Source: Arenibacter hampyeongensis
GTDB taxonomy: Bacteria > Bacteroidota > Bacteroidia > Flavobacteriales > Flavobacteriaceae
Assembly (NCBI RefSeq): GCF_002909255.1
Contig: NZ_PIOB01000002.1
Location: forward strand, 682,001 to 746,000
Length of the DNA: 64,000 nucleotides
Reading direction: 5' to 3'
Below are positions 1 through 64,000 of this stretch, one piece after another. The position numbers and the translations under genes are program-made. Numbering within the stretch: position 1 is the stretch's first letter; the number at the start of each line of letters is the position of its first letter. The notes under the pieces are model-generated. The model was given only the letters and a program-made list of their open reading frames with translations, made no database searches and was not told the DNA's origin.

Positions 1-995
1 AAACTTTTGGACATTATATGCAGGAAGCGGGATACAAAACTTATGTAGCCGGAAAATGGCAGCTCCTGGGCAATTCCCATCAACAAAAATTGGCCGGAAA
101 CCGAGTTGGAACCACTCCGGAAAAAGCTGGATTTGACGACTATTGCTTATGGCAAATTGATCAATTGGGATCGCGGTACAAAGATCCTACATTAAGTACA
201 AAGAAGGATGGTACAAAAACGTACTACGGCAAATTTGGTCCTGATATTTTTCTTGAGAACATTACTTCCTTTATGGAAGAAAACAAAAAATCTCCGTTTT
301 TTGTGTACTATCCCATGGCATTGACCCATGACCCCTTTGTGCCAACGCCCAACAATAAGCTGTTCAACAATTTTGACGCCAAATCAAAGATAAACGACCC
401 TGTCTATTTTGGGGAAATGGTACAATATATGGATATGATCATAGGTAAAATTGTCGATGCTACAGATAGGTTGGGTATTCGTGAAAATACGCTGATACTT
501 TTCGTTGGTGACAATGGAACCGACCACGATGTTGTTTCCAAATTCAATGGCCATTCAATTCGGGGCGATAAGGGCCATACCACAGACGCAGGGACCCACG
601 TACCCTTAATTGCCAATTGGAAGGGAAAAATTGCGCCCAACAGCATAAATGATAATTTAATAGATTTTACAGATTTTTTACCCACACTGCTAGATCTTCA
701 GGGATCAAAGCGGTCCAATTCCGAGCAATTGGATGGACTTAGCTTTTATCCACAGCTTTTAGGGAATAATTCCAATAAAAGGGATTGGGTATTCTGCCAT
801 TATGCCCCCAATTGGGGTAAATTTAAAAATAAAAGATACGTTCAAAATAAAAATTGGAAGTTGTATGACAATGGGGAACTATATGATTTGGCAGAGGATA
901 TTTTGGAGGAAAATCCATTTTTGGATGGTAGCTATCCCGAGGGTCAAACCACTACCATAAGAGAATTCAGGAAAGTGTTGGACAGTTACAAATAA
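1..995 (+). CDS. S1-family sulfatase, 5' end outside window
   Basis: This is the C-terminal part of an S1 sulfatase that removes sulfate esters, probably from polysaccharide or its oligosaccharides. The frame is open from the first base, and an internal Met at 18 is not a credible start because homology begins before it. Visible motifs are AGYKT...AGKW, which matches the second sulfatase signature, and GDNGTD near residue 170, which carries a metal-binding Asp/Asn pair. The Cys/Ser-x-Pro-x-Arg formylglycine motif must lie upstream of the window. It ends at TAA 993-995, only 67 bp before a second sulfatase on the same strand, so the two are probably co-transcribed. Substrate cannot be assigned. 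The family call is secure. Confidence 0.9.
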   Translation, partial: TFGHYMQEAGYKTYVAGKWQLLGNSHQQKLAGNRVGTTPEKAGFDDYCLWQIDQLGSRYKDPTLSTKKDGTKTYYGKFGPDIFLENITSFMEENKKSPFFVYYPMALTHDPFVPTPNNKLFNNFDAKSKINDPVYFGEMVQYMDMIIGKIVDATDRLGIRENTLILFVGDNGTDHDVVSKFNGHSIRGDKGHTTDAGTHVPLIANWKGKIAPNSINDNLIDFTDFLPTLLDLQGSKRSNSEQLDGLSFYPQLLGNNSNKRDWVFCHYAPNWGKFKNKRYVQNKNWKLYDNGELYDLAEDILEENPFLDGSYPEGQTTTIREFRKVLDSYK

Positions 996-1062
996 ATTTC
1001 CCATTCCCATATTAGTTTTTAAATTACCTATTTTTGATTTTTAAGATTTTCAATAGACCCAT

Positions 1063-2670
1063 ATGAAACCAACGCCAATCAGCATCATCCTAGGAGGACT
1101 ACTTTTGTGTTTATTATCCTGTAAAACAGAGAAAAAGGAAAATTCGACAAAAAAGCCGAATATAGTTTTTATCATGTCAGATGACCACGCCTACCAAGCT
1201 ATTAGCGCTTATGACGACCGTCTGATCAAAACGCCCAATATTGATCGCATCGCAAAGGAAGGATTGTTGTTCACAAATGCAACTGTTACCAATTCTATCT
1301 GCGCCCCTTCCAGAGCAGTAATTTTAACGGGAAAGCATAGTCATATTAATGGTAAAATTGACAACCTCTCCCCTTTCGACACCACCAATGTTACCTTTCC
1401 ACAATTATTGCAAAAAGCAGGCTATCAAACTGCCATGTTCGGAAAGTTGCATTTTGGAAATAACCCCAAGGGCTTCGACGAATTTAAGATATTGCCGGGA
1501 CAAGGGGACTATTACAACCCGAGGTTTATAACCCAGAAAGGCGACACCACCATCACTGGATATGTTACTGACATTACCACGGATTTAACCTTGGATTGGC
1601 TTAAAAACCGCAGAAAGGCCGATAAACCTTTTATGTTGATGTACCTGCACAAAGCACCACATAGATCATGGATGCCTGCTCCAAGACATTACAAAGAATT
1701 TACAAATAACACTTATCCTTTACCAGCTACCTTGTTCGACGATTATGCTACACGTGAAACTACGGCAGGACCAGCGGAGATGAACATCCTTAAACATATG
1801 CTGTTGCGATACGATCTTAAAATAACGGATGATGTACTGGCCGAATTGAACATAGAGGAGCGCTTGGGAGCAGGAGGTATCAATAAGTTGAATCCCGAAC
1901 AGAAAGCGGAATGGGACAAGGTGTACGGCCCCATTAACGAAGCCTTCAAGAATGAGTACGGGAAGATGAACGATTCTACTCTTATGGTTTGGAAATATCA
2001 GCGTTATATGCAGGATTATTTGGGAACCATTGCAGCAGTTGATGAAAATGTAGGTAGGGTATTGGATTATCTGGATCAGGAAAAACTTACAGAGAACACT
2101 TTGATCGTCTATACCTCCGATCAAGGCTTTTATCTGGGGGAACACGGCTGGTTCGATAAGCGATTTATGTACGATGAATCTTTTAAGACCCCACTACTTA
2201 TTAAATGGCCAAATGTTATAACGCCTGGCACCACAGAAGATGAAATGGTGCAAAACCTTGATTTTGCCCAAACTTTTTTGGAGGTTGCCGGGGTAACAGC
2301 TCCTGAAGATATGCAGGGCAAAAGTCTAGTACCACTACTAAAAGGCGAGAAAGAAAAATGGGATAGGGAGGCCGTGTATTACCACTATTACGAATATCCT
2401 GCAGAACACGCAGTAAAACGTCAGTATGGCATTGCAACAAAGAAGTATAAGCTAATTCACTTTTATTATGACGTGGACGTGTGGGAACTCTATGACCGTG
2501 CAAAAGACCCACAGGAACTGAACAATGTTTTTAACGATTCCGATTATGCGGAAATTGCCGCGGAAATGAAACAAAAACTGTCGGAAATAAGGGAAAAATA
2601 CAAGGATTCAGACGCTTTGAGCAATCAGTACATTCAGCTTTATAAGGACAAGGGGCTGATTGAGGAGTAG
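1063..2670 (+). CDS. S1-family sulfatase, lipoprotein
   Basis: Predicted formylglycine-dependent sulfatase of 535 residues. A lipoprotein signal peptide ends in LLSC with lipidated Cys20, so it is probably anchored in the periplasm or outer membrane. The core begins at about residue 31 with PNIVFIMSDDH, which carries the metal-binding Asp pair. CAPSR at residues 80-84 gives Cys80 as the residue expected to be converted to formylglycine. A TSDQGFYLGEHGWFDK segment at about 350 and the WELYDRAKDPQELNN C-terminal motif are typical of iduronate-sulfatase-like S1 members. It follows another sulfatase by 67 bp. Maturation needs an anSME-type enzyme, which is not in this window. Right after the stop lies a 7-bp tandem repeat. 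Confidence 0.93.
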   Translation: MKPTPISIILGGLLLCLLSCKTEKKENSTKKPNIVFIMSDDHAYQAISAYDDRLIKTPNIDRIAKEGLLFTNATVTNSICAPSRAVILTGKHSHINGKIDNLSPFDTTNVTFPQLLQKAGYQTAMFGKLHFGNNPKGFDEFKILPGQGDYYNPRFITQKGDTTITGYVTDITTDLTLDWLKNRRKADKPFMLMYLHKAPHRSWMPAPRHYKEFTNNTYPLPATLFDDYATRETTAGPAEMNILKHMLLRYDLKITDDVLAELNIEERLGAGGINKLNPEQKAEWDKVYGPINEAFKNEYGKMNDSTLMVWKYQRYMQDYLGTIAAVDENVGRVLDYLDQEKLTENTLIVYTSDQGFYLGEHGWFDKRFMYDESFKTPLLIKWPNVITPGTTEDEMVQNLDFAQTFLEVAGVTAPEDMQGKSLVPLLKGEKEKWDREAVYYHYYEYPAEHAVKRQYGIATKKYKLIHFYYDVDVWELYDRAKDPQELNNVFNDSDYAEIAAEMKQKLSEIREKYKDSDALSNQYIQLYKDKGLIEE

Positions 2671-2671
2671 G

Positions 2672-2724
2672 CAGTGGTCAGTGGTCAGTGGTCAGTGGTC
2701 AGTGGTCAGTGGTCAGTGGTCAGT
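2672..2724. repeat. Tandem repeat, 7 copies of a 7-bp unit
   Basis: The unit CAGTGGT is repeated seven times without a mismatch (2672-2720) and followed by CAGT. It starts one base after the TAG stop of the preceding sulfatase. Because it lies outside the reading frame, copy-number change would not alter the protein, but it could alter the transcript 3' end or DNA between this gene and the convergent DUF1801 gene. Confidence 0.95.
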
Positions 2725-2795
2725 ATCAAAAAAATAAGCAATTCGTCATAATTTCCAACTTATCTATTATCAATACTAACTTTATAGCTAGAGCT

Positions 2796-3155
2796 TTATT
2801 TCCAAAACTTCCTGTCCTTTACACTATAGGCATCCTGCAAGACTTCCAATAAAACAGTACTTTCAATTTCTTCCAGGGATTTATAGCGCAAAGATTTCAT
2901 CATTTTCCGACCTGTGGTCGTCATTTGCTCTATATGGACAGTTAAATGGGATGCATTCCAGAACCCAACATCCACATAATCCTTGCTTTGATTGAGGTAA
3001 CAAAAGGGCCTACCCTCCAAGTAATAAAAGGGAATTTTGTATTTATATTTCAATTCCAATCCTGGAATGGCACCTTGGATCATAGATTGTAGATACAACA
3101 AAATGCTTCTATAGGGTTCTGATTGATCAAGTATATATTCTTCAGCAGGATTCAT
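2796..3155 (-). CDS. DUF1801 (YdhG-like) protein
   Basis: Small 119-residue cytoplasmic protein of the DUF1801/YdhG-like family. Characteristic features are the N-terminal YRSILLYLQSMIQ helix, the ELKYKYKIPFYYLEG strand region and the conserved FCYLNQ...VDVGFW segment, covering the full domain length. No signal peptide or membrane segment is visible. The biochemical role of this family is not established, so no reaction is proposed. It is a single-gene unit converging on the sulfatase pair; the next gene to the right is divergent. Confidence 0.8.
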   Translation of the reverse strand: MNPAEEYILDQSEPYRSILLYLQSMIQGAIPGLELKYKYKIPFYYLEGRPFCYLNQSKDYVDVGFWNASHLTVHIEQMTTTGRKMMKSLRYKSLEEIESTVLLEVLQDAYSVKDRKFWK

Positions 3156-3376
3156 AATTTTTCAAATTTACTTTTTCCCCATCAAATGCACATTTTTTTC
3201 TTTAAAACAATAAATTTAATCTCCCAATTTATTAAAAATTTACATTGAACAAAATTCCTTTATAGCCTATTGAGGCAACTACCCAAGTTACAAGTTGCTG
3301 TTGGACGGAAAATATTTTAGAAACCAAAATTCACGATTATAAAACTTAATTCCCATTGTAGATTCAAAATTTATAT

Positions 3377-3384
3377 TAACTTTG
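3377..3384 (+). promoter_or_regulatory. -7 promoter element TAACTTTG
   Basis: Matches the flavobacterial TAnnTTTG -7 consensus. TTG at 3356-3358 lies 18 nt upstream as a possible -33 element. The -7 element overlaps the palindrome at 3379-3395, so a protein bound there would block the promoter. Confidence 0.65.
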
Positions 3385-3395
3385 AATTTCAAAGT
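3379..3395. promoter_or_regulatory. Operator-like palindrome, copy 1
   Basis: ACTTTGAA-T-TTCAAAGT has perfect 8-bp arms around one base and is followed by ACTTT. Nearly the same 22-bp string (3 differences, all central) occurs at 4354-4375 ahead of creD. The positions, each just upstream of a start codon around a locus encoding a winged-helix regulator, suggest an autoregulatory operator. Confidence 0.6.
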
Positions 3396-3403
3396 ACTTT
3401 CGT

Positions 3404-4045
3404 ATGAAATCAAATAAATATTTGGACGACATATCAGAAATCAAAAATATGATGAGCCGTTCGTCACGTTTTATCTCCCTCAGTGGCCTGTCCGGAATAC
3501 TGGCGGGCATCTATTCCCTTATAGGTTTTGTTATTGCCCAGTCCAGGATCAAGATCTATTTAGAGCCAAAAGAGGTACTGGAATCCACCCAACCCATTGC
3601 TATCAATACCGCACAATTGTCCATTGAACTCTTTACTATTGCAATTGTTGTCATAATAATGGCAACAATTACAGGAATCCTGTTATCTATTCGAAAAGCC
3701 AAACAAAGCGATGAAAAAATATGGGATGTTTCCAGTAAACGGTTGGCTGTAAATTTTTTGATTCCTTTGGTAACTGGCGGCATTTTTTGCATAGCCCTGC
3801 TTCAAGAAAACCATGTAGGCCTAGTGGCCCCGGTCACACTTATCTTTTATGGATTGGCATGTGTCAATGCCAGTAAATACACTTTGGGGGACGTACGGTA
3901 TTTAGGTTATGCCAATATCCTAATAGGTTTAATTGCCACCCAATTCACGGGATACGGATTGTATTTTTGGGCTTTGGGCTTTGGAGTGTTCCACATATTT
4001 TATGGCACACGGATGTATTTAAAATTCGACATAAAAAAGATTTGA
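3404..4045 (+). CDS. Multi-pass membrane protein, unknown function
   Basis: Protein of 213 residues with about six hydrophobic segments (roughly residues 25-47, 70-95, 115-133, 137-155, 162-180 and 183-205) after a short charged N-terminus. I recognise no enzymatic motif. It is the first gene of a unit with a winged-helix regulator whose probable TTG start overlaps this gene's TGA stop, followed by a CreD-type protein. This order suggests an envelope-stress or signal-sensing module in which the membrane protein might influence the regulator; that is inference. The ATG at 3404 is favoured because a promoter and palindrome lie directly before it. Confidence 0.75.
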   Translation: MKSNKYLDDISEIKNMMSRSSRFISLSGLSGILAGIYSLIGFVIAQSRIKIYLEPKEVLESTQPIAINTAQLSIELFTIAIVVIIMATITGILLSIRKAKQSDEKIWDVSSKRLAVNFLIPLVTGGIFCIALLQENHVGLVAPVTLIFYGLACVNASKYTLGDVRYLGYANILIGLIATQFTGYGLYFWALGFGVFHIFYGTRMYLKFDIKKI

Positions 4046-4332
4046 GCATTATAAACAACATTAACAAAGCATTTGATCACCGAATAAAATTGGGTATCAT
4101 GTCCATTCTTATGGTGAACGACTATGCCGATTTTAATACGCTAAAAGAGCTTTTGGGCATTACTGACGGTAATTTGGCCAGTCATACCAAGTCTCTTGAA
4201 AAGGATAAATACATAAAAGTAGAAAAGCAATTTATTGGACGAAAACCCAATACAAGGTATTCCGTTACGGCATTTGGGAAATCAGCTTTTAATAAACATA
4301 TTGATGCGCTAGAAAAGCTTATTGGGAGATAA
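4042..4332 (+). CDS. Winged-helix transcriptional regulator
   Basis: Small MarR/ArsR-like DNA-binding protein, about 96 residues from a TTG start. The region FDHRIKLGIMSILMVN through FNTLKELLGITDGNLASHTKSLEK is the HTH with recognition helix, and GRKPNTRYSVTAFGK is the wing, as in the flavobacterial family fused to no sensor domain. I place the start at TTG 4042, whose last two bases form the TGA stop of the upstream gene, giving translational coupling. An in-frame ATG at 3967 would put 25 extra residues deep in the upstream gene and lacks homology. Likely ligand is unknown. Probable targets are the two ACTTTG...CAAAGT palindromes at 3379 and 4354. Confidence 0.8.
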   Translation: MSIINNINKAFDHRIKLGIMSILMVNDYADFNTLKELLGITDGNLASHTKSLEKDKYIKVEKQFIGRKPNTRYSVTAFGKSAFNKHIDALEKLIGR

Positions 4333-4353
4333 CAAATATTTTTTTATCATTTC

Positions 4354-4370
4354 ACTTTGAAAAACAAAGT
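4354..4370. promoter_or_regulatory. Operator-like palindrome, copy 2
   Basis: ACTTTG-AAAAA-CAAAGT followed by ACTTTT lies 23 bp before the creD ATG. It repeats the palindrome at 3379-3395 with three central changes. TCACTTTG inside it is one base from the TAnnTTTG promoter consensus, so operator and promoter would again overlap. Confidence 0.6.
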
Positions 4371-4392
4371 ACTTTTAAATAACAATTGAAAA

Positions 4393-5742
4393 ATGGAAAC
4401 AAAAAAACAAAAAATTGGAAATTGGTTCAAAACCTCAATTACTGCAAAAATGCTGGTCGTAGGGTTTATATTCCTAGTACTCCTAATTCCCTTGAACTTT
4501 GTTCACGAACTAATTAAGGAACGCGAAGTAAGACAGGCCGAAGTAATTCAGGAAATTAATGAAAAGTGGGGTAAGGAGGTCATACTTTATGGACCGATCA
4601 TAAAAATTCCCTATAAGATATATATAGAGGAAAAAACTTTTGACGAAAAAACAAAATCATTCCTCAAAACTTATGAAGAAATCATACGTTATGGTTATTT
4701 TTTTCCTAAAGCACTGAACATAAATACTGATGTCGATACCAAACAATTGGAAAGAGGTATATATGAATCTGTTGTCTTCACCTCTAATCTCAACTTTGAA
4801 GGAAGCTTTGGTAATTTTGATTTTTCTTCACAGGAAATTCCCGATAATGATATCCTTTGGCAAAAGGCAACGATATTATTTAAAACATCCAATCTCAAAG
4901 GTATTAGAAATGAAGTCAAGGTTAAATTAAACCAAAAGGATTACACCTTAAAACCAATATTCGATGAAGCCTATATGAGCACCTTGGAATCTGACTTTTT
5001 AACGGCATTTGTCGATCAAAAAAGGCACGACCCGGCATTTTCAATGCGTATAAAAATAAACGGGAGTCAAGGGCTACGATTTATACCTATTGGCCAAGAA
5101 ACATCCGTAAAAATGAAATCAGATTGGCATTCTCCAAGCTTTAGCGGAAACTTCCTACCAAATGACGATACCAAAACCATTTCCAAGAATGGTTTTGAAG
5201 CCCAATGGCAAATTTTGGAAACCAACAGACAGTTTGGTCAGCAATTTTTTAATCAACTACCCGATTTGAATAGTTATTCTTTTGGAGCCGATTTAATAAT
5301 CCCCGCAGACGATTATCAAAAAACAGACAGAACAAGCAAATATGGTTTCATGATTATAGGGCTTACACTTTTGGTATTTCTATTAATACAAATAATCAGT
5401 AAAATTGACATACATCCCTTTCAATATATGATGATCGGTTTGGCATTAGTCATGTTCTATACCTTGCTCATCTCCATTTCTGAGCATCAAAATTTTCTAA
5501 GGGCATACCTTATTGCGGGTACAGCCGTTGTTGGCCTTATCACCATTTATTCCAAAACCATTTTGAAACAATCAAAATTCCCGTTACTCATATTTGGTTC
5601 TTTGACCATACTATATTCGTTCATATTTGTGATTATACAACTGGAAAATTATGCACTATTGGTGGGAAGTATTGGATTGTTCATAATCCTGGCCATAGTA
5701 ATGTTTACCTCCAAAAAAATAGATTGGGCCAACACAGATTAA
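4393..5742 (+). CDS. creD: CreD-family inner membrane protein
   Basis: Protein of 449 residues with the CreD plan. There is one N-terminal membrane helix at about 18-38, a large periplasmic domain from about 40 to 315 starting with the family motif EINEKWGKEVILYGPIIKIPY, then five or six helices to the C-terminus. In enterobacteria and relatives CreD belongs to the CreBC stress regulon and affects envelope properties; the molecular activity is not known. Here it follows a winged-helix regulator instead of a two-component pair, with its own copy of the operator-like palindrome. The gene ends 13 bp before a bidirectional hairpin. Confidence 0.9.
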   Translation: METKKQKIGNWFKTSITAKMLVVGFIFLVLLIPLNFVHELIKEREVRQAEVIQEINEKWGKEVILYGPIIKIPYKIYIEEKTFDEKTKSFLKTYEEIIRYGYFFPKALNINTDVDTKQLERGIYESVVFTSNLNFEGSFGNFDFSSQEIPDNDILWQKATILFKTSNLKGIRNEVKVKLNQKDYTLKPIFDEAYMSTLESDFLTAFVDQKRHDPAFSMRIKINGSQGLRFIPIGQETSVKMKSDWHSPSFSGNFLPNDDTKTISKNGFEAQWQILETNRQFGQQFFNQLPDLNSYSFGADLIIPADDYQKTDRTSKYGFMIIGLTLLVFLLIQIISKIDIHPFQYMMIGLALVMFYTLLISISEHQNFLRAYLIAGTAVVGLITIYSKTILKQSKFPLLIFGSLTILYSFIFVIIQLENYALLVGSIGLFIILAIVMFTSKKIDWANTD

Positions 5743-5754
5743 AAAAGTCCTAAT

Positions 5755-5796
5755 TAAAAACACCGTTATTAAGGTTCCAATTAACGGTGTTTTTTA
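5755..5796. terminator. Bidirectional terminator between creD and the Lys1-like gene
   Basis: Stem CACCGTTA (5761-5768) pairs with TAACGGTG (5782-5789), flanked by A and T runs so that it works on both strands. It serves the convergent genes on either side. Confidence 0.85.
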
Positions 5797-5816
5797 CATT
5801 TCCGTTAGAGCTCCAA

Positions 5817-7022
5817 TTATACTTTACCGTCTACATAATCCTGTAAATACGCATACCTCTTAGTGAGTTTTCCGTTTTTTGTCATTCTTGCCCTTTCCAA
5901 AACCCCATCTTTATCGCCGTTAAAAAAGGCGGGGATTACATTTTTAACAAAGGCATCCCCAAAGCCCAAGCTGGCATCACGTGGCAATTCGCAAGGTAAA
6001 TTATCCACGGCCATCACCGCAATGGCTTTCGGGTCCTTATAATCTATTTCCGACTCTGTAATGGGGTCGTATCCATATATTGGTTCCGCTATTGTACTGG
6101 CTCTAAGGGTTGTGGCTACAGGGCCATTGATATCGCAACTAACATCGGCTACGACCTTTATTCCAAAATTAGGGTGCTTCGTATCTTCTCGGGTAAAAAG
6201 ATAAGGGGCACCGTCGCCGTAAAAATGCCCGGCGATATAAAAATCCGTTACTTCTGCAAAACGAAAAAAATTGGATTTATAATCTCCAGGGTGTGCAAAA
6301 AAATCGGCCTTATTTCCCCTTACTCCATCCTTGCGCCTATTATATTCAGAGGCGTCAATTTGGCAATAGACCGGTTCCTGAAAAATTTCGGTTAGGTAAT
6401 CAGAAACCTTAACTTTCTTTATACCCATTGCATCCAACATCTCCTTGGCACCATTGCCAACCCTTCCCCTACCCGTCAGGAGAATTTTTATGTTGGGGAG
6501 TATCAGCTTACGTAGCTCCGATATCAAAGCTTGCTGGTCTACCAATGTTTCCGCCTTTGGCAGCTGATATAAACCAAATTTAAGTCCATAAGCCCTAAAG
6601 CCGTTGTAGGCCCCAACTATTCCGGCATATCTGCCAAATGCCACCAAACGCTGACGTGAGGAATTGGTGATTACCTCGTGATCGTACAATTCAATATTCC
6701 TATCCAAGACTGCTTTTAGCAAATTTCTATTGTAGGGCTGCTTTTTAATGGTATGGGAAAAAAAGAAGTATTGTTTGTTTGGGATCAATTGATCGATCGG
6801 CACTTCTTTGACACCGATAAGCACATCGCAATTTTCCATTTCCGACGCCACTTGAAATCCCTTTGACTCATACTCCTTATCGGTAAAGACTCTTATGGGA
6901 GATGGCTCCACTATTATTTTAGCGTCTTTGAATTTAGCCACAATCTGTGTACAGGCCTCCGGTGTTAGGACCACACGACGATCGGGTGGGTTTTTACGTT
7001 CCCTAATAATTCCAAATTTCAT
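5817..7022 (-). CDS. Alanine dehydrogenase/PNT-family NAD-dependent dehydrogenase, Lys1-like
   Basis: Soluble 401-residue enzyme of the alanine dehydrogenase/transhydrogenase fold. The N-terminal KFGIIRERKNPPDRRVVLTPE is the substrate-domain signature with the conserved RRV(A/V)LTP motif, and ILLTGRGRVGNGAKEMLDAMG at about 185-205 is the NAD-binding Rossmann glycine loop. VADVSCDINGPVATTLRAST near 295-315 is the segment shared with lysine-forming saccharopine dehydrogenases. The closest functional class is therefore saccharopine or alanine dehydrogenase, but no lysine or alanine pathway genes are adjacent and the substrate stays open. It is transcribed alone, towards creD, and shares a terminator with it. 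Confidence 0.8.
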   Translation of the reverse strand: MKFGIIRERKNPPDRRVVLTPEACTQIVAKFKDAKIIVEPSPIRVFTDKEYESKGFQVASEMENCDVLIGVKEVPIDQLIPNKQYFFFSHTIKKQPYNRNLLKAVLDRNIELYDHEVITNSSRQRLVAFGRYAGIVGAYNGFRAYGLKFGLYQLPKAETLVDQQALISELRKLILPNIKILLTGRGRVGNGAKEMLDAMGIKKVKVSDYLTEIFQEPVYCQIDASEYNRRKDGVRGNKADFFAHPGDYKSNFFRFAEVTDFYIAGHFYGDGAPYLFTREDTKHPNFGIKVVADVSCDINGPVATTLRASTIAEPIYGYDPITESEIDYKDPKAIAVMAVDNLPCELPRDASLGFGDAFVKNVIPAFFNGDKDGVLERARMTKNGKLTKRYAYLQDYVDGKV

Positions 7023-7116
7023 AAATAAATATTTATAACTTTTTGAAGTGATATAGTTGTAAATGTAACAAATGACAAGTTGACAAGCAAAACTTTTTTT
7101 GGAATAGTTTTTGGAG

Positions 7117-7124
7117 TACCTTTG
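7117..7124 (+). promoter_or_regulatory. -7 promoter element TACCTTTG
   Basis: Exact match to TAnnTTTG. It lies on the strand opposite to the preceding gene and points into the structured element 7126-7268, not into a protein gene. A TTTG at 7098-7101 is a possible but close-spaced -33 element. Confidence 0.5.
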
Positions 7125-7125
7125 C

Positions 7126-7268
7126 CGACCGCGTTAGGGATAGAGGCGAGTACCCCGCCCGAACGTGCCGTTAGGTACGGTGAGGCGTGTACGGCCGAAA
7201 GCCCGACCTTTTTTTGATACCTACAAGGTTTTGAAAACCTTGCAGGAAGAAAAAAGGGAACGCCCAAG
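7126..7268 (+). ncRNA. Candidate structured small RNA
   Basis: Non-coding stretch of about 140 nt, more GC-rich than other intergenic DNA. It has GGGATAG at about 7137, AAAGCCCGACC at about 7198, a long hairpin (7220-7246, CCTACAAGG...CCTTGCAGG), then GGGAACGCCC at about 7256. CCTTTTTT before the hairpin can pair with AAAAAAGG after it, closing an outer stem. A TACCTTTG promoter element ends two bases before it. I recall similar GGGATAG...GCCCGACC...GGGAACGCCC elements from other flavobacteria; whether this is the catalogued Flavo-1 motif or another family I cannot check. The antisense ORF across it is not credible. Confidence 0.5.
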
Positions 7269-7330
7269 TAACGATAATAAAGTTCATTGAAAAAAAAGAT
7301 GAGAGAATATTTCTGCCGATGGCGGGATTC

Positions 7331-7350
7331 AACCTGCCGGCAGGCAGGTT
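7331..7350. repeat. Inverted repeat AACCTGCC-GGCA-GGCAGGTT
   Basis: Perfect 8-bp arms around GGCA. It contains the CCTGCCGGCAGGCAGG string that I recall as a common dispersed repeat in Bacteroidota genomes. A second inverted repeat, GGTACGC/GCGTACC at 7358-7374, follows directly, just before the tmRNA 5' end. Confidence 0.7.
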
Positions 7351-7386
7351 CGATTACGGTACGCCTAGCGTACCTATCTCATTGAA

Positions 7387-7783
7387 GGGGCCGACTGGTT
7401 TTGACAGCGAGACCAATTGGAATGTAAGCATGTCGAGCGCTGGGCTACAGCTCGTTAATCTCATTTTCCACACTTTTTAATTGGCGAAAATAATTACGCT
7501 CTTGCCGCTTAATCCGAATCACAGTAGGATTTAGCCTCGTCCCTACAAGGTAGGGAAGCGAGATGTTTCTGGGAAGCCTTTGTTGACGGCGTCCCAATCA
7601 GAAGCACCATCAAAGTCAATATAAGGGTAGTGAAGCTTCGGCACTATCACCAAAACTTAAGAAGATAAGTGTGTATTAGGCTGTTTCTGGTCAGGTGCAC
7701 ATCGAAAATTAATTAGGAACTAAGCATGTAGAAGGCATTGTAATTGCTTGTTTGGACGAGGGTTCGAATCCCTCCGGCTCCAC
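7387..7783 (+). ncRNA. ssrA: Transfer-messenger RNA
   Basis: tmRNA rescues ribosomes stalled on broken mRNAs with SmpB. The 5' strand GGGGCCG (7387-7393) pairs with CGGCTCC (7775-7781), making the tRNA-like acceptor stem. The T arm GGGTTCGAATCCC lies at 7760-7772. The tag reading frame is at 7483-7512 and reads GENNYALAA followed by TAA, matching the known Bacteroidota tag type. After the discriminator A7782 only one C is encoded, so the CCA end must be completed by nucleotidyltransferase. A strong hairpin terminator follows at once. Size of about 397 nt is normal. Confidence 0.96.
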
Positions 7784-7785
7784 TT

Positions 7786-7815
7786 AAAAAAGGCTACCCA
7801 AAAGGTAGCCTTTTT
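7786..7815 (+). terminator. tmRNA terminator
   Basis: AAAAAAGGCTACC (7786-7798) pairs with GGTAGCCTTTTT (7804-7815), a strong intrinsic terminator three bases after ssrA. Confidence 0.9.
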
Positions 7816-8111
7816 GCGTTCGGTCAGGTGAATCGAAGGCCAGCGCGTCAGCTCGCGCCTTACTAAAAAAGTCCACGGGACATTTTCTAAACGCTCGGCC
7901 GTCTCCGGCTCCACGATCACCCACAACAGCGTTGTGGATCAAAACATATAAAACCCAACAAGTTTACTTGATTGGGTTTTGTGGTTTTTAGATACCCATT
8001 TTAAAAAGATAGGCAGTAGTAATTGCAGAAAGGAATCTTTTGGAAGTAACGCATATAATGTTCGGGCTTCACTTCAAAAAACTACCTGCACCGGCTTTGT
8101 TCGTCCCCTTT
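7816..8111. repeat. Repeat-rich gap after ssrA with copied tmRNA 3' end
   Basis: No gene is visible in these 296 bases. CTCCGGCTCCAC from the tmRNA 3' end (7772-7783) recurs exactly at 7903-7914. Between the copies lies a GC-rich hairpin, GCGCG/CGCGC at 7843-7847/7854-7858. Downstream are CCACAAC/GTTGTGG (7921-7937) and a terminator-like AAAACCCAA/TTGGGTTTT pair (7950-7980). It could be a dispersed REP-like element or the scar of an element that used ssrA as attachment site. Confidence 0.55.
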
Positions 8112-9182
8112 TTATAAGGGTTGTAGTACGGTTTCTTCAACGGCAAAAAGCTTAATGGGTTTGTCCTTCCCTAATACAGGGATTCCACCAACTTGCTTCT
8201 TTTTATATATTACGGGCAAATTGATCCGTTTCAGCAAGGGCTCCGACACCAAAATATCCAAGCCCAGTTTTTGACATTCCTTTTCTATAAAAGCCGTTTC
8301 ATAGAGGGCTTCCCCGTGAAATACGATCTGGCTTTTCACATTTCCTACTTCTCCCCGAATTACCTTTCCCATATGTAAACTTGCCCTAAATTTTGGCACT
8401 CTACGGTATTTGTGAAGATATTTTTCCCGTTGCTTTTCAGTTTCATTTTTTACATTATAATAACAGCGTATGCAATTGGCATTTTTCAACCCATTTTTAA
8501 CGGACCAGCTGATCACTACCTGATCCCCCACATATCTATATATTTCACCATAGTTCGCTACTATACATTTGGTTACATCAAAATAAAACTCCTTCAAAAA
8601 CTTGTAATACCCCAATGACCCCATTTTTTCGGCCAAGGGAGTAGAGGATTTCTGATCTAAAAACATAAATATCCGTTCTTCTTCACAGGGGGAATGGTAT
8701 TTTCCGGTCAGAAAATTTACAAACACACCCTGCCCCATTTTTCGACTCATTTCCCTGGTAAAAATGATGATTATAACCGAAAATAAGGAATACAATACAA
8801 TGACCTTAAAATCTCCCTCGTACAAAAATGTCTGAAATCTTTGGGAATAGAAATTCTCGATCATATTTGTATTATAATACCAACTTTCATTAAAATTAAT
8901 CAGCAGGACAATAAGAAAAATAAAAAGCAAGGAGTACACCGTTGATTTTGTGATTACAGTTATAAGAAAGGAAAACTTTCTATTCTTGGGTTTAAAGGCA
9001 TAAAATTCAATCACACCAACCAGAAATCCGCCGATCAAACCAATAGAGACACCGTGCACATATGCAATGGGTCTAGCAAATCCATTTGCCACCAGAGGAT
9101 AGAACAAACCCAATACCAAACCAGCCATGGTCACATAAATAATGGCGTATCGCCCCCTTTCATTTTCCAATGTAAATTTCAT
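8112..9182 (-). CDS. Membrane class III nucleotide cyclase, metal-binding (C1-like) subunit
   Basis: Protein of 356 residues with four predicted N-terminal membrane helices (about 12-32, 44-64, 72-96, 126-144) and a cytoplasmic class III cyclase domain from about 168. Both metal Asp are present: Asp176 in FMFLDQKSST and Asp220 in YRYVGDQ. The transition-state residues are lost: in HGEALYETAF the Asn position is Tyr294 and the Arg position Phe298. The purine-selecting Lys position is Arg216, so ATP or GTP preference cannot be read. Alone it should be inactive. The upstream paralogue has the opposite pattern, and its TGA overlaps this ATG by four bases (ATGA), which points to a coupled heterodimer. 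Confidence 0.85.
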   Translation of the reverse strand: MKFTLENERGRYAIIYVTMAGLVLGLFYPLVANGFARPIAYVHGVSIGLIGGFLVGVIEFYAFKPKNRKFSFLITVITKSTVYSLLFIFLIVLLINFNESWYYNTNMIENFYSQRFQTFLYEGDFKVIVLYSLFSVIIIIFTREMSRKMGQGVFVNFLTGKYHSPCEEERIFMFLDQKSSTPLAEKMGSLGYYKFLKEFYFDVTKCIVANYGEIYRYVGDQVVISWSVKNGLKNANCIRCYYNVKNETEKQREKYLHKYRRVPKFRASLHMGKVIRGEVGNVKSQIVFHGEALYETAFIEKECQKLGLDILVSEPLLKRINLPVIYKKKQVGGIPVLGKDKPIKLFAVEETVLQPL

Positions 9183-10258
9183 ACCACTTCCAAATTGATG
9201 ATGGATTCTTCATTTATGTAGTACAATTCCAAGTCCTTTTGCTTCCCTTTTAAACCGATTTCCCCACAACTGGTGGAATAATAAATTTTAGGCAAGGTGA
9301 GTCGATCGTTAAGATCGGCAGAAATTAAGAGGTCCTTTTCCAAATCTTCACATTTTTCCTTTATCCGTGAAGTGGTGTTCATCACATCCCCAAAAAAGAC
9401 AATGGTTCCCTTAATTTCGCCCAACTCACCACGAACCACTTTTCCAATATGATAGCCTGCAATTAACTTCGGTACAAACCCATAAGTGGTGTAGTAATGT
9501 TCACTATTTTCCTTTATCTTATTTTTGGAATTATAAAATGTGCGGATACAGTTGGCGTTCTGTATGCCTTCATTAGGTTTCCACGAGACCACAACCAAGT
9601 CATCTACATATTCATAGATAGTTCCCTTATGTTCTAAAATTGGTTTGGTGATGTCGTAAAAGAAATCCTCTAGGAATCTATGAAAGTGCAGGCGCCCAAT
9701 CTTTTTCACTATTTGATCGGAATAGCGAACACTTAAGAACATGAAAATTCGCTCCACCTCGGAAGGCTGGTAGTACTTTCCCGTAACGATGCCCCACATA
9801 ACGTCTTTCCCCATTTTACGAATCATAAGTATGCTAAAATTGATTATAAATGCCAAAGCCACAGTGTAGGCAATTGCCACCTTAAAATCTTCCTTAAAAA
9901 TGTAGCGTTTAAAATCTTCACTGGCCAATACATTCAAAAAACCCATATCCAGTCTAATCATTCGTGAAATCAACAATACAAAAAAAACGATGGACGAAAT
10001 GGAACCTATATATAGAAAAGTGCGAATTAGTACTAGGGACATAAATTTTAATCTTCGACCTTTCTTGGGAAATACATAAAACTCGAGATAGGAGATAAGT
10101 GCTCCAACCAAAATGCCTATTATAAAGGTATTTACGTGCGGATATAAAACCCCAAAGCCGTCTGAGAACGCGGAATAAGTAATGCCAAGCAGGGCTCCCA
10201 TAAGAACAATAATAGTTATGTCCCTATTAATTTTTTCCTGAAGTATGTTCCGTTCCAC
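9179..10258 (-). CDS. Membrane class III nucleotide cyclase, Asn/Arg-bearing (C2-like) subunit
   Basis: Paralogue of the following gene, 359 residues, same four-helix anchor and same domain numbering. The first metal Asp is replaced by Ser176 (FMFLSVRYSD) and the usual Gly-Asp is Asp219-Asp220. Both transition-state residues are kept: Asn294 and Arg298 in FFGDVMNTTSRI. The Lys position that selects the purine is Glu216, which in eukaryotic enzymes is associated with guanylyl cyclases, though the second selector position is not canonical. The gene is intact and full length, so decay is unlikely. It is first of a two-gene unit and overlaps the next gene by ATGA. It is divergent from a LytTR regulator 481 bp away. 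Confidence 0.85.
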   Translation of the reverse strand: MERNILQEKINRDITIIVLMGALLGITYSAFSDGFGVLYPHVNTFIIGILVGALISYLEFYVFPKKGRRLKFMSLVLIRTFLYIGSISSIVFFVLLISRMIRLDMGFLNVLASEDFKRYIFKEDFKVAIAYTVALAFIINFSILMIRKMGKDVMWGIVTGKYYQPSEVERIFMFLSVRYSDQIVKKIGRLHFHRFLEDFFYDITKPILEHKGTIYEYVDDLVVVSWKPNEGIQNANCIRTFYNSKNKIKENSEHYYTTYGFVPKLIAGYHIGKVVRGELGEIKGTIVFFGDVMNTTSRIKEKCEDLEKDLLISADLNDRLTLPKIYYSTSCGEIGLKGKQKDLELYYINEESIINLEVV

Positions 10259-10739
10259 CGCAATTTCGTTTAGTCCTTTTTTTGATTTATTTCACTGTCT
10301 ATCCGATTAAAATATGCCAATTGGTTCGCTGTGTTTGATAGGCCATGTCACTGCCAATTGAGCATCCAAATTCTCAATTACATTTGGGGGTGAATATCGG
10401 ATGGCCTTACGCGGCACTAGATCTATAGCGTTTGAAAACATTAATTCCTTAAAAATGCACCGTGGTCAAATCCACCCACATTTTTGCCTAAGTCACTTAA
10501 AAGGTTATGACACCGGTCATTATTCATATATAAATTTAGTCTTTATTCATCAAAAGTTGCCAATAGTGTCCTAAAAAGAAATAGGGCCAAAATCGGCTTA
10601 AAACAAATAAACTCAACGAAATGCCTAAACCACATATATCTCCACTTACACAACATTTAATGCACCGTTCACATCATTTTTGGCCGCCTAGAAGGCCATT
10701 TAAGTACCTTGAACTTAAATTAAACGAGGATTACACATT
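10259..10739. other. Intergenic region between cyclase pair and LytTR regulator
   Basis: 481 bp between divergent units, with no ORF or RNA gene that I can support. GGCC-GCCTAGAA-GGCC (about 10681-10696) is a small inverted repeat. TACCTTG at about 10706 is a near match to the -7 consensus for the LytTR gene. The rest is AT-rich without clear signals. Confidence 0.5.
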
Positions 10740-11432
10740 ATGAAATTGAGAAGTATAATCGTAGACGATTCGTCTATGCAGCGGATTGCAATAGCCAAAT
10801 TAGTGAACAATCACCCAAACTTGGCAATGGTGGCCCAGTACAGCAATGCCATTGAGGCAAAAAAAGGCATCAAAGATAACGACATCGACCTTATTTTCCT
10901 TGACGTGGAAATGCCCATTATCAATGGTTTTGATCTTCTGGAATCCTTGGACAACCCACCGCAAGTAATTCTGATTACTGGTAATCCTGACTATGCCCTT
11001 AAGGCTTTTGATTACGACGTAACCGATTACCTTCACAAACCCATTACTTTGGCCCGTTTTGATGCTTCCGTAAAAAGAGCTGTGACCAAATACGAGCAGA
11101 TGCATAGGGTGACAGAAGAAGAGGAATATATCTTCGTAAAAAGCAACCTTAGGCAGCGCAAAGTGGTTCTTAACGACATAAAATGGATCGAAGCTCTTGG
11201 CGATTATATTAAATTGGTGACGAACGAAGGCAATGTAGTTATTCTTTCCACAATGAAATCTTTTGAGCAAAAGTTGCCGAAGGACAAATTCCTAAGGATA
11301 CACAAATCCTATATCGTGAATTTGGAAAAAGTTGAAAAGTTCAATAGTAAAAATGTTGAACTTGAAGGAAGACAGGTTCCATTGAGCAGAAACAAAAAAA
11401 CCGAACTGGCGGAGGCGCTTTATAACTTTTAA
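10740..11432 (+). CDS. LytTR-family response regulator
   Basis: Two-component response regulator of 230 residues. The receiver domain (1-120) has the acidic pair in IIVDDSS, phospho-acceptor Asp55 in LIFLDVEMP, Thr in LITGNPDYA and Lys in YLHKPI. The LytTR DNA-binding domain spans about 128-230 (EEYIFVKSNLRQRKVV...KFLRIHKSYIVN...VPLSRNKK). Such proteins usually pair with LytS/YpdA-type histidine kinases, but no kinase is in the window. Its position opposite the cyclase pair may be coincidental or may indicate control of that operon. A strong terminator follows at 11532. Confidence 0.92.
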   Translation: MKLRSIIVDDSSMQRIAIAKLVNNHPNLAMVAQYSNAIEAKKGIKDNDIDLIFLDVEMPIINGFDLLESLDNPPQVILITGNPDYALKAFDYDVTDYLHKPITLARFDASVKRAVTKYEQMHRVTEEEEYIFVKSNLRQRKVVLNDIKWIEALGDYIKLVTNEGNVVILSTMKSFEQKLPKDKFLRIHKSYIVNLEKVEKFNSKNVELEGRQVPLSRNKKTELAEALYNF

Positions 11433-11531
11433 AATTATTACTATCATCCAATTCGCGTTCGGCACATAATCTCTAATGGCAGTGCCCTTTTGATTGGTAT
11501 GAAAATGATAACTTAGCGATAAAAATCAATT

Positions 11532-11578
11532 AAATAGGTCAAGCACCAATCAAAATTAATGCTTGACCTATTTTTTTT
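11532..11578 (+). terminator. Intrinsic terminator after LytTR regulator
   Basis: AAATAGGTCAAGCA (11532-11545) pairs perfectly with TGCTTGACCTATTT (11560-11573) and runs into eight T. Confidence 0.9.
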
Positions 11579-11579
11579 G

Positions 11580-12293
11580 GACCGGGCAGGTGTCGTTGGC
11601 AACGAAGATAATTCCAGTATTTTTTCTAATTCTTAATTCAATTCTTCCCTCGTAGTGGGCAGACATAATCGGGGCTACTATTTTCTAGTGGATATCGCCC
11701 CATATAATTCTTTATTGCCTTTTCCCAAAAGGATATATACGCTAACAATGCTTCATGAATTTTGTTGTTTTTGATTATTGACTGGAAAGGACGGTCAGTT
11801 TTAATTGCGGATCAGAAGCATTTGGGGACACCTCAATTAATCTCCACGACTACAAAATTAGACTTATATATAAAAGGTCTCCTATTTGGTGAACACGAAA
11901 ATTAGGGCATTTAGCAATCAAATTTTAAATTATTAAGAATTTGGGCACAGTCTCTTCCTCTTCACCACATGTATATATTCAGCTTGTAATATAGTTTTAT
12001 GATATGAGTAGCCCAAGATTGTTATTGGGCCATCCAATTAAGATGAAATCACTTCACTTTGGAATTGGAAATGGGCGGTAATTAAAGCTCATGATGGTGC
12101 TAGGGAATATTCTATGATAAACTAAAACCCTAATTAACTCCACCAGAGCAGGATAAAATTGGTTAACTACCCAGAAGCATTTACTACCATTCATACAATA
12201 CTAACAACCAATAATACAATTCCTACAAAATACTCAAATATGAAGATATATCTTAATAGTATCTGTAGGAAAAATAATAAAAACAGAAGGCTT
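11580..12293. other. Long intergenic region
   Basis: About 710 bp with no convincing gene. An open frame starting at 12159 continues into the lipoprotein downstream, but its first 45 codons have no signal sequence or coding look. Nothing else identifiable. Confidence 0.5.
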
Positions 12294-12653
12294 ATGAAAC
12301 TTTATAAAATAGTTTTTCCGACGCTCGTACTTTTTTTAAGTATAACCCAATCCTCCTGTGTTAGTACGCGTATAGAAGCGAGCCCCTATCAAGACAGTGT
12401 TGAAAATCTCGAATGCAGGAAAGAATCAAGTTGGAGCTATTATTGGGGATTAAAACAAAAACGCATTGATGCCAATCCAGAAGTAGCCGGAAACGCATGT
12501 CCATGTAGGGAAGGTGCTTTGTCCTGGGTGGTTGTAAATACCTCCTTCACCGATTTCCTGCTTAGTTTGGTTACCCTGGGTATTGTAAATCACAGAACGG
12601 CAACCTATGGATGTGCCAGACCTCAAAATGGCGAAGGTGATCTGGATAATTAA
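12294..12653 (+). CDS. Bor-like small lipoprotein
   Basis: Predicted lipoprotein of 119 residues when started at ATG 12294, which has AGAAGG just before it and is followed directly by a signal peptide ending in QSSC. An ATG at 12159 would bury the signal peptide behind 45 residues and is rejected. The middle (WSYYWGLKQKRIDANPE) and the end (FTDFLLSLVTLGIVNHRTATYGCA) resemble the Bor/Iss family pattern of a W-x-x-GL segment and a TLGI-x-x-x-RT motif. Four extra Cys could form disulfides. Bor-type proteins sit in the outer membrane, and some confer serum resistance in enterics; no such role is claimed here. It is 11 bp before an oxidase gene and likely co-transcribed. Confidence 0.65.
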   Translation: MKLYKIVFPTLVLFLSITQSSCVSTRIEASPYQDSVENLECRKESSWSYYWGLKQKRIDANPEVAGNACPCREGALSWVVVNTSFTDFLLSLVTLGIVNHRTATYGCARPQNGEGDLDN

Positions 12654-12664
12654 AAAAAACACTA

Positions 12665-14239
12665 ATGACACCAAAAGGCATAGACCCACTTCCCATTCAA
12701 AAATGGACCAATAAACACGAGAATTTCACTCATGACCTGGTTCCGAATGCTTCTTTTAAGCTCTGGAACCCACCGGGCCAAAAACATCGCGAGCGTTATT
12801 TGGCCACAACCAAGAATTTTCAATGGCTGATCAACCATGCCCTGAACAACAATCTTAAATTGCGTGCCATGGGGAGCGGATGGTCCTTTACAAAAATCGG
12901 TGTAACAGATGGTGGATTAATCGATACGGCTTCATTGAATTTTTCATTTCCTATTAGCGAAAATTATACTAATACCAATTATGTAAAGCAATCGGAAGAT
13001 CTTTACTTTTTACAATGTGGCGCCATCATACACGAAGTGAATACACGATTAGCAGCGAAAAACCCACAAAGGTCAATAAAGGCATCAGGGGCGAGTAATG
13101 GACAAACTATTGCTGGTGCCCTATCCACGGGCACTCACGGGGCGGCAATTAAGGTGGGTGCAATTCCCGATTTTGTGGTGGGGCTACATATAATCACGGG
13201 CAGCAACAAACACATTTGGCTGGAACGGGCCTCCTACCCCGTTGCCTCCACAGAATTTGTGACTTGGCTGGATGCGGATCTGGTTAAGGATGATGCATTG
13301 TTCAATGCGGCCCTTGTCAGTTTTGGAAGTTTTGGTTTCATCCATGGTGTTATGATAGAGACGGAACCCCAATTTTTGCTTACCGAACACAGAGAAGGTC
13401 CTATAGCCTATAATGATATTTTGAAAAATGCCATGAAAACTTTGGATTTCACTGGTCTAAATCTACCGGGAACAGGAATTAATGGAGCTATTTACCATTT
13501 TGAGGTACTATTCAATATCCATGATTTTGAACCCAATAATCCTGCTAAAGGAGCCTTCGTGAAATACATGTTCAAAAAGCCATTTCAATTACCCCACATA
13601 CCCTTACAGCGCAATAATGATTTCACCTATGGTGATGATCTTTTAGGAATCATTTCTACGGTTTTGGACAAGTTACCGGGGTCCGGTTTATTGATTCCGG
13701 CAATGGTAAACTTGATGTTCGGCCTTGCTTTTAAACCGGAACCACCTCGCGTTGGAACAATTCGTGAAATGTTCAATTACACCAAATTTAGAGGTAAAGT
13801 AGCCAGTGCAGCTATGGCAATCGACATACAGGATTCTCCCAGAGCCGTAGAACTCATTGTAGAAGTGAACAAGCAGAAACCATTTCCAGGTGGACTTTCA
13901 CTGCGTTATGTAAAAGGAACCCAGGCCACCTTAGGGTTCACCAAGTTTCCAAATACTTGTGTATTGGAAATGGATGGTGTGGATGGCCAACCAGCAAGGG
14001 ATTTTTTTGATATGGTCTGGAATAAATTTGAGCAGGAAGGAATTGCTTACACCCTTCATTGGGGCAAGATCAATTTTAATTTGAACGAAACACGCCTGAA
14101 TCAAATGTACGGGAACACTAAGGTCCAAGCATGGGTAGATGCGCGAAACGAATTGCTTGACACCCCTGTAATGCACATATTTACCAATCCATTTATAGCG
14201 CAATGTGGGTTGGCTAAAATTAACGGGGCTATTGTGTGA
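12665..14239 (+). CDS. FAD-linked oxidase of the VAO/aldonolactone oxidase family
   Basis: Protein of 524 residues with an N-terminal FAD-binding domain of the vanillyl-alcohol/aldonolactone oxidase superfamily. LKLRAMGSGWSFTKIGVTDGG near 66-86 and the motif GASNGQTIAGALSTGTHGA near 142-160 contact FAD. The C-terminal half would be the substrate cap, similar to cholesterol-oxidase or gulonolactone-oxidase-like proteins. These enzymes oxidise alcohols or lactones, often with oxygen as acceptor; the substrate is unknown. There is no clear signal peptide. It follows the Bor-like lipoprotein by 11 bp and precedes a subtilase by 258 bp. Confidence 0.82.
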   Translation: MTPKGIDPLPIQKWTNKHENFTHDLVPNASFKLWNPPGQKHRERYLATTKNFQWLINHALNNNLKLRAMGSGWSFTKIGVTDGGLIDTASLNFSFPISENYTNTNYVKQSEDLYFLQCGAIIHEVNTRLAAKNPQRSIKASGASNGQTIAGALSTGTHGAAIKVGAIPDFVVGLHIITGSNKHIWLERASYPVASTEFVTWLDADLVKDDALFNAALVSFGSFGFIHGVMIETEPQFLLTEHREGPIAYNDILKNAMKTLDFTGLNLPGTGINGAIYHFEVLFNIHDFEPNNPAKGAFVKYMFKKPFQLPHIPLQRNNDFTYGDDLLGIISTVLDKLPGSGLLIPAMVNLMFGLAFKPEPPRVGTIREMFNYTKFRGKVASAAMAIDIQDSPRAVELIVEVNKQKPFPGGLSLRYVKGTQATLGFTKFPNTCVLEMDGVDGQPARDFFDMVWNKFEQEGIAYTLHWGKINFNLNETRLNQMYGNTKVQAWVDARNELLDTPVMHIFTNPFIAQCGLAKINGAIV

Positions 14240-14497
14240 AAAATGTAGGGTATATAGGTTTACTTACCTATGAATTAATAGGAAGTTGTAGAGTTCGAAA
14301 TGGCCAATGATGTAAAAATTTAACAATAGCGCAAAGTCGGTGCAGGCTTTAGGGCCATTATCCACTCCCTGCCTTAAGTATTATTTTGAGAATCGTATGA
14401 ACCTATGTTCTGGATTCCAATAGGCGCCATTTAAATACCAAACAATGGTATGAAGTAATTAGATTTTTAAAATATTAGCATTTAAACCTCAATCGCC
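14240..14497. other. Gap between oxidase and subtilase
   Basis: 258 bp without a gene. TACCA-AACAA-TGGTA near 14440 is a short inverted repeat; no clear terminator or promoter was seen. Confidence 0.4.
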
Positions 14498-17008
14498 ATG
14501 GCAAAAAACATCAAATCCGACGAAAGGCTATACACTTACCGAAATGGTAAAAAAGTATACCTAAAAAAAGAAAGCGACCAATTTGTTGTAAGGGCTCTGC
14601 CAGCAGAATTGGAGAAAATGGGAATTACCAAAGATGTAGAAAAAGTTTCCTCTGCCTCTTCTAGGGTCAAAGTAAAGAGCAATAAACTCGATTCCGAAAT
14701 TGCAGATATGCGGAAGGAAGCGGTTACACACCATGCCTATAAACAAGAAGCCAATAATGAGGAGTTTCTTATAACCGATCGTATCATTGTCACCTTTAAA
14801 AAGTCGGTCAGCAATGAACAGCTCAGCAAGTTTATAGCAAAATATGCATTGATACTTATGACCAAATATTCTGACAGGGAATATTTGTTACAGCTAACCG
14901 ATCAAACCGGCATGAATCCGGTAAAATTGGTGGTACTTATTAATGAATCTGAAAGCAGGCTTGTTGAATTTTGCGAACATGATCTTAACAAACGGATGAC
15001 GATGTCCAATGTAAATGTACCTGTAGATCCAAAATACGTACAGCAATGGCATTTACATTCACGTATGACCAACACCTCATTTGACCCCCGATCCTCAGCT
15101 AACTGCGAAGCCGCCTGGAACCTTTTAAGCAATTATGGCAGTCAGGATGTGGTTATTGCCGTGACCGATGACGGATGCAAATTGGACCATCTGGATTTTG
15201 ACTCCATCAATAAATTTGCTCAATGGGGATACATGTCCGGAAGTAGTTTGATCACGAGGGATACTATCGGTGGTAACCCGCAGAATATGTACCAGTACGG
15301 GTCTAATCATGGTACTAGCTGTAATGGTGTAGTCGCTGCTGAAATTGATGGTGTGTTGACCGTTGGGGCTGCTCCCGGTTGCAGGCTTTTACCCATTAAA
15401 TGGGAATCAAGCGGCCCTGGCCTGTTCATTAGTGACAGCAAAATGATGACGGTGCTTACTTTTATTGGTGACAAAGCCGACGTGCTATCCAACTCCTGGG
15501 GCTCGTCACCATCGTTTGTCTTTGCATTGAATGTTATCAATAAGATTACCCAATTGGCCCAAAACGGTGGAAGACGTGGAAAGGGAATTATTTTTTTGTG
15601 GGCGGCCGGAAATGAAAACTGCCCCATCAAATATTCGGGAAACAAAGATATTCCTTTCGATAATGGATTTAACGCATCCGGAAATTGGGCAGGAGTGCAA
15701 ACGTCAAGGATTTTTGAACATAATTTAGTCGGTGTTCCCGGTGTTATGCATATTGCGGCCTTGGCCAGCAATGCCCAGCGCAGTCATTATTCCAATTACG
15801 GAGAAGGCATTTCACTATGCGCACCTTCAAGCAATTCTCATGAATATTGGCGCATGGCCGTTACCGGGCTTGGAATTACGACAACAACGGGACGTTCACC
15901 TTTCTTCGATTCAGAATTTGGAGGCACTTCCAGTGCAACTCCGCTGGTGGCAGGAATAGCCGGGTTGGTTATTTCAGCAAACCCAGACCTCACTGCCATA
16001 GAGGTTGTTTCTATTCTACAAAGAACAGCTGCCAAAGACCTGAATATGACCTCATATCCCAAGACGCCACCAGCACCTTATGACCCTGATACATCTTGGG
16101 ATATTTCACCGATAAGCCCATGGAATAATGGCAATTTCAACAACTCAGGCAATCCGGATGGCAGCTGGAGCGGTTGGTTCGGATTCGGTAAAGTGGATGC
16201 CTCCGCAGCAGTAGATGAAGCGTTGCGACTAAAAGGAGGTAGTGCCAGCAATGAAGAAATAGTCACTCAAACTTCGGCGCCGGCAAAAGTAATTCCAGAC
16301 AATAATCTTGCCGGCATAACAGATGTTATCCATATAACGGGAGCGGGAACGGTCGCCTCCATTAAAGTTGGCCTGAATATTACCCATACTTATGTTGGTG
16401 ACCTAGTAATAAAGATTACTTCCCCTAAAGGAACCTCGGTTATATTACACAACCGTAATGGAGGAGGTGCGGACAATATCAATACAATCTACGATAGGCA
16501 AAATATTGCCCCGCTATCCAATTTCAACGGAGAAAACGCTAATGGAAACTGGACACTTGCCGTTGCAGATCTTGGCAATTTGGATACCGGAAAATTAAAT
16601 AGCTGGACATTGCACGTTGGTTCCGTTCAATCACAGACTATCATTCTAGAGGAAGCTCCTGGCATTCAGATCCCGGATAATAACCCCATTGGTATAGAAC
16701 GTACTTTAATATCAACTGCCGAAGGCACTATCAACAACACTGAAGTAGGAATGGATATTACTCATACATACATCAACGACCTGATTATAAACCTGGTTTC
16801 GCCAAAAGGCACTGAAATCAACCTACACAACAAGATAGGAGGCTCTGCCGATAACATTATAAAAGTGTATGACTTTAATAACAATTTGAAATTAAGGTCA
16901 TTGAAAGGTGAACAAATTCAAGGAAACTGGAAACTGAAAATATCGGACGTGGCCGGGCAGGATGTTGGAAAATTGAATAAGTGGTCTATAAAAATTAATA
17001 AGCAATGA
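14498..17008 (+). CDS. Subtilisin-like (S8) protease with two P domains
   Basis: Serine protease of 836 residues. After an N-terminal region of about 170 residues comes the peptidase domain with catalytic Asp224 (AVTDDG), His271 (SNHGTSC), oxyanion Asn372 (AAGNEN) and Ser478 (GGTSSATP). Two P/homo-B domains follow at about 605-710 and 725-835, each starting with IPDNN and containing THTY-x-x-DL and a GxWxLxxxD pattern, as in kexin/furin-type convertases. No Sec signal peptide is visible on the MAKNIKSDERL start, and the C-terminus is a P domain, not a type IX sorting domain, so the export route is unclear. Residues 88-170 (ITDRIIVTFKKS...) resemble an inhibitor-type propeptide. Confidence 0.9.
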   Translation: MAKNIKSDERLYTYRNGKKVYLKKESDQFVVRALPAELEKMGITKDVEKVSSASSRVKVKSNKLDSEIADMRKEAVTHHAYKQEANNEEFLITDRIIVTFKKSVSNEQLSKFIAKYALILMTKYSDREYLLQLTDQTGMNPVKLVVLINESESRLVEFCEHDLNKRMTMSNVNVPVDPKYVQQWHLHSRMTNTSFDPRSSANCEAAWNLLSNYGSQDVVIAVTDDGCKLDHLDFDSINKFAQWGYMSGSSLITRDTIGGNPQNMYQYGSNHGTSCNGVVAAEIDGVLTVGAAPGCRLLPIKWESSGPGLFISDSKMMTVLTFIGDKADVLSNSWGSSPSFVFALNVINKITQLAQNGGRRGKGIIFLWAAGNENCPIKYSGNKDIPFDNGFNASGNWAGVQTSRIFEHNLVGVPGVMHIAALASNAQRSHYSNYGEGISLCAPSSNSHEYWRMAVTGLGITTTTGRSPFFDSEFGGTSSATPLVAGIAGLVISANPDLTAIEVVSILQRTAAKDLNMTSYPKTPPAPYDPDTSWDISPISPWNNGNFNNSGNPDGSWSGWFGFGKVDASAAVDEALRLKGGSASNEEIVTQTSAPAKVIPDNNLAGITDVIHITGAGTVASIKVGLNITHTYVGDLVIKITSPKGTSVILHNRNGGGADNINTIYDRQNIAPLSNFNGENANGNWTLAVADLGNLDTGKLNSWTLHVGSVQSQTIILEEAPGIQIPDNNPIGIERTLISTAEGTINNTEVGMDITHTYINDLIINLVSPKGTEINLHNKIGGSADNIIKVYDFNNNLKLRSLKGEQIQGNWKLKISDVAGQDVGKLNKWSIKINKQ

Positions 17009-17420
17009 TTTAATTGAAAGGATTTTGGAAATAGCCTGCCCTAAAGTTAAATTCTCATTTCCACAATTAATAACTGGCAATTTGTTCAATTTTTTTTCCA
17101 ATAAGTAGCTAATCCATAGTCTGGGCATAATGGCGTTCAAACTACCGGAAGTGGTCTATGTAAAAAAAGTATCTGCAATTGTTAAAAAAAGAAATAACCA
17201 TTAATTCAAACGGAAACTATCTCATGCAGTGTTTAAAGGGAGTTATGGCAAAACATTCTTAAGGTCGCCCATTTTTTACTAATGGATTCTTTTCTAGTAC
17301 CACAAAATAAGGGAGACCTTGCAAAGCTAGATTTACCTAAACTATTCAGGTTAGGTTCTGGACTTATTGCCCGCATATTTGGATAAAATAAAACACGTGG
17401 AATAATAGTAACATGACAAA
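17009..17420. other. Intergenic region between convergent genes
   Basis: 412 bp between the S8 protease and a CheY-like gene on the other strand. I see no gene or clear terminator hairpin with a T run. Confidence 0.4.
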
Positions 17421-17831
17421 TTAGGCGGCGCCCTCTGTCTCTATGGTCTTGAACAGATCTGCAAGTATGGAATCGGACAATGGCTTTACTATAAAGTCTT
17501 TTACTATATCATAGGTATGGGCCTTTTCAATATCCTGATTGTCTATTGAAGAACTCACTATATATACTCTGGGCTTATTTTTAAGAGACAATTTTACAAA
17601 TTCGTCCAAGAATTCCCATCCGTCCATAATTGGCATATTTAAGTCCAAGAAAATGACATCTGGTAATTGTTGGCCATTTTTAACCATTGAGGTGAGATTT
17701 TCCAAAGCCTCTTTTCCGTCCTCGTGCACAATGACGGACGAACCAAAACAGCTGTTGTAGTTTAATAAAACCTTTGTCCCATAAACAAAAATGGGATCAT
17801 CATCTATAATGCATACTGTCTCAATCTTCAT
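17421..17831 (-). CDS. CheY-like single-domain response regulator
   Basis: Receiver domain without an output domain, 136 residues from the ATG at 17831. IETVCIIDDDP carries the acidic triad, DVIFLDLNMP the phospho-acceptor Asp, IVSSSID the Ser/Thr position and FIVKPL the Lys. An upstream in-frame ATG at 17858 adds MCLFTLFKV without homology, so the shorter start is preferred, with AAGG five bases before it. Single-domain regulators of this type act by protein-protein contact or as phosphorelay intermediates. No kinase is nearby, so the partner is unknown. Confidence 0.88.
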   Translation of the reverse strand: MKIETVCIIDDDPIFVYGTKVLLNYNSCFGSSVIVHEDGKEALENLTSMVKNGQQLPDVIFLDLNMPIMDGWEFLDEFVKLSLKNKPRVYIVSSSIDNQDIEKAHTYDIVKDFIVKPLSDSILADLFKTIETEGAA

Positions 17832-18239
17832 AACCTTAAAAAGTGTAAAAAGACACATACAAATCGCCGACCAACTATTTTCAGAATATGATTTAGGTAG
17901 ATAACATACAACCTACTATACCTTTGGAAATATTGCTAAAGATTTGGTAGTCCTTATTGGGGTAAGTCTATATTTTTAAAAAGTAATATTTTTCCTATAA
18001 TTTTTATTTTTTCAAATGTAAGGAAAAATTATTAACCAAAATTATATTTTACTGTTCCAACCATCTATTCTCCAATGGATCAACCATCTAAAAGAAAGTG
18101 GCGCACTACTATAGTTACTTGATTATTTAGGAATGGTCAAAGGTGTCCGTTCACATACACCCCCATCGTTTACAATAATTTTTTAAATTATCCAATCGCT
18201 GGTTAAAATTCCCAAAGCAACCCTATTTATAGATTCATT
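17832..18239. other. Intergenic region
   Basis: About 400 bp of AT-rich DNA with runs of A and T near 17975-18020. No gene, RNA or clear regulatory element recognised. Confidence 0.4.
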
Positions 18240-20663
18240 TTATTGGTCGCCATCAGTTGTGGAATAATTCAATTCTATAGAAAGGCTATCCTTAACTATA
18301 GAATCAAATGCTATTTCCCCAGGTACAATCCCTAGAAGCGAATCGATTGCTATAGGCGTATCCACCAATACAGCAAGGGTATCCCTTACCCGTAATTCCT
18401 GCAAATAAATAGAATCTGTTTGTGCAAATTCAAAAGCCTCTTGGGCATTCAATTCAACAAACGGCCTACAGGGAAAGTAATCAAAACCATACTCAAAATT
18501 GCTAAGAAGTGGTCTCTTCCAATAACTTAAGTTTTTAAATATGGATGCCACTATGGGTAGAGCCGTATTGGAACCAGATCCCATGCTCGTGGAGGCAAAC
18601 TGAACCCGTTTATCAAAGGTTCCTACCCATGAACCAACTACAAGTTCAGGTGAGCAGGCTATAAACCAACCATCCCCATTATTTTGGGTAGTTCCCGTCT
18701 TACCAATAAGATTATAAGGAATCTCATAACCCAATAAACGAGACCCCGTACCTTCCGTAATAACCCCTTCCATCATTTTTTGAATGGCCTTAACGTTTTC
18801 AGAGCTCGCAACCCTTCCTTCATATATAGGCTTTGCCTCATATAATATATTACCCTGTTCATCTTCTATACGATCAATAGCATAAGGCTTTATTTTATTA
18901 CCCCCATTGGAAATACTGGCATATGCAGTTACCATTTCCAACAAGCTGATATCGGCAGTTCCCAGCACAATGGAAGGTACATTTGGGAGCTCCGATACTA
19001 TACCCATTTTTTTTGCCTGTTCCAGCACCCTCTCCGTCCCCGTTTTTAGCTGAAGTGTCACTGAGACGGTGTTTACAGAATTCGCCAAAGCCCCATACAT
19101 ACTATAACTTCCTCCATACTTGTTATTGGAATTTCGCGGTCTCCAATCCTCGTACTTCGAATAGGTAACAAGATTATTCTCATAATAATTACAAGGATCC
19201 TCCCCCACTTGCAGGGCGGCAAGGTAAGTAATGGGCTTAAAGGTAGACCCTACCTGCCTAGGCGTGATAACATTGTCTATTTGACTAAATCCATAATCGA
19301 TTCCGCCAACATATCCCATTATCCTCCCCGAGGTACTGCTAACAGCTATAACTCCGGCATGTAACCTATTTATACTTTTAGCAATGGAATCCTCTAGAGA
19401 CTGCATTGAATCCTCATACCCCTTACCGATCACCCAATATTTTCTTTTTTGTTTCTCAGAGACAAACGCCTCAATTTCAGCCTCCGTTTTTCCACTTTGG
19501 CGCATTTGCCGAACTTCATTATTTTGCTCCACCAATTTTTTCAACAACACCTCTTTACCCCCTTCGGTAGTCGCTGAAGCCCAATAGGTATCCATTAGTT
19601 TCTGCAGATTGTCCGCCTGACGATGTAGAGCAGATTCTGCATACTTCTGAATGTTCGTGTTTAAGGTAGTATATAGGTTTAGCCCGTCTGCTTCCAAATC
19701 GTAAATATGACCATCGGGTGCAGGATTGTCCGCTGCCCACTGTGCAAATTCAGTAGCCACAAAATCCTTGAAATAAGAAGAAAAAGAGGATACTTTTTTT
19801 GGAATCTGATAATCCACCTTCATTGGAATTTGGGCGCCTAACAAAATATCTTCGGTAATATAATCGTATTTAAACATTTGCGAAAGCACCACATTTCGTC
19901 TTTGCTCGGCCCTTTCGGGGAACCTCCTTGGATTATAATAGGAAGGTGCCTTCAACAAACCAACCAAGGTTGCACTTTCTGGCAAAGTAAGTTCCTCGGG
20001 AGCCTTGTTAAAAAAGCGGGAAGCTGCCTTTTCAATCCCATAAATATTTTCGCCAAAAGATACCGTATTGAAATACAGCAAAATAATATCCTCCTTGTCA
20101 TAAATACTTTCCAGTCTTCTGGCGATAAATATTTCCCTAATTTTATTTATTGGGGTAGAAAGAAAAAACTGTTCTTCCCTTCCAAATAAATTTTTTGCCA
20201 CCTGTTGGGTAATAGTACTACCACCTCCTGCATTTTGCTGTAATATGATTGACTTTATCAATACCCTCGCATAACTACGGTAGTCCACACCCCCATGCTC
20301 ATAAAAACGTGCGTCTTCAGTAGCTACGAGTGCCTGTCTAAGGGAGCTTCCTATTTGTGAACTATCGGCATTTGATCTGTTCTGAAGATAATAATACCCA
20401 ATAGGTTCTTTATTTGAGGCATAAAGGGTAGAAGTAACAGGATTTTTTAAACTTTTTAAATAAGCCTTGGTCGGTAGTTTTCCAAAGGCCCCCAAATAAA
20501 TCACCAAAAAAAGTAAAACCAGACTAAAAAATCCAGCAAGCCCAGCAAATAATAATGATTTCAAAGGATGTTCTCTGACATAGGTCCAAACTTTTGTCAA
20601 CTTTCTCCGGCTTTTTGCCAAAACATTCTTTATTCCTTCCAATACCATATTATCTTTTCTCAA
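18240..20663 (-). CDS. Class A penicillin-binding protein (PBP1A type)
   Basis: Bifunctional peptidoglycan synthase of 807 residues in the inner membrane, facing the periplasm. One membrane helix lies at about 36-58. The GT51 glycosyltransferase domain (about 75-250) has catalytic Glu116 in TEDARFYEH and GGSTITQQVAKNL. The transpeptidase has the SxxK motif at Ser473-Lys476 (GSTFKP), SxN at 529-531 (SVN) and KTG at 655-657. A long insertion of about 350-425, rich in charged residues, separates the domains. It is monocistronic, with no cell-wall genes adjacent. Start ATG 20663 gives a normal cytoplasmic tail; Met6 at 20648 is an alternative. Confidence 0.95.
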   Translation of the reverse strand: MRKDNMVLEGIKNVLAKSRRKLTKVWTYVREHPLKSLLFAGLAGFFSLVLLFLVIYLGAFGKLPTKAYLKSLKNPVTSTLYASNKEPIGYYYLQNRSNADSSQIGSSLRQALVATEDARFYEHGGVDYRSYARVLIKSIILQQNAGGGSTITQQVAKNLFGREEQFFLSTPINKIREIFIARRLESIYDKEDIILLYFNTVSFGENIYGIEKAASRFFNKAPEELTLPESATLVGLLKAPSYYNPRRFPERAEQRRNVVLSQMFKYDYITEDILLGAQIPMKVDYQIPKKVSSFSSYFKDFVATEFAQWAADNPAPDGHIYDLEADGLNLYTTLNTNIQKYAESALHRQADNLQKLMDTYWASATTEGGKEVLLKKLVEQNNEVRQMRQSGKTEAEIEAFVSEKQKRKYWVIGKGYEDSMQSLEDSIAKSINRLHAGVIAVSSTSGRIMGYVGGIDYGFSQIDNVITPRQVGSTFKPITYLAALQVGEDPCNYYENNLVTYSKYEDWRPRNSNNKYGGSYSMYGALANSVNTVSVTLQLKTGTERVLEQAKKMGIVSELPNVPSIVLGTADISLLEMVTAYASISNGGNKIKPYAIDRIEDEQGNILYEAKPIYEGRVASSENVKAIQKMMEGVITEGTGSRLLGYEIPYNLIGKTGTTQNNGDGWFIACSPELVVGSWVGTFDKRVQFASTSMGSGSNTALPIVASIFKNLSYWKRPLLSNFEYGFDYFPCRPFVELNAQEAFEFAQTDSIYLQELRVRDTLAVLVDTPIAIDSLLGIVPGEIAFDSIVKDSLSIELNYSTTDGDQ

Positions 20664-21212
20664 ATTTCAACAAATATAATTCGATTGCAAATAAAAATAA
20701 GTCAATAATCAATTACCCATGACCTTTTGATTATAAATAAATTTAGCAGATAGGTTATTCATAAAATCGGTCTTGATCAATCCAATTACTTTTACAAAAT
20801 TATGGGGCATGTCAGGAAGAGTTCCTAAAGGGTATATTGGCCATCTTGTTTATTCAATAAAGGACTTCGCAACAGTGGCCAACGAATGAATGTCTTGATT
20901 TACATCAGAAAAAAATATAATTACACCGATCATATCAATATTAGCTTTTAATATTGGATCTTCTTATTTATCTTGCTGATTAATTGCTTTTTAGAGAAAC
21001 CGCATTGATTATTAAAAGAATTGCAATTTTAAGATAATTTGCAAAAATTGCTCTTTATCTTTGCAATACAATTCGGAATTCCTCTCGGGCAAGGTAGATT
21101 GATAATCCTAGTTGAATACTTATTTGAGAATATTGTATTTCATTTTTGGACCATTACTATAAGTAGTATAGTTTGCGATAGGTAGTTTATTTACATTTTA
21201 GAATCCAATCTT
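20664..21212. other. Intergenic region with apaG promoter
   Basis: 549 bp between divergent genes. TATCTTTG at 21056-21063 matches the flavobacterial -7 consensus and would leave a leader of about 145 nt before apaG. I see no further gene or RNA. Confidence 0.5.
21056..21063 (+). promoter_or_regulatory. -7 promoter element TATCTTTG
   Basis: Exact TAnnTTTG match 150 bp before apaG. No well-spaced -33 element is obvious, so confidence is moderate. Confidence 0.45.
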
Positions 21213-21599
21213 ATGATTACACAGGTAACTAAAGGCATTAAAATATCGGTGAATACTAGTTTTGAAGGAACTTTCTTCAAGAACTACAAGATGCATTTTG
21301 CTTTCGGCTATACTATTACTATAGAAAACCAAAGCAAGGATTCAGTTCAATTGACATCCCGTCATTGGCAAATTTACGATTCGTTAAATGAATTGGAAGT
21401 ATTGGATGGCGAAGGAGTAATTGGCAAAAAGCCTGTAATTAAACCTGGTGAGTCGCACACCTACAGCTCTGGTTGCTTATTGGCTTCCACTATTGGGGCC
21501 ATGAAAGGTCACTACAACATGGTAAGCATAAATAATTCCGAGAAGTTTAGGGTATATATTCCCACTTTTAAATTTAGTGCTCCTTTCGCCCTTAATTAG
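21213..21599 (+). CDS. apaG: ApaG domain protein
   Basis: Full-length ApaG protein, 128 residues with an immunoglobulin-like beta fold. Family features are GYTITIENQSKDSVQLTSRHW, the VDGEG-like segment VLDGEGVIGKKPVIKPGESHTYSSG and the terminal F-x-V-x-IPTF-x-x-x-P. In other bacteria apaG lies with ksgA/apaH and has been linked to Co/Mg phenotypes; the biochemical role is unsettled. Here it precedes pruA by 213 bp, with pruA having its own promoter. Confidence 0.92.
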   Translation: MITQVTKGIKISVNTSFEGTFFKNYKMHFAFGYTITIENQSKDSVQLTSRHWQIYDSLNELEVLDGEGVIGKKPVIKPGESHTYSSGCLLASTIGAMKGHYNMVSINNSEKFRVYIPTFKFSAPFALN

Positions 21600-21774
21600 A
21601 ATTCAGAAATCACTTGGTCTTTTTCTCTATTTTCCTTGATATTTTTTCATGGAAGGAACTGGGTATTGCGATAATTTCAAAATATCAATGATTCTGTTGA
21701 TTTGGTTTTTTCTATACCATACATGAAAACAAAATTCACTCAACACTTCCTTTTATTTTCGCAGATGCATTTAG

Positions 21775-21782
21775 TACCTTTG
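21775..21782 (+). promoter_or_regulatory. -7 promoter element TACCTTTG for pruA
   Basis: Exact TAnnTTTG match 30 bp before the pruA ATG, fitting a short leader of about 25 nt. Confidence 0.6.
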
Positions 21783-21812
21783 CCGTGAATTTGAACTTAA
21801 AAATAAATTATC

Positions 21813-23441
21813 ATGGGCAAAGGATTTTTTCAAGTCCCCACGGCATATAACGAACCTATTAAAAGTTATGCCCCTGGCTCTCCGGAGCGGGAAGAAGTAC
21901 TAAAGCAATACAGTGCCTATTTCAATGGCCACACCGATGTTGCAATGTATATTGGAGGGAAGGATATAAAAACGGGAAACACCAAACTCATTTCCCCACC
22001 ACATGACCACAAGCACATAGTGGGCCAATATCATACTGCCAAGAAAGAAGATATAACCCACGCCATTGCCAATGCATTGGAAGCAAGGGAACATTGGGCT
22101 AATTTGGAATGGGAACAGCGCGCAGCAATTTTCCTAAAGGCAGCAGAGTTGATTGCCGGACCCTATAGGGCGAAAATTAATGCTGCTACAATGATTGCGC
22201 AATCAAAAAACATACATCAGGCCGAGATCGATGCGGCATGTGAGCTTATAGATTTCCTTCGATTCAATGTAGAATACATGTCCCAAATTTATGAGGAACA
22301 ACCAGATTCTGCCGAAGGTATTTGGAATAGGGTGGAATACCGTCCACTGGAAGGCTTTATCTATGCCATAACCCCATTTAATTTTACTGCAATTGCAGGG
22401 AACCTCCCTGCCAGTGCGGCAATGATGGGAAATGTGGTGTTATGGAAACCAAGCGATAGTCAGGTCTTTTCTGCAAAAGTAATTGTAGATATATTTAAGG
22501 AAGCAGGAGTACCCGATGGTGTTATTAACGTAGTATACGGTGATCCAGTGATGATTACTAAAGAGGCTTTGAGCAGCCCGGATTTTGCTGGAATCCATTA
22601 TACAGGGTCCACCCACGTCTTTAAGGAATTGTGGAAACAGATCGGAAACAATATCCATATCTACAAAACCTATCCTAGGATTGTTGGCGAAACAGGAGGA
22701 AAGGATTTTATTTTAGCCCATCCTACCGCGAATCCAAAGCAGGTAGCTACGGCTATTGTGAGGGGTGCTTTTGAATTCCAAGGTCAGAAATGTAGTGCTG
22801 CCTCACGGGTCTACCTTCCAAAATCCATTTCAAAAGAAATATTGGATTTTGTTAAAACGGATGTGGCTTCGTTCAATAAACCTGGCTCTCCAGAAGATAT
22901 GAGCAATTTTATAACGGCAGTCATACATGAAGGATCTTTTGACAAACTGGCCAAATATATTGACCAGGCAAAAAAGGACAAGAATGCTGAAATTTATGCG
23001 GGTGGAAATTATGACAAATCCAAAGGTTATTTTATAGAACCTACTGTTATTGTAACCACCGACCCTAAATACACTACAATGGAAACCGAGCTTTTTGGAC
23101 CGGTGGTTACTATTTATGTTTATGAGGACAAGGATTGGTCCAAAACGCTTAAATTAATAGATGTCACTTCTGAATATGCCCTTACAGGAGCTGTTCTTTC
23201 AGGTGATCGTTATGCTATTGCAGAAGCCACAAAAGCACTACAGAACTGTGCCGGTAACTTTTATATCAACGATAAACCAACTGGTGCTGTCGTAGGGCAA
23301 CAACCCTTTGGTGGAGCTAGAGCCTCCGGGACCAACGATAAGGCGGGATCTGCCCAAAACCTATTGCGCTGGGTATCACCAAGGTTAATCAAAGAAACCT
23401 TTGTGACGCCCGTAGATTACAGGTACCCATTTTTGGGTTAG
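21813..23441 (+). CDS. pruA: L-glutamate gamma-semialdehyde (P5C) dehydrogenase
   Basis: Aldehyde dehydrogenase of 542 residues that oxidises glutamate semialdehyde (from P5C) to glutamate with NAD, the second step of proline catabolism. Signatures include EWEQRAAIFLKAAEL, the NAD-binding AITPFNFTAIAGNLP and NVVLWKPSD, catalytic Glu in VGETGGKDF and nucleophile Cys in GQKCSAASRV. QQPFGGARASGTNDKAGS near 505-522 is specific for P5C dehydrogenases. It is a stand-alone gene, not fused to proline dehydrogenase, and putA/prodh is not adjacent. A perfect-stem terminator follows. Confidence 0.96.
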   Translation: MGKGFFQVPTAYNEPIKSYAPGSPEREEVLKQYSAYFNGHTDVAMYIGGKDIKTGNTKLISPPHDHKHIVGQYHTAKKEDITHAIANALEAREHWANLEWEQRAAIFLKAAELIAGPYRAKINAATMIAQSKNIHQAEIDAACELIDFLRFNVEYMSQIYEEQPDSAEGIWNRVEYRPLEGFIYAITPFNFTAIAGNLPASAAMMGNVVLWKPSDSQVFSAKVIVDIFKEAGVPDGVINVVYGDPVMITKEALSSPDFAGIHYTGSTHVFKELWKQIGNNIHIYKTYPRIVGETGGKDFILAHPTANPKQVATAIVRGAFEFQGQKCSAASRVYLPKSISKEILDFVKTDVASFNKPGSPEDMSNFITAVIHEGSFDKLAKYIDQAKKDKNAEIYAGGNYDKSKGYFIEPTVIVTTDPKYTTMETELFGPVVTIYVYEDKDWSKTLKLIDVTSEYALTGAVLSGDRYAIAEATKALQNCAGNFYINDKPTGAVVGQQPFGGARASGTNDKAGSAQNLLRWVSPRLIKETFVTPVDYRYPFLG

Positions 23442-23461
23442 TACAATTTTAAGATAATTTA

Positions 23462-23504
23462 AAAACCCGTATTTACAATGTGTAAATACGGGTTTTGTAT
23501 TTTT
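23462..23504 (+). terminator. pruA terminator
   Basis: A perfect 16-bp stem (23462-23477 with 23481-23496, loop ATG) followed by a T-rich tail. Confidence 0.92.
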
Positions 23505-23740
23505 CCGATTATTCCAAACAGCCGATATTCCATAGACCCTCAACCTACTAATTTATAGTGTGACATAATAACAATCGCATTTATTAATTTATAAAAAATA
23601 TGGCAACAAGCTCCCAAACCACTAGCAAACAAAGGGAGTATTACCACTTAAGAACAATTTTAAGCAATATTAATGTAAACTTAACGTTAATTTATTGTAA
23701 ATTTATAGTCAAAACAAGTTTAACCCTAAATCGCATCGTC

Positions 23741-23869
23741 ATGAAAGATAGTCTTGAAAAAAATACTCCTAAAGAGGCAAAAGCCTTTTCATTCAAAAAT
23801 TTAACGAAATACATAAGGACCTATGCCAAAACATGTAGGGAGTCTTATTACCACATGTTAAGCCTCTAG
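23741..23869 (+). CDS. Small basic protein, hypothetical
   Basis: Possible 42-residue protein, MKDSLEKNTPKE... ending YYHMLSL, rich in Lys, Thr and aromatic residues, with coding-like codon use. Its stop is three bases before the rsmG stop on the other strand. A longer frame from ATG 23600 exists, but the extra 141 bp is AT-rich and looks like promoter DNA. No homologue is recognised, and there is no clear ribosome site. Whether it is translated is uncertain. Confidence 0.4.
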   Translation: MKDSLEKNTPKEAKAFSFKNLTKYIRTYAKTCRESYYHMLSL

Positions 23870-23871
23870 AC

Positions 23872-24507
23872 TTAACCTTTAAATTTTACCGGCAGGTAAA
23901 CCAACTTTTTGGTTTCAAAAAAGTCCTCTTGAAACATATCCGAAAGACTATATATCTGAACGGTACGGTATTCCTTTAATTCCTCCTCTAAATCACCTCC
24001 TTTTAAATACAGGATTCCGTTTTTGAGTTCGTGTAGCGATTTCTTTTTAATTTTTCTTTTCACCCAATGGGTAAAAGTGGGCATAGCTGCCACCGCCCTA
24101 CTGACAATAAAATCGAACTGACCATCTATTTCTTCCACTCTGGAGTGAATGGCTGTGACATTGGTAATTTCCAGGCCCTCCACAACTTCCTGCACCACTT
24201 TTATTTTTTTCCCAATGGCATCGACCAATGTAAAATGGGTCCCTGGAAAAAAAATAGACAAGGGAATACCCGGAAAGCCTCCTCCAGTACCTACATCCAA
24301 CACTTTTGCCCCAGGATTAAATTTATGAAATTTGGCTATGGCCAGTGAATGTAACACATGACGCACATACAATTCATCTATATCTTTTCTGGAAACTACA
24401 TTTATCTTTAAATTCCAATCCCGGTACAGATCTTGCAACTTTTCAAATTGCTGTTTCTGCAAGTCCGTTAAATCAGGAAAATATTTATAAATAATTGTAG
24501 AGTCCAT
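23872..24507 (-). CDS. rsmG: 16S rRNA (guanine-527-N7)-methyltransferase
   Basis: RsmG methylates N7 of G527 in 16S rRNA using S-adenosylmethionine. The 211-residue protein shows the N-terminal helical region with LYVRHVLHSLAI, the SAM-binding loop VLDVGTGGGFPGIPLSIFFP and DFIVSRAVAAMPTFTHWV, all diagnostic of RsmG/GidB. Loss of RsmG gives low-level streptomycin resistance in other bacteria. The gene is single and divergent from a desaturase. Confidence 0.95.
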   Translation of the reverse strand: MDSTIIYKYFPDLTDLQKQQFEKLQDLYRDWNLKINVVSRKDIDELYVRHVLHSLAIAKFHKFNPGAKVLDVGTGGGFPGIPLSIFFPGTHFTLVDAIGKKIKVVQEVVEGLEITNVTAIHSRVEEIDGQFDFIVSRAVAAMPTFTHWVKRKIKKKSLHELKNGILYLKGGDLEEELKEYRTVQIYSLSDMFQEDFFETKKLVYLPVKFKG

Positions 24508-24624
24508 TATCTTTAGTTAAATTTTTCGCAAAAATAGCATTTTAAAGGGCATGGCCTAAGTTTTAACGAAGCAGTTATACGTAATTTGGGCTCGAATTGC
24601 CGTATATTTACAAAAAAATAAATC

Positions 24625-25728
24625 ATGGACAACAAACCCATAAGATTTTCAAGAAAAGACTCTACTCAATTTTTCAAAACCCTTAATAAACGTGTTAATG
24701 ATTATTTTAAGGAGAACGACCTTAAAAAAACAGGGAATTGGAAATTGCATTTAAAGACAGCAGTAATGTTTGCCCTGTTTTTGGCACCCTATTTTCTAAT
24801 ATTGACACTAGGTCTGCCCAATTGGGCCAATTTATTGTTAACCCTTACCATGGGTGTTGGTATGGCGGGAGTGGGCATGAATGTAATGCACGATGGAAAC
24901 CATGGTTCCTATTCCAATAAGAAATGGGTAAACAAACTCATGGGAGGCAGTATTTATATCCTAGCTGGCAACGTTTACAATTGGCAAGTTCAGCACAATG
25001 TGCTGCACCATACTTACACAAATATTCACGAGCATGATGAAGATTTGGAAGCTGGAAGGATCCTGAGGTTTTCGAAACATGCCAAATGGCATAAATTTCA
25101 TAAATTCCAGCATTTTTATTCACTATTACTTTATGGCCTTCTGACCTTTAATTGGGCCATAACCACCGATTTTCAACAAATGTACCGCTATACCAAAAGA
25201 AAATTGGCCTACGGCAAGTTCCCAAATCCATTTATGAACTGGAGTATGTTGGTTGTAACCAAACTCATTTATATTACTATTTGGATAGTAATCCCTATGC
25301 TTTTTTTGGAAATAGCTTGGTGGAAAATACTTATAGGATTTTTTATAATGCACTATGTTGCCGGAGTTATTTTGAGCGTGGTATTTCAGTTAGCGCACGT
25401 TGTGGATGAAGCGGAAACACCACTACCTGAAAAGGACGGTACCATGAAAAATACTTGGGCAATACACCAATTATTCACTACAGTGAACTTTGGCACTAAA
25501 AACCGTATAGTAAACTGGTTCACAGGTGGTTTAAACCATCAAGTGGAACATCATATCTTTCCGAACATTAGTCATGTACATTACACAAAAATTGCCAAAA
25601 TTGTTAAAGAGACTGCAAAAGAGTTCAATTTACCGTACAACGAATATAAAACTACAAGAAAAGCTATAATTTCGCACTTCAAACATCTAAAAGAGCTGGG
25701 CAAAAAACCCACAATACAATATCAGTAA
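24625..25728 (+). CDS. Membrane fatty acid desaturase (acyl-CoA/linoleoyl type)
   Basis: Integral membrane di-iron desaturase of 367 residues that introduces a cis double bond into acyl chains. The three His boxes are HDGNH at 89-93, QHNVLHH at 123-129 and HQVEHH at about 305-310, with Gln before the last box in the front-end/linoleoyl-CoA style. Four membrane helices are predicted around 45-80 and 215-265. It probably adjusts membrane fluidity. The next gene, an aminotransferase, starts 14 bp after its stop, so the two may share a transcript without an obvious functional link. Confidence 0.92.
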   Translation: MDNKPIRFSRKDSTQFFKTLNKRVNDYFKENDLKKTGNWKLHLKTAVMFALFLAPYFLILTLGLPNWANLLLTLTMGVGMAGVGMNVMHDGNHGSYSNKKWVNKLMGGSIYILAGNVYNWQVQHNVLHHTYTNIHEHDEDLEAGRILRFSKHAKWHKFHKFQHFYSLLLYGLLTFNWAITTDFQQMYRYTKRKLAYGKFPNPFMNWSMLVVTKLIYITIWIVIPMLFLEIAWWKILIGFFIMHYVAGVILSVVFQLAHVVDEAETPLPEKDGTMKNTWAIHQLFTTVNFGTKNRIVNWFTGGLNHQVEHHIFPNISHVHYTKIAKIVKETAKEFNLPYNEYKTTRKAIISHFKHLKELGKKPTIQYQ

Positions 25729-25742
25729 ATTATAACAGAAAA

Positions 25743-26927
25743 ATGAAGAACCATTTATCCGATAGGATCAACTCCATGTCCACCTCGGCCACACTGGCTA
25801 TGGCTGCGAAAGCCAGGGAATTAAAAAACGAAGGCAAAGATATCATTGGTTTAAGTCTTGGGGAACCTGACTTTAACATACCGGATTTCATAAAAGAAGC
25901 TGCCAAACAAGCAATAGACCAAAATTATAGCAGCTACTCCCCAGTGGATGGTTATGCCGATTTAAAGCAGGCTATTGCCAATAAATTTAAAAGGGACAAT
26001 GGTCTAACTTATGGCCTTAATCAGATTGTAGTATCTACAGGTGCAAAACAATCCTTGGCAAATATTGCCATGGTAATGTTAAACGATGGCGATGAGGTGA
26101 TTCTACCTGCCCCATATTGGGTAAGCTACAGCGATATTGTAAAATTGGCAGAAGGTGTACCCGTGGAAGTTCCTACGAGTATCGATACCGATTTCAAGAT
26201 GACCCCTGAACAATTGGAAAAGGCAATTACGCCGAAAACCAAAATGATCTGGTTCAGCTCTCCCTGTAATCCCAGTGGATCTGTTTACAATCAGAAGGAA
26301 CTGGAAGGCTTGGCCACAGTATTGAAAAAGCATCCAAACATTTTTATAGTTTCCGATGAAATATATGAGCATATTAATTTTATTGGAGGCCATGTAAGTA
26401 TTGCCAATATTGATGGAATGTACGACCGTACCATTACGGTAAACGGAGTTTCCAAGGCATTTGCAATGACTGGATGGCGTATTGGCTACATTGGAGGTCC
26501 AGAATGGGTTGCCAAGGCATGTAACAAGTTCCAAGGACAGATTACCAGTGGCGCCAATTCTATTGCCCAACGCGCTACCATAGCTGCTCTTGACGCACCT
26601 ATTTCCTCTATTAAGTTCATGATCGATGAATTCCACAAAAGACGTGATATAGTTTTGGAATTATTGGGTGAAATAAAAGGATTTAACCTTAATGTACCCG
26701 AGGGAGCGTTTTACGTATTCCCAGATATTTCCAGCTTCTTTGGAAAAACGCTTAACGGTACCTTAATCAATAATGCTTCTGATTTTGCCCTATACCTGTT
26801 GGAAAAGGCAAATGTGGCCACCGTTACAGGTGAGGCCTTTGGAAATGATAATTGTATTCGTATATCCTATGCTGCCTCTGAGAAAGAACTGAGAGAAGCC
26901 ATTGCCAGAATAAAGGCAGTAGTATAA
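25743..26927 (+). CDS. PLP-dependent class I aminotransferase (aspartate aminotransferase type)
   Basis: Fold-type I aminotransferase of 394 residues. GLSLGEPDFNIPDFIKEAA and SYSPVDGYADLKQAIANKF mark the N-terminal region. CNPSGSVY and IVSDEIYEHI carry the PLP-contacting Asn and Asp, the Schiff-base Lys is in GVSKAFAMTGWRIGY (about residue 239), and the carboxylate-binding Arg is in NCIRISYAAS near the end. This is the AspC/subgroup I-gamma type acting on aspartate, possibly prephenate or aromatic substrates. It follows the desaturase by 14 bp and is closed by a 15-bp-stem terminator. Confidence 0.93.
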   Translation: MKNHLSDRINSMSTSATLAMAAKARELKNEGKDIIGLSLGEPDFNIPDFIKEAAKQAIDQNYSSYSPVDGYADLKQAIANKFKRDNGLTYGLNQIVVSTGAKQSLANIAMVMLNDGDEVILPAPYWVSYSDIVKLAEGVPVEVPTSIDTDFKMTPEQLEKAITPKTKMIWFSSPCNPSGSVYNQKELEGLATVLKKHPNIFIVSDEIYEHINFIGGHVSIANIDGMYDRTITVNGVSKAFAMTGWRIGYIGGPEWVAKACNKFQGQITSGANSIAQRATIAALDAPISSIKFMIDEFHKRRDIVLELLGEIKGFNLNVPEGAFYVFPDISSFFGKTLNGTLINNASDFALYLLEKANVATVTGEAFGNDNCIRISYAASEKELREAIARIKAVV

Positions 26928-26943
26928 GTAACACTTGGCATTT

Positions 26944-26982
26944 AAAAAAATGGACGTCCTTACCGACGTCCATTTTTTTTGT
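26944..26982. terminator. Bidirectional terminator between aminotransferase and trkH
   Basis: A 15-bp perfect stem (26944-26958 with 26965-26979) with A and T runs on the two flanks, between convergent genes. Confidence 0.92.
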
Positions 26983-26989
26983 TTTGAGT

Positions 26990-28480
26990 TTAAATTCGCT
27001 TCCAGAAATAGGGTGAAAATAAAATCAATACCGTAAATAGTTCCAGCCTGCCCAGGAGCATTAGAAAGCCGCACCACCATTTCCCCAATGCCGGAAGACT
27101 ATTAAAGTTGGCCAAGGGATTTAATGTACCTAAAGCCGGGCCCACATTTCCTAAGGAAGAAGCCGCCCCACCTACGGCGCTTTCAAAGTCCAACCCGAGT
27201 GCACCAAGCACTAAGGAACCAATAATAAACAGCAACATATAGAGTACAAAAAATGCAATGATATTATATACAATGTTTTCCTGTACCGTCTTATTGTTAT
27301 ACCTAACAGGAATAATGGCATTGATATGCAGGGTACGTTTAAATTCCAACAGGCCATTCTTAATAATAAGCAAATGCCTCATGACCTTGATACCACCAGC
27401 GGTAGAACCGGCCGAGCCACCGAGGAAAAACAGCCCAAAAAAGAAAATGGTTAAAAAAGGTGTCCACGAAGTAAAATCTGCAGTAACAAAGCCTGTGGTA
27501 GTAATTACGGAAACTACTTGAAACAAGGTGTGCCTAAAAGCACTTTCAACCTTCCCCAATACCATGGGATGAAAATCGGAAACCGGCACATTAGCCTGAA
27601 AATAAACCACTAAACTTGCAACTATGGTAAAACAAACTATAAAAATGGAGTAAAACTTAAATTCCTCATCCATAATCACTTTTTGCACCCTGCCCTTAAA
27701 GGCATAATAACTAAGTACAAAGTTGCTTCCCGCCAAAAACATGAACAGAATTACAATGTATTGTATCAAAGGTTGATCGTTCCAATAGGCCATACTGGCA
27801 TTCTTGGTCGAAAATCCTCCAGTGGACAAGGTTGCCAAGGAATGATTTATTGCATCAAAAAAAGACATTCCTGCAAGTTTCAACAATATGGTCTCGGCCA
27901 CCGTATAACTAAAATAAATCAACCATAGCCTTTTGGCCGTATCCGTAATCCTAGGGTGAAGTTTGTCTCCGCTAGGTCCGGGTGCTTCCGCAGCAAACAA
28001 CTGCATTCCGCCTATGCCCAAAAGGGGCAAAATGGCAATAGCAAGAACTATAATCCCCATTCCCCCAATCCAATGGGTAAGACTTCTCCACAAAAGAATA
28101 CCTTCCGGCAAAGCCTCTATATCATCTACAATTGAAGCCCCGGTGGTAGTATAACCGGACATGGTCTCAAAAAATGCATTGGTAACATCAGGAATAGCTC
28201 CAGAAAAAAGATAGGGCAACATTCCTGAAGCGGACATTACCAACCACCCAAAAGTAACGATGATATACCCTTCCTTTCGTTTTACCTCCTTTTTATGTTG
28301 GCGCGTATAGAACATGGACAAAACGCCTACCAGCATCGTAACTATGGCAGCAAGGGTAATATCCAATGTAGCGCCATCCTCATAAATTCCACTGACCACT
28401 GCGGCCAAAATCATAAAAAAACCATTGCAAAGCAATAGCAATCCCATGAGGTGAATGATAATTTTAGAATTTAAACCCAT
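26990..28480 (-). CDS. trkH: TrkH-family potassium uptake channel
   Basis: Membrane subunit of a Trk potassium uptake system, 496 residues from ATG 28480, about ten hydrophobic segments. Selectivity-filter-like loops include TTTGASIVDD, STGGFSTKN, TTTGFVTADF and SLGNVGPALG. An in-frame ATG at 28516 would overlap trkA by 35 bp; I prefer 28480, which lies two bases after the trkA stop and begins directly with a membrane helix (IIIHLMGLLLLCNGFF). It forms an operon with trkA, which supplies the nucleotide-binding regulatory ring. Confidence 0.93.
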   Translation of the reverse strand: MGLNSKIIIHLMGLLLLCNGFFMILAAVVSGIYEDGATLDITLAAIVTMLVGVLSMFYTRQHKKEVKRKEGYIIVTFGWLVMSASGMLPYLFSGAIPDVTNAFFETMSGYTTTGASIVDDIEALPEGILLWRSLTHWIGGMGIIVLAIAILPLLGIGGMQLFAAEAPGPSGDKLHPRITDTAKRLWLIYFSYTVAETILLKLAGMSFFDAINHSLATLSTGGFSTKNASMAYWNDQPLIQYIVILFMFLAGSNFVLSYYAFKGRVQKVIMDEEFKFYSIFIVCFTIVASLVVYFQANVPVSDFHPMVLGKVESAFRHTLFQVVSVITTTGFVTADFTSWTPFLTIFFFGLFFLGGSAGSTAGGIKVMRHLLIIKNGLLEFKRTLHINAIIPVRYNNKTVQENIVYNIIAFFVLYMLLFIIGSLVLGALGLDFESAVGGAASSLGNVGPALGTLNPLANFNSLPALGKWWCGFLMLLGRLELFTVLILFSPYFWKRI

Positions 28481-28481
28481 A

Positions 28482-29831
28482 TTACAGGAATAGCTTTTCA
28501 ATTTTTGGAATGGCACTTGGCAAACAACACACCACTACCCTATCTCCTTCGGTAATCTTAAATCCCCCAAGGGCTATAATCCCTTCATTATCTCGGATTA
28601 CACCTCCAATAGTAGCCTCCCTGGGAAACTCGAGCTCCCTAATAATTTTCCCGTTCACTTGGGATGTGGGCTTAACAATGAATTCCAAAATCTCCGCATT
28701 TAAATTATTCAACCTGGTCATTGCAACTATTTCACCTTTTCTGATATGTCTGAAGATATTATTCGCGGCCAATAGTTTTTTATTGAGCAAAGTATCTATA
28801 CCTATAGAATGTGACAATTGAAAATAATCCATGTTTTCCACTAAGGCGATTGTTTTTTTGACATTCTTGGACTTAGCCACCAAGCAAGACATAATGTTCG
28901 TTTCCGAGTTTCCGGTAACAGCAACAAAAGCATCCATTGCCTCCAAATTCTCCTCTTCCAACAGTTCTACATTTCGTCCATCACCATTAATGATAAGGGC
29001 ATTGGGCAGTTCATCTGCCAAATCGAAAGCCTTCTCCTTATTTTTCTCTATTAGTTTAACATTAAATTTATTTCTGCAAAGATCCCGTGCCGTTTTAAAG
29101 CCTACCTTACTTCCTCCCAGTATCATTACGTTTTTGATTTCCTTTTTCTCTTTACCGGTAAGTTTATAAAGTTCATCCAAGCCCTCTTTGGCGGTTATAA
29201 AATACACCTGGTCATTTTCCTTAAAAACGGTATCTCCCCTTGGCACAATGGTATATTGCGTGCCCATCCTTTGAATGGCAATGGGCATAAAGTGTAGTTC
29301 AGGAAATATTTTAGCCGCATCTTTTACCATCTTTCCCACAAAAGGTGCAGTTTTGGGCAAGGAAACGCCTACCATTATCAACAGACCTTCTTCAAATTCG
29401 TAGGTATTGTTAAATGCGGATTGATTTAATAATAGCTGAATTTCTGTGGCCGCCAAAGCCTCTGGTGAAATAAGCTCATCGATACCCAAATCCGAAAATT
29501 TAATGGCTTCTTTATTATGAATAAACTCGGCGTTGGATATACGGGCTATGGTTCGCTTACAACCCAATTGTTTGGCCAACATACACAAGGTAATATTGGT
29601 GGTCTCTGAAGACGTTACACCAATTACCAGGTCCGATTTCTCTACCTGGGCATCCTTTAAAATGGAAATTGAGGTGGCATCGCCCCTAAGCACTCTAATA
29701 TCTAAATGGCTATCCGCATAAGATAAACTGTCCTTATTACAGTCTATCAGCGTAATATCCTGAGATTCGTATGACAATAATTTAGCCAAATGAAATCCTA
29801 CTTCACCTGCTCCTGCAATAATAATTTTCAT
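28482..29831 (-). CDS. trkA: Trk potassium transporter NAD-binding subunit
   Basis: Cytoplasmic gating protein of 449 residues with two RCK_N and two RCK_C domains. MKIIIAGAGEVGFHLAKLL at 1-19 is the first Rossmann glycine loop (GxGxxG), and NVMILGGSKVGFKTARDL near 232 is the second, slightly degenerate copy. RCK_C domains lie at about 145-220 and 370-449. It controls TrkH in response to NAD(H)/ATP. Stop and trkH start are separated by one base, so translation is probably coupled. Confidence 0.95.
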   Translation of the reverse strand: MKIIIAGAGEVGFHLAKLLSYESQDITLIDCNKDSLSYADSHLDIRVLRGDATSISILKDAQVEKSDLVIGVTSSETTNITLCMLAKQLGCKRTIARISNAEFIHNKEAIKFSDLGIDELISPEALAATEIQLLLNQSAFNNTYEFEEGLLIMVGVSLPKTAPFVGKMVKDAAKIFPELHFMPIAIQRMGTQYTIVPRGDTVFKENDQVYFITAKEGLDELYKLTGKEKKEIKNVMILGGSKVGFKTARDLCRNKFNVKLIEKNKEKAFDLADELPNALIINGDGRNVELLEEENLEAMDAFVAVTGNSETNIMSCLVAKSKNVKKTIALVENMDYFQLSHSIGIDTLLNKKLLAANNIFRHIRKGEIVAMTRLNNLNAEILEFIVKPTSQVNGKIIRELEFPREATIGGVIRDNEGIIALGGFKITEGDRVVVCCLPSAIPKIEKLFL

Positions 29832-30184
29832 CTGTTATATAAATTGTTTTTCATCAACCTAAGTGCATAATAATTAAGGGTTGGTCCGGCGTTGTTATAA
29901 TTTCGCACCTTCCGTTACCTAAATTCAATTAAAATGGAAACTACATCTATTTAATTTGTATACCTAAATTTATGACATGGTATTAAATCCATTTTGCTTA
30001 AAAAGTACAGAAGCTTGTTAAGGCCAATTTCAAATATAATCTGAATATAAGCGGCACAAAATTACACAATTAAATTGGGTTGGTTTCCAAAACATGGAAG
30101 TTAAAACAAATAAGAGGCCGCCACTTATTGTAAAAAAATAGAAGTAAAACTTTATGTCTATATAGTATCTTTACCAAAAATAAA
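29832..30184. other. Divergent promoter region trkA / menaquinone methyltransferase
   Basis: 353 bp between divergent genes. TATCTTTA near 30166 is one base off the -7 consensus and lies shortly before the methyltransferase start. Nothing else is recognisable. Confidence 0.45.
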
Positions 30185-30919
30185 ATGATTATGAATAAAA
30201 AGGTAACCCCTTATAAAGATTCAACGCTAGGCAAAAAGGAACAGGTAACAAAAATGTTCGATACCATTTCCGGAAATTACGATGGATTGAACAGGGTAAT
30301 ATCTTTTGGAATAGACATAAAATGGAGAAAGCGCGTTGTGTCCATAGTTTCCGAAAAACATCCGGCAAAGATTTTGGACATCGCTACCGGCACTGGCGAT
30401 TTAGCCATTAATATGACCAAAACAGGTGCGAAGGAAATTATTGGTTTGGACATCTCCCCAGGAATGTTGGAAGTAGGAAAAAGAAAAATAGCTGAAAAAA
30501 AATTGGAGGACATAATTCAATTGATAGTAGGAGACAGCGAAAAACTGCCATTCGAGGCCAATTCCTTTGATGCAATAACCGTTGCCTTTGGCGTTCGGAA
30601 TTTTGAAAATCTAGAAAAAGGTTTATCCGAAATATATAGGGTCTTAAAACCTGGTGGATCCTTTGTCGTTTTGGAAACATCCATCCCCACTAAAACTCCC
30701 TTTAAACAAGGGTATAAATTTTACACCAAACTTATACTTCCTGCCATTGGGAAATTATTCTCCAAGGACCGTAGCGCTTATGCATATCTATCGGAATCCG
30801 CAGCCGCCTTCCCACATGGAGAAGCCTTCAACAATATTTTGAATAAAATTGGGTTTATAGGTATAGACAATAGACCACAAACATTTGGGGTTGCCTCCAT
30901 ATATGTAGCTACAAAGTAA
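30185..30919 (+). CDS. ubiE: Demethylmenaquinone methyltransferase
   Basis: SAM-dependent methyltransferase (UbiE/MenG/COQ5 family, 244 residues) for the last step of menaquinone synthesis. Diagnostic segments are FDTISGNYDGLNRVISFGID, the SAM loop ILDIATGTGDLAIN, GLDISPGMLEVGKRK and DAITVAFGVRNFENLEKGL. Menaquinone is the expected quinone of flavobacteria. A second ATG at 30191 (MNKKVT) is an equally likely start. porT begins three bases after the stop. Confidence 0.95.
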   Translation: MIMNKKVTPYKDSTLGKKEQVTKMFDTISGNYDGLNRVISFGIDIKWRKRVVSIVSEKHPAKILDIATGTGDLAINMTKTGAKEIIGLDISPGMLEVGKRKIAEKKLEDIIQLIVGDSEKLPFEANSFDAITVAFGVRNFENLEKGLSEIYRVLKPGGSFVVLETSIPTKTPFKQGYKFYTKLILPAIGKLFSKDRSAYAYLSESAAAFPHGEAFNNILNKIGFIGIDNRPQTFGVASIYVATK

Positions 30920-30922
30920 AAT

Positions 30923-31618
30923 ATGAAAAACATTCTTATTCTTCTATTGGGTTTTATACTACTTGGCACCAATTCCAATGCCCAGTTTAACGAAAAACCC
31001 GTAATGAACCTTGAAAATGAGGACCAGCCACTATTAAATTGGGGATATTTTTTAGGCTTCAATCAGTACGACTTTAAATTTGAATACAAAGATGATCTAC
31101 CCGATATTCTGGTGGACAAATCCTTCGGATTTAATGTAGGTCTCATTGGTGAACTACGACTCAATAAATTTTTGGACCTGCGGTTTGAACCGGGACTACA
31201 TTACAATCAAAGAAATCTGGGATTTCCAGGTTTTGACAATGAAAGGGACGCTATCCGAGAGGTGAAATCCACCTATATAAACTTTCCGATACTCCTAAAA
31301 GTAAGTACAAAAAGGCTGGGCAATTGGAAACCATTCCTAGTTGGTGGCGCTTCTACCTCCCTAAATCTGGGTAGCAACGAACAAAGTTTAGACGATAACA
31401 GCAATGCGACTTTCCGAATGAAAAAGAACACCTATTATTATGAAATGGGTTTTGGGATAGATTTCTACCTGGAATATTTCAAGTTCACTCCTTCCATCCG
31501 TGGCGTTTTCGCCATTAATGATGAATTGATCCGAGACAACGACCCCAATAGCCCTTGGACAGGCAATGTTGAGGCCATGATGACAAGAGGGCTTTTTATT
31601 AACTTTACGTTTGAATAA
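30923..31618 (+). CDS. porT: Type IX secretion/gliding outer-membrane protein PorT
   Basis: Outer-membrane beta-barrel of 231 residues, with a signal peptide (cleavage after NSNAQ near residue 21) and the YFLGFNQYDFKFEY, GLIGELRLNKFLDLRFEPGLHY and GFGIDFYLEYFKF strands typical of PorT. PorT is required for type IX secretion in Porphyromonas and Flavobacterium. Its position directly behind ubiE (3 bp) is, as I recall, common in flavobacteria and supports the assignment. It implies the organism has a type IX system, although no CTD-bearing cargo was recognised in this window. Confidence 0.9.
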   Translation: MKNILILLLGFILLGTNSNAQFNEKPVMNLENEDQPLLNWGYFLGFNQYDFKFEYKDDLPDILVDKSFGFNVGLIGELRLNKFLDLRFEPGLHYNQRNLGFPGFDNERDAIREVKSTYINFPILLKVSTKRLGNWKPFLVGGASTSLNLGSNEQSLDDNSNATFRMKKNTYYYEMGFGIDFYLEYFKFTPSIRGVFAINDELIRDNDPNSPWTGNVEAMMTRGLFINFTFE

Positions 31619-31622
31619 AGGA

Positions 31623-32345
31623 CTATCCCCTTCTAATCTCGTTTAACAATATAGCTGTTGCCGTTGCCACATTTAAACTTTCTGTAGTTTTATTGCCGAA
31701 CTGTGGTATACTTATTTTTTTGACAATTAAATTCTCAATGGCCCCGGACACCCCGTTGGCCTCATTTCCCATCACCAATACCCCTCTTTTAGGGAATTGT
31801 TCATCATATACCGCCTTGCCATCCATAAATGCCCCGTATACAGGAACGTCTGTTTGGCCAAAAACCAGTTGCAAATCCTCATATACGATATTAACCCTGC
31901 TTATGGAACCCATTGTAGCCTGCAAAACCTTAGGATTATAACAATCTACCGAATTGGGCGAACAAATAAGGTTTGCAATTCCAAACCAATCGCACAGACG
32001 GATAATAGTACCCATATTTCCAGGATCCCGAACATCATCCAAGGCAATGACCCAGTCAGAAAAATCTATAGGCTTTGGCAACGGAAAATGAAAAACACCC
32101 AATACCTTATTGGGCGTGGACAATCCACTCATTTTTTTTAAATCCCCCTCACTTATCAATTCAACAAAATCATTGTTCAAACCCAATACGGATCCATCAG
32201 TGACATATATTTTGTTGACCTTGAGAGTGGATTCCAATAACTCTTTTACAGTCTTAATTCCCTCTACAACAAACAACTTATTTTGCGTTCGGTACTTTTT
32301 TTGCTGTAAATTTTTTATAAATTTTATTTGGCTTTTAACAACCAT
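31623..32345 (-). CDS. TrmH/SpoU-family RNA 2'-O-methyltransferase
   Basis: RNA ribose methyltransferase of 240 residues with a trefoil-knot SPOUT domain. The N-terminal substrate-binding part (residues 5-90, KFIKNLQQKKYRTQNKLFVVEG) is of the SpoU_sub_bind type. The knot motifs are ALDDVRDPGNMGTIIRLCDWFG, VLVMGNEANGVS and ISIPQFGNKTTESLNVATATAI. The target nucleotide, probably in rRNA or tRNA, cannot be assigned. It is divergent from tamL with only about 40 bp between start codons. Confidence 0.92.
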   Translation of the reverse strand: MVVKSQIKFIKNLQQKKYRTQNKLFVVEGIKTVKELLESTLKVNKIYVTDGSVLGLNNDFVELISEGDLKKMSGLSTPNKVLGVFHFPLPKPIDFSDWVIALDDVRDPGNMGTIIRLCDWFGIANLICSPNSVDCYNPKVLQATMGSISRVNIVYEDLQLVFGQTDVPVYGAFMDGKAVYDEQFPKRGVLVMGNEANGVSGAIENLIVKKISIPQFGNKTTESLNVATATAILLNEIRRG

Positions 32346-32355
32346 ACAAATAATG

Positions 32356-32363
32356 TATTTTTG
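32356..32363 (+). promoter_or_regulatory. -7 promoter element TATTTTTG for tamL
   Basis: Exact TAnnTTTG match. A transcript starting about 5-7 bases downstream would exclude upstream in-frame starts at 32328 and, unless leaderless, 32370. This supports ATG 32388 as the tamL start. Confidence 0.55.
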
Positions 32364-32387
32364 ACTTCTATGAGGACACGGTCGTGT

Positions 32388-34964
32388 ATGAAATTCAACA
32401 TTACGAAAATAGGATTATTATTGCTAGTAATTGCAATTACCTCATGCAATGCAATAAAAAGAGTTGGTGATGATGAACTCCTACTAACCAAAAACCTAAT
32501 TTACGCCGATAGTGTTAAAATTACCGGCGAGGATATCCACAGCCTTATTTTTCAAAAACCAAACAGCACCTTATTGGGATACCCCCTTAGATTAAACCTG
32601 TACAATCTTGCCAAGAAAAATCCTGATTCCTCCTATCAGGTATGGTTGCACAAAAAAGAAAAAAGGGAACAGCGCCTCATCAATATTTTATCCAAAAAAC
32701 AGGTGGAAAGATTGGGAGAATCCTTTTTAGTTAAAGGAGCTAGCGTATGGCTCAAGAATATTGGAGAACCACCGGCAATAATAGACACTACAAAAGCAAG
32801 AAGATCATTGCAAAGGTTGAATGCCTATTACAAAAGCAAAGGTTACTTTAATAACAACACCACCTATATCATAGATAGCAGCTCTAGAAAACAAAGGGCC
32901 ATTATTAACTATAAGTTAGATTTGGGCAGTCCCTACCTAATAGATTCCTTAACCACTAAAATTACCTCCTCGGCTTTAGACTCCATCAATAAAGCGAACA
33001 AGAAGAATTCATTTATAAAATCGGGTCAGCAAATAGATTTGGACAATTTCAACAATGAAAGGGAGCGATTGACCAATCTTTTTAGAAACACTGGAATCCA
33101 CAACTTTCAGGAAAGCTCTATTTCCTATGATCTAATTGGCGATACTACCAAACTGGGAAACAATCAAAAATTGGATATTCTTTTGAACATCGAAGATTTA
33201 AAAACAAGAACGGACAATGCCCTTTCCACTTCGGAATATAAGGTTCATTCCTTTAAGAAAATCAACATTTACACCAACTACACCTTTAACAATGGATTGG
33301 ACAGTGTTAACAAGTTGGATTATAAAGACTTTACTATCTACTATCAAGGCAAATTGCGTTACAAGCCAAAAACGCTCACAGATGCCGTTTTTCTTAAAAA
33401 GGATAGTATCTACAGAGAAATTGATCGTATAAGGACCTATAGACAGATTACCAACCTAAACACTTTTAAATATCCCAATATTGAGTTTGTTGAAGATAGT
33501 GTGGCTTCCCAATTAACCGCCAACATCTACCTCTCCCCTCGTCCAAAATATTCCTTGGGCACCGATTTTGATGTAACCCACTCCAATATTCAATTTTTGG
33601 GCATTGCGTTCAGTCCGTCCCTCCAAGCTAGAAATTTGTTTAAAGGTGCGGAAAACCTAAGTATTTCAGGAAGGATAAGCATAGGGGGCTCAAAAGACCC
33701 CAATATAGTCGACGACCGTTTTTTTAACATCTTGGAAGTAGGGGGGGATATCAACCTGAATCTACCCCGAATATGGTTTCCATTCGTAAAAACATCTAGA
33801 ATTATTCCTAATTACATGCTTCCCAAAACCAAATTATCCATGGGAACCAGTTTTCAACAAAATATTGGCCTGGACAAACAGACCTTTAATTCTGTTTTTG
33901 GTTATAATTGGTCACCATCAGATTTTGTAAAGAATACTGCCGAACTTTTAAATGTACAATTCGTTCGCAATGTAAACCCCAATAGATTTTTTACGGTCTA
34001 TCAGAACACCTATGAAAATCTGGATGATATTGCCAACAATTATGAGACCGAACCGGCACTTGCCGCTTTTTATGCGACTGAAGATGGAAGTACAGATCCA
34101 AAATTAATTATACCTGAGGGCACCATGGGTTTTACCAACGCAATCCTAAATGGGGATGTAGCCTCGAGCACAGAAGACTACGACGATATTAGTAGTATTG
34201 AAGAAAGAAGAAAAAGACTTACGGAAAATAATTTGATTTTTGCGAGCAACTACACCTACAACAAGAACAATAAAAATGGCATAACCGATAATGATTTTTA
34301 TCAGTTTAGGTTCAAATTGGAAAGTGCTGGAAATCTATTGTCGGGAATCTCCTATTTAATTCCCTTCGATAAAAGTGATGACAACAAACTCTTGGTTTTC
34401 GGTGTCCCTTATTCCCAATATGTTAAAACGGAGTTCGACTTTATAAAACATTGGAGTTCCTCAGGAAGCAATGTACTGGCCTTTAGAAGTTTTTTCGGCA
34501 TTGCAATACCTTATGGCAATTCGGACAACATCCCTTTTGTAAGAAGTTATTTTGCAGGCGGATCCAACGACAACCGCGCCTGGTTACCATATTCACTGGG
34601 CCCTGGTAGAACAGAGGATGTAAACGACTTTAACGAAGCGAATTTAAAAATTGCTTTAAATTTGGAATATCGGTTTCCGGTAGTAGGCAATATTAAAGGA
34701 GCTATTTTTGCGGATGCCGGTAATATTTGGAATGCCTTAGACAACGTTACCGATGAGAAGGCCAACTTTGAAAACTTTGGCTCCCTGGCAGACATAGCAT
34801 TGGGCACCGGCCTCGGAATTCGTTACGATTTTACGTATTTCGTATTCAGGTTGGATTTGGGCTTTAAAACCTATAATCCGGCAGAAGAATCTTCAAAAAG
34901 ATGGTTTCGAGACTATAATCTGTCAAAGGCCGTATTCAATATAGGTATAAATTATCCTTTTTAG
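32388..34964 (+). CDS. tamL: TamL-like BamA-family outer-membrane lipoprotein
   Basis: Large outer-membrane Omp85/BamA-superfamily protein, 858 residues from ATG 32388. A lipoprotein signal ends in AITSC, which is unusual for Omp85 proteins but typical of Bacteroidota TamL. POTRA-like repeats fill about 25-390, and a 16-stranded barrel fills the C-terminal half with the RSYFAGGSNDNRAW lid-loop motif near 735 and a terminal NIGINYPF. TamL works with TamB in envelope assembly; tamB is not in this window. ORF starts at 32328 and 32370 are rejected because they precede or abut the promoter and hide the signal peptide. Confidence 0.88.
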   Translation: MKFNITKIGLLLLVIAITSCNAIKRVGDDELLLTKNLIYADSVKITGEDIHSLIFQKPNSTLLGYPLRLNLYNLAKKNPDSSYQVWLHKKEKREQRLINILSKKQVERLGESFLVKGASVWLKNIGEPPAIIDTTKARRSLQRLNAYYKSKGYFNNNTTYIIDSSSRKQRAIINYKLDLGSPYLIDSLTTKITSSALDSINKANKKNSFIKSGQQIDLDNFNNERERLTNLFRNTGIHNFQESSISYDLIGDTTKLGNNQKLDILLNIEDLKTRTDNALSTSEYKVHSFKKINIYTNYTFNNGLDSVNKLDYKDFTIYYQGKLRYKPKTLTDAVFLKKDSIYREIDRIRTYRQITNLNTFKYPNIEFVEDSVASQLTANIYLSPRPKYSLGTDFDVTHSNIQFLGIAFSPSLQARNLFKGAENLSISGRISIGGSKDPNIVDDRFFNILEVGGDINLNLPRIWFPFVKTSRIIPNYMLPKTKLSMGTSFQQNIGLDKQTFNSVFGYNWSPSDFVKNTAELLNVQFVRNVNPNRFFTVYQNTYENLDDIANNYETEPALAAFYATEDGSTDPKLIIPEGTMGFTNAILNGDVASSTEDYDDISSIEERRKRLTENNLIFASNYTYNKNNKNGITDNDFYQFRFKLESAGNLLSGISYLIPFDKSDDNKLLVFGVPYSQYVKTEFDFIKHWSSSGSNVLAFRSFFGIAIPYGNSDNIPFVRSYFAGGSNDNRAWLPYSLGPGRTEDVNDFNEANLKIALNLEYRFPVVGNIKGAIFADAGNIWNALDNVTDEKANFENFGSLADIALGTGLGIRYDFTYFVFRLDLGFKTYNPAEESSKRWFRDYNLSKAVFNIGINYPF

Positions 34965-35023
34965 AGCTGAATATTTTATTACTTTTGTCCCATCTTTTTA
35001 ATTAACTACACTAAAATAAAATT

Positions 35024-36091
35024 ATGGCACACAATATTAAACCAGGAGTTGCAACCGGAGATGAGGTACAGGAAATTTTCAATTATGCTAAGGAAAAAGG
35101 ATTTGCTTTACCTGCAGTTAATGTTATAGGATCAAACACAATAAATGGAGTTTTGGAAACTGCCGCCAGTTTAAATGCTCCTGTTATTATACAGTTCTCT
35201 AACGGAGGTGCACAATTTAATGCTGGAAAAGGATTGTCCAATGAAGGTCAACAAGCAGCCATTCTGGGTGCGGTTGCCGGAGCAAAACATGTTCACGAAT
35301 TGGCCGAAGCCTATGGAGCTACCGTAATACTGCACACAGACCATTGTGCCAAAAAATTATTACCTTGGATAGACGGTTTATTGGATGCCAGTGAAAAGCA
35401 TTTTAAAGAAACTGGAAAACCTCTATATAGCTCACACATGATAGACCTATCAGAGGAACCTATAGAGGAGAATATTGAGATTTGCAAAAAGTATCTTGCC
35501 AGAATGAGCAAGATGGGAATGACCTTGGAAATAGAATTGGGAATCACCGGTGGCGAAGAAGATGGTGTGGACAACTCCGATGTGGACGATTCCAAATTAT
35601 ATACCCAGCCAGAGGAAGTGGCATATGCTTATGAGGAGTTATCCAAAGTGAGCCCTAAATTTACCATTGCGGCCGCTTTTGGAAATGTACACGGTGTATA
35701 TAAGCCAGGGAACGTAAAATTGACTCCCAAGATTTTAAAAAATTCCCAGGAATTCATCACTAAGAAATACGGCGTGGAACACAACCATATCGATTTTGTT
35801 TTCCACGGTGGTTCAGGTTCAACCGTTGAAGAAATACGTGAGGGAATAAGTTATGGTGTCATTAAAATGAATATAGATACAGATTTGCAATATGCCTTCC
35901 TGGAAGGAATCAGGGACTATGTTCAAGGCAAAAAAGATTATTTACAATCACAGATAGGTAATCCAAATGGTGCCGACGAGCCCAACAAAAAGCATTATGA
36001 CCCACGTGTATGGCTAAGAGAAGGTGAAAAAACCTTTGTTGCACGTCTAAAAAAGGCTTTTGAAGACCTTAATAACGTGAATACCCTATAA
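35024..36091 (+). CDS. fbaA: Class II fructose-bisphosphate aldolase
   Basis: Zinc-dependent aldolase, 355 residues, cleaving fructose 1,6-bisphosphate to DHAP and glyceraldehyde 3-phosphate. Motifs: FALPAVNVIGSNT, the HTDHCAKKLLPWIDGLL segment with catalytic Asp and first zinc His, GGEEDGVDN, GNVHGVYKPGNVKL with a zinc His, FHGGSGS with another zinc His, and KMNIDTDLQYAF. This is the class IIA (E. coli FbaA) form. accD starts 25 bp after its stop. Confidence 0.97.
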   Translation: MAHNIKPGVATGDEVQEIFNYAKEKGFALPAVNVIGSNTINGVLETAASLNAPVIIQFSNGGAQFNAGKGLSNEGQQAAILGAVAGAKHVHELAEAYGATVILHTDHCAKKLLPWIDGLLDASEKHFKETGKPLYSSHMIDLSEEPIEENIEICKKYLARMSKMGMTLEIELGITGGEEDGVDNSDVDDSKLYTQPEEVAYAYEELSKVSPKFTIAAAFGNVHGVYKPGNVKLTPKILKNSQEFITKKYGVEHNHIDFVFHGGSGSTVEEIREGISYGVIKMNIDTDLQYAFLEGIRDYVQGKKDYLQSQIGNPNGADEPNKKHYDPRVWLREGEKTFVARLKKAFEDLNNVNTL

Positions 36092-36115
36092 TCCCCCAAC
36101 CCTAAAAAAAAACTT

Positions 36116-36976
36116 ATGTCGTCTTGGTTCAAAAGAAAGGAAAAAGGAATACAAACCGCAACCGATCAGAAAAAGGATACTCCAAGAGGCCTTTGGTACA
36201 AATCGCCTACCGGGAAAATTGTTGAGTCCGATGAGTTGGCCAAAAATTATTATGTTAGCCCAGAGGATGATTATCATGTTAGAATAGGTAGTAAGGAGTA
36301 TTTTGAAATTCTATTCGACAAAAACAAATTTACCGAGTTGGATGCCAAATTGTCTTCAAAGGATCCCTTAAAGTTCGAGGATACCAAAAAGTACGTTGAA
36401 CGCTTAAAGGCGGCAGAGGCAAAAACCGGACTTAAGGATGCAGTAAGGACTGCAGTAGGCAAATCGCTGGGTAAGGATGTTGTTATTGCCTGCATGGATT
36501 TTAGCTTTATTGGTGGCTCTATGGGCAGTGTGGTAGGAGAGAAAATTGCGAGGGGCATAGACTATTCCATTAAAAAGAAAATTCCTTTTGTAATGATTTC
36601 CAAATCTGGAGGTGCACGTATGATGGAAGCTGCATTATCACTTATGCAATTGGCCAAAACATCGGCTAAATTGGCGCAACTTGCAGATGCAGGTATTCCC
36701 TATATTTCTTTATGTACAGATCCAACCACCGGAGGAACTACTGCTTCTTATGCCATGCTCGGGGATATAAATATTTCCGAACCTGGGGCATTGATCGGTT
36801 TTGCCGGCCCCCGTGTTGTTAAAGAAGCTACCGGTAAAGAATTGCCGGAAGGGTTTCAGACCGCTGAATTTCTACAAGAGCATGGGTTTTTGGATTTCAT
36901 CGTTCATCGCAGGGATCTTAAAAAGAAAATTAATCTTTATATAGATTTAATAGAAAACAATCCTGTTAGAGGATAG
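36116..36976 (+). CDS. accD: Acetyl-CoA carboxylase carboxyltransferase subunit beta, zinc ribbon cysteines absent
   Basis: Beta subunit of the carboxyltransferase that makes malonyl-CoA for fatty acid synthesis, 286 residues. The crotonase-fold core is clear: [58 protein letters not shown] and [14 protein letters not shown]. The N-terminal segment that holds the four zinc Cys in E. coli aligns well ([15 protein letters not shown] and [14 protein letters not shown]), but the Cys positions are Ser30, Gly33, Ser48 and Asp51. The frame is intact, so this is a zinc-free variant, which I recall as usual in flavobacteria. A terminator follows. Confidence 0.95.
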
Positions 36977-36980
36977 GAAT

Positions 36981-37018
36981 AAAAGGCCCTGATATTTACA
37001 TCGGGGCCTTTTTTTTTG
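36981..37018. terminator. Terminator after accD
   Basis: AAAAGGCCCTGAT (36981-36993) pairs with ATCGGGGCCTTTT (37000-37012), with one T-G pair, then a T run. The A run before it lets it serve the convergent lipoprotein gene too. Confidence 0.9.
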
Positions 37019-37026
37019 AACTTGTT

Positions 37027-37887
37027 TTACTTTTTGAACCTTCTTAAAAGTATTTCCTTGGTTTCTCCATTGGGATATGTCAGCATTCCTTTGGCATCAC
37101 AAGTGCCATCACCAAAATCAAGACTAACCGCGGTATCATTTTTAGTAACCTCCAATACCCCGCTTACCAAAAACCTGCAAGACAATTCCCTGCGCAATGG
37201 GCTTATGGTTTCCCTGGAATAAACATCAACCGTTTTACCAGTGTAAGTGCCTTGTCCGGAAATAAGGAACACGTTATCTGCCCAAAATCCGGAACCGTAA
37301 CCCTCTATCCACTCCCGTGTCCTATTGGCTGTAAAACTAGCTGTACTTCCATCTGGCCATAGGCCACTATAACTGGCAATAGCATGGGATTCTGGATTGC
37401 CATTGTCATTGGAGCGCATTCTTTCCAAGGTAGCACCACCCTCGACCGCCACTTCATTAAAGGTAAAATTCTCCAAAGAAAGACTTATGGTTTTGGTTGC
37501 CATATCTACGTCCTTTGCATAACTTAAATGGATAATTCCACTTAATAGATTGCCATTGGGCAGCTCACAACCCTCTCCAAAATCTATGTCAGTTTCCTTT
37601 TTGCCGTTGGCAACCACCGTAGTTATGGTTACACATTCCGGTAAAAAGTTAGAGAGGAAGAACGATTTTGAGGTTGCCCTTATCTCTTCAGTAGCATATA
37701 CATCTTCCCCTATGCCTGCAATTTCTTCTGAAATTAAATCTGCTTCATCACTGGCGATAAGCGCTACCACTTCTACAGAGGAACCCTCATCAATTGTCGT
37801 GGAACCTTCTTTGTTACAGGAACCCATCACCAATAAAGCCATTAGTGCCATTCCTTTTAAGTTTGTTTTCATAAGAACTTTTTTCAT
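37027..37887 (-). CDS. Hypothetical lipoprotein
   Basis: Predicted lipoprotein of 286 residues, signal peptide ending in VMGSC (Cys24). The mature part has two related halves in which a short stretch DIDFGEGCEL (about 102-111) and LDFGDGTCDA (about 258-267) recurs, suggesting an internal duplication of a beta-rich domain. I do not recognise the family. It is monocistronic, convergent with accD and divergent from rpsO. Alternative start Met6 at 37872 is possible. Function unknown. Confidence 0.75.
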   Translation of the reverse strand: MKKVLMKTNLKGMALMALLVMGSCNKEGSTTIDEGSSVEVVALIASDEADLISEEIAGIGEDVYATEEIRATSKSFFLSNFLPECVTITTVVANGKKETDIDFGEGCELPNGNLLSGIIHLSYAKDVDMATKTISLSLENFTFNEVAVEGGATLERMRSNDNGNPESHAIASYSGLWPDGSTASFTANRTREWIEGYGSGFWADNVFLISGQGTYTGKTVDVYSRETISPLRRELSCRFLVSGVLEVTKNDTAVSLDFGDGTCDAKGMLTYPNGETKEILLRRFKK

Positions 37888-38082
37888 CTGTTTAAATTTT
37901 ATTGTTTTTCAAAATGTCATACACAATTCGCAATTATATAGCTAGCTTTTCAATACGATCGTTTACCGCTCATTTCATAATAACATTTTATTAACATTTA
38001 TAATTTGACCGCGTTCAAGTCAAAAAGTTTAATCCAACTATCAAAAAATAATATGATTGCTAAAGGTTTCTAAAAAAAAGTC

Positions 38083-38090
38083 TATCTTTG
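38083..38090 (+). promoter_or_regulatory. -7 promoter element TATCTTTG for rpsO
   Basis: Exact TAnnTTTG match followed by CG. TTG at 38057-38059 is a possible -33 element (23-nt spacing). It leaves a leader of about 50 nt before rpsO. Confidence 0.65.
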
Positions 38091-38143
38091 CGCCCTGATT
38101 GAAAATCAATCATGTACATAAAAATCATTAAAATAATATTGGA

Positions 38144-38413
38144 ATGTATTTAACAAAAGAAGTAAAAGCCGAGATTTTTAAGAAACACGGCGGGGAAGAG
38201 AAAAACACGGGTTCGGCTGAAGGGCAAATTGCTTTGTTTACCCACAGAATTAATCACTTGACGGGGCATTTAAAAAACAACCGTAAAGATTTTAACACCG
38301 AGCGTTCATTGGTGATGTTGGTTGGTAAGAGAAGATCTCTTCTGGATTATTTAATTAAGAAAGATATTGTAAGATATCGTGCCATAATTAAGGAATTAGG
38401 AATTAGAAAATAA
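38144..38413 (+). CDS. rpsO: 30S ribosomal protein S15
   Basis: Complete S15, 89 residues, a primary 16S rRNA-binding protein of the 30S platform. Clear family features are GSAEGQIALFTHRINHLTGHLKNNRKDF, the RSLVMLVGKRRSLLDYL segment and the terminal RYRAIIKELGIRK. It lies before pnp as in many bacteria, but here a strong terminator separates the two. Confidence 0.98.
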   Translation: MYLTKEVKAEIFKKHGGEEKNTGSAEGQIALFTHRINHLTGHLKNNRKDFNTERSLVMLVGKRRSLLDYLIKKDIVRYRAIIKELGIRK

Positions 38414-38418
38414 TTTAC

Positions 38419-38453
38419 AAAAAGGGGAAAAAGTTAACTTTTCCCCTTTTTTA
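38419..38453 (+). terminator. Terminator between rpsO and pnp
   Basis: GGGGAAAAAGTT pairs with AACTTTTCCCC (one bulged A), flanked by A and T runs. Confidence 0.88.
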
Positions 38454-38608
38454 CAATATCAATTTTACTGTTTACGGTATTATTGTAAAGTCCCAAAGGG
38501 TTTCCGATGGGCAAAACAAAAAGCTTACACATAGTTTTTCATTGGTCAACAACACACAACTACAACACAACAACGTCGTCTTTAACAGACGAAAGACCAT
38601 TGTTTAAT

Positions 38609-38630
38609 AAACCTGTAATGACACAGGTTT
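38609..38630 (+). promoter_or_regulatory. Hairpin in pnp leader
   Basis: AAACCTGT (38609-38616) pairs with ACAGGTTT (38623-38630), loop AATGAC, ending 12 bases before the pnp ATG. CGTC-TTTAACA-GACG lies just upstream. In enterics a pnp leader hairpin is used for autoregulation; a similar role here is inference. Confidence 0.5.
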
Positions 38631-38642
38631 TAATTCGTATTT

Positions 38643-40862
38643 ATGATACCAAAAGTATTTAAAGAGGTCATTGACCTTGGAGACGGTAGGGAAATTTCTA
38701 TCGAAACCGGAAAATTGGCAAAACAGGCCCATGGTTCTGTTGTTGTACAATCAGGAAAATGTATGTTATTATGTACAGTAGTTTCCAATTACAAACAAAG
38801 TGATGTGGATTTCCTTCCACTAACGGTAGATTACCGTGAAAAATTCGCTGCATCTGGGCGTTACCCAGGTGGTTTCTTCAAAAGAGAGGCAAGGCCTAGT
38901 GACGGTGAGGTATTGACTATGAGATTGGTAGACAGAGTTTTGCGTCCACTTTTCCCAAAGGACTACCATGCAGAAACTCAGGTGATGATCCAATTAATGT
39001 CACATGATGACGATGTAATGCCGGATGCAATGGCAGGATTGGCCGCTTCTGCAGCTATCCAACTTTCAGATTTCCCATTTGAATGTGCTATTTCAGAGGT
39101 ACGCGTTGGCCGTATTGATGGTGAATTCATTATCAACCCAACTAGAGCCCAATTATTGGTTTCAGATATCGATATGGTAATTGGAGCTTCTGCCGATTCA
39201 GTAATGATGGTTGAGGGTGAGATGAAAGAAATCTCTGAAGAGGAAATGGTGGAAGCCATTAAATTTGCCCATGATGCCATTAAAGTACAATGCGCTGCGC
39301 AGCTTAAGTTGGCAGAAGCATTTGGCAGAAAAGAGGTTCGTGAATACGATTCCGAAAGAGAGGATGAGGATTTGGCCAAGAAAATTCATAAAATGGCTTA
39401 TGATAAAGTATACGCCATTGCAAAGGCCGGCTCGGCAAAACACGAAAGAAGTACTGCCTTCGATGCCATTAAAGAAGAAATTAAGGCTAGCTTTTCTGAA
39501 GAAGAATTGGCAGATTTCGGGAATTTGGTTTCCAAATATTACTACAAGGCAGAAAAAGCTGCTGTAAGGGACCTTACTTTAAATGATGGACTTCGTTTGG
39601 ATGGTAGAAAAACAGATGAAATTAGACCAATTTGGTGTGAAGTTGATTATTTACCTTCAACACACGGTTCAGCTATTTTCACACGTGGGGAAACACAGGC
39701 CTTGGCAACGGTTACTTTGGGAACTTCCAGGGAAGCCAACCAAATAGATATGCCATCCTTTGAAGGCGAAGAAACTTTCTATTTACATTATAACTTTCCT
39801 CCTTTCTCGACAGGAGAAGCCAGACCTATAAGAGGAACTTCCCGTAGGGAAGTAGGACACGGTAATTTGGCCCAACGTGCCTTAAAAGGTATGGTTCCTG
39901 ATGAATGTCCTTACACCGTACGTGTAGTATCTGAAGTATTGGAATCCAACGGTTCTTCTTCTATGGCCACTGTATGTGCCGGAACAATGGCCCTAATGGA
40001 TGCTGGGGTTCAATTAAAAAAACCCGTTTCTGGTATCGCAATGGGATTAATTTCCGATAGCGAAACAGGAAAATATGCGGTATTATCCGATATTCTGGGA
40101 GATGAAGATCACCTTGGGGATATGGACTTTAAAGTTACCGGAACTGCAGATGGTATTACAGCTTGCCAAATGGACATTAAGGTAAAAGGATTGTCTTATG
40201 AAATTTTGGTCAATGCCTTAAAACAAGCTAGCTCTGGTCGTTTACACATACTAAGCAAACTAGTTGAAACCATTGCTACTCCAAATGCAGATGTTAAATC
40301 ACATGCACCTAAAATGGTTACCAGAGTTATTCCTGGCGAATTCATTGGGGCATTGATCGGACCTGGAGGTAAAGTAATCCAAGAATTGCAAAAAACTTCC
40401 AAAACAACGATCGTTATCAACGAGGATCCAGTTACAGAAGAAGGTATTGTGGAAATTCTAGGTACTTCACAAGAAGGTATTGATATGGTACTTACCAAGA
40501 TCGATTCTTTATTGTTTAAACCAGTAGTGGGCAGTGCTTACGAAGTTAAGGTAATAAAAATGCTTGATTTTGGTGCTGTAGTTGAATATTTGGACGCTCC
40601 AGGTAACGAAGTTTTGCTTCACGTATCTGAGTTGGCATGGGAACGGACTGAAAATGTTTCAGATGTTGTAAATATGGGAGATGTTTTTGATGTTAAGTAC
40701 TTTGGTCTTGACCCAAGAACAAGAAAGGAAAAAGTATCCCGTAAAGCTTTACTACCAAAACCTGAAGGTTTTAAGGAAAGACCACCACGAGAAGATCGCG
40801 GTAGAAATGACAGAGGCAACGACCGAAATAGAGATAGAGATCGTAAGCCAAGAAGGGACTAG
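38643..40862 (+). CDS. pnp: Polyribonucleotide nucleotidyltransferase (PNPase)
   Basis: Phosphorolytic 3'-5' exoribonuclease and component of RNA decay, 739 residues. It has two RNase PH domains (about 10-225 and 315-545; [21 protein letters not shown] and [24 protein letters not shown] with the phosphate-binding loops), a KH domain ([22 protein letters not shown], about 560-620) and an S1 domain (about 630-705). The C-terminus is a charged Arg/Asp tail of about 25 residues. It has its own 5' leader and a terminator downstream. Confidence 0.98.
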
Positions 40863-40888
40863 TTCTTAAACAATAGTCACAGACTCAC

Positions 40889-40930
40889 AGCCACGTTTAT
40901 TCCTTTTTTAAGGGAGAGCGTGGCTTTTTT
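40889..40930 (+). terminator. pnp terminator
   Basis: AGCCACG (40889-40895) pairs with CGTGGCT (40919-40925), followed by T residues. Confidence 0.85.
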
Positions 40931-41049
40931 CATGCATTTCAACTAAAAAAGTAAAATAAAAGGGACCATTTGTAACATTTCTAACTTTTGAACGTATAAC
41001 CTTATGCAGCTTATGCTTAATGCACATAATTTAGAAAGAAAAAATTTCG

Positions 41050-41913
41050 ATGAGACAGCTTAAAATTACAAAACAGGTTACCAATAGAGAAACTGCTTCT
41101 TTGGACAAATACCTACAAGAAATTGGTAAGGTCGATTTAATTACGGCAGATGAAGAAGTAGAATTGGCACAACGAATCAAGGCTGGTGATCAACTTGCAC
41201 TTGAGAAATTGACCAAGGCCAATTTACGATTTGTGGTTTCCGTTGCCAAGCAATACCAAAACCAAGGTTTAACACTTCCCGATTTGATCAACGAAGGTAA
41301 CCTAGGATTGATTAAAGCTGCACAACGTTTTGATGAAACTCGTGGATTTAAATTCATATCCTACGCGGTATGGTGGATTCGCCAGTCCATATTACAGGCT
41401 TTGGCAGAACAATCGCGTATTGTAAGATTGCCTTTGAACAAAATTGGGTCCATCAATAAAATAAATAAGACGTTCGCCTTCTTGGAGCAAGCCCATGAAA
41501 GACAACCTTCGGCGGAAGAAATTGCCAAGGAATTGGACATGACCGTTGAGGATGTAAAACAGTCACTTAAAAACTCAGGGCGCCATGTATCCATGGATGC
41601 GCCTTTGATAGATGGTGAGGATTCCAACCTATACGATGTATTGCGTAGTGGGGAGTCTCCCAATCCAGACAGGGAATTGTTGCACGAATCCCTGAGAACA
41701 GAGATAGAAAGAGCTTTAGAAACTTTAACCCCAAGGGAAGCGGATGTTATCCGTTTATACTTTGGATTGGCAGGACAACATTCCATGACATTGGAAGAAA
41801 TTGGGGAAACTTTTGACCTTACCAGGGAAAGGGTTCGTCAAATTAAGGAGAAAGCCATTAGAAGGTTAAAACACACCTCAAGGAGCAAAATCCTTAAAAC
41901 ATATCTTGGTTAA
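41050..41913 (+). CDS. rpoD: Primary sigma factor (RpoD, Bacteroidota type)
   Basis: Sigma-70 family primary factor of 287 residues, much shorter than E. coli RpoD because region 1.1 and the non-conserved insert are missing, as in other Bacteroidota. Region 1.2 spans about 15-45, region 2 about 55-125 ([50 protein letters not shown]), region 3 about 130-195, and region 4 about 220-285 with HTH ([28 protein letters not shown]). This factor would recognise the TAnnTTTG promoters found across the window. Confidence 0.96.
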
Positions 41914-42031
41914 CCCAAACAATTTTATTTTTTATACAAACGCCAGCCCTCATTGGAAAGCTAATGTAAAAATCGTAAATTGTGGACAATAACAACAGTT
42001 ATCATGACTGTTCGTTTTTTGATTGATGAAT

Positions 42032-42059
42032 AAACTCCGGCTGATTACCGGAGTTTTTT
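42032..42059 (+). terminator. rpoD terminator
   Basis: AAACTCCGG (42032-42040) pairs with CCGGAGTTT (42048-42056), then TTT. Confidence 0.88.
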
Positions 42060-42224
42060 CGTTTATAACCAAGTAAAAACGCTGTTAGATCCCGTATTTA
42101 TTTACTTTTTAAGAATAAATAAAAATATAGGTACACTATTTAGTACACTTTCTCATGGTAAAAACTGGATCCTTTTCAATTGCATTCCCTACCCATTTCC
42201 CAAGCCTATTACTGGAAACACCCT

Positions 42225-42232
42225 TATCTTTG
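42225..42232 (+). promoter_or_regulatory. -7 promoter element TATCTTTG
   Basis: Exact TAnnTTTG match 21 bp before the start of the radical SAM gene, implying a very short leader. Confidence 0.6.
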
Positions 42233-42253
42233 TACCATAACCCATAAATTACA

Positions 42254-44455
42254 ATGGCCAGAGACCTGCTTCTAATAACCCCTCCATTTACTCAATTGAA
42301 CACCCCTTATCCGGCAACGGCATATTTAAAGGGTTTTTTAAACACCAAAGGCATTAGTGCCCTTCAAATGGATTTGGGCATTGAAGTTATATTGCAACTC
42401 TTTTCCAAAGACGGATTGCAGGAGGTCTTTGAACTTGCCACTGAAAAAAAATCTATAATCTCCGACAATAGCCATCGAATATATGCCTTAAAGGAGACCT
42501 ATTTAAAGACCATAGATTCCGTTATTTCCTTTTTGCAGGGACACAATACCACCTTTGCCAGGCAAATATGCACTCCTAATTTTTTACCACAAGCAGCCAG
42601 ATTTGATCAATTGGACGATCTGGAATGGGCCTTTGGCACCATGGGCAATCAGGATAGGGCCAAACATTTGGCAACCTTATACCTTGAGGACCTATCCGAT
42701 TTTATTGTGGAATGTATCGATGAAAATTTTGGTTTTAGTAGGTATGCGGAACGATTGGGAAGAAGTGCCAATTCCTTTGATGAATTATACAGTCATCTTC
42801 AAAATAGTATTACATATATTGACCGCATCACTTTAAGCCTTCTAAAGGAAAGACTCATTAAGGGAAATCCCAAACTGGTTTGTTTTTCTGTACCTTTCCC
42901 TGGCAATTTGTATAGCGCTTTTAGATGTGCCCAATTTATTAAACAAAACTTTCCGAAGATAAAGGTCGCTATGGGAGGGGGATTTCCAAACACGGAATTA
43001 CGGTCGGTTACCGATACGCGCGTTTTTGATTTCTTTGATTATATTACTTTGGACGATGGTGAGCTGCCTTTGGAACTTTTAACTGCCCATTGTAAAGAGC
43101 ACAATTCCAATGATAGTACTGCCGAATTAAAACGAACCTTTTTAATCAAGGACGGATCTGTATTTTACAATAATCTCTCAGCGAGGACAGATTACAAACA
43201 AAGCGAGGTGGGCACCCCCGATTATTCCGATCTTTTATTGGACAAGTACATCTCGGTCATAGAGATTGCCAACCCTATGCACAGCCTGTGGAGTGATGGT
43301 CGTTGGAACAAACTTACCATGGCACACGGTTGTTATTGGGGCAAATGTACCTTTTGCGACATCTCCTTGGACTACATAAAGATCTATGAACCCATAGCTG
43401 CCAAACTTTTAGTGGACCGCATGGAGGAACTCATAGAGCAGACAGGGGAAAGAGGTTTCCATTATGTGGATGAAGCCGCACCACCGGCCTTAATGAGGGC
43501 TTTGGCACTTGAAATTATAAATCGTCGATTAATCGTTACTTGGTGGACCAATATAAGGTTTGAGAAAAGCTTTAGCAGAGATCTATGCCTACTATTAAAG
43601 GCATCGGGATGTATTGCCGTTTCCGGGGGTTTGGAAGTGGCTTCGGACCGATTATTGGCTTTGATACAAAAAGGGGTTACCGTTGAACAAGTGGCCAAGG
43701 TGACCCGTAATTTTACCGAAGCGGGCATTATGGTTCACTGTTATCTAATGTACGCCTACCCTACCCAAACAATACAAGAGACGGTGGACAGTTTGGAAAT
43801 GGTACGCCAAATGTTTCAAGCTGGTATTCTTCAATCTGGTTTTTGGCATCAATTTGCCTTAACCGCCCACAGTCCGGTGGGACTTAATCCGGATGATTAC
43901 CACATTATACCGGACTATCAACCCATATCTTTTGCCAATAATGATATCCAATTCACAGACACTACCGGTATTGATCACGAGCGCTTTAGTTTCGGGTTAA
44001 AAAAATCGCTCTTTAACTTTATGCACGGAATTTGTTTTGATCATCCGTTACAGGATTGGTTCGATTACAAAATTCCAAAAACCACTATTTCCCCCAATTT
44101 CATAGAAAATGCCCTGCTTGAAGAACCAGTTTTAACGACAAAACCGAATGCCAAAATTGTTTGGCTTGGGGGTACGCCCATTGCACATACCATTACGAAA
44201 TCCAAAAAAGGATCTACCTGGGAACTACTAAAATTGACCTTCCATAACAAGATTGGCGCTATATCGATTACGGTAGATAACCAACAAGGGGAATGGCTAA
44301 GGGATACTTTGGCACATTTATCGGACCCTAAAGAAAAACCCCTAACCTTCGCCCAGCTTAAAACCGATTTTGAATCCCGATTTGAAGATTTTGAATTGTT
44401 CTGGTATTCCAAACCTTTACAGACCTTAAGAAGTCATGGCCTATTAACATTGTAA
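42254..44455 (+). CDS. B12-binding-type radical SAM protein
   Basis: Protein of 733 residues with an N-terminal segment resembling a cobalamin-binding Rossmann domain (LLLITPPFTQLNTPYPATAYLKGFL at the start; KVAMGGGFPNTELRS near 238-252) and a central radical SAM domain. The cluster motif is Cys360, Cys365, Cys368 (GCYWGKCTFCD), that is CX4CX2C, not the common CX3CX2C. Later segments GGLEVASDRLLALIQKGVT and YAYPTQTIQETVDSLEMVRQMF are normal for the fold. The C-terminal 150 residues have no recognised domain. No DxHxxG motif is seen, so cobalamin binding would be base-off without His or absent. Substrate unknown; no biosynthetic partner is adjacent. Confidence 0.85.
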   Translation: MARDLLLITPPFTQLNTPYPATAYLKGFLNTKGISALQMDLGIEVILQLFSKDGLQEVFELATEKKSIISDNSHRIYALKETYLKTIDSVISFLQGHNTTFARQICTPNFLPQAARFDQLDDLEWAFGTMGNQDRAKHLATLYLEDLSDFIVECIDENFGFSRYAERLGRSANSFDELYSHLQNSITYIDRITLSLLKERLIKGNPKLVCFSVPFPGNLYSAFRCAQFIKQNFPKIKVAMGGGFPNTELRSVTDTRVFDFFDYITLDDGELPLELLTAHCKEHNSNDSTAELKRTFLIKDGSVFYNNLSARTDYKQSEVGTPDYSDLLLDKYISVIEIANPMHSLWSDGRWNKLTMAHGCYWGKCTFCDISLDYIKIYEPIAAKLLVDRMEELIEQTGERGFHYVDEAAPPALMRALALEIINRRLIVTWWTNIRFEKSFSRDLCLLLKASGCIAVSGGLEVASDRLLALIQKGVTVEQVAKVTRNFTEAGIMVHCYLMYAYPTQTIQETVDSLEMVRQMFQAGILQSGFWHQFALTAHSPVGLNPDDYHIIPDYQPISFANNDIQFTDTTGIDHERFSFGLKKSLFNFMHGICFDHPLQDWFDYKIPKTTISPNFIENALLEEPVLTTKPNAKIVWLGGTPIAHTITKSKKGSTWELLKLTFHNKIGAISITVDNQQGEWLRDTLAHLSDPKEKPLTFAQLKTDFESRFEDFELFWYSKPLQTLRSHGLLTL

Positions 44456-44771
44456 CCCTAAAGACAATGTTTCAAGACACGTTAAGAATATCACAATTAA
44501 CAACAGGTCTATCACAATTAACAAACTGCCAATAGAACAATTCAGTAACTTTAAATGTTGTTTTTAGTTTAACTCATTAATAATAAGTTTACTAAAATCA
44601 CATAGACCAACCTACCAAACTCTTTTTTAGAACTTCCAATTGTCCCCCTCCAATTAAGCTTTCTGCATATATCATTATTGATAAATTATAGAAAAAAGAG
44701 GAGTCCAGATACCCCTATAAAAAACGGGGCGTAACCGAAAAGCCATACGAGTAGGAGAAAATATAGGTACT
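44456..44771. other. Gap before ABM-like gene
   Basis: 316 bp with no gene. CCCC-TATAAAAAA-CGGGG at about 44717-44732 is a small hairpin close to the next start. No promoter match is clear. Confidence 0.4.
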
Positions 44772-45065
44772 ATGAAAAAAGTTGTAGTTCAATTTGACTT
44801 TCGTGGAATGACCACGAAGCAGTACGACCAATGTTGGGTAGAAATCAGAAAAGCTGGTCATGCCCACCCAAAAGGATTATTGCATCACTATGGTGCCCCT
44901 GTTTCCAATGGAATGTTGGTTGTTGATATCTGGGAATCGGCAGAGCGTTTTGAAGCATTCGGAAAAACACTGATGCCCATTTTTGAAAAATTACAAATCC
45001 CCAAAACAAAGCCTAACATTCTACCCTTGCATTATGAATACAATGGCAATTTAGTTGCGCATTAA
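44772..45065 (+). CDS. Small alpha/beta-barrel (ABM-like) protein
   Basis: Protein of 97 residues whose pattern VVVQFDFRGMTTKQYDQCWVEI, GLLHHYGAPVSNGMLVVDIWESAERFEAF and TLMPIFEKLQI fits the dimeric alpha/beta-barrel superfamily to which antibiotic biosynthesis monooxygenase (ABM) domains belong. Catalytic function cannot be deduced because this fold is used by heme-degrading, monooxygenase and cofactor-free proteins. A hairpin terminator at 45114 ends the unit. The next gene, an NmrA-like protein, is convergent. Confidence 0.7.
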   Translation: MKKVVVQFDFRGMTTKQYDQCWVEIRKAGHAHPKGLLHHYGAPVSNGMLVVDIWESAERFEAFGKTLMPIFEKLQIPKTKPNILPLHYEYNGNLVAH

Positions 45066-45113
45066 GAACATTTCATCTTACTACAAACCGAATAGACCAA
45101 TAATAAAATCAAG

Positions 45114-45146
45114 AGAAGCATTGAATTATCAATGCTTCTTCTTTTT
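45114..45146 (+). terminator. Terminator after ABM-like gene
   Basis: AGAAGCATTGA (45114-45124) pairs with TCAATGCTTCT (45129-45139), followed by CTTTTT. Confidence 0.88.
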
Positions 45147-45179
45147 AATAATCATTACAATACGCTACCAAATTCCCGA

Positions 45180-46154
45180 TCAGGCCATGGCAGCCTCTCC
45201 CTTGATACCAGATTCCAAAAGACCTTTATTTTTGATCAACCAGGTTTTAAAGGGCATTAAAGTGGGATTTAATTCCCTGGTGAAATTTACATCACGGGCC
45301 TTGCAGAAATCATCTTCAAATTCATTTTTAAACTGAAACATATTTCCCAAATCATCTGCTCCGGGAAATCCCAATTTCCTGTAATCATCGGCAGCAATAT
45401 CATTAAAACCAATTTCAACACCGAATACCTTTGTAAAAGCTTCAGCCATTTCATTCCCTGTTAGATGCTCACCGGATATGCCTACTGTTTTATTTTGATA
45501 CTTTTTACCAGCCTTAAAAATTCCCAAAGCAGATTTACCTATATCTTCAGCGGCAATCCCTGGTAGCTTTAAACTGCCGATAGGCATGGTAATCCGTAAT
45601 TTACCGTCCATTCCTCTGGCTGGCCCTAAGCCAAAATATATGAAATTGTCCCAATAAAACGAAGTTAGCAGTAGCGTGTATGGAACGCCACTTTGTTCAA
45701 AGAAAGTGTTCGATGCTCCCTTGGCATCAAAATGTGGAACCTTGTAGTTCCCCATTAAAGTTGGCATTCGATTATCACTTAATGGAACCCACTTACGTGT
45801 ATCTTCAAGAGTGGACCAAATTACATGATTTACTCCTGCTTCTTTGGCAGCTTGGGCCATATTCTTTGCTTGTTCCATCTCCTTCTCGGGAGAAAAATGA
45901 TCCCAAAAAAATGTTACACAATAGGCCCCATAAGCACCTTTAAAAGCCTTAACAATGCTGGCCATATCATCCAGATCGGCCTGAACCACCTCAGCTCCCA
46001 ATTCTTTTAATGCCTGGGCTTTTTTTGACTTAACATCCCTGGTTATTGCCCTTACAGCAAATTCCTTTTTACCATCTTTTAAGATTGCCCGGACCAATCC
46101 GCCACCTTGGGCCCCAGTAGCCCCTACTACAGCAATAATTTTCCTTTTTTCCAT
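45180..46154 (-). CDS. NmrA-family NAD(P)-binding protein
   Basis: Atypical short-chain dehydrogenase of 324 residues. The N-terminal Rossmann loop is VVGATGAQGGGLVRAIL, followed by AVRAITRDVKSKKAQALKELGAEVVQADLDD, which matches NmrA/HSCARG proteins that sense NADP(H) redox state or reduce quinones and ketones. The catalytic Tyr-x-x-x-Lys of classical SDRs is not evident, so a sensor role is as likely as an enzymatic one. Monocistronic. Upstream the heptamer GCAACTT appears twice, about 23 bp apart (46193 and 46216). Confidence 0.85.
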   Translation of the reverse strand: MEKRKIIAVVGATGAQGGGLVRAILKDGKKEFAVRAITRDVKSKKAQALKELGAEVVQADLDDMASIVKAFKGAYGAYCVTFFWDHFSPEKEMEQAKNMAQAAKEAGVNHVIWSTLEDTRKWVPLSDNRMPTLMGNYKVPHFDAKGASNTFFEQSGVPYTLLLTSFYWDNFIYFGLGPARGMDGKLRITMPIGSLKLPGIAAEDIGKSALGIFKAGKKYQNKTVGISGEHLTGNEMAEAFTKVFGVEIGFNDIAADDYRKLGFPGADDLGNMFQFKNEFEDDFCKARDVNFTRELNPTLMPFKTWLIKNKGLLESGIKGEAAMA

Positions 46155-46674
46155 AATAAATAACGTTTTAGATTAACCAATTCCATCGAAGTGCAACTTA
46201 AAGTGAACCAAAGTCGCAACTTCACAATTATCAGGAAAGGGGATTCCATGGCATTTTCCATTTCAATTATACTTTGGAATTACTTCGCCCTTCCACATAG
46301 GTGTTTTGCCATTATTATTTGCGATCCAATTAGGATCTATTAAAAAGGGGGATTGCGAACATATTACACCCAACTATTTTTATAATTAGGATTTTGGAAG
46401 ACTGTTTTTGTCTAAATTTCATTGGGTGGGTTCACCATTGACTAAGAAACAAAACAACAATAAATTTAATAAATTACCTTTTATAGTTTATATTTCCTTA
46501 GTTAAGATTAAGCCAATTTTGTAATATTTAATTATAATATTATTCGTTAGCGAAGACTTTAGTATACTGATATACTGTCTTTTACAATCAATAGCTTAGA
46601 GATAAATTCATACAAAGGGTTAAGCCTTAATTTACCTTACCTTTGTAACCATCACTGCCAAAACTAGTACCCAT
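46155..46674. other. Intergenic region NmrA / DEAD-box helicase
   Basis: 520 bp between divergent genes, AT-rich. It contains a direct repeat of GCAACTT near the NmrA start and a TACCTTTG promoter at 46638-46645. No gene seen. Confidence 0.5.
46638..46645 (+). promoter_or_regulatory. -7 promoter element TACCTTTG for helicase gene
   Basis: Exact TAnnTTTG match 29 bp before the helicase ATG. Confidence 0.6.
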
Positions 46675-47910
46675 ATGAATTTTAAAGAATTAAAGCTAAA
46701 TAAACACCTCTTGAGAGCGGTCGCAGAAATGAACTATAACGACCCAACCGCTATTCAGGAAATTGCCATTCCATTAGTTCTACAGAAAAATGACATTATT
46801 GCATCTGCCGAAACAGGAACGGGTAAAACAGCCGCTTTTGCCCTTCCCATATTACAACTGTTATTTGACAAGCAGGAAACTTCTGAAAGAGGCAAAAAAA
46901 TAAAGGCCTTGATAATTAGTCCTACGCGGGAATTGGCATCACAAATTCATGAGAGTTTTATAGATTACGGCAAGCACACCCACTTAACATCGGGCGTTGT
47001 TTATGGTGGAACACGGATAGAACCGCAAATATCCACCTTAAGAAAGGGAGTGGATATCTTAGTGGCTACACCAGGTAGGTTATTGGACCTGCACAAGCAG
47101 GATGTGGTTAATTTGGATTATGTAGAGACCTTGGTATTGGACGAGGCGGACTTAATGCTGGATATGGGATTTATAGATGACGTTAAAAAAATAGAGCGAT
47201 TATGCCCTAAGGAAAAGCAAACTTTATTGTTTTCTGCCACCATGCCTTTTAAAGTGGTTCAGTTGGCCGACACTATTTTAAAAGACCCCAAGAAAGTGGC
47301 CGTAACCCCTACTTCTTCGGCAGCAGCTACCGTACATCAGTTATTATATTATACTCCAAAACCCGATAAGATAGAATTGTGCCTTTATCTGCTGAGAAAT
47401 ACAATAAAAGGCAATATCCTTATTTTTAGACGTACAAAATTCGGAGTGGATAAATTGGAAAAAACACTCTTGAACAATAATTTCAAGGCTGGAAGTTTAC
47501 ATGGCGATAAGTCCCAGGACGAGCGGCAAGAAGCCTTAGGAAAGTTCAAGAAAGGAGAGACCAACATTTTAGTGGCCACTGATGTTGCGGCACGCGGATT
47601 GGACATAGACGACCTGGACGCCGTTATCAACTTTGACCTACCCAATATACCAGAAACTTATGTTCATCGTATAGGAAGAACGGGAAGGGCAGGAAACACC
47701 GGAACATCCTATGCTTTTTGTTCTGCGGATGAAAAGGGATATTTGTCAACTATTCAAAAACTAATGCAGAAGCACATTGAGGTTATTGAAGACCATCCTT
47801 ATCCTCTAGACCCCAAGGCCAAACCGGAAGTACACAAAAAACAAGGTAGCAAACACAAAAAAGGAAGGAAATCCGTAGCATCCAAAAAGAAAAAGAAACG
47901 TTGGTATTGA
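46675..47910 (+). CDS. DEAD-box ATP-dependent RNA helicase (RhlE-like)
   Basis: Protein of 411 residues with all DEAD-box motifs: Q motif (PTAIQ), I ASAETGTGKT, Ia SPTRELASQ, Ib TPGRLLD, II LDEADLMLDMGF, III FSATMP, IV ILIFRRTK, V ATDVAARGLD and VI HRIGRTGRAG. The C-terminus is a short Lys-rich tail ending KKKKKRWY that probably binds RNA. Such helicases act in ribosome assembly, RNA decay or cold adaptation; the specific substrate is unknown. It has its own promoter. Confidence 0.95.
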   Translation: MNFKELKLNKHLLRAVAEMNYNDPTAIQEIAIPLVLQKNDIIASAETGTGKTAAFALPILQLLFDKQETSERGKKIKALIISPTRELASQIHESFIDYGKHTHLTSGVVYGGTRIEPQISTLRKGVDILVATPGRLLDLHKQDVVNLDYVETLVLDEADLMLDMGFIDDVKKIERLCPKEKQTLLFSATMPFKVVQLADTILKDPKKVAVTPTSSAAATVHQLLYYTPKPDKIELCLYLLRNTIKGNILIFRRTKFGVDKLEKTLLNNNFKAGSLHGDKSQDERQEALGKFKKGETNILVATDVAARGLDIDDLDAVINFDLPNIPETYVHRIGRTGRAGNTGTSYAFCSADEKGYLSTIQKLMQKHIEVIEDHPYPLDPKAKPEVHKKQGSKHKKGRKSVASKKKKKRWY

Positions 47911-47989
47911 TTGTGCATTTACTTAAAACAGCGAGTTGAACATATTGCACATGCGCACTCCCCAATTCCCTCAAACCATATCATTTTAT

Positions 47990-47997
47990 TACCTTTG
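47990..47997 (+). promoter_or_regulatory. -7 promoter element TACCTTTG for rpe
   Basis: Exact TAnnTTTG match 23 bp before the rpe start codon. Confidence 0.6.
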
Positions 47998-48020
47998 TAG
48001 AATTAATTTCAGTTAAAGTA

Positions 48021-48680
48021 ATGGACGAAAAGATTATTGCCCCTTCCCTATTGGCTGCCGATTTTGCCAACTTACAGCGAGATATTGAAATGGTAAACCA
48101 AAGTGATGCCGATTGGCACCACATAGATATTATGGATGGTGTTTTTGTACCCAACATATCCTTTGGCATGCCGGTCCTTAAAGCAATTGCAGCCCATGCT
48201 ACAAAAACTTTGGACGTGCATCTAATGATCGTTGACCCGGACCGTTATATCAAGACCTTTGCCGAACTGGGAGCCAATAATTTAACCGTTCATTACGAAG
48301 CCTGTCCGCATTTGCACCGCACACTACAGGCCATAAAGGCGGAAGGAATGGCGGCAGGCGTAGCGCTAAACCCCCATACCAATATTAATTTGTTGGAGGA
48401 CACTATAAATGACATTGATCTCGTTTGTGTAATGAGTGTAAACCCAGGATTTGGCGGACAATCGTTTATAGAAAACACCTATGACAAGGTAAAGGCCCTA
48501 AAAGAACTCATAATAAGAAAAAGTGCACATACCCTAATTGAGATCGATGGTGGTGTTACCTCGGAAAACGCCAAGCAACTTATAGATGCCGGTGCAGATG
48601 TTTTGGTGGCTGGAAGTTTTATTTTCAAAAGCGACAATCCATCCCAAACTATTAAGAAACTCAAAAAATTGGTAGGATAA
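48021..48680 (+). CDS. rpe: Ribulose-phosphate 3-epimerase
   Basis: Epimerase of the pentose phosphate pathway, interconverting ribulose 5-phosphate and xylulose 5-phosphate, 219 residues, TIM barrel. Motifs: IAPSLLAADFANLQ, the metal/catalytic DWHHIDIMDGVFVPNISFG, LDVHLMIVDPDRYI, MSVNPGFGGQSFIE and EIDGGVTSENAKQLIDAGAD with the catalytic Asp. The TAA stop overlaps the next gene's ATG by one base (TAATG), so translation of the YpdA-like gene is probably coupled. Confidence 0.97.
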   Translation: MDEKIIAPSLLAADFANLQRDIEMVNQSDADWHHIDIMDGVFVPNISFGMPVLKAIAAHATKTLDVHLMIVDPDRYIKTFAELGANNLTVHYEACPHLHRTLQAIKAEGMAAGVALNPHTNINLLEDTINDIDLVCVMSVNPGFGGQSFIENTYDKVKALKELIIRKSAHTLIEIDGGVTSENAKQLIDAGADVLVAGSFIFKSDNPSQTIKKLKKLVG

Positions 48681-49678
48681 TGAAGATTTGGGATGTAGTA
48701 ATTGTAGGAGGTGGGCCTATTGGTATTGCCTGTGGATTGGAAGCAAAAAAAAAGGGATTGTCCTACATTATCCTGGAAAAGGGATGTATCGTTAATTCAC
48801 TTTACAATTATCCGCTAAACATGCAGTTCTTTTCATCCTCGGAAAAATTGGAGATTGATGATATTCCATTCATCAGCATAGAGGCGAAACCCAAGAGGAA
48901 TGAGGCCCTGGAATATTATAGACGAATAGTTACCTCTAACCATTTAAAAATTTCCCTTTTTGAAAACGTAAAATCAATCAATAAAACCGACGGGAATTTT
49001 AACATTGTCTCCGAAAAAAACACTTATCAATCCAAGAATGTAATCATTTCAACGGGCTTCTATGATATACCCAACAAAGTGAATGTTCCTGGGGAAGATT
49101 TAAAAAAGGTAACACATTATTACAAAGACCCACATTTTTATTCTAGCCAGAAAGTAGCGGTCATTGGCGCCAGTAATTCTGCCATAGACGCTGCTCTCGA
49201 ATGCTATAGAAAGGGAGCGGATGTATCGCTGATCATTCGTGGACCAGAGGTAGGCCAACGTGTAAAATATTGGGTAAGACCAGATATTATAAACAGAATT
49301 GAGGAAGGCAGTATAAAAGTATATTACAATAGTTTGGTACAAGAAATTACAGAGGACGAAATTATTCTGAAATCTCCCACCGGAATAATAAGCTTAAAAA
49401 ATGATTATGTCCTAGCCCTTACGGGTTATATGCCCAATCTTGGATTTTTGAAAAAAATAGGCATCCATTTGTCAGAAGACGAGAAAAAAATTCCACATTA
49501 TGATTCGGAAACTATGGAAACGAATGTTGAGAATTTGTATTTGGCTGGAGTAATCTGCGGAGGAATGGAAACCCATAAATGGTTTATAGAAAACTCCAGG
49601 ATTCATGCCAAAATGATTATGCAGAATATTTTAAAAAATATAAAATTAGTTAGTAAGCAGCAAGTTAACCTAGGTTAA
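48680..49678 (+). CDS. ypdA: YpdA-like FAD/NAD(P) disulfide reductase
   Basis: Flavoprotein of 332 residues related to thioredoxin reductase but lacking the CxxC pair, matching the YpdA (Bdr) group of bacillithiol disulfide reductases. FAD loop VVIVGGGPIGIACGLEAKK at 5-23; second Rossmann loop VAVIGASNSAIDAALECYRKGADV at about 160-183; C-terminal NLYLAGVICGGMETHKWFIENSR typical of YpdA. Some flavobacteria make bacillithiol, which would fit, but no bshA/B/C gene is in this window. Coupled to rpe by a one-base overlap. Confidence 0.85.
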   Translation: MKIWDVVIVGGGPIGIACGLEAKKKGLSYIILEKGCIVNSLYNYPLNMQFFSSSEKLEIDDIPFISIEAKPKRNEALEYYRRIVTSNHLKISLFENVKSINKTDGNFNIVSEKNTYQSKNVIISTGFYDIPNKVNVPGEDLKKVTHYYKDPHFYSSQKVAVIGASNSAIDAALECYRKGADVSLIIRGPEVGQRVKYWVRPDIINRIEEGSIKVYYNSLVQEITEDEIILKSPTGIISLKNDYVLALTGYMPNLGFLKKIGIHLSEDEKKIPHYDSETMETNVENLYLAGVICGGMETHKWFIENSRIHAKMIMQNILKNIKLVSKQQVNLG

Positions 49679-49685
49679 CTTGCTG
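49658..49685. terminator. 28-bp perfect palindrome across the ypdA stop codon
   Basis: CAGCAAGTTAACCT joined to its exact reverse complement, with no loop. It includes the TAA stop at 49676-49678 and ends 12 bp before the convergent GH88 gene's stop. It lacks a clear T run, so it is a possible bidirectional terminator or a protein-binding site. Confidence 0.55.
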
Positions 49686-49697
49686 TTAAGTGATGGA

Positions 49698-50927
49698 TTA
49701 ATTGGATCTTTCCATTTTTTGCAATCTATCCAAAGCCTCTATATAATAATAATCAGCATATATCAAGGCCACATCAATTTCATGACCTAAGGATTTAGCA
49801 CCTGTGGAATGTATCAAAAAAGAATCTGTTTTTCCTACTCCGGAATAATCCTCTGAACTCAACGATTCCAGCATGCGCATGGCAGCATTGTAATACCGCT
49901 CCTGTTCCTTTTTATCCTCCATAAAAGTACTTAGCTCCAACAGGCCGGAAGCAACAATTGCGGCAGCAGAGGCATCTCTTTCCTCATTTTCCAAATTGGG
50001 AACATCAAAATCCCAATGAGGTATATAATCCACAGGAAGTAGTTCCAAATATTTATCCGTTAAATTTACGGCAAAATCCAAGAATTTTTTATCCCCTGTC
50101 TCCCTATACATCATAGTATAGCCATAAATGCCCCATGCCTGCCCCCGGGACCAACGACTATCATCGGCATAGCCCTGTTTGGTATGTCTGTTCAATACTT
50201 TTCCTGATATGGAATCATATTCTATAACATGCCAAGAAGTATAATCTGGCCTAAAATGATTATCCATGGTAGTCTCCGCATGTTTAACTGCGATATCATA
50301 AAATTCTTGATTGCCACCATTTTTAGCCGCCCAGAACAGTAGTTCCAAATTAAGCATATTGTCGATTATGGTAATATGTTGCTGCCAACGTGGATGCATT
50401 TTATTGGACCAAGACCTTATTGTTCCTACTTTTGGGTTAAATCTACTGGCCAAGGACTCAGCTGAAGTTAGAAGAATGTCCTTATACTCTTTTTTATCTC
50501 CAAAAATATATCCATTTCCATAGGCCGGGAACATCATAAACCCAATATCGTGGTGCTCATTGATCGTTTTAAAATCCTCAAAAACTTCTGTCCTTTTTAT
50601 AGCTTCCGCTTTCCATTTTTCATCCTTGGTAAGGTCGTACATATACCAAAGAATCCCAGGATAAAATCCGGAAGTCCATACCAATCTCCCATTAGGTATT
50701 TCCTTCCATTCGGTTTCATTGGTTTCGATCAGTCGCGGATGTTTGGACAGATCTGTTAGTTTAGGAACCGCTTGGTCCAATTGGGCCTCACAGTTTTTAA
50801 TTTCCTTTTTAAGATCAAAAGAATTAAGCTTGGCAGAAACCTTACTATCTACTATACTATTTTTATTTTTGGACAAATTTTGACAACTGGCAAAACAGAC
50901 AAGAAGGGATACGAAGAGTAGTTTCAT
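49698..50927 (-). CDS. GH88 unsaturated glucuronyl hydrolase, lipoprotein
   Basis: Glycoside hydrolase family 88 member, 409 residues, that removes the 4,5-unsaturated uronic acid left at the non-reducing end by polysaccharide lyases. The lipoprotein signal ends in CFASC. The (alpha/alpha)6 barrel shows WTSGFYPGILWYMYD, EHHDIGFMMFPAYGNGY and ITIIDNMLNLELLFWAAK, containing the two family Asp (in HHD and IIDN), and RWSRGQAWGIYGYTMMYRETG. It is downstream of the LacI-type gene (53 bp) in one operon and opposite to kduI/kduD, which process its product. Confidence 0.93.
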   Translation of the reverse strand: MKLLFVSLLVCFASCQNLSKNKNSIVDSKVSAKLNSFDLKKEIKNCEAQLDQAVPKLTDLSKHPRLIETNETEWKEIPNGRLVWTSGFYPGILWYMYDLTKDEKWKAEAIKRTEVFEDFKTINEHHDIGFMMFPAYGNGYIFGDKKEYKDILLTSAESLASRFNPKVGTIRSWSNKMHPRWQQHITIIDNMLNLELLFWAAKNGGNQEFYDIAVKHAETTMDNHFRPDYTSWHVIEYDSISGKVLNRHTKQGYADDSRWSRGQAWGIYGYTMMYRETGDKKFLDFAVNLTDKYLELLPVDYIPHWDFDVPNLENEERDASAAAIVASGLLELSTFMEDKKEQERYYNAAMRMLESLSSEDYSGVGKTDSFLIHSTGAKSLGHEIDVALIYADYYYIEALDRLQKMERSN

Positions 50928-50980
50928 GGGATATTAGTTTATTTGTATAATTTTAAAGATGTTACATATGGCTTTAAATA

Positions 50981-52003
50981 TCATCTTCTAGAAGAATCAC
51001 GTTCTATTAAAGAAGACTTCAGAATTGTTTTTTTGACTTTTTTTAAGTTCGATGATTTATTTATTTCTTCCAATAAAAGTTTTGTAGAGATTTGGCCTAT
51101 TTGAAAACCAGGTTGATCAATTGTGGTCAAAGATGGATCAATCACCTCCGAAATAGGTTCATTACTAAATCCTACTATAGCGATATCATCAGGAATTCGA
51201 ATTCCTTCATTTCTAAAATACTTCATTGCCCCAATGGCAGCTATATCATTGGCCGAAAATAGTCCATCTATTCTGTGGGGCAATGAAAGCAAGGTTTTCG
51301 CACCCTCAGCACCATCAATTTCCATTAAACTTGAATGGAGTACCAACTCAGATCTATATGGAATTTTGTATTTTTCCAAGGCCTTAATATATCCCGCCAG
51401 TCGATTTTTATAAATTGATAATTCTTGGGGGCCCGAGAAATGAACTATATTTTTACATCCATTTAAAATTAAATGCTCCGTAGCATCAAACCCTCCCTGA
51501 ACATCATCTATAAGCACACTACTAATTCCTTCTATATCACAATGCCGATCAAAAAAAAGAAAAGGTGTGCCATTATTTTTCATATTCAATAAATGGTCGT
51601 ACTCATTTGTTTCCATTGAAACGGACAACAACACTCCAGCAACCCTATTGGCCAATAAAGTACCTACAATATCCTGTTCCCGCTTCAACTGTTCCAGGGA
51701 CTGACAAATAATTACATTATATCCCTCATCATAGGCAGTTTCCTCTATTCCTGAAATTACCGATGAAAAAAAATGTCGCGATATTCTTGGCACTATCACA
51801 CCTATGGTATTGGTCTTATTTTTGCGGAGATTGGAAGCCAATAAATTACGTTGATACCCCAATTCATTCGCCTTTGACAATATCCTATCCTTGGTTTTTT
51901 GACTAACCCTTGGACTATTGTTCAATGCCCTGGAAACAGTTGAAGCATCAATATTCAAGGCCTTCGCAATATCATGAATAGTTGTTTTATTTTCCACGAA
52001 CAA
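50981..52003 (-). CDS. LacI-family transcriptional regulator of the uronate module
   Basis: LacI/GalR-type repressor, 340 residues. HTH at 7-26 (TIHDIAKALNIDASTVSRALN) with hinge helix NLLASNLRKNKTNTIGVIVP, then a periplasmic-binding-like effector domain (about 65-330; FFSSVISGIEETAYDEGYNVIICQS, GLFSANDIAAIGAMKYF). The effector is probably a uronate intermediate such as KDG, by context only. It is first gene of the lacI-GH88 unit, divergent from kduI, and the shared 147-bp region holds a 30-bp perfect palindrome that should be its operator. Confidence 0.92.
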   Translation of the reverse strand: MFVENKTTIHDIAKALNIDASTVSRALNNSPRVSQKTKDRILSKANELGYQRNLLASNLRKNKTNTIGVIVPRISRHFFSSVISGIEETAYDEGYNVIICQSLEQLKREQDIVGTLLANRVAGVLLSVSMETNEYDHLLNMKNNGTPFLFFDRHCDIEGISSVLIDDVQGGFDATEHLILNGCKNIVHFSGPQELSIYKNRLAGYIKALEKYKIPYRSELVLHSSLMEIDGAEGAKTLLSLPHRIDGLFSANDIAAIGAMKYFRNEGIRIPDDIAIVGFSNEPISEVIDPSLTTIDQPGFQIGQISTKLLLEEINKSSNLKKVKKTILKSSLIERDSSRR

Positions 52004-52033
52004 AGTGTATATTATCCCTCACAAATATACAAA

Positions 52034-52063
52034 TCCAAAAATACAATCGATTGTATTTTTGGA
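52034..52063. promoter_or_regulatory. 30-bp perfect palindrome, likely LacI-type operator
   Basis: Perfect 15-bp arms centred on ACAATCGATTGT, with the CG centre typical of LacI-family operators. It lies between the two divergent start codons, 31 bp from the repressor start and 88 bp from kduI, so one bound repressor could control both operons. Confidence 0.75.
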
Positions 52064-52150
52064 AAATTTTTAATATATTTACAATCTAGAGATAACATTA
52101 GAAATAAAATTTCCACCACTAAGGGAACAAATTATTAGAAATATATAGTT

Positions 52151-52993
52151 ATGAAAAACAATTACGAAGTTAGATATGCCTGCTCTCCAAAAGAGACAAT
52201 GGAGCTAAACACCGAAGGCTTAAGAAAGAAGTTCTTAATTCAGAATTTGATGGAATCCGATACTATTAATTTAGTATATACCCATTTTGACAGATACATA
52301 GTAGGTGGTGCTGTACCCGTTAGTACATCATTAAAACTAACTGCCATAGATCCTTTAAAATCGGATTACTTTTTAGAACGAAGGGAGATTGGAATCATCA
52401 ATGTAGGTGGAGCAGGTTCCGTAACTGTCAATGGCAAAAAATATGATTTAAAATATAAGGAAGCCCTGTACATTGGAAAGGAAAATAAGGATGTTGTATT
52501 TAGCAGCGATAGTGCCGAAACGCCTGCCAAATTTTATTTGAACTCCACCCCGGCCCATAAGGTCTATCCTACTAAAAAAATTAGCCAAGCGGATGCCGAA
52601 ATTGTAGAGATGGGCTCCATGGAGACTGCCAATGCCAGAACTATAAGAAAATTGATCGTTAATAGTTTGGTCGAGACCTGTCAGGTTCAAATGGGAATGA
52701 CAGAATTAAAACCTGGAAGTGTTTGGAATACAATGCCAGCTCATGTACATGATAGAAGAATGGAAGTTTATTTCTATTTAGAAGTTCCTGAAGATCAGGC
52801 AGTGTGTCATTTCATGGGACAACCTCAAGAAACAAGGCATATTTGGATGGCCAATAATGAAGCAGTAATTTCTCCACCATGGTCCATACACTCCGGTTCC
52901 GGGACCAGTAATTATACCTTTATCTGGGGAATGGCCGGTGAAAATTTGGACTACGGAGACATGGACCATTGCAAAATAAAAGACTTAAAATAA
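52151..52993 (+). CDS. kduI: 5-dehydro-4-deoxy-D-glucuronate isomerase
   Basis: KduI, 280 residues, cupin-fold isomerase converting 5-keto-4-deoxyuronate (DKI) to 2,5-diketo-3-deoxygluconate. Diagnostic segments: EVRYACSPKETMELNTEGLRKKFLI at the N-terminus, FDRYIVGGAVPV and the zinc-site region MPAHVHDRRMEVYFYLEV with HSGSGTSNYTFIWGMAGEN. First gene of the right-hand uronate operon, 19 bp before kduD. Confidence 0.96.
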   Translation: MKNNYEVRYACSPKETMELNTEGLRKKFLIQNLMESDTINLVYTHFDRYIVGGAVPVSTSLKLTAIDPLKSDYFLERREIGIINVGGAGSVTVNGKKYDLKYKEALYIGKENKDVVFSSDSAETPAKFYLNSTPAHKVYPTKKISQADAEIVEMGSMETANARTIRKLIVNSLVETCQVQMGMTELKPGSVWNTMPAHVHDRRMEVYFYLEVPEDQAVCHFMGQPQETRHIWMANNEAVISPPWSIHSGSGTSNYTFIWGMAGENLDYGDMDHCKIKDLK

Positions 52994-53012
52994 CAGTTTC
53001 AAACATATAAAG

Positions 53013-53807
53013 ATGTCAATAAACCTATTTGATTTAACTGGAAAAACAGCACTTATTACTGGTGCTACACACGGCTTGGGCAAGGCTATGGCCATTGGAC
53101 TTGGTAAGGCAGGTGCCACACTCGTCATTAATGGAGCCTCCTCCCAAGAAAAGCTGAACAATGCCGTTGCCGAATACAAGGCTTTAGGGTTACAGGCCTA
53201 TGGATATCTCTTTGATGTTACAAAAGAAGAGCAGGTCCAACTAAATATATCCAAAATTGAAAAGGAAGTTGGGCATATTGATATTTTGGTAAACAATGCC
53301 GGAATTATCAAAAGAATTCCCTTGGAGGATATGGAAGTCGCTGATTTTGAAGAAGTCATTAAAGTTGATCTAGTCAGTCCGTTTATCGTATCCAAACATG
53401 TTGTAAAGGGAATGATTGCCAGAAAAGAAGGGAAGATTATCAATATTTGCTCCATGATGAGCGAATTGGGCCGAAACACAGTTGGGGCCTACGCTGCTGC
53501 TAAAGGCGGATTAAAAATGTTGACTAGGAATATGGCTACGGAATGGGCCAAACACAATATTCAGGTCAATGGAATTGGACCGGGCTATTTTGCTACGGCA
53601 CAAACAGCCCCGATACGCATAGAAGGACATCCTTTCAACGATTTTATAGTAGGAAGAACACCAGCCGGGAAATGGGGTGACCCGGATGACCTACAAGGCG
53701 CAGCCATTTTCTTGAGTTCAAAGGCAAGTAATTTTGTTAACGGACAAATAGTTTATGTAGATGGAGGTATATTGGCCACCATTGGAAAACCATCCAATGA
53801 AAAATAA
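53013..53807 (+). CDS. kduD: 2-dehydro-3-deoxy-D-gluconate 5-dehydrogenase
   Basis: Short-chain dehydrogenase of 264 residues reducing 2,5-diketo-3-deoxygluconate to KDG. N-terminal SINLFDLTGKTALITGATHGLGKAMA with the TGxxxGxG loop, NNAG at about 90, catalytic Ser in ICSMMSELG and Tyr-x-x-x-Lys in VGAYAAAKGGLK, and the KduD-like NGIGPGYFATAQTAP segment. Immediately downstream of kduI. Product KDG would need KdgK and KDPG aldolase, which are not in this window. Confidence 0.95.
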   Translation: MSINLFDLTGKTALITGATHGLGKAMAIGLGKAGATLVINGASSQEKLNNAVAEYKALGLQAYGYLFDVTKEEQVQLNISKIEKEVGHIDILVNNAGIIKRIPLEDMEVADFEEVIKVDLVSPFIVSKHVVKGMIARKEGKIINICSMMSELGRNTVGAYAAAKGGLKMLTRNMATEWAKHNIQVNGIGPGYFATAQTAPIRIEGHPFNDFIVGRTPAGKWGDPDDLQGAAIFLSSKASNFVNGQIVYVDGGILATIGKPSNEK

Positions 53808-53816
53808 AATGATGTT

Positions 53817-54995
53817 ATGAAATCACTTTATAAAATAGTAATACTTTCCATTAGTGTATTGTTCTCAATAGCTTGTTCCGAAAAAGAGAAGCCCACGATC
53901 ATTTCAGTGAAAAATGTTCTTAATATGGAACGGATTTCAGAAACTGTGGAGCTCGACCAGGCCATCCTAAAGATGGATGACCTATCTACTATAGGAATTA
54001 AAAATACAGAAACCAATCAGCTGGAAATCATTCAAAAGGTGGACAATGATGGGGACGGTATTTTGGATATGATCCTATTTCAACCAAAAATAACCGCGAA
54101 TGGCGAAAGCAAATTTGAGATAGTTAAAGTTGGGGAAGGGGAAAATCCCACCGCCCCGCAATTGTGTTATTCCAGGTTTGTTCCTGAACGCACCGATGAC
54201 TATACCTGGGAAAACAACAAGGTAGCATTTCGGGTTTACGGTCCCACCGCACAAAAGATGATAGAAGACAAGGTTCCGGGAGGCACGCTGTCCAGTGGGG
54301 TCGATGCTTGGTTAAAAAAAGTAGAATACCCAATAATTGATAAATGGTATAAAGAGGAACTGAGCGGAGTCAGTAGTTACCACAAGGATACCGGTGAAGG
54401 CCTGGATGATTTTCATGTTGGTCCAAGTCGAGGTGTTGGTGGAATTGCGGCAAAAATCGACACCACATACTATTATTCCAAAAATTACACCAAATGGCGT
54501 ACCATCACCAACGGGCCAATAAGGACCAGCTTCTATCTGGAATATGAAGATTGGGGCGCCAATGGAAAAACCATTAAGGAATCGAGAATAATAAGCTTGG
54601 ACCTAGGTCAAAATTTATCCAAATTCAACATCACCCTAAAAGGTGTTGACCAGATTTCCGCCGGACTTACTCTTCACGAAAAGGATGGTGAGGTTAGCGG
54701 TAAGAAGGACAAAGGATGGGTAAGCTACTGGCAGCCACACGGAGATTCGGAATTGGGAACCGCCATCATTGCCCCCAATGACACTTTTATTGATTTTGAA
54801 AAGTACGATGTACCAAAAAAAGATCTAAGTAACGCCTATGCACATCTAAAAGTTAAAAATAACACTGTAATCTATTACGCTGGATTTGGATGGAAAAAAA
54901 GCGGGCAATTTGACACTAAAGAGGATTGGGAGAATTATTTGGACTCGTTTTCCGAACAGATCAACCATCCTTTAATTGTTACTGTAACCCCCTAG
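53817..54995 (+). CDS. DUF4861 family lipoprotein
   Basis: Predicted lipoprotein of 392 residues with signal peptide ending SIACS. The mature part, from about residue 28, matches the DUF4861 family by VDNDGDGILDMILFQPKI, FVPERTDDYTWENNKVAFRVYGP and GWVSYWQPHGDSELGTAIIAPN. DUF4861 proteins often sit in polysaccharide loci of Bacteroidota and may bind or process oligosaccharides; the activity is not established. It starts 9 bp after kduD, so it belongs to the uronate operon. Confidence 0.85.
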   Translation: MKSLYKIVILSISVLFSIACSEKEKPTIISVKNVLNMERISETVELDQAILKMDDLSTIGIKNTETNQLEIIQKVDNDGDGILDMILFQPKITANGESKFEIVKVGEGENPTAPQLCYSRFVPERTDDYTWENNKVAFRVYGPTAQKMIEDKVPGGTLSSGVDAWLKKVEYPIIDKWYKEELSGVSSYHKDTGEGLDDFHVGPSRGVGGIAAKIDTTYYYSKNYTKWRTITNGPIRTSFYLEYEDWGANGKTIKESRIISLDLGQNLSKFNITLKGVDQISAGLTLHEKDGEVSGKKDKGWVSYWQPHGDSELGTAIIAPNDTFIDFEKYDVPKKDLSNAYAHLKVKNNTVIYYAGFGWKKSGQFDTKEDWENYLDSFSEQINHPLIVTVTP

Positions 54996-55176
54996 TTCGC
55001 ATTTTTAGTTTACACCAAATATAGCAATACCCTTATTCATAAAAATGTCTTGGGGTATTGCTTTTTTATGTCAAATTTTAACTTCTTTTTGTACTTCCCC
55101 CGAGAAGTATCCATGTTTTATATCGTATTTTTAATCAGCAAATCCTGCGCCATTATTTTTAAATAATCGATTTGAC

Positions 55177-56715
55177 ATGGAACTCGAAAAACTGGAAACG
55201 GACCTCCAAAAAATTTATGAAAACCTCATAAATAATGACTCTACCGCGAACAGGATTGCCTCTTCCATTCATCCGCAGTATAAATCCAGTGCTAAAAACC
55301 TATATCGCTATTTACTGCTTCGTAGTTTAGATATACGTGAGATTCAGAGTGGTCTATCCGAAATAGGAATATCTTCCTTGGGAAGCGGGGCCGGGTACGT
55401 CTATGAAAATATTTCCAATGCCCTAAAACTTGTCAAAGTACTGAATGGCAAAACTTGGGAAAAGAATTCCAGCTTGGAAGCCATTGGATATTCAGGGAGC
55501 AAAAAATTATTGGCAAAGCACGCCAATGACCTCTTTAAAACGGATAGCGGGGAACGGGATACTGAAATAATGGTCACTATGCCAGACGAGGTAACGACTA
55601 ATAAGAAACTAATTAGAAAATTAAATTTGGCGGGTATGGGTATAGCCCGCTTAAACCTTAGCCATGGAAATAAAAAGCTTTGGGAAAAGGTTCTTTTGAA
55701 CATAAAAGGCATTAAACAGGAACTGGATCGCCCTATAAATATCTATATGGACCTACCTGGTCCCAAAATACGGATTAGCAATATTTATACACGGATCGAT
55801 AGTGAGAAACCCCTGAATTCCGTACCATTCCTAAAAATAGAGAAGGGGACTAAACTACTATTGATAAAGCCCAATTCGACATATATTTCAGAAGGAAATG
55901 ATAAAATAAAGCTTCCACCGGATAGTGCCTTGATCGAAGTCTCAGTTCCGCAGATCATTGACGCCCTTGAAGTGGGGCAATCAGTATTTTTTGATGATGG
56001 CGCTATATGGGCCAAGGTCAAGTCGATCTCGGGCAATACTGCCTCTCTGATCGTTAAAAAATCACATAAGAAAAAACTTAGGCCTGGAAAAGGTATCAAT
56101 TTACCGGATACCCATCTCAACCTTCCCTCTTTAACTCGGGAAGATTTACAACTACTGCCGTTTATCTCTGACAATGCAGATCTAATTGGCTACTCTTTTG
56201 TTCGCAATGCAGCCGATGTATCCCTCCTTTATGAGGAACTGGACAAACTAGGAAGTAACGATATCGGAGTTGTTTTTAAGATTGAAAACAGGACCGCTTT
56301 TGAGAATTTACCCTCCATTCTTTTTAGCGCGATGAAAAGACCAAAAATTGGTGTTATGATCGCTAGGGGGGATTTGGCCGTAGAGATTGGTTTTGAACGT
56401 ATTTCCGAAGTACAGAATGAGATACTCTGGTTGTGCGAGGCAGCCCAGATACCCGTGATTTGGGCAACACAGGTGTTGGACACTTTGGCAAAAAAGGGCA
56501 TGGCCACTAGGGCCGAGATTTCGGATGCCACCATTAGCGCCCAGGCAGAATGTGTTATGTTGAATAAAGGCCCCTATATTGTGGAAGCTACCAAAACACT
56601 AAAGAACGTACTTCTACGAATGGAAGCGCATTCACAAAAATCCAAAAACACTTTACGGGCCCTAAAAGTGGCAAAAAAAGGGTTGAAAGATATCCACAAT
56701 GAATTTCAGCAGTAA
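55177..56715 (+). CDS. Pyruvate-kinase-like protein with extra N-terminal domain
   Basis: Protein of 512 residues. Residues 1-115 are an unusual helical domain with no pyruvate kinase match. Residues 125-480 form a pyruvate kinase barrel with B domain: MVTMPDE, RLNLSHGNKKLW, YMDLPGPKIRI, FKIENRTAFENL, MIARGDLAVEIGFERI, WATQVLDTLAKKG and RAEISDATISAQAECVMLNKGPY (the usual RAEVSDV site). The C-terminal regulatory domain of normal pyruvate kinases is missing. Catalytic residues look conserved, so activity on PEP/ADP or a related enol phosphate is possible. Its start is 182 bp after the uronate operon. Confidence 0.8.
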   Translation: MELEKLETDLQKIYENLINNDSTANRIASSIHPQYKSSAKNLYRYLLLRSLDIREIQSGLSEIGISSLGSGAGYVYENISNALKLVKVLNGKTWEKNSSLEAIGYSGSKKLLAKHANDLFKTDSGERDTEIMVTMPDEVTTNKKLIRKLNLAGMGIARLNLSHGNKKLWEKVLLNIKGIKQELDRPINIYMDLPGPKIRISNIYTRIDSEKPLNSVPFLKIEKGTKLLLIKPNSTYISEGNDKIKLPPDSALIEVSVPQIIDALEVGQSVFFDDGAIWAKVKSISGNTASLIVKKSHKKKLRPGKGINLPDTHLNLPSLTREDLQLLPFISDNADLIGYSFVRNAADVSLLYEELDKLGSNDIGVVFKIENRTAFENLPSILFSAMKRPKIGVMIARGDLAVEIGFERISEVQNEILWLCEAAQIPVIWATQVLDTLAKKGMATRAEISDATISAQAECVMLNKGPYIVEATKTLKNVLLRMEAHSQKSKNTLRALKVAKKGLKDIHNEFQQ

Positions 56716-56813
56716 TAAATTAAATTTTAGGGAGCATAACACTATAAATATGGTGACCTCGGATAAAGGACAAGACTCCTAATAGTTACAGATAGGTGAG
56801 TATTTTAAAATGA

Positions 56814-56831
56814 AAACCAAATAAAAGATTT
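56814..56831. repeat. 18-bp direct repeat, copy 1
   Basis: AAACCAAATAAAAGATTT occurs here and again at 59893-59910, both shortly after a stop codon, with similar TTTAAAA upstream. Confidence 0.7.
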
Positions 56832-56922
56832 CCTATATTAGATTAATAATGGGTATATAATTACTCTTTGTTATATACGTCCCTTGTACATATTTTAATC
56901 CAAAATAACCACGAACAACAAA

Positions 56923-57402
56923 ATGAATAGAAACCTTTTTTCTTTGCTTATTGCATTGATAGTATTCACATTATGCCAGGGTCAAGAAATTGAAATGAAA
57001 AAGGTTTTTGGTGGAAACAAATACACTTAAAATGGAAATAAGTTATCATCATTCTCCAAATTGTCCAGTGGGGTAAAAACGAATACCCAATCATTAGAAT
57101 TATTAAAGAAGGCAAAAACAAAGGGAATTTTTAGTATAATTCTAAGTGGGATAGGTGGAGGATTGACAGGGACTCCTATTGGAACTTCCATTGCCGGGGG
57201 AGACCCTAATTGGACTCTGGCCGGGATTGGAATTGGGTGTTTTGCAATTGCATTACCCATTGCCATTAGCACCGATAAAAATATTAAACAAGCTGTAGAA
57301 AATTACAATTCTTCCTTAAATCCAACTACCCTTAACCATTCCAAGCCTGAATTAAACATAATTGCCAATGTGCAAGGTGCAGGATTTTCAATAAATTTCT
57401 AA
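56923..57402 (+). pseudogene. Exported small protein interrupted by an in-frame TAA
   Basis: The frame opened by ATG 56923 starts with a signal peptide (NLFSLLIALIVFTLCQG, then QEIEMKKVFGGNKYT) and is stopped at TAA 57028-57030, codon 36. The same frame continues without a further stop for 123 more codons to 57402, through NGNKLSSFSKL, a glycine-rich hydrophobic stretch (GIGGGLTGTPIGTSIAGG, then DPNWTLAGIGIG) and a C-terminal region. Restoring CAA for TAA would give a 159-residue exported protein. A TTG at 57061 could restart translation, but would lose the signal peptide. The call is a nonsense pseudogene or a sequencing error. Confidence 0.75.
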
Positions 57403-57716
57403 AAACCTATTTACAATACTGGACTATATAAACAGCAGTTGTTGAACGTAAAAGTATCTGGATCAAAAACTGAAATATGGTTCTTTCTCAATTTAATTAC
57501 ATTAATATATTGTGTATTGGATGCTGAGTTTTAAGTATATTTATACGACGAGAATATTTGAAAATTACCCTCCATTTGAAGCTTCAAATTTTACTCATGA
57601 ATCAAAGGCCTTAAACTTTTGTAATAAAAAGGGTATAAACTTAGTGATTTTCCCCATCGCACTACTTTAAACCCTGGTGTTCCCTGTATTTTTAGACATG
57701 CCAACGTAAATAAAAA
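57403..57716. other. Gap before S9 peptidase
   Basis: 314 bp of AT-rich DNA without an identifiable gene, promoter match or hairpin. Confidence 0.4.
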
Positions 57717-59846
57717 ATGAAAAAAATAACAACCTTATTAGGTCTGATTATTTGTATTACCAATGCACAGGCCCAATTCCAGAAGGCGACAGCTCCTATT
57801 GCAGAAAAAAAAGAACACTGGCGAGTAATTCATGCCGATAGTGTAGCTGACTACTATTACTGGATGTATGACTATTTTGGCAAAGGGCCGGACAGTACAA
57901 AGGCCATCAACTACCTGGAGGCCGAAAACGCATTTCTGGACAGCGTAATGAGTCCTTCCAAACCATTTCAGTCAGACTTATTTGTCGAAATGAAATCAAG
58001 AATAAAGGAAAAAGACGAAAGTGTGCCCGTATTTAAAAATGGATACTATTATTACAGCAGAACAGAGGAGGGAAAGCAGTACTATAAATACTGCCGAAAA
58101 AAAGCAAGTTTGGACGCCCCTGAAGAAGTTTTACTTGATGTTGATAAATCGGCCGAAGGACATGCTTATTATGCAGCTACCGGATTCGATATCAGCCCGG
58201 ACAACAAATTAATGGCATATGGTGTTGACCTTGTGAGTCGCAGACAATATACCATTCACATCAAAAATCTAGAAACGGGCGAAATCCTTAAGGATAGTAT
58301 TCTAAATACCGAAGGAGACCCTTGCTGGGCAAATGACAGCAAAACCTTTTTCTACACTTCAAAAAACCTGATGACACTATTGCCCGAAAAAATAAAACGG
58401 CACTCTTTAGGTACAAGTGCGGAAAAGGATGAAGTGGTTTATCACGAAAAAGATAATAGCAATTATTTATGGGTGAAAAAGAGCAAAAACAATCAGCACA
58501 TTCTTATTTATTCCATGGCAACCCTGTCTTCAGAATTAAGGATGGTAAATGCCAACAAACCTCAAAGTGTCTTCAAGGTGTTTCAACCAAGGCTAAAAGA
58601 TGTATTGTATGATGTAGTACCCTTGAATGATAAATTTTTAATCCTCACTAATAAGGACGGAGCCATGAACTTTAAATTGATGGAATGCCCCCTTGACAAG
58701 ACCGAAGTATCCAATTGGAAGGAAATAATACCAAATCGTAATGATGTTTTAATTGAAGGCATGGAAGAGTTCCAAGACTTTATTGTGGTTAAGGAACGCA
58801 AAGACGGACTGGTAAAATTACGTCTTAGAAGTATAAATGATAATGCGGAACATTATCTCAATTTCGGTGAAGCCGCCTATACAGCTTCTGTTATTCCCAA
58901 TCCTGAATACACAAGCAATGTGCTACGCTATAGCTATACCTCATTAACTACTCCCTTATCTACTTATGACTACAAAATAAGAAGCAAAGAGAAAATATTA
59001 TTGAAACAAGAGGAAGTTGTTGGCGGTTACAATTCCAACGATTATGTTACCGAACGTATTTATGCTACTGCAAAAGACGGTGCTAAAATCCCAATATCCT
59101 TGGTCTATAAAAAAAACTTGAATAAAGATGCTGCAACACCTTTATTGCTCTTTGGTTACGGCAGTTATGGAAATAGTATGGATGCTAGTTTTGCAAGTAG
59201 TAGATTAAGCCTACTGGATAGGGGTTTTGTTTTTGCAATTGCCCATATAAGAGGTGGTCAGGAAATGGGCCGCAGTTGGTACGAAGAAGGTAAGTTGATG
59301 AAAAAGAAGAATACATTTACCGATTTTATCGATTGTGGTGAATTTTTAATCCAGGAGGGCTATACCGGTAAGGGCCATTTATATGCTATGGGTGGTAGTG
59401 CCGGTGGTTTATTAATGGGAGCGGTGGCAAATATGTCATCCAGTTTATGGAATGGGCTTGTAGCTGCAGTCCCTTTTGTGGATGTGGTCAATACCATGCT
59501 TGATGAAAGTATTCCATTAACGACCAACGAATTTGATGAATGGGGAAACCCAAAAAATGAAGAGGCCTACTTCTACATAAAGTCCTATAGTCCCTATGAA
59601 AATGTTGAAAAGAAGAACTACCCTAACATTTTGGTCACAACGGGCTTACATGATAGCCAAGTACAGTATTTTGAACCGGCAAAATGGGTTGCTAAGCTCA
59701 GATCCATGAAAACTGATAAAAATCAATTGCTCTTCCGTACCAATATGGATTTTGGTCATGGAGGTGCCAGTGGACGATTTGATTATTTAAAGGAGATGGC
59801 GGAGATATATGCGTTTTTGTTTAATCTTGAGGGGATATATAAATAG
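57717..59846 (+). CDS. S9 family prolyl oligopeptidase, oligopeptidase B type
   Basis: Exported serine peptidase of 709 residues with a signal peptide (cleavage near NAQAQF, residue 19). A beta-propeller domain (about 60-420) filters substrates, and the alpha/beta-hydrolase domain carries the triad Ser561 (GGSAGG), Asp646 (HDSQV) and His681 (FGHGGASGRF). PLLLFGYGSYG and IAHIRGGQEMGRSWYEEGK are typical of oligopeptidase B, which cuts after basic residues in short peptides. It is periplasmic by prediction, unlike the cytosolic enterobacterial enzyme. Single-gene unit. Confidence 0.93.
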   Translation: MKKITTLLGLIICITNAQAQFQKATAPIAEKKEHWRVIHADSVADYYYWMYDYFGKGPDSTKAINYLEAENAFLDSVMSPSKPFQSDLFVEMKSRIKEKDESVPVFKNGYYYYSRTEEGKQYYKYCRKKASLDAPEEVLLDVDKSAEGHAYYAATGFDISPDNKLMAYGVDLVSRRQYTIHIKNLETGEILKDSILNTEGDPCWANDSKTFFYTSKNLMTLLPEKIKRHSLGTSAEKDEVVYHEKDNSNYLWVKKSKNNQHILIYSMATLSSELRMVNANKPQSVFKVFQPRLKDVLYDVVPLNDKFLILTNKDGAMNFKLMECPLDKTEVSNWKEIIPNRNDVLIEGMEEFQDFIVVKERKDGLVKLRLRSINDNAEHYLNFGEAAYTASVIPNPEYTSNVLRYSYTSLTTPLSTYDYKIRSKEKILLKQEEVVGGYNSNDYVTERIYATAKDGAKIPISLVYKKNLNKDAATPLLLFGYGSYGNSMDASFASSRLSLLDRGFVFAIAHIRGGQEMGRSWYEEGKLMKKKNTFTDFIDCGEFLIQEGYTGKGHLYAMGGSAGGLLMGAVANMSSSLWNGLVAAVPFVDVVNTMLDESIPLTTNEFDEWGNPKNEEAYFYIKSYSPYENVEKKNYPNILVTTGLHDSQVQYFEPAKWVAKLRSMKTDKNQLLFRTNMDFGHGGASGRFDYLKEMAEIYAFLFNLEGIYK

Positions 59847-60124
59847 TAAGGATTATCTATTTCCGATGACAAGGATGACCAATTTAAAACTCAAACCAAA
59901 TAAAAGATTTGTTATTTTGGACAGATATTAAGAATCTTAAACTTGTTGCCATATAGGTACGTTGGCCGCCATTGTTAGCCAGCCATGCGACACGGACAAT
60001 CCCGAAGTATTCAGAACCGCGCTGTGCATTTCAACTTCCAATCAAAAGCCCATTCGTTGATTTTCAAAGGCAGCAAGTAAGAGAGTAATAAATATTATTT
60101 TTACCAAGTAGTTTAGAAATCATT
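59847..60124. other. Gap with direct repeat copy 2
   Basis: 278 bp holding the second 18-bp direct repeat (59893-59910) and a patch of higher GC (about 59960-60040) that has no ORF; it may be a gene remnant. Confidence 0.4.
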
Positions 60125-60604
60125 ATGAAAAGAATTTCAATAATATTTCTTCGGGCTGTTATCGTGCTAATCAGCATTGTGACACTTTACATTATGATTC
60201 GGTTTCCATTGTCCGAAGGAAGGGCCGAGAACCTGGACCTATTCAGCATTTACTTTGACCCATTCATCCTGTATGGATATGCATCATCAATCGCTTTTTT
60301 TGTTGCGTTGTACAAAGCATTCAAATTACTCGGGTATATTGGAAAAGATGAATTGTTTACACTGAACTCGATAAGAACCTTAAGAAGTATAAAATATTGC
60401 GCAATCATATTAAGCATTTTAGTTGCGATGGCCGGTATATTTATAAAGATATTTCATAATAAAGAAGACGACCCCGCTGGATTTCTTGCGATGTGTATCA
60501 TAATTACGATTATGGCCATCACAGTTGCATTTGCTATGGCAGCGATTGCAAAAAAATTACAAAAGGCTGTAGATTTGAAATCTGAAAAGGACTTAACACT
60601 TTAA
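60125..60604 (+). CDS. DUF2975 membrane protein
   Basis: Membrane protein of 159 residues with four helices (about 7-27, 47-65, 88-107 and 120-142), with the DUF2975 pattern of a FDPFILYGYASSIAFFVALYKAFKLL second segment and an SIRTLRSIKYCA motif before the third. DUF2975 genes usually precede a small Cro/C1-type HTH regulator. Here that regulator is present only as a decayed remnant three bases downstream. Function unknown. Confidence 0.85.
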   Translation: MKRISIIFLRAVIVLISIVTLYIMIRFPLSEGRAENLDLFSIYFDPFILYGYASSIAFFVALYKAFKLLGYIGKDELFTLNSIRTLRSIKYCAIILSILVAMAGIFIKIFHNKEDDPAGFLAMCIIITIMAITVAFAMAAIAKKLQKAVDLKSEKDLTL

Positions 60605-60607
60605 ACT

Positions 60608-60775
60608 ATGCCAATTATTGTGATTTTAGAGATGATAAAGGCAAAGCGAAAAATTTCTTTAAATGAACTTACTGAATGAATAGATTTTACATTATCCCAC
60701 CTTACTATTTTAAGGACAGGATAGGCGAAAGCAATTCATGTAGCACCTTGGACGCAATTTGCAAACCTACTTTAA
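60608..60775 (+). pseudogene. Decayed XRE/Cro-type HTH regulator
   Basis: Starting 3 bp after the DUF2975 gene, the frame reads MPIIVILEMIKAKRKISLNELTE, TGA (60677), IDFTLSHLTILRTG, TAG (60722), AKAIHVAPWTQFANLL, TAA (60773). It aligns well with the small HTH regulators that normally follow DUF2975 genes (pattern AKRKMSLNEL...ITLANLSILKTGKAKAIRF). TGA stands where Arg (CGA) is common and TAG where Lys (AAG) is common. The C-terminal part is missing. All in one frame, so point mutations, not a frameshift, destroyed it. Confidence 0.8.
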
Positions 60776-61954
60776 CGTATCCAAATCAAACGAATAGACG
60801 TTACCCAAATCATCCGAGAAAAATATAAGTTTAGGCCCATTGGACGAAAAACTGGCCTTACTCGAAGTTGCATCCCCGTTTTTTCCATTTATTTTGGTTT
60901 TTAATTGGACTAGTTCGTTAAACTCCCAGCCATCTTTCTGCTTTTCTATTTCATTGACAGAAATGTAATATCGATTATTCACTTTGTTTTTTACAGAATG
61001 TATTTCAAATATCTTTCCTGATTCAACGTGATTAATAATAGGACGGCTAGGACTTAATCCAGGATGAAGGTTTTCATATGGAACGTTGGTCCATTTGCCC
61101 TTTAAGTCCCTTACTCGCAATACAAATTGGGGTTGATCAATTTCGTCCACACTGTTCTTGGTGACCAATGCCATTTCCCCATCTTCAAACACAGTAGCAT
61201 TCAAGTGATCGTCTGCGTTATTGTCTCCCTGCTGAACAATTACAGGGGCTGACCAGTGATTGGGAGCATCTCCATCAATGTGAATTCGTTCATTGACGGA
61301 TTGGGTATTTTGGTTGGACCAGATAACAGATACTTGATCTTTTAAGCTGACTATTAAGGAGATATCATCTTCATTGATGTCATCTGCCAGTGTAAATGAA
61401 TCCGACCAATCTTTGCCATTGGAGGAATGCCAAACCATGATTTTTTCATTCATATCCGCACAAACCCAATATTCATTTTTTGAATCTTGTGTAATGGTAG
61501 CTGTTTCAATAGACTGACAGTTCTTAGGAATGGGAAGATAACCCATCGATCTATGTTCGTATTGCTTGCTATGGCGGGAATACCTTATTTGAACTACATT
61601 CAAAGCACATTCTCCAACTAAGACTATATGCACCTCATCGCCCTTGCTCCAGACGTCGGCTCTACTCGGTAAACCAAGCCAGGCTCTATTAACCGATTCT
61701 TGCCTTGTCCACCCAGAAACATCCTTTTTCAATAGTTTAGGACCGTCTTCATCGCCCACAACCAGCCATTGCCCATGATCGGTTGTCCATGATTTTGATT
61801 GGGGTTTATCGGCAGTAGCATCTCCGTAATTAACTTTGAAGATAGGATCTAAATAAATTTCAGCTGTATTGTTTTTTTGGGAAAATGCCCCATATCCGCT
61901 TAGTAAGAGACAAAAAAGTGCCGGAATTAGAGATGAAATTCTGTTTAGTTTCAT
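60767..61954 (-). CDS. Exported propeller-like protein, unknown function
   Basis: Protein of 395 residues with a signal peptide (cleavage near GAFSQ, residue 26). Repeating aromatic and Asp-rich strands such as DQVSVIWSNQNT, KIMVWHSSNGKDWSDSF and PKLIFFSDDLGNVYSF resemble Asp-box or BNR sialidase-type beta propellers, but I could not identify clear SxDxGxTW boxes. It lies 216 bp downstream of a sulfatase on the same strand and may act on or bind the same sugar; that is context only. Confidence 0.7.
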   Translation of the reverse strand: MKLNRISSLIPALFCLLLSGYGAFSQKNNTAEIYLDPIFKVNYGDATADKPQSKSWTTDHGQWLVVGDEDGPKLLKKDVSGWTRQESVNRAWLGLPSRADVWSKGDEVHIVLVGECALNVVQIRYSRHSKQYEHRSMGYLPIPKNCQSIETATITQDSKNEYWVCADMNEKIMVWHSSNGKDWSDSFTLADDINEDDISLIVSLKDQVSVIWSNQNTQSVNERIHIDGDAPNHWSAPVIVQQGDNNADDHLNATVFEDGEMALVTKNSVDEIDQPQFVLRVRDLKGKWTNVPYENLHPGLSPSRPIINHVESGKIFEIHSVKNKVNNRYYISVNEIEKQKDGWEFNELVQLKTKINGKNGDATSSKASFSSNGPKLIFFSDDLGNVYSFDLDTLK

Positions 61955-62170
61955 TGTGTTCTAAAATTGGGAGTTAATCTAAAGAAACATTTATAATAAA
62001 TAAACAATTTGTAATCAATACTTGCATAAACCAATGGAAAAATTTGGATCGTGCCCAATAGTGTCCCATCTGTCCTTATGATTTCATGTTTTAATTTGTT
62101 ACGGTGGGAATCAATAAGTACGAATGCCCAATCCAATGAAAAGCACTGGTCATCTACCAAGACATAAACA

Positions 62171-63967
62171 TCAATTCAATTTCTTAAACATCAATAGTCG
62201 CACATCCATAACTTCTTCTCCAGGAATTTTTAGAGCTTTTAGTGTTAAATGGCCCCTACCCTTTTTCAGGTGCATCCTACCTAAATCCATAGGAATAAAA
62301 TCCTTGGTATAGGATTCAATTCTCGGATCAAGATCCCTGATTTCCCCTACCAATGGGGGATCATGCGCCTTATTAATTGTTCCTTTTAGGGAACTCTCCC
62401 CTAAGCTCAATTCAATTTCGGCCCCCAAATCCAGTTCTTTGGCCGTGTAATAAAGTTCAACTTCAAATTCCCCATCGGCCAGGACGTCCACATCCCAGCT
62501 GATGCTATCCTCTGTACTTTTCCAATTCGTAAAAAAGGTACAGTTGGGATGTCGATTGCTTCGTTCTATCTTGCCATGCGCCACACCATCCCGAGCAGGA
62601 ATCTGGGTGTACACAAAATCTGGATGCCCCAGAGTAAAAGGGCGATCCACCGATTCTTTGGATTTAGGCAGAACCTCTTCAAGCCAATCATTTTTTAATC
62701 CTTTCAAAGAATCAGTCAACTTTGGTAATTTCATTGAAAGATCCGTTGTTTGTCCACTATCATGGTGCATATCATATAGTCGGTCTTCGTTATCCAATCT
62801 ATATTTATCCGTTCTGATGCTTGTGCCGCTATTCCAATGGTTGTAGATTACTCTAGGTTGCCAAGATGAATTATCTTCCATTAGAAGAGGCTTTAGGCTT
62901 TTCCCATCCAATGGTTTAAGGGTTTTTAACTGAATTTGTGCCAATTCGGATAAAGTGGGCAATAAATCAATGGAACTTGCTATTTGCGAAATCCGTTTTC
63001 CTTGAGGCAAGTTGTTTTTCCATTGCATGATAAGGGGAGATCTCACCCCTCCTTCATCGGTTGATCCTTTCTTGCCCCGCAATCCACCGTTCCAGCGCCA
63101 TCCGTTGGGACCATTGTCCGATAGATATACTACGATAGTATTTTCTTCCAGATTCAAATCCTTAAGCTTGTCATATACCCGACCCACATTGTAGTCTATA
63201 TTTTCTACCATGGCCAGTGCTGCCCTTGTGAAATTTTCATTTTCCTCCTCTTCTCCGTGATATTTCATGGCAAGCTCTTTGTCTTTGAACCGATTCCAAT
63301 ATTCATCAGGTACCTGCATAGGGCTATGCGGCGTGTTATAGGGCAGATATAGGAAGAAAGGCTTGTCTTTATTCCTGTCCATAAAATCTATTCCCTTATT
63401 GGTAAGGTCATCAATTATGAATCCCTCTCCCTTTACAATTTCTCCATTATGCTCCAACATGGGACTAAAATAATTGCCCCAATGACCGGAGCAGAATCCA
63501 TAATAATCATCAAAACCTCTGGCATTGGGATGATAAGGTGGTTGCATGCCGTTATGCCACTTTCCATAAGCAGCAGTGGCATACCCAGCCTCCTTGAAAA
63601 CTTCTGCAATTGTGGTTTCATCCAAATTTAAACGTTCCCCACCCGCAGAAGTGGAATATACCCCCAGTCTTGGAAAGTAGCGACCGGTCAACAGTTCCGC
63701 GCGAGTGGGGGAACAAACAGGACTTACATAAAAATGATCGAACATAACTCCGCTTTTGGCTATCGCGTCTATGTTCGGGGTTTGAAGATTGGTGTTTCCA
63801 GTGATACCCAGATCTCCCCATCCTTGATCGTCCGCCAATATGAGAACAATGTTGGGTTTGTCGGCGCGTTGGGAATTGGAAACTAAATCGGGCCTGGCCT
63901 TGCCCTTGCAAGAAACAAATGTCACCAATATGGCCAGCACCATATACTTTGATTGGAAATACCTCAT
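62171..63967 (-). CDS. S1-family sulfatase, lipoprotein, with C-terminal extension
   Basis: Formylglycine sulfatase of 598 residues. Lipoprotein signal ends in VTFVSC (Cys20). PNIVLILADDQGWGDLG holds metal Asp; CSPTR at 85-89 gives Cys85 for formylglycine; GYATAAYGKWHNG matches the second signature; LSDNGPNG provides metal Asp/Asn. After the sulfatase core (to about 455) comes a C-terminal beta-rich region of about 140 residues (SWDVDVLADGEFEVELYYTA), which resembles a carbohydrate-binding-like extension seen in arylsulfatase-A-type members. It precedes the exported propeller-like gene. Start ATG 63967 is near the window end; anything upstream is not visible. Confidence 0.93.
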   Translation of the reverse strand: MRYFQSKYMVLAILVTFVSCKGKARPDLVSNSQRADKPNIVLILADDQGWGDLGITGNTNLQTPNIDAIAKSGVMFDHFYVSPVCSPTRAELLTGRYFPRLGVYSTSAGGERLNLDETTIAEVFKEAGYATAAYGKWHNGMQPPYHPNARGFDDYYGFCSGHWGNYFSPMLEHNGEIVKGEGFIIDDLTNKGIDFMDRNKDKPFFLYLPYNTPHSPMQVPDEYWNRFKDKELAMKYHGEEEENENFTRAALAMVENIDYNVGRVYDKLKDLNLEENTIVVYLSDNGPNGWRWNGGLRGKKGSTDEGGVRSPLIMQWKNNLPQGKRISQIASSIDLLPTLSELAQIQLKTLKPLDGKSLKPLLMEDNSSWQPRVIYNHWNSGTSIRTDKYRLDNEDRLYDMHHDSGQTTDLSMKLPKLTDSLKGLKNDWLEEVLPKSKESVDRPFTLGHPDFVYTQIPARDGVAHGKIERSNRHPNCTFFTNWKSTEDSISWDVDVLADGEFEVELYYTAKELDLGAEIELSLGESSLKGTINKAHDPPLVGEIRDLDPRIESYTKDFIPMDLGRMHLKKGRGHLTLKALKIPGEEVMDVRLLMFKKLN

Positions 63968-64000
63968 TTGGTTGTTTTTTTGAAAGTATAAGGTATGAAA

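Follow-up and report, generated by a model that had tools for sequence, protein, structure and literature searches.

The window analysed here, a stretch of 64,000 nucleotides from the genome of Arenibacter hampyeongensis, carries on its reverse strand two overlapping genes (P0002 and, downstream of it, P0001) encoding proteins related to class III nucleotide cyclases. The same arrangement exists at two other loci, in genomes G215 and G397. At all three loci, which belong to three genera of Flavobacteriaceae, the two genes share an ATGA overlap and show complementary losses of active-site residues. The features of the window's pair, with the state of each residue at the three loci, are:

9179..10258, reverse strand: upstream gene P0002, 359 aa, GTG start; a four-helix membrane anchor, then a class III cyclase domain
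8112..9182, reverse strand: downstream gene P0001, 356 aa, ATG start; a four-helix anchor, then a class III cyclase domain
9179..9182, reverse strand: ATGA start/stop overlap of P0002 and P0001, common to both other pair loci
9731..9733, reverse strand: upstream Ser176, replacing the first metal Asp (S, S and H across the three upstream proteins)
9611..9613, reverse strand: upstream Glu216 at the base-selecting position (3/3 upstream proteins), where the solved light-regulated cyclase has Lys197
9599..9601, reverse strand: upstream Asp220, kept (3/3 upstream proteins)
9377..9379, reverse strand: upstream Asn294, kept (3/3 upstream proteins)
9365..9367, reverse strand: upstream Arg298, kept (3/3 upstream proteins)
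9242..9244, reverse strand: upstream Lys339 of the K/R-G-K motif, kept (3/3 upstream proteins)
8655..8657, reverse strand: downstream metal Asp176, kept (3/3), followed by the phosphate loop K-S-S-T at residues 178-181
8535..8537, reverse strand: Arg216 of the downstream chain, where the putative dead site has its base-selecting position (Arg in 3/3)
8523..8525, reverse strand: downstream metal Asp220, kept (3/3 downstream proteins)
8301..8303, reverse strand: downstream Tyr294, replacing Asn (Tyr in 3/3) and closing the 13-residue run 282-294
8289..8291, reverse strand: downstream Phe298, replacing Arg (F, H and M across the three downstream proteins)

HMMER alignments to the solved light-regulated adenylyl cyclase 5mbg/5mbk, which we take to be bPAC, place residue 176 on its first metal Asp, 220 on the second, 294 on the Asn and 298 on the Arg. 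The shared residue numbering of P0001 and P0002 therefore reflects homology, and we assume for these four positions the catalytic roles of the residues that they match (two metal Asps, Asn and Arg); upstream Lys339 is, by its position, presumably the triphosphate Lys. An earlier note, made from the DNA letters of the locus, had reported these residues at 176, 220, 294 and 298 in both proteins and an ATGA overlap between the genes; all of the residues proved correct, they fall on the catalytic Asp/Asp/Asn/Arg of 5mbg/5mbk, and the overlap lies at 9179-9182, where it may provide for equal production of both proteins.

Division of active-site residues between the two chains

P0002 matches the Pfam cyclase family PF00211 with 29.0 bits, above the cut-off of 21.9, and P0001 with 14.7 bits, below it; the two proteins are 38% identical over residues 13-351, and neither has a family in NCBIfam at E up to 0.1. 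Four hydrophobic helices can be recognized in each protein, as the earlier note had proposed for the anchors, and the AlphaFold models, computed for single chains (pLDDT 93.2 for P0001 and 92.5 for P0002), agree with them. The P0001 model superposes on the catalytic domain of 5mbg with a Z score of 20.9 (175 residues, 2.2 A) and that of P0002 on CyaC (1wc1_C) with a TM score, normalised by target, of 0.84; the best solved matches of the models include OaPAC, the 5m/5mb light-regulated cyclase entries, CyaC and soluble guanylate cyclase. Each chain is thus predicted to have the class III cyclase fold.

The active site of class III cyclases lies between two subunits, at the dimer interface, where one subunit gives the two metal Asps and the phosphate loop and the other the base-selecting residue and the transition-state Asn, Arg and Lys. 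The full set of D/D, Asn and Arg is absent from either chain of the pair and complete across P0001 and P0002. At 3/3 loci the upstream gene lacks D176 and has N/R, and the downstream gene has both Asps and lacks N/R. The D-x-K-S-S-T motif is intact in 3/3 downstream and 0/3 upstream proteins, and D291, N294, R298 and the C-terminal G-K occur together in 3/3 upstream and 0/3 downstream proteins. Judged by these residues, P0001 is C1-like, retaining the metal and phosphate half, and P0002 is C2-like, retaining the transition-state and base half. The partition is imperfect, since upstream Asp220 remains, as does the downstream G-K at 338-339 in the window protein alone. In that sense, the view of the earlier note that the two proteins have lost opposite halves of the site holds for the complementarity of the losses, with one nuance in their extent: Asp220 is present in both proteins, and what the upstream one has lost is the first Asp and the adjoining phosphate loop.

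Very probably the two proteins form an obligate heterodimer, a class III nucleotide cyclase anchored in the membrane, with one composite site. The downstream chain would supply the metal and phosphate set only and the upstream chain the transition-state set only, so that a heterodimer would have one complete site and each homodimer none; the live site would consist of downstream D176, D220 and K-S-S-T with upstream N294, R298 and K339, and its mirror image would be dead and could take on the role of a regulatory pocket. Heterodimer formation, cyclase activity and the regulatory role of the dead site are what we infer from the sequences. The residues are unlikely to result from chance or sequencing error because two other genera show the complementary losses as well. 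The lost positions drift (S/S/H at upstream 176 and F/H/M at downstream 298) and the retained ones are invariant, the strongest argument that the sequences offer for reading the pair as an enzyme and not as two decoys.

In the downstream chain, the half facing the putative dead site is not simply decaying: residues 282-294 form a run of 13 identical residues across the three downstream proteins; overall, the downstream protein of G397 is only 36% identical to that of the window. No run of at least 12 arose in 20000 shuffles of the invariant positions of the domain, a rough guide only, as shuffling ignores that conserved positions cluster in motifs. Arg216 is likewise specific to the downstream proteins of the pair. 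Both the 282-294 run and Arg216 would be accounted for by a pocket with a regulatory role or by a surface turned towards the partner.

Relatives in the four-helix family

The proteins of the pair belong among single-gene four-helix cyclases of Bacteroidota that have the same length, anchor and domain order and are about 24-42% identical to the window proteins. At E <= 1e-5, P0001 has matches in 62/198 genomes, and P0002, among the matches listed, in 148/397 genomes at E <= 1e-20; there are six PF00211 matches in all in the window's genome. The relatives compared here were read at the loci that the searches gave, at 60 more places among the matches listed and in 20 regions from the phylum sample, some of them already among the former; from these, fragments shorter than 300 aa (8/161 and 4/44) and identical or contained copies were excluded. 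The 187 other full-length relatives that result all keep D176, D220 and R298 (187/187 each) and keep N294 in 185 cases, and no lone half with losses exists among them; the 12 excluded fragments show no loss at any catalytic position that they cover. Single-gene members differ from the pair in their complete D-D-N-R (185/187) and in Gln216 (183/187), and could act as homodimers. The co-occurrence of the D and N/R losses, which the earlier note had proposed as a check, is found at 3/3 pair loci, with losses of D176, D220 or R298 in 0/187 relatives elsewhere, and in this sample of relatives the losses of D and R are confined to the pair. The two single-gene relatives with an altered N294 (Ser in L148, 1471-2544; Thr in L258, 2915-3994) keep both Asps and the Arg. 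Another relative (L070, 4472-5565, in G103) lies in two reading frames and is probably a broken gene.

These comparisons bear on the idea that P0001 and P0002 each work as an active homodimer by an uncommon chemistry, one that tolerates Tyr294/Phe298 or Ser176 or that uses a substrate other than a purine. The Ser and Thr of L148 and L258, in proteins that keep R298, suggest that the Asn may be replaceable, and both window proteins have weak PADLOC matches to Pycsar cyclases (E 2.7e-7 for P0001 and 9.5e-6 for P0002). However, D176 or R298 is lost in none of the 187 relatives and the downstream residue 298 drifts among F, H and M, and homodimers of the catalytic domains of soluble guanylate cyclase have no significant activity (PMC3591389), so that we regard active homodimers as very unlikely. 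The Pycsar cyclase (PycC) is encoded beside a Pyc effector, whereas the pair has weak PycC matches and no effector was found: two neighbours gave no PADLOC match to one, and the Pfam hits of ten ORFs (3404-20663) include none.

Another alternative is that both proteins are pseudocyclases that tune an intact single-gene paralogue, in a dominant-negative or allosteric manner, and do not pair with each other. Intact paralogues are encoded in all three pair genomes (L004 in G000; the full-length L081 and L082 in G397; L075, L076 and L077 in G215) and could pair with either half, and the contact surface of the catalytic domains of human soluble guanylate cyclase is promiscuous (PMC3591389). Such pseudocyclases would not predict the complementary losses seen at 3/3 loci, the retained set in each half is invariant, and we consider this explanation improbable.

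The family includes four more tandem pairs, in G119, G1037, G892 and G927, with D-D-N-R in 8/8 proteins; their genes do not overlap when the first possible start codon is used. These intact tandem duplicates, with copies 40 to about 220 bases apart, are located at:

L069, 4138-6345
L241, 2957-5156
L242, 3069-5295
L237, 1198-3767

Being intact in 8/8 proteins, they illustrate a pair that has lost nothing, and a tandem arrangement by itself does not entail the losses.

Distribution, history and neighbourhood of the pair

Beyond the window, an adjacent overlapping pair was found in G215 and G397 only, and the downstream profile, run against genome contigs, likewise gave two loci. Of 397 genomes of the family, 23 were listed as matching the upstream profile at E <= 1e-65, and only G215 and G397 among them have the pair. 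No further split pair was present among the places examined in the order sample (22/395 genomes matching at E <= 1e-30) or in the phylum sample (45/395 genomes matching at E <= 1e-25); in the family, order and phylum searches up to five candidates were scored per genome, such that weak pairs could escape. The pair occurs in 1/18 genomes of the window's genus and in 1/2 of that of G397, and G215 is the sole searched genome of its genus. Among plasmids, 19 records (20 places, one record having two) contain a relative of P0001 whose match spans no more than 64% of that protein, and in one scan of viral contigs 48 stretches fit a pattern, none of them encoding a relative.

Trees were built from samples of 153 full-length proteins (70/153 and 40/153). 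In the 40-row tree, from which the catalytic columns had been removed, the six pair proteins group together (support 100/100), as do the upstream (100/98) and the downstream ones (97/89), and the clade of each half branches as ((window, G215), G397), which gives mirrored sister clades. The 70-row tree agrees, with SH-aLRT values of 98, 99 and 99, and places the tandem copies of G119 elsewhere. A single duplication before the split of the lineages, followed by joint inheritance or joint transfer, would give such trees. The pair arose within a bacterial four-helix family; it is a member of neither the soluble guanylate cyclases, whose sensor domains it lacks, nor the C1/C2 cyclases, which are single fused chains.

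Between the window and G215, dN/dS is 0.123 for the upstream and 0.112 for the downstream gene, with dS values (1.9 and 2.3) near saturation; against G397 it is 0.21 for the downstream gene, the upstream ratio being not computable. These values point to purifying selection on both genes. They also bear on the possibility of a pair in decay or of residues misread in sequencing. Although the downstream protein scores under the Pfam cut-off and the pair occurs in a single genome of the 18 of its genus, the same kind of losses appears in three separate assemblies with frames open throughout, and a dN/dS of about 0.12 against the nearest pair speaks against decay, which makes this explanation scarcely credible.

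The flanks differ at the three pair loci and a conserved wider operon was not found there. In the window they encode a LytTR response regulator and a protein like alanine dehydrogenase. From our reading of the translations, the flanks in G215 encode an RpiR-type regulator and a symporter; those in G397 encode a type III pantothenate kinase and a LemA-like protein. The LytTR response regulator of the window (10740-11432) is divergently transcribed and absent beside the other two pairs. The patchy distribution and the changing neighbours suggest that the two genes are transferred as a unit. Their overlap, and their staying side by side among differing neighbours, also argue against two pseudocyclases acting on other partners and for the heterodimer. 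The Bacteroidota-type promoter pattern TTTG/TAnnTTTG has four matches in the window against 5.3 expected, none near the pair (the nearest is at 30031).

Known heterodimeric cyclases and the putative substrate

Soluble guanylate cyclase has H-NOX, PAS and coiled-coil domains before its cyclase domain, whereas the pair has four membrane helices, is bacterial and is nested in a family of Bacteroidota; neither P0001 nor P0002 has a Pfam match to H-NOX, PAS or coiled-coil at E up to 1. The likeness lies in the two homologous chains, the division of the site residues between them (3/3 loci for the pair) and the degenerate second site. In the human enzyme, the key active-site residues are divided between the two chains, and a second, pseudosymmetric cavity without key residues may bind regulators (PMC3591389). 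By its sequence features the pair falls outside the soluble guanylate cyclases, whose way of working it should nonetheless share. The earlier note had compared it with the C1/C2 logic of mammalian membrane adenylyl cyclases, in which unequal domains form one live and one degenerate site (PMC8815786). The comparison stands for the live and degenerate sites, but the nearest working parallel is the heterodimeric soluble guanylate cyclase, and mammalian C1/C2 is one fused chain with two six-helix domains whereas the pair consists of two proteins with one four-helix anchor each. The chytrid RGC1/NeoR is, like the proposed pair, a membrane-anchored class III heterodimer and is also obligate; RGC1 and RGC2 keep all known cyclization residues and their partner requirement is ascribed to other domains (PMC8815786), whereas the partner requirement proposed for the pair lies in the active site.

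A 2022 perspective describes class III adenylyl cyclases of bacteria as homodimers and a fused dimeric class III cyclase as unknown in bacteria, and places the duplication followed by divergence into unequal partners in early eukaryotes (PMC9552081). The top listings of the open-access literature on heterodimeric, bacterial class III or flavobacterial cyclases, a scope outside which subscription papers and preprints fall, contain no title about a class III cyclase split between two bacterial genes. The pair would show the step of duplication and divergence taken separately in bacteria, without fusion, and the intact tandem pairs elsewhere in the family indicate that duplication without loss also occurs. 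It offers a small system in which to study the reasons why cyclases become heterodimeric, the way in which a dead site may turn regulatory and the means by which obligate partners stay together.

Concerning the substrate, the pairs of base-selecting residues are Lys/Asp for ATP and Glu/Cys for GTP. Position 216 is Glu in 3/3 upstream proteins (relatives other than those with Gln have Leu in three cases and His in one) and is accompanied at position 287 by V, V or A, a combination that fits neither pair. The second base-selecting position in the 187 single-gene relatives is mostly A, I, V or F, and the textbook rules would not predict their substrate. A triple mutant of bPAC (K197E/D265K/T267G) is its guanylyl cyclase version, bPGC (PMC4569695), and in a fungal cyclase the Glu equivalent to position 216 is the main guanine contact (PMC7384201). 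Upstream Glu216 is thus a weak hint of GTP as substrate, with the balance about even. A bolder reading, which we put forward as tentative and think more doubtful than not, is that the pair is an independently evolved bacterial counterpart of soluble guanylate cyclase. This obligate two-gene membrane heterodimer would convert GTP to cGMP, with upstream Glu216 reading guanine; its dead site (the invariant Arg216 and Tyr294 and the run 282-294) would bind a small regulator, and its two diverged four-helix anchors would each read a signal, making it a coincidence detector. The window's genome has 13 matches to cNMP-binding domains and, because of these, possible receptors for a cyclic nucleotide.
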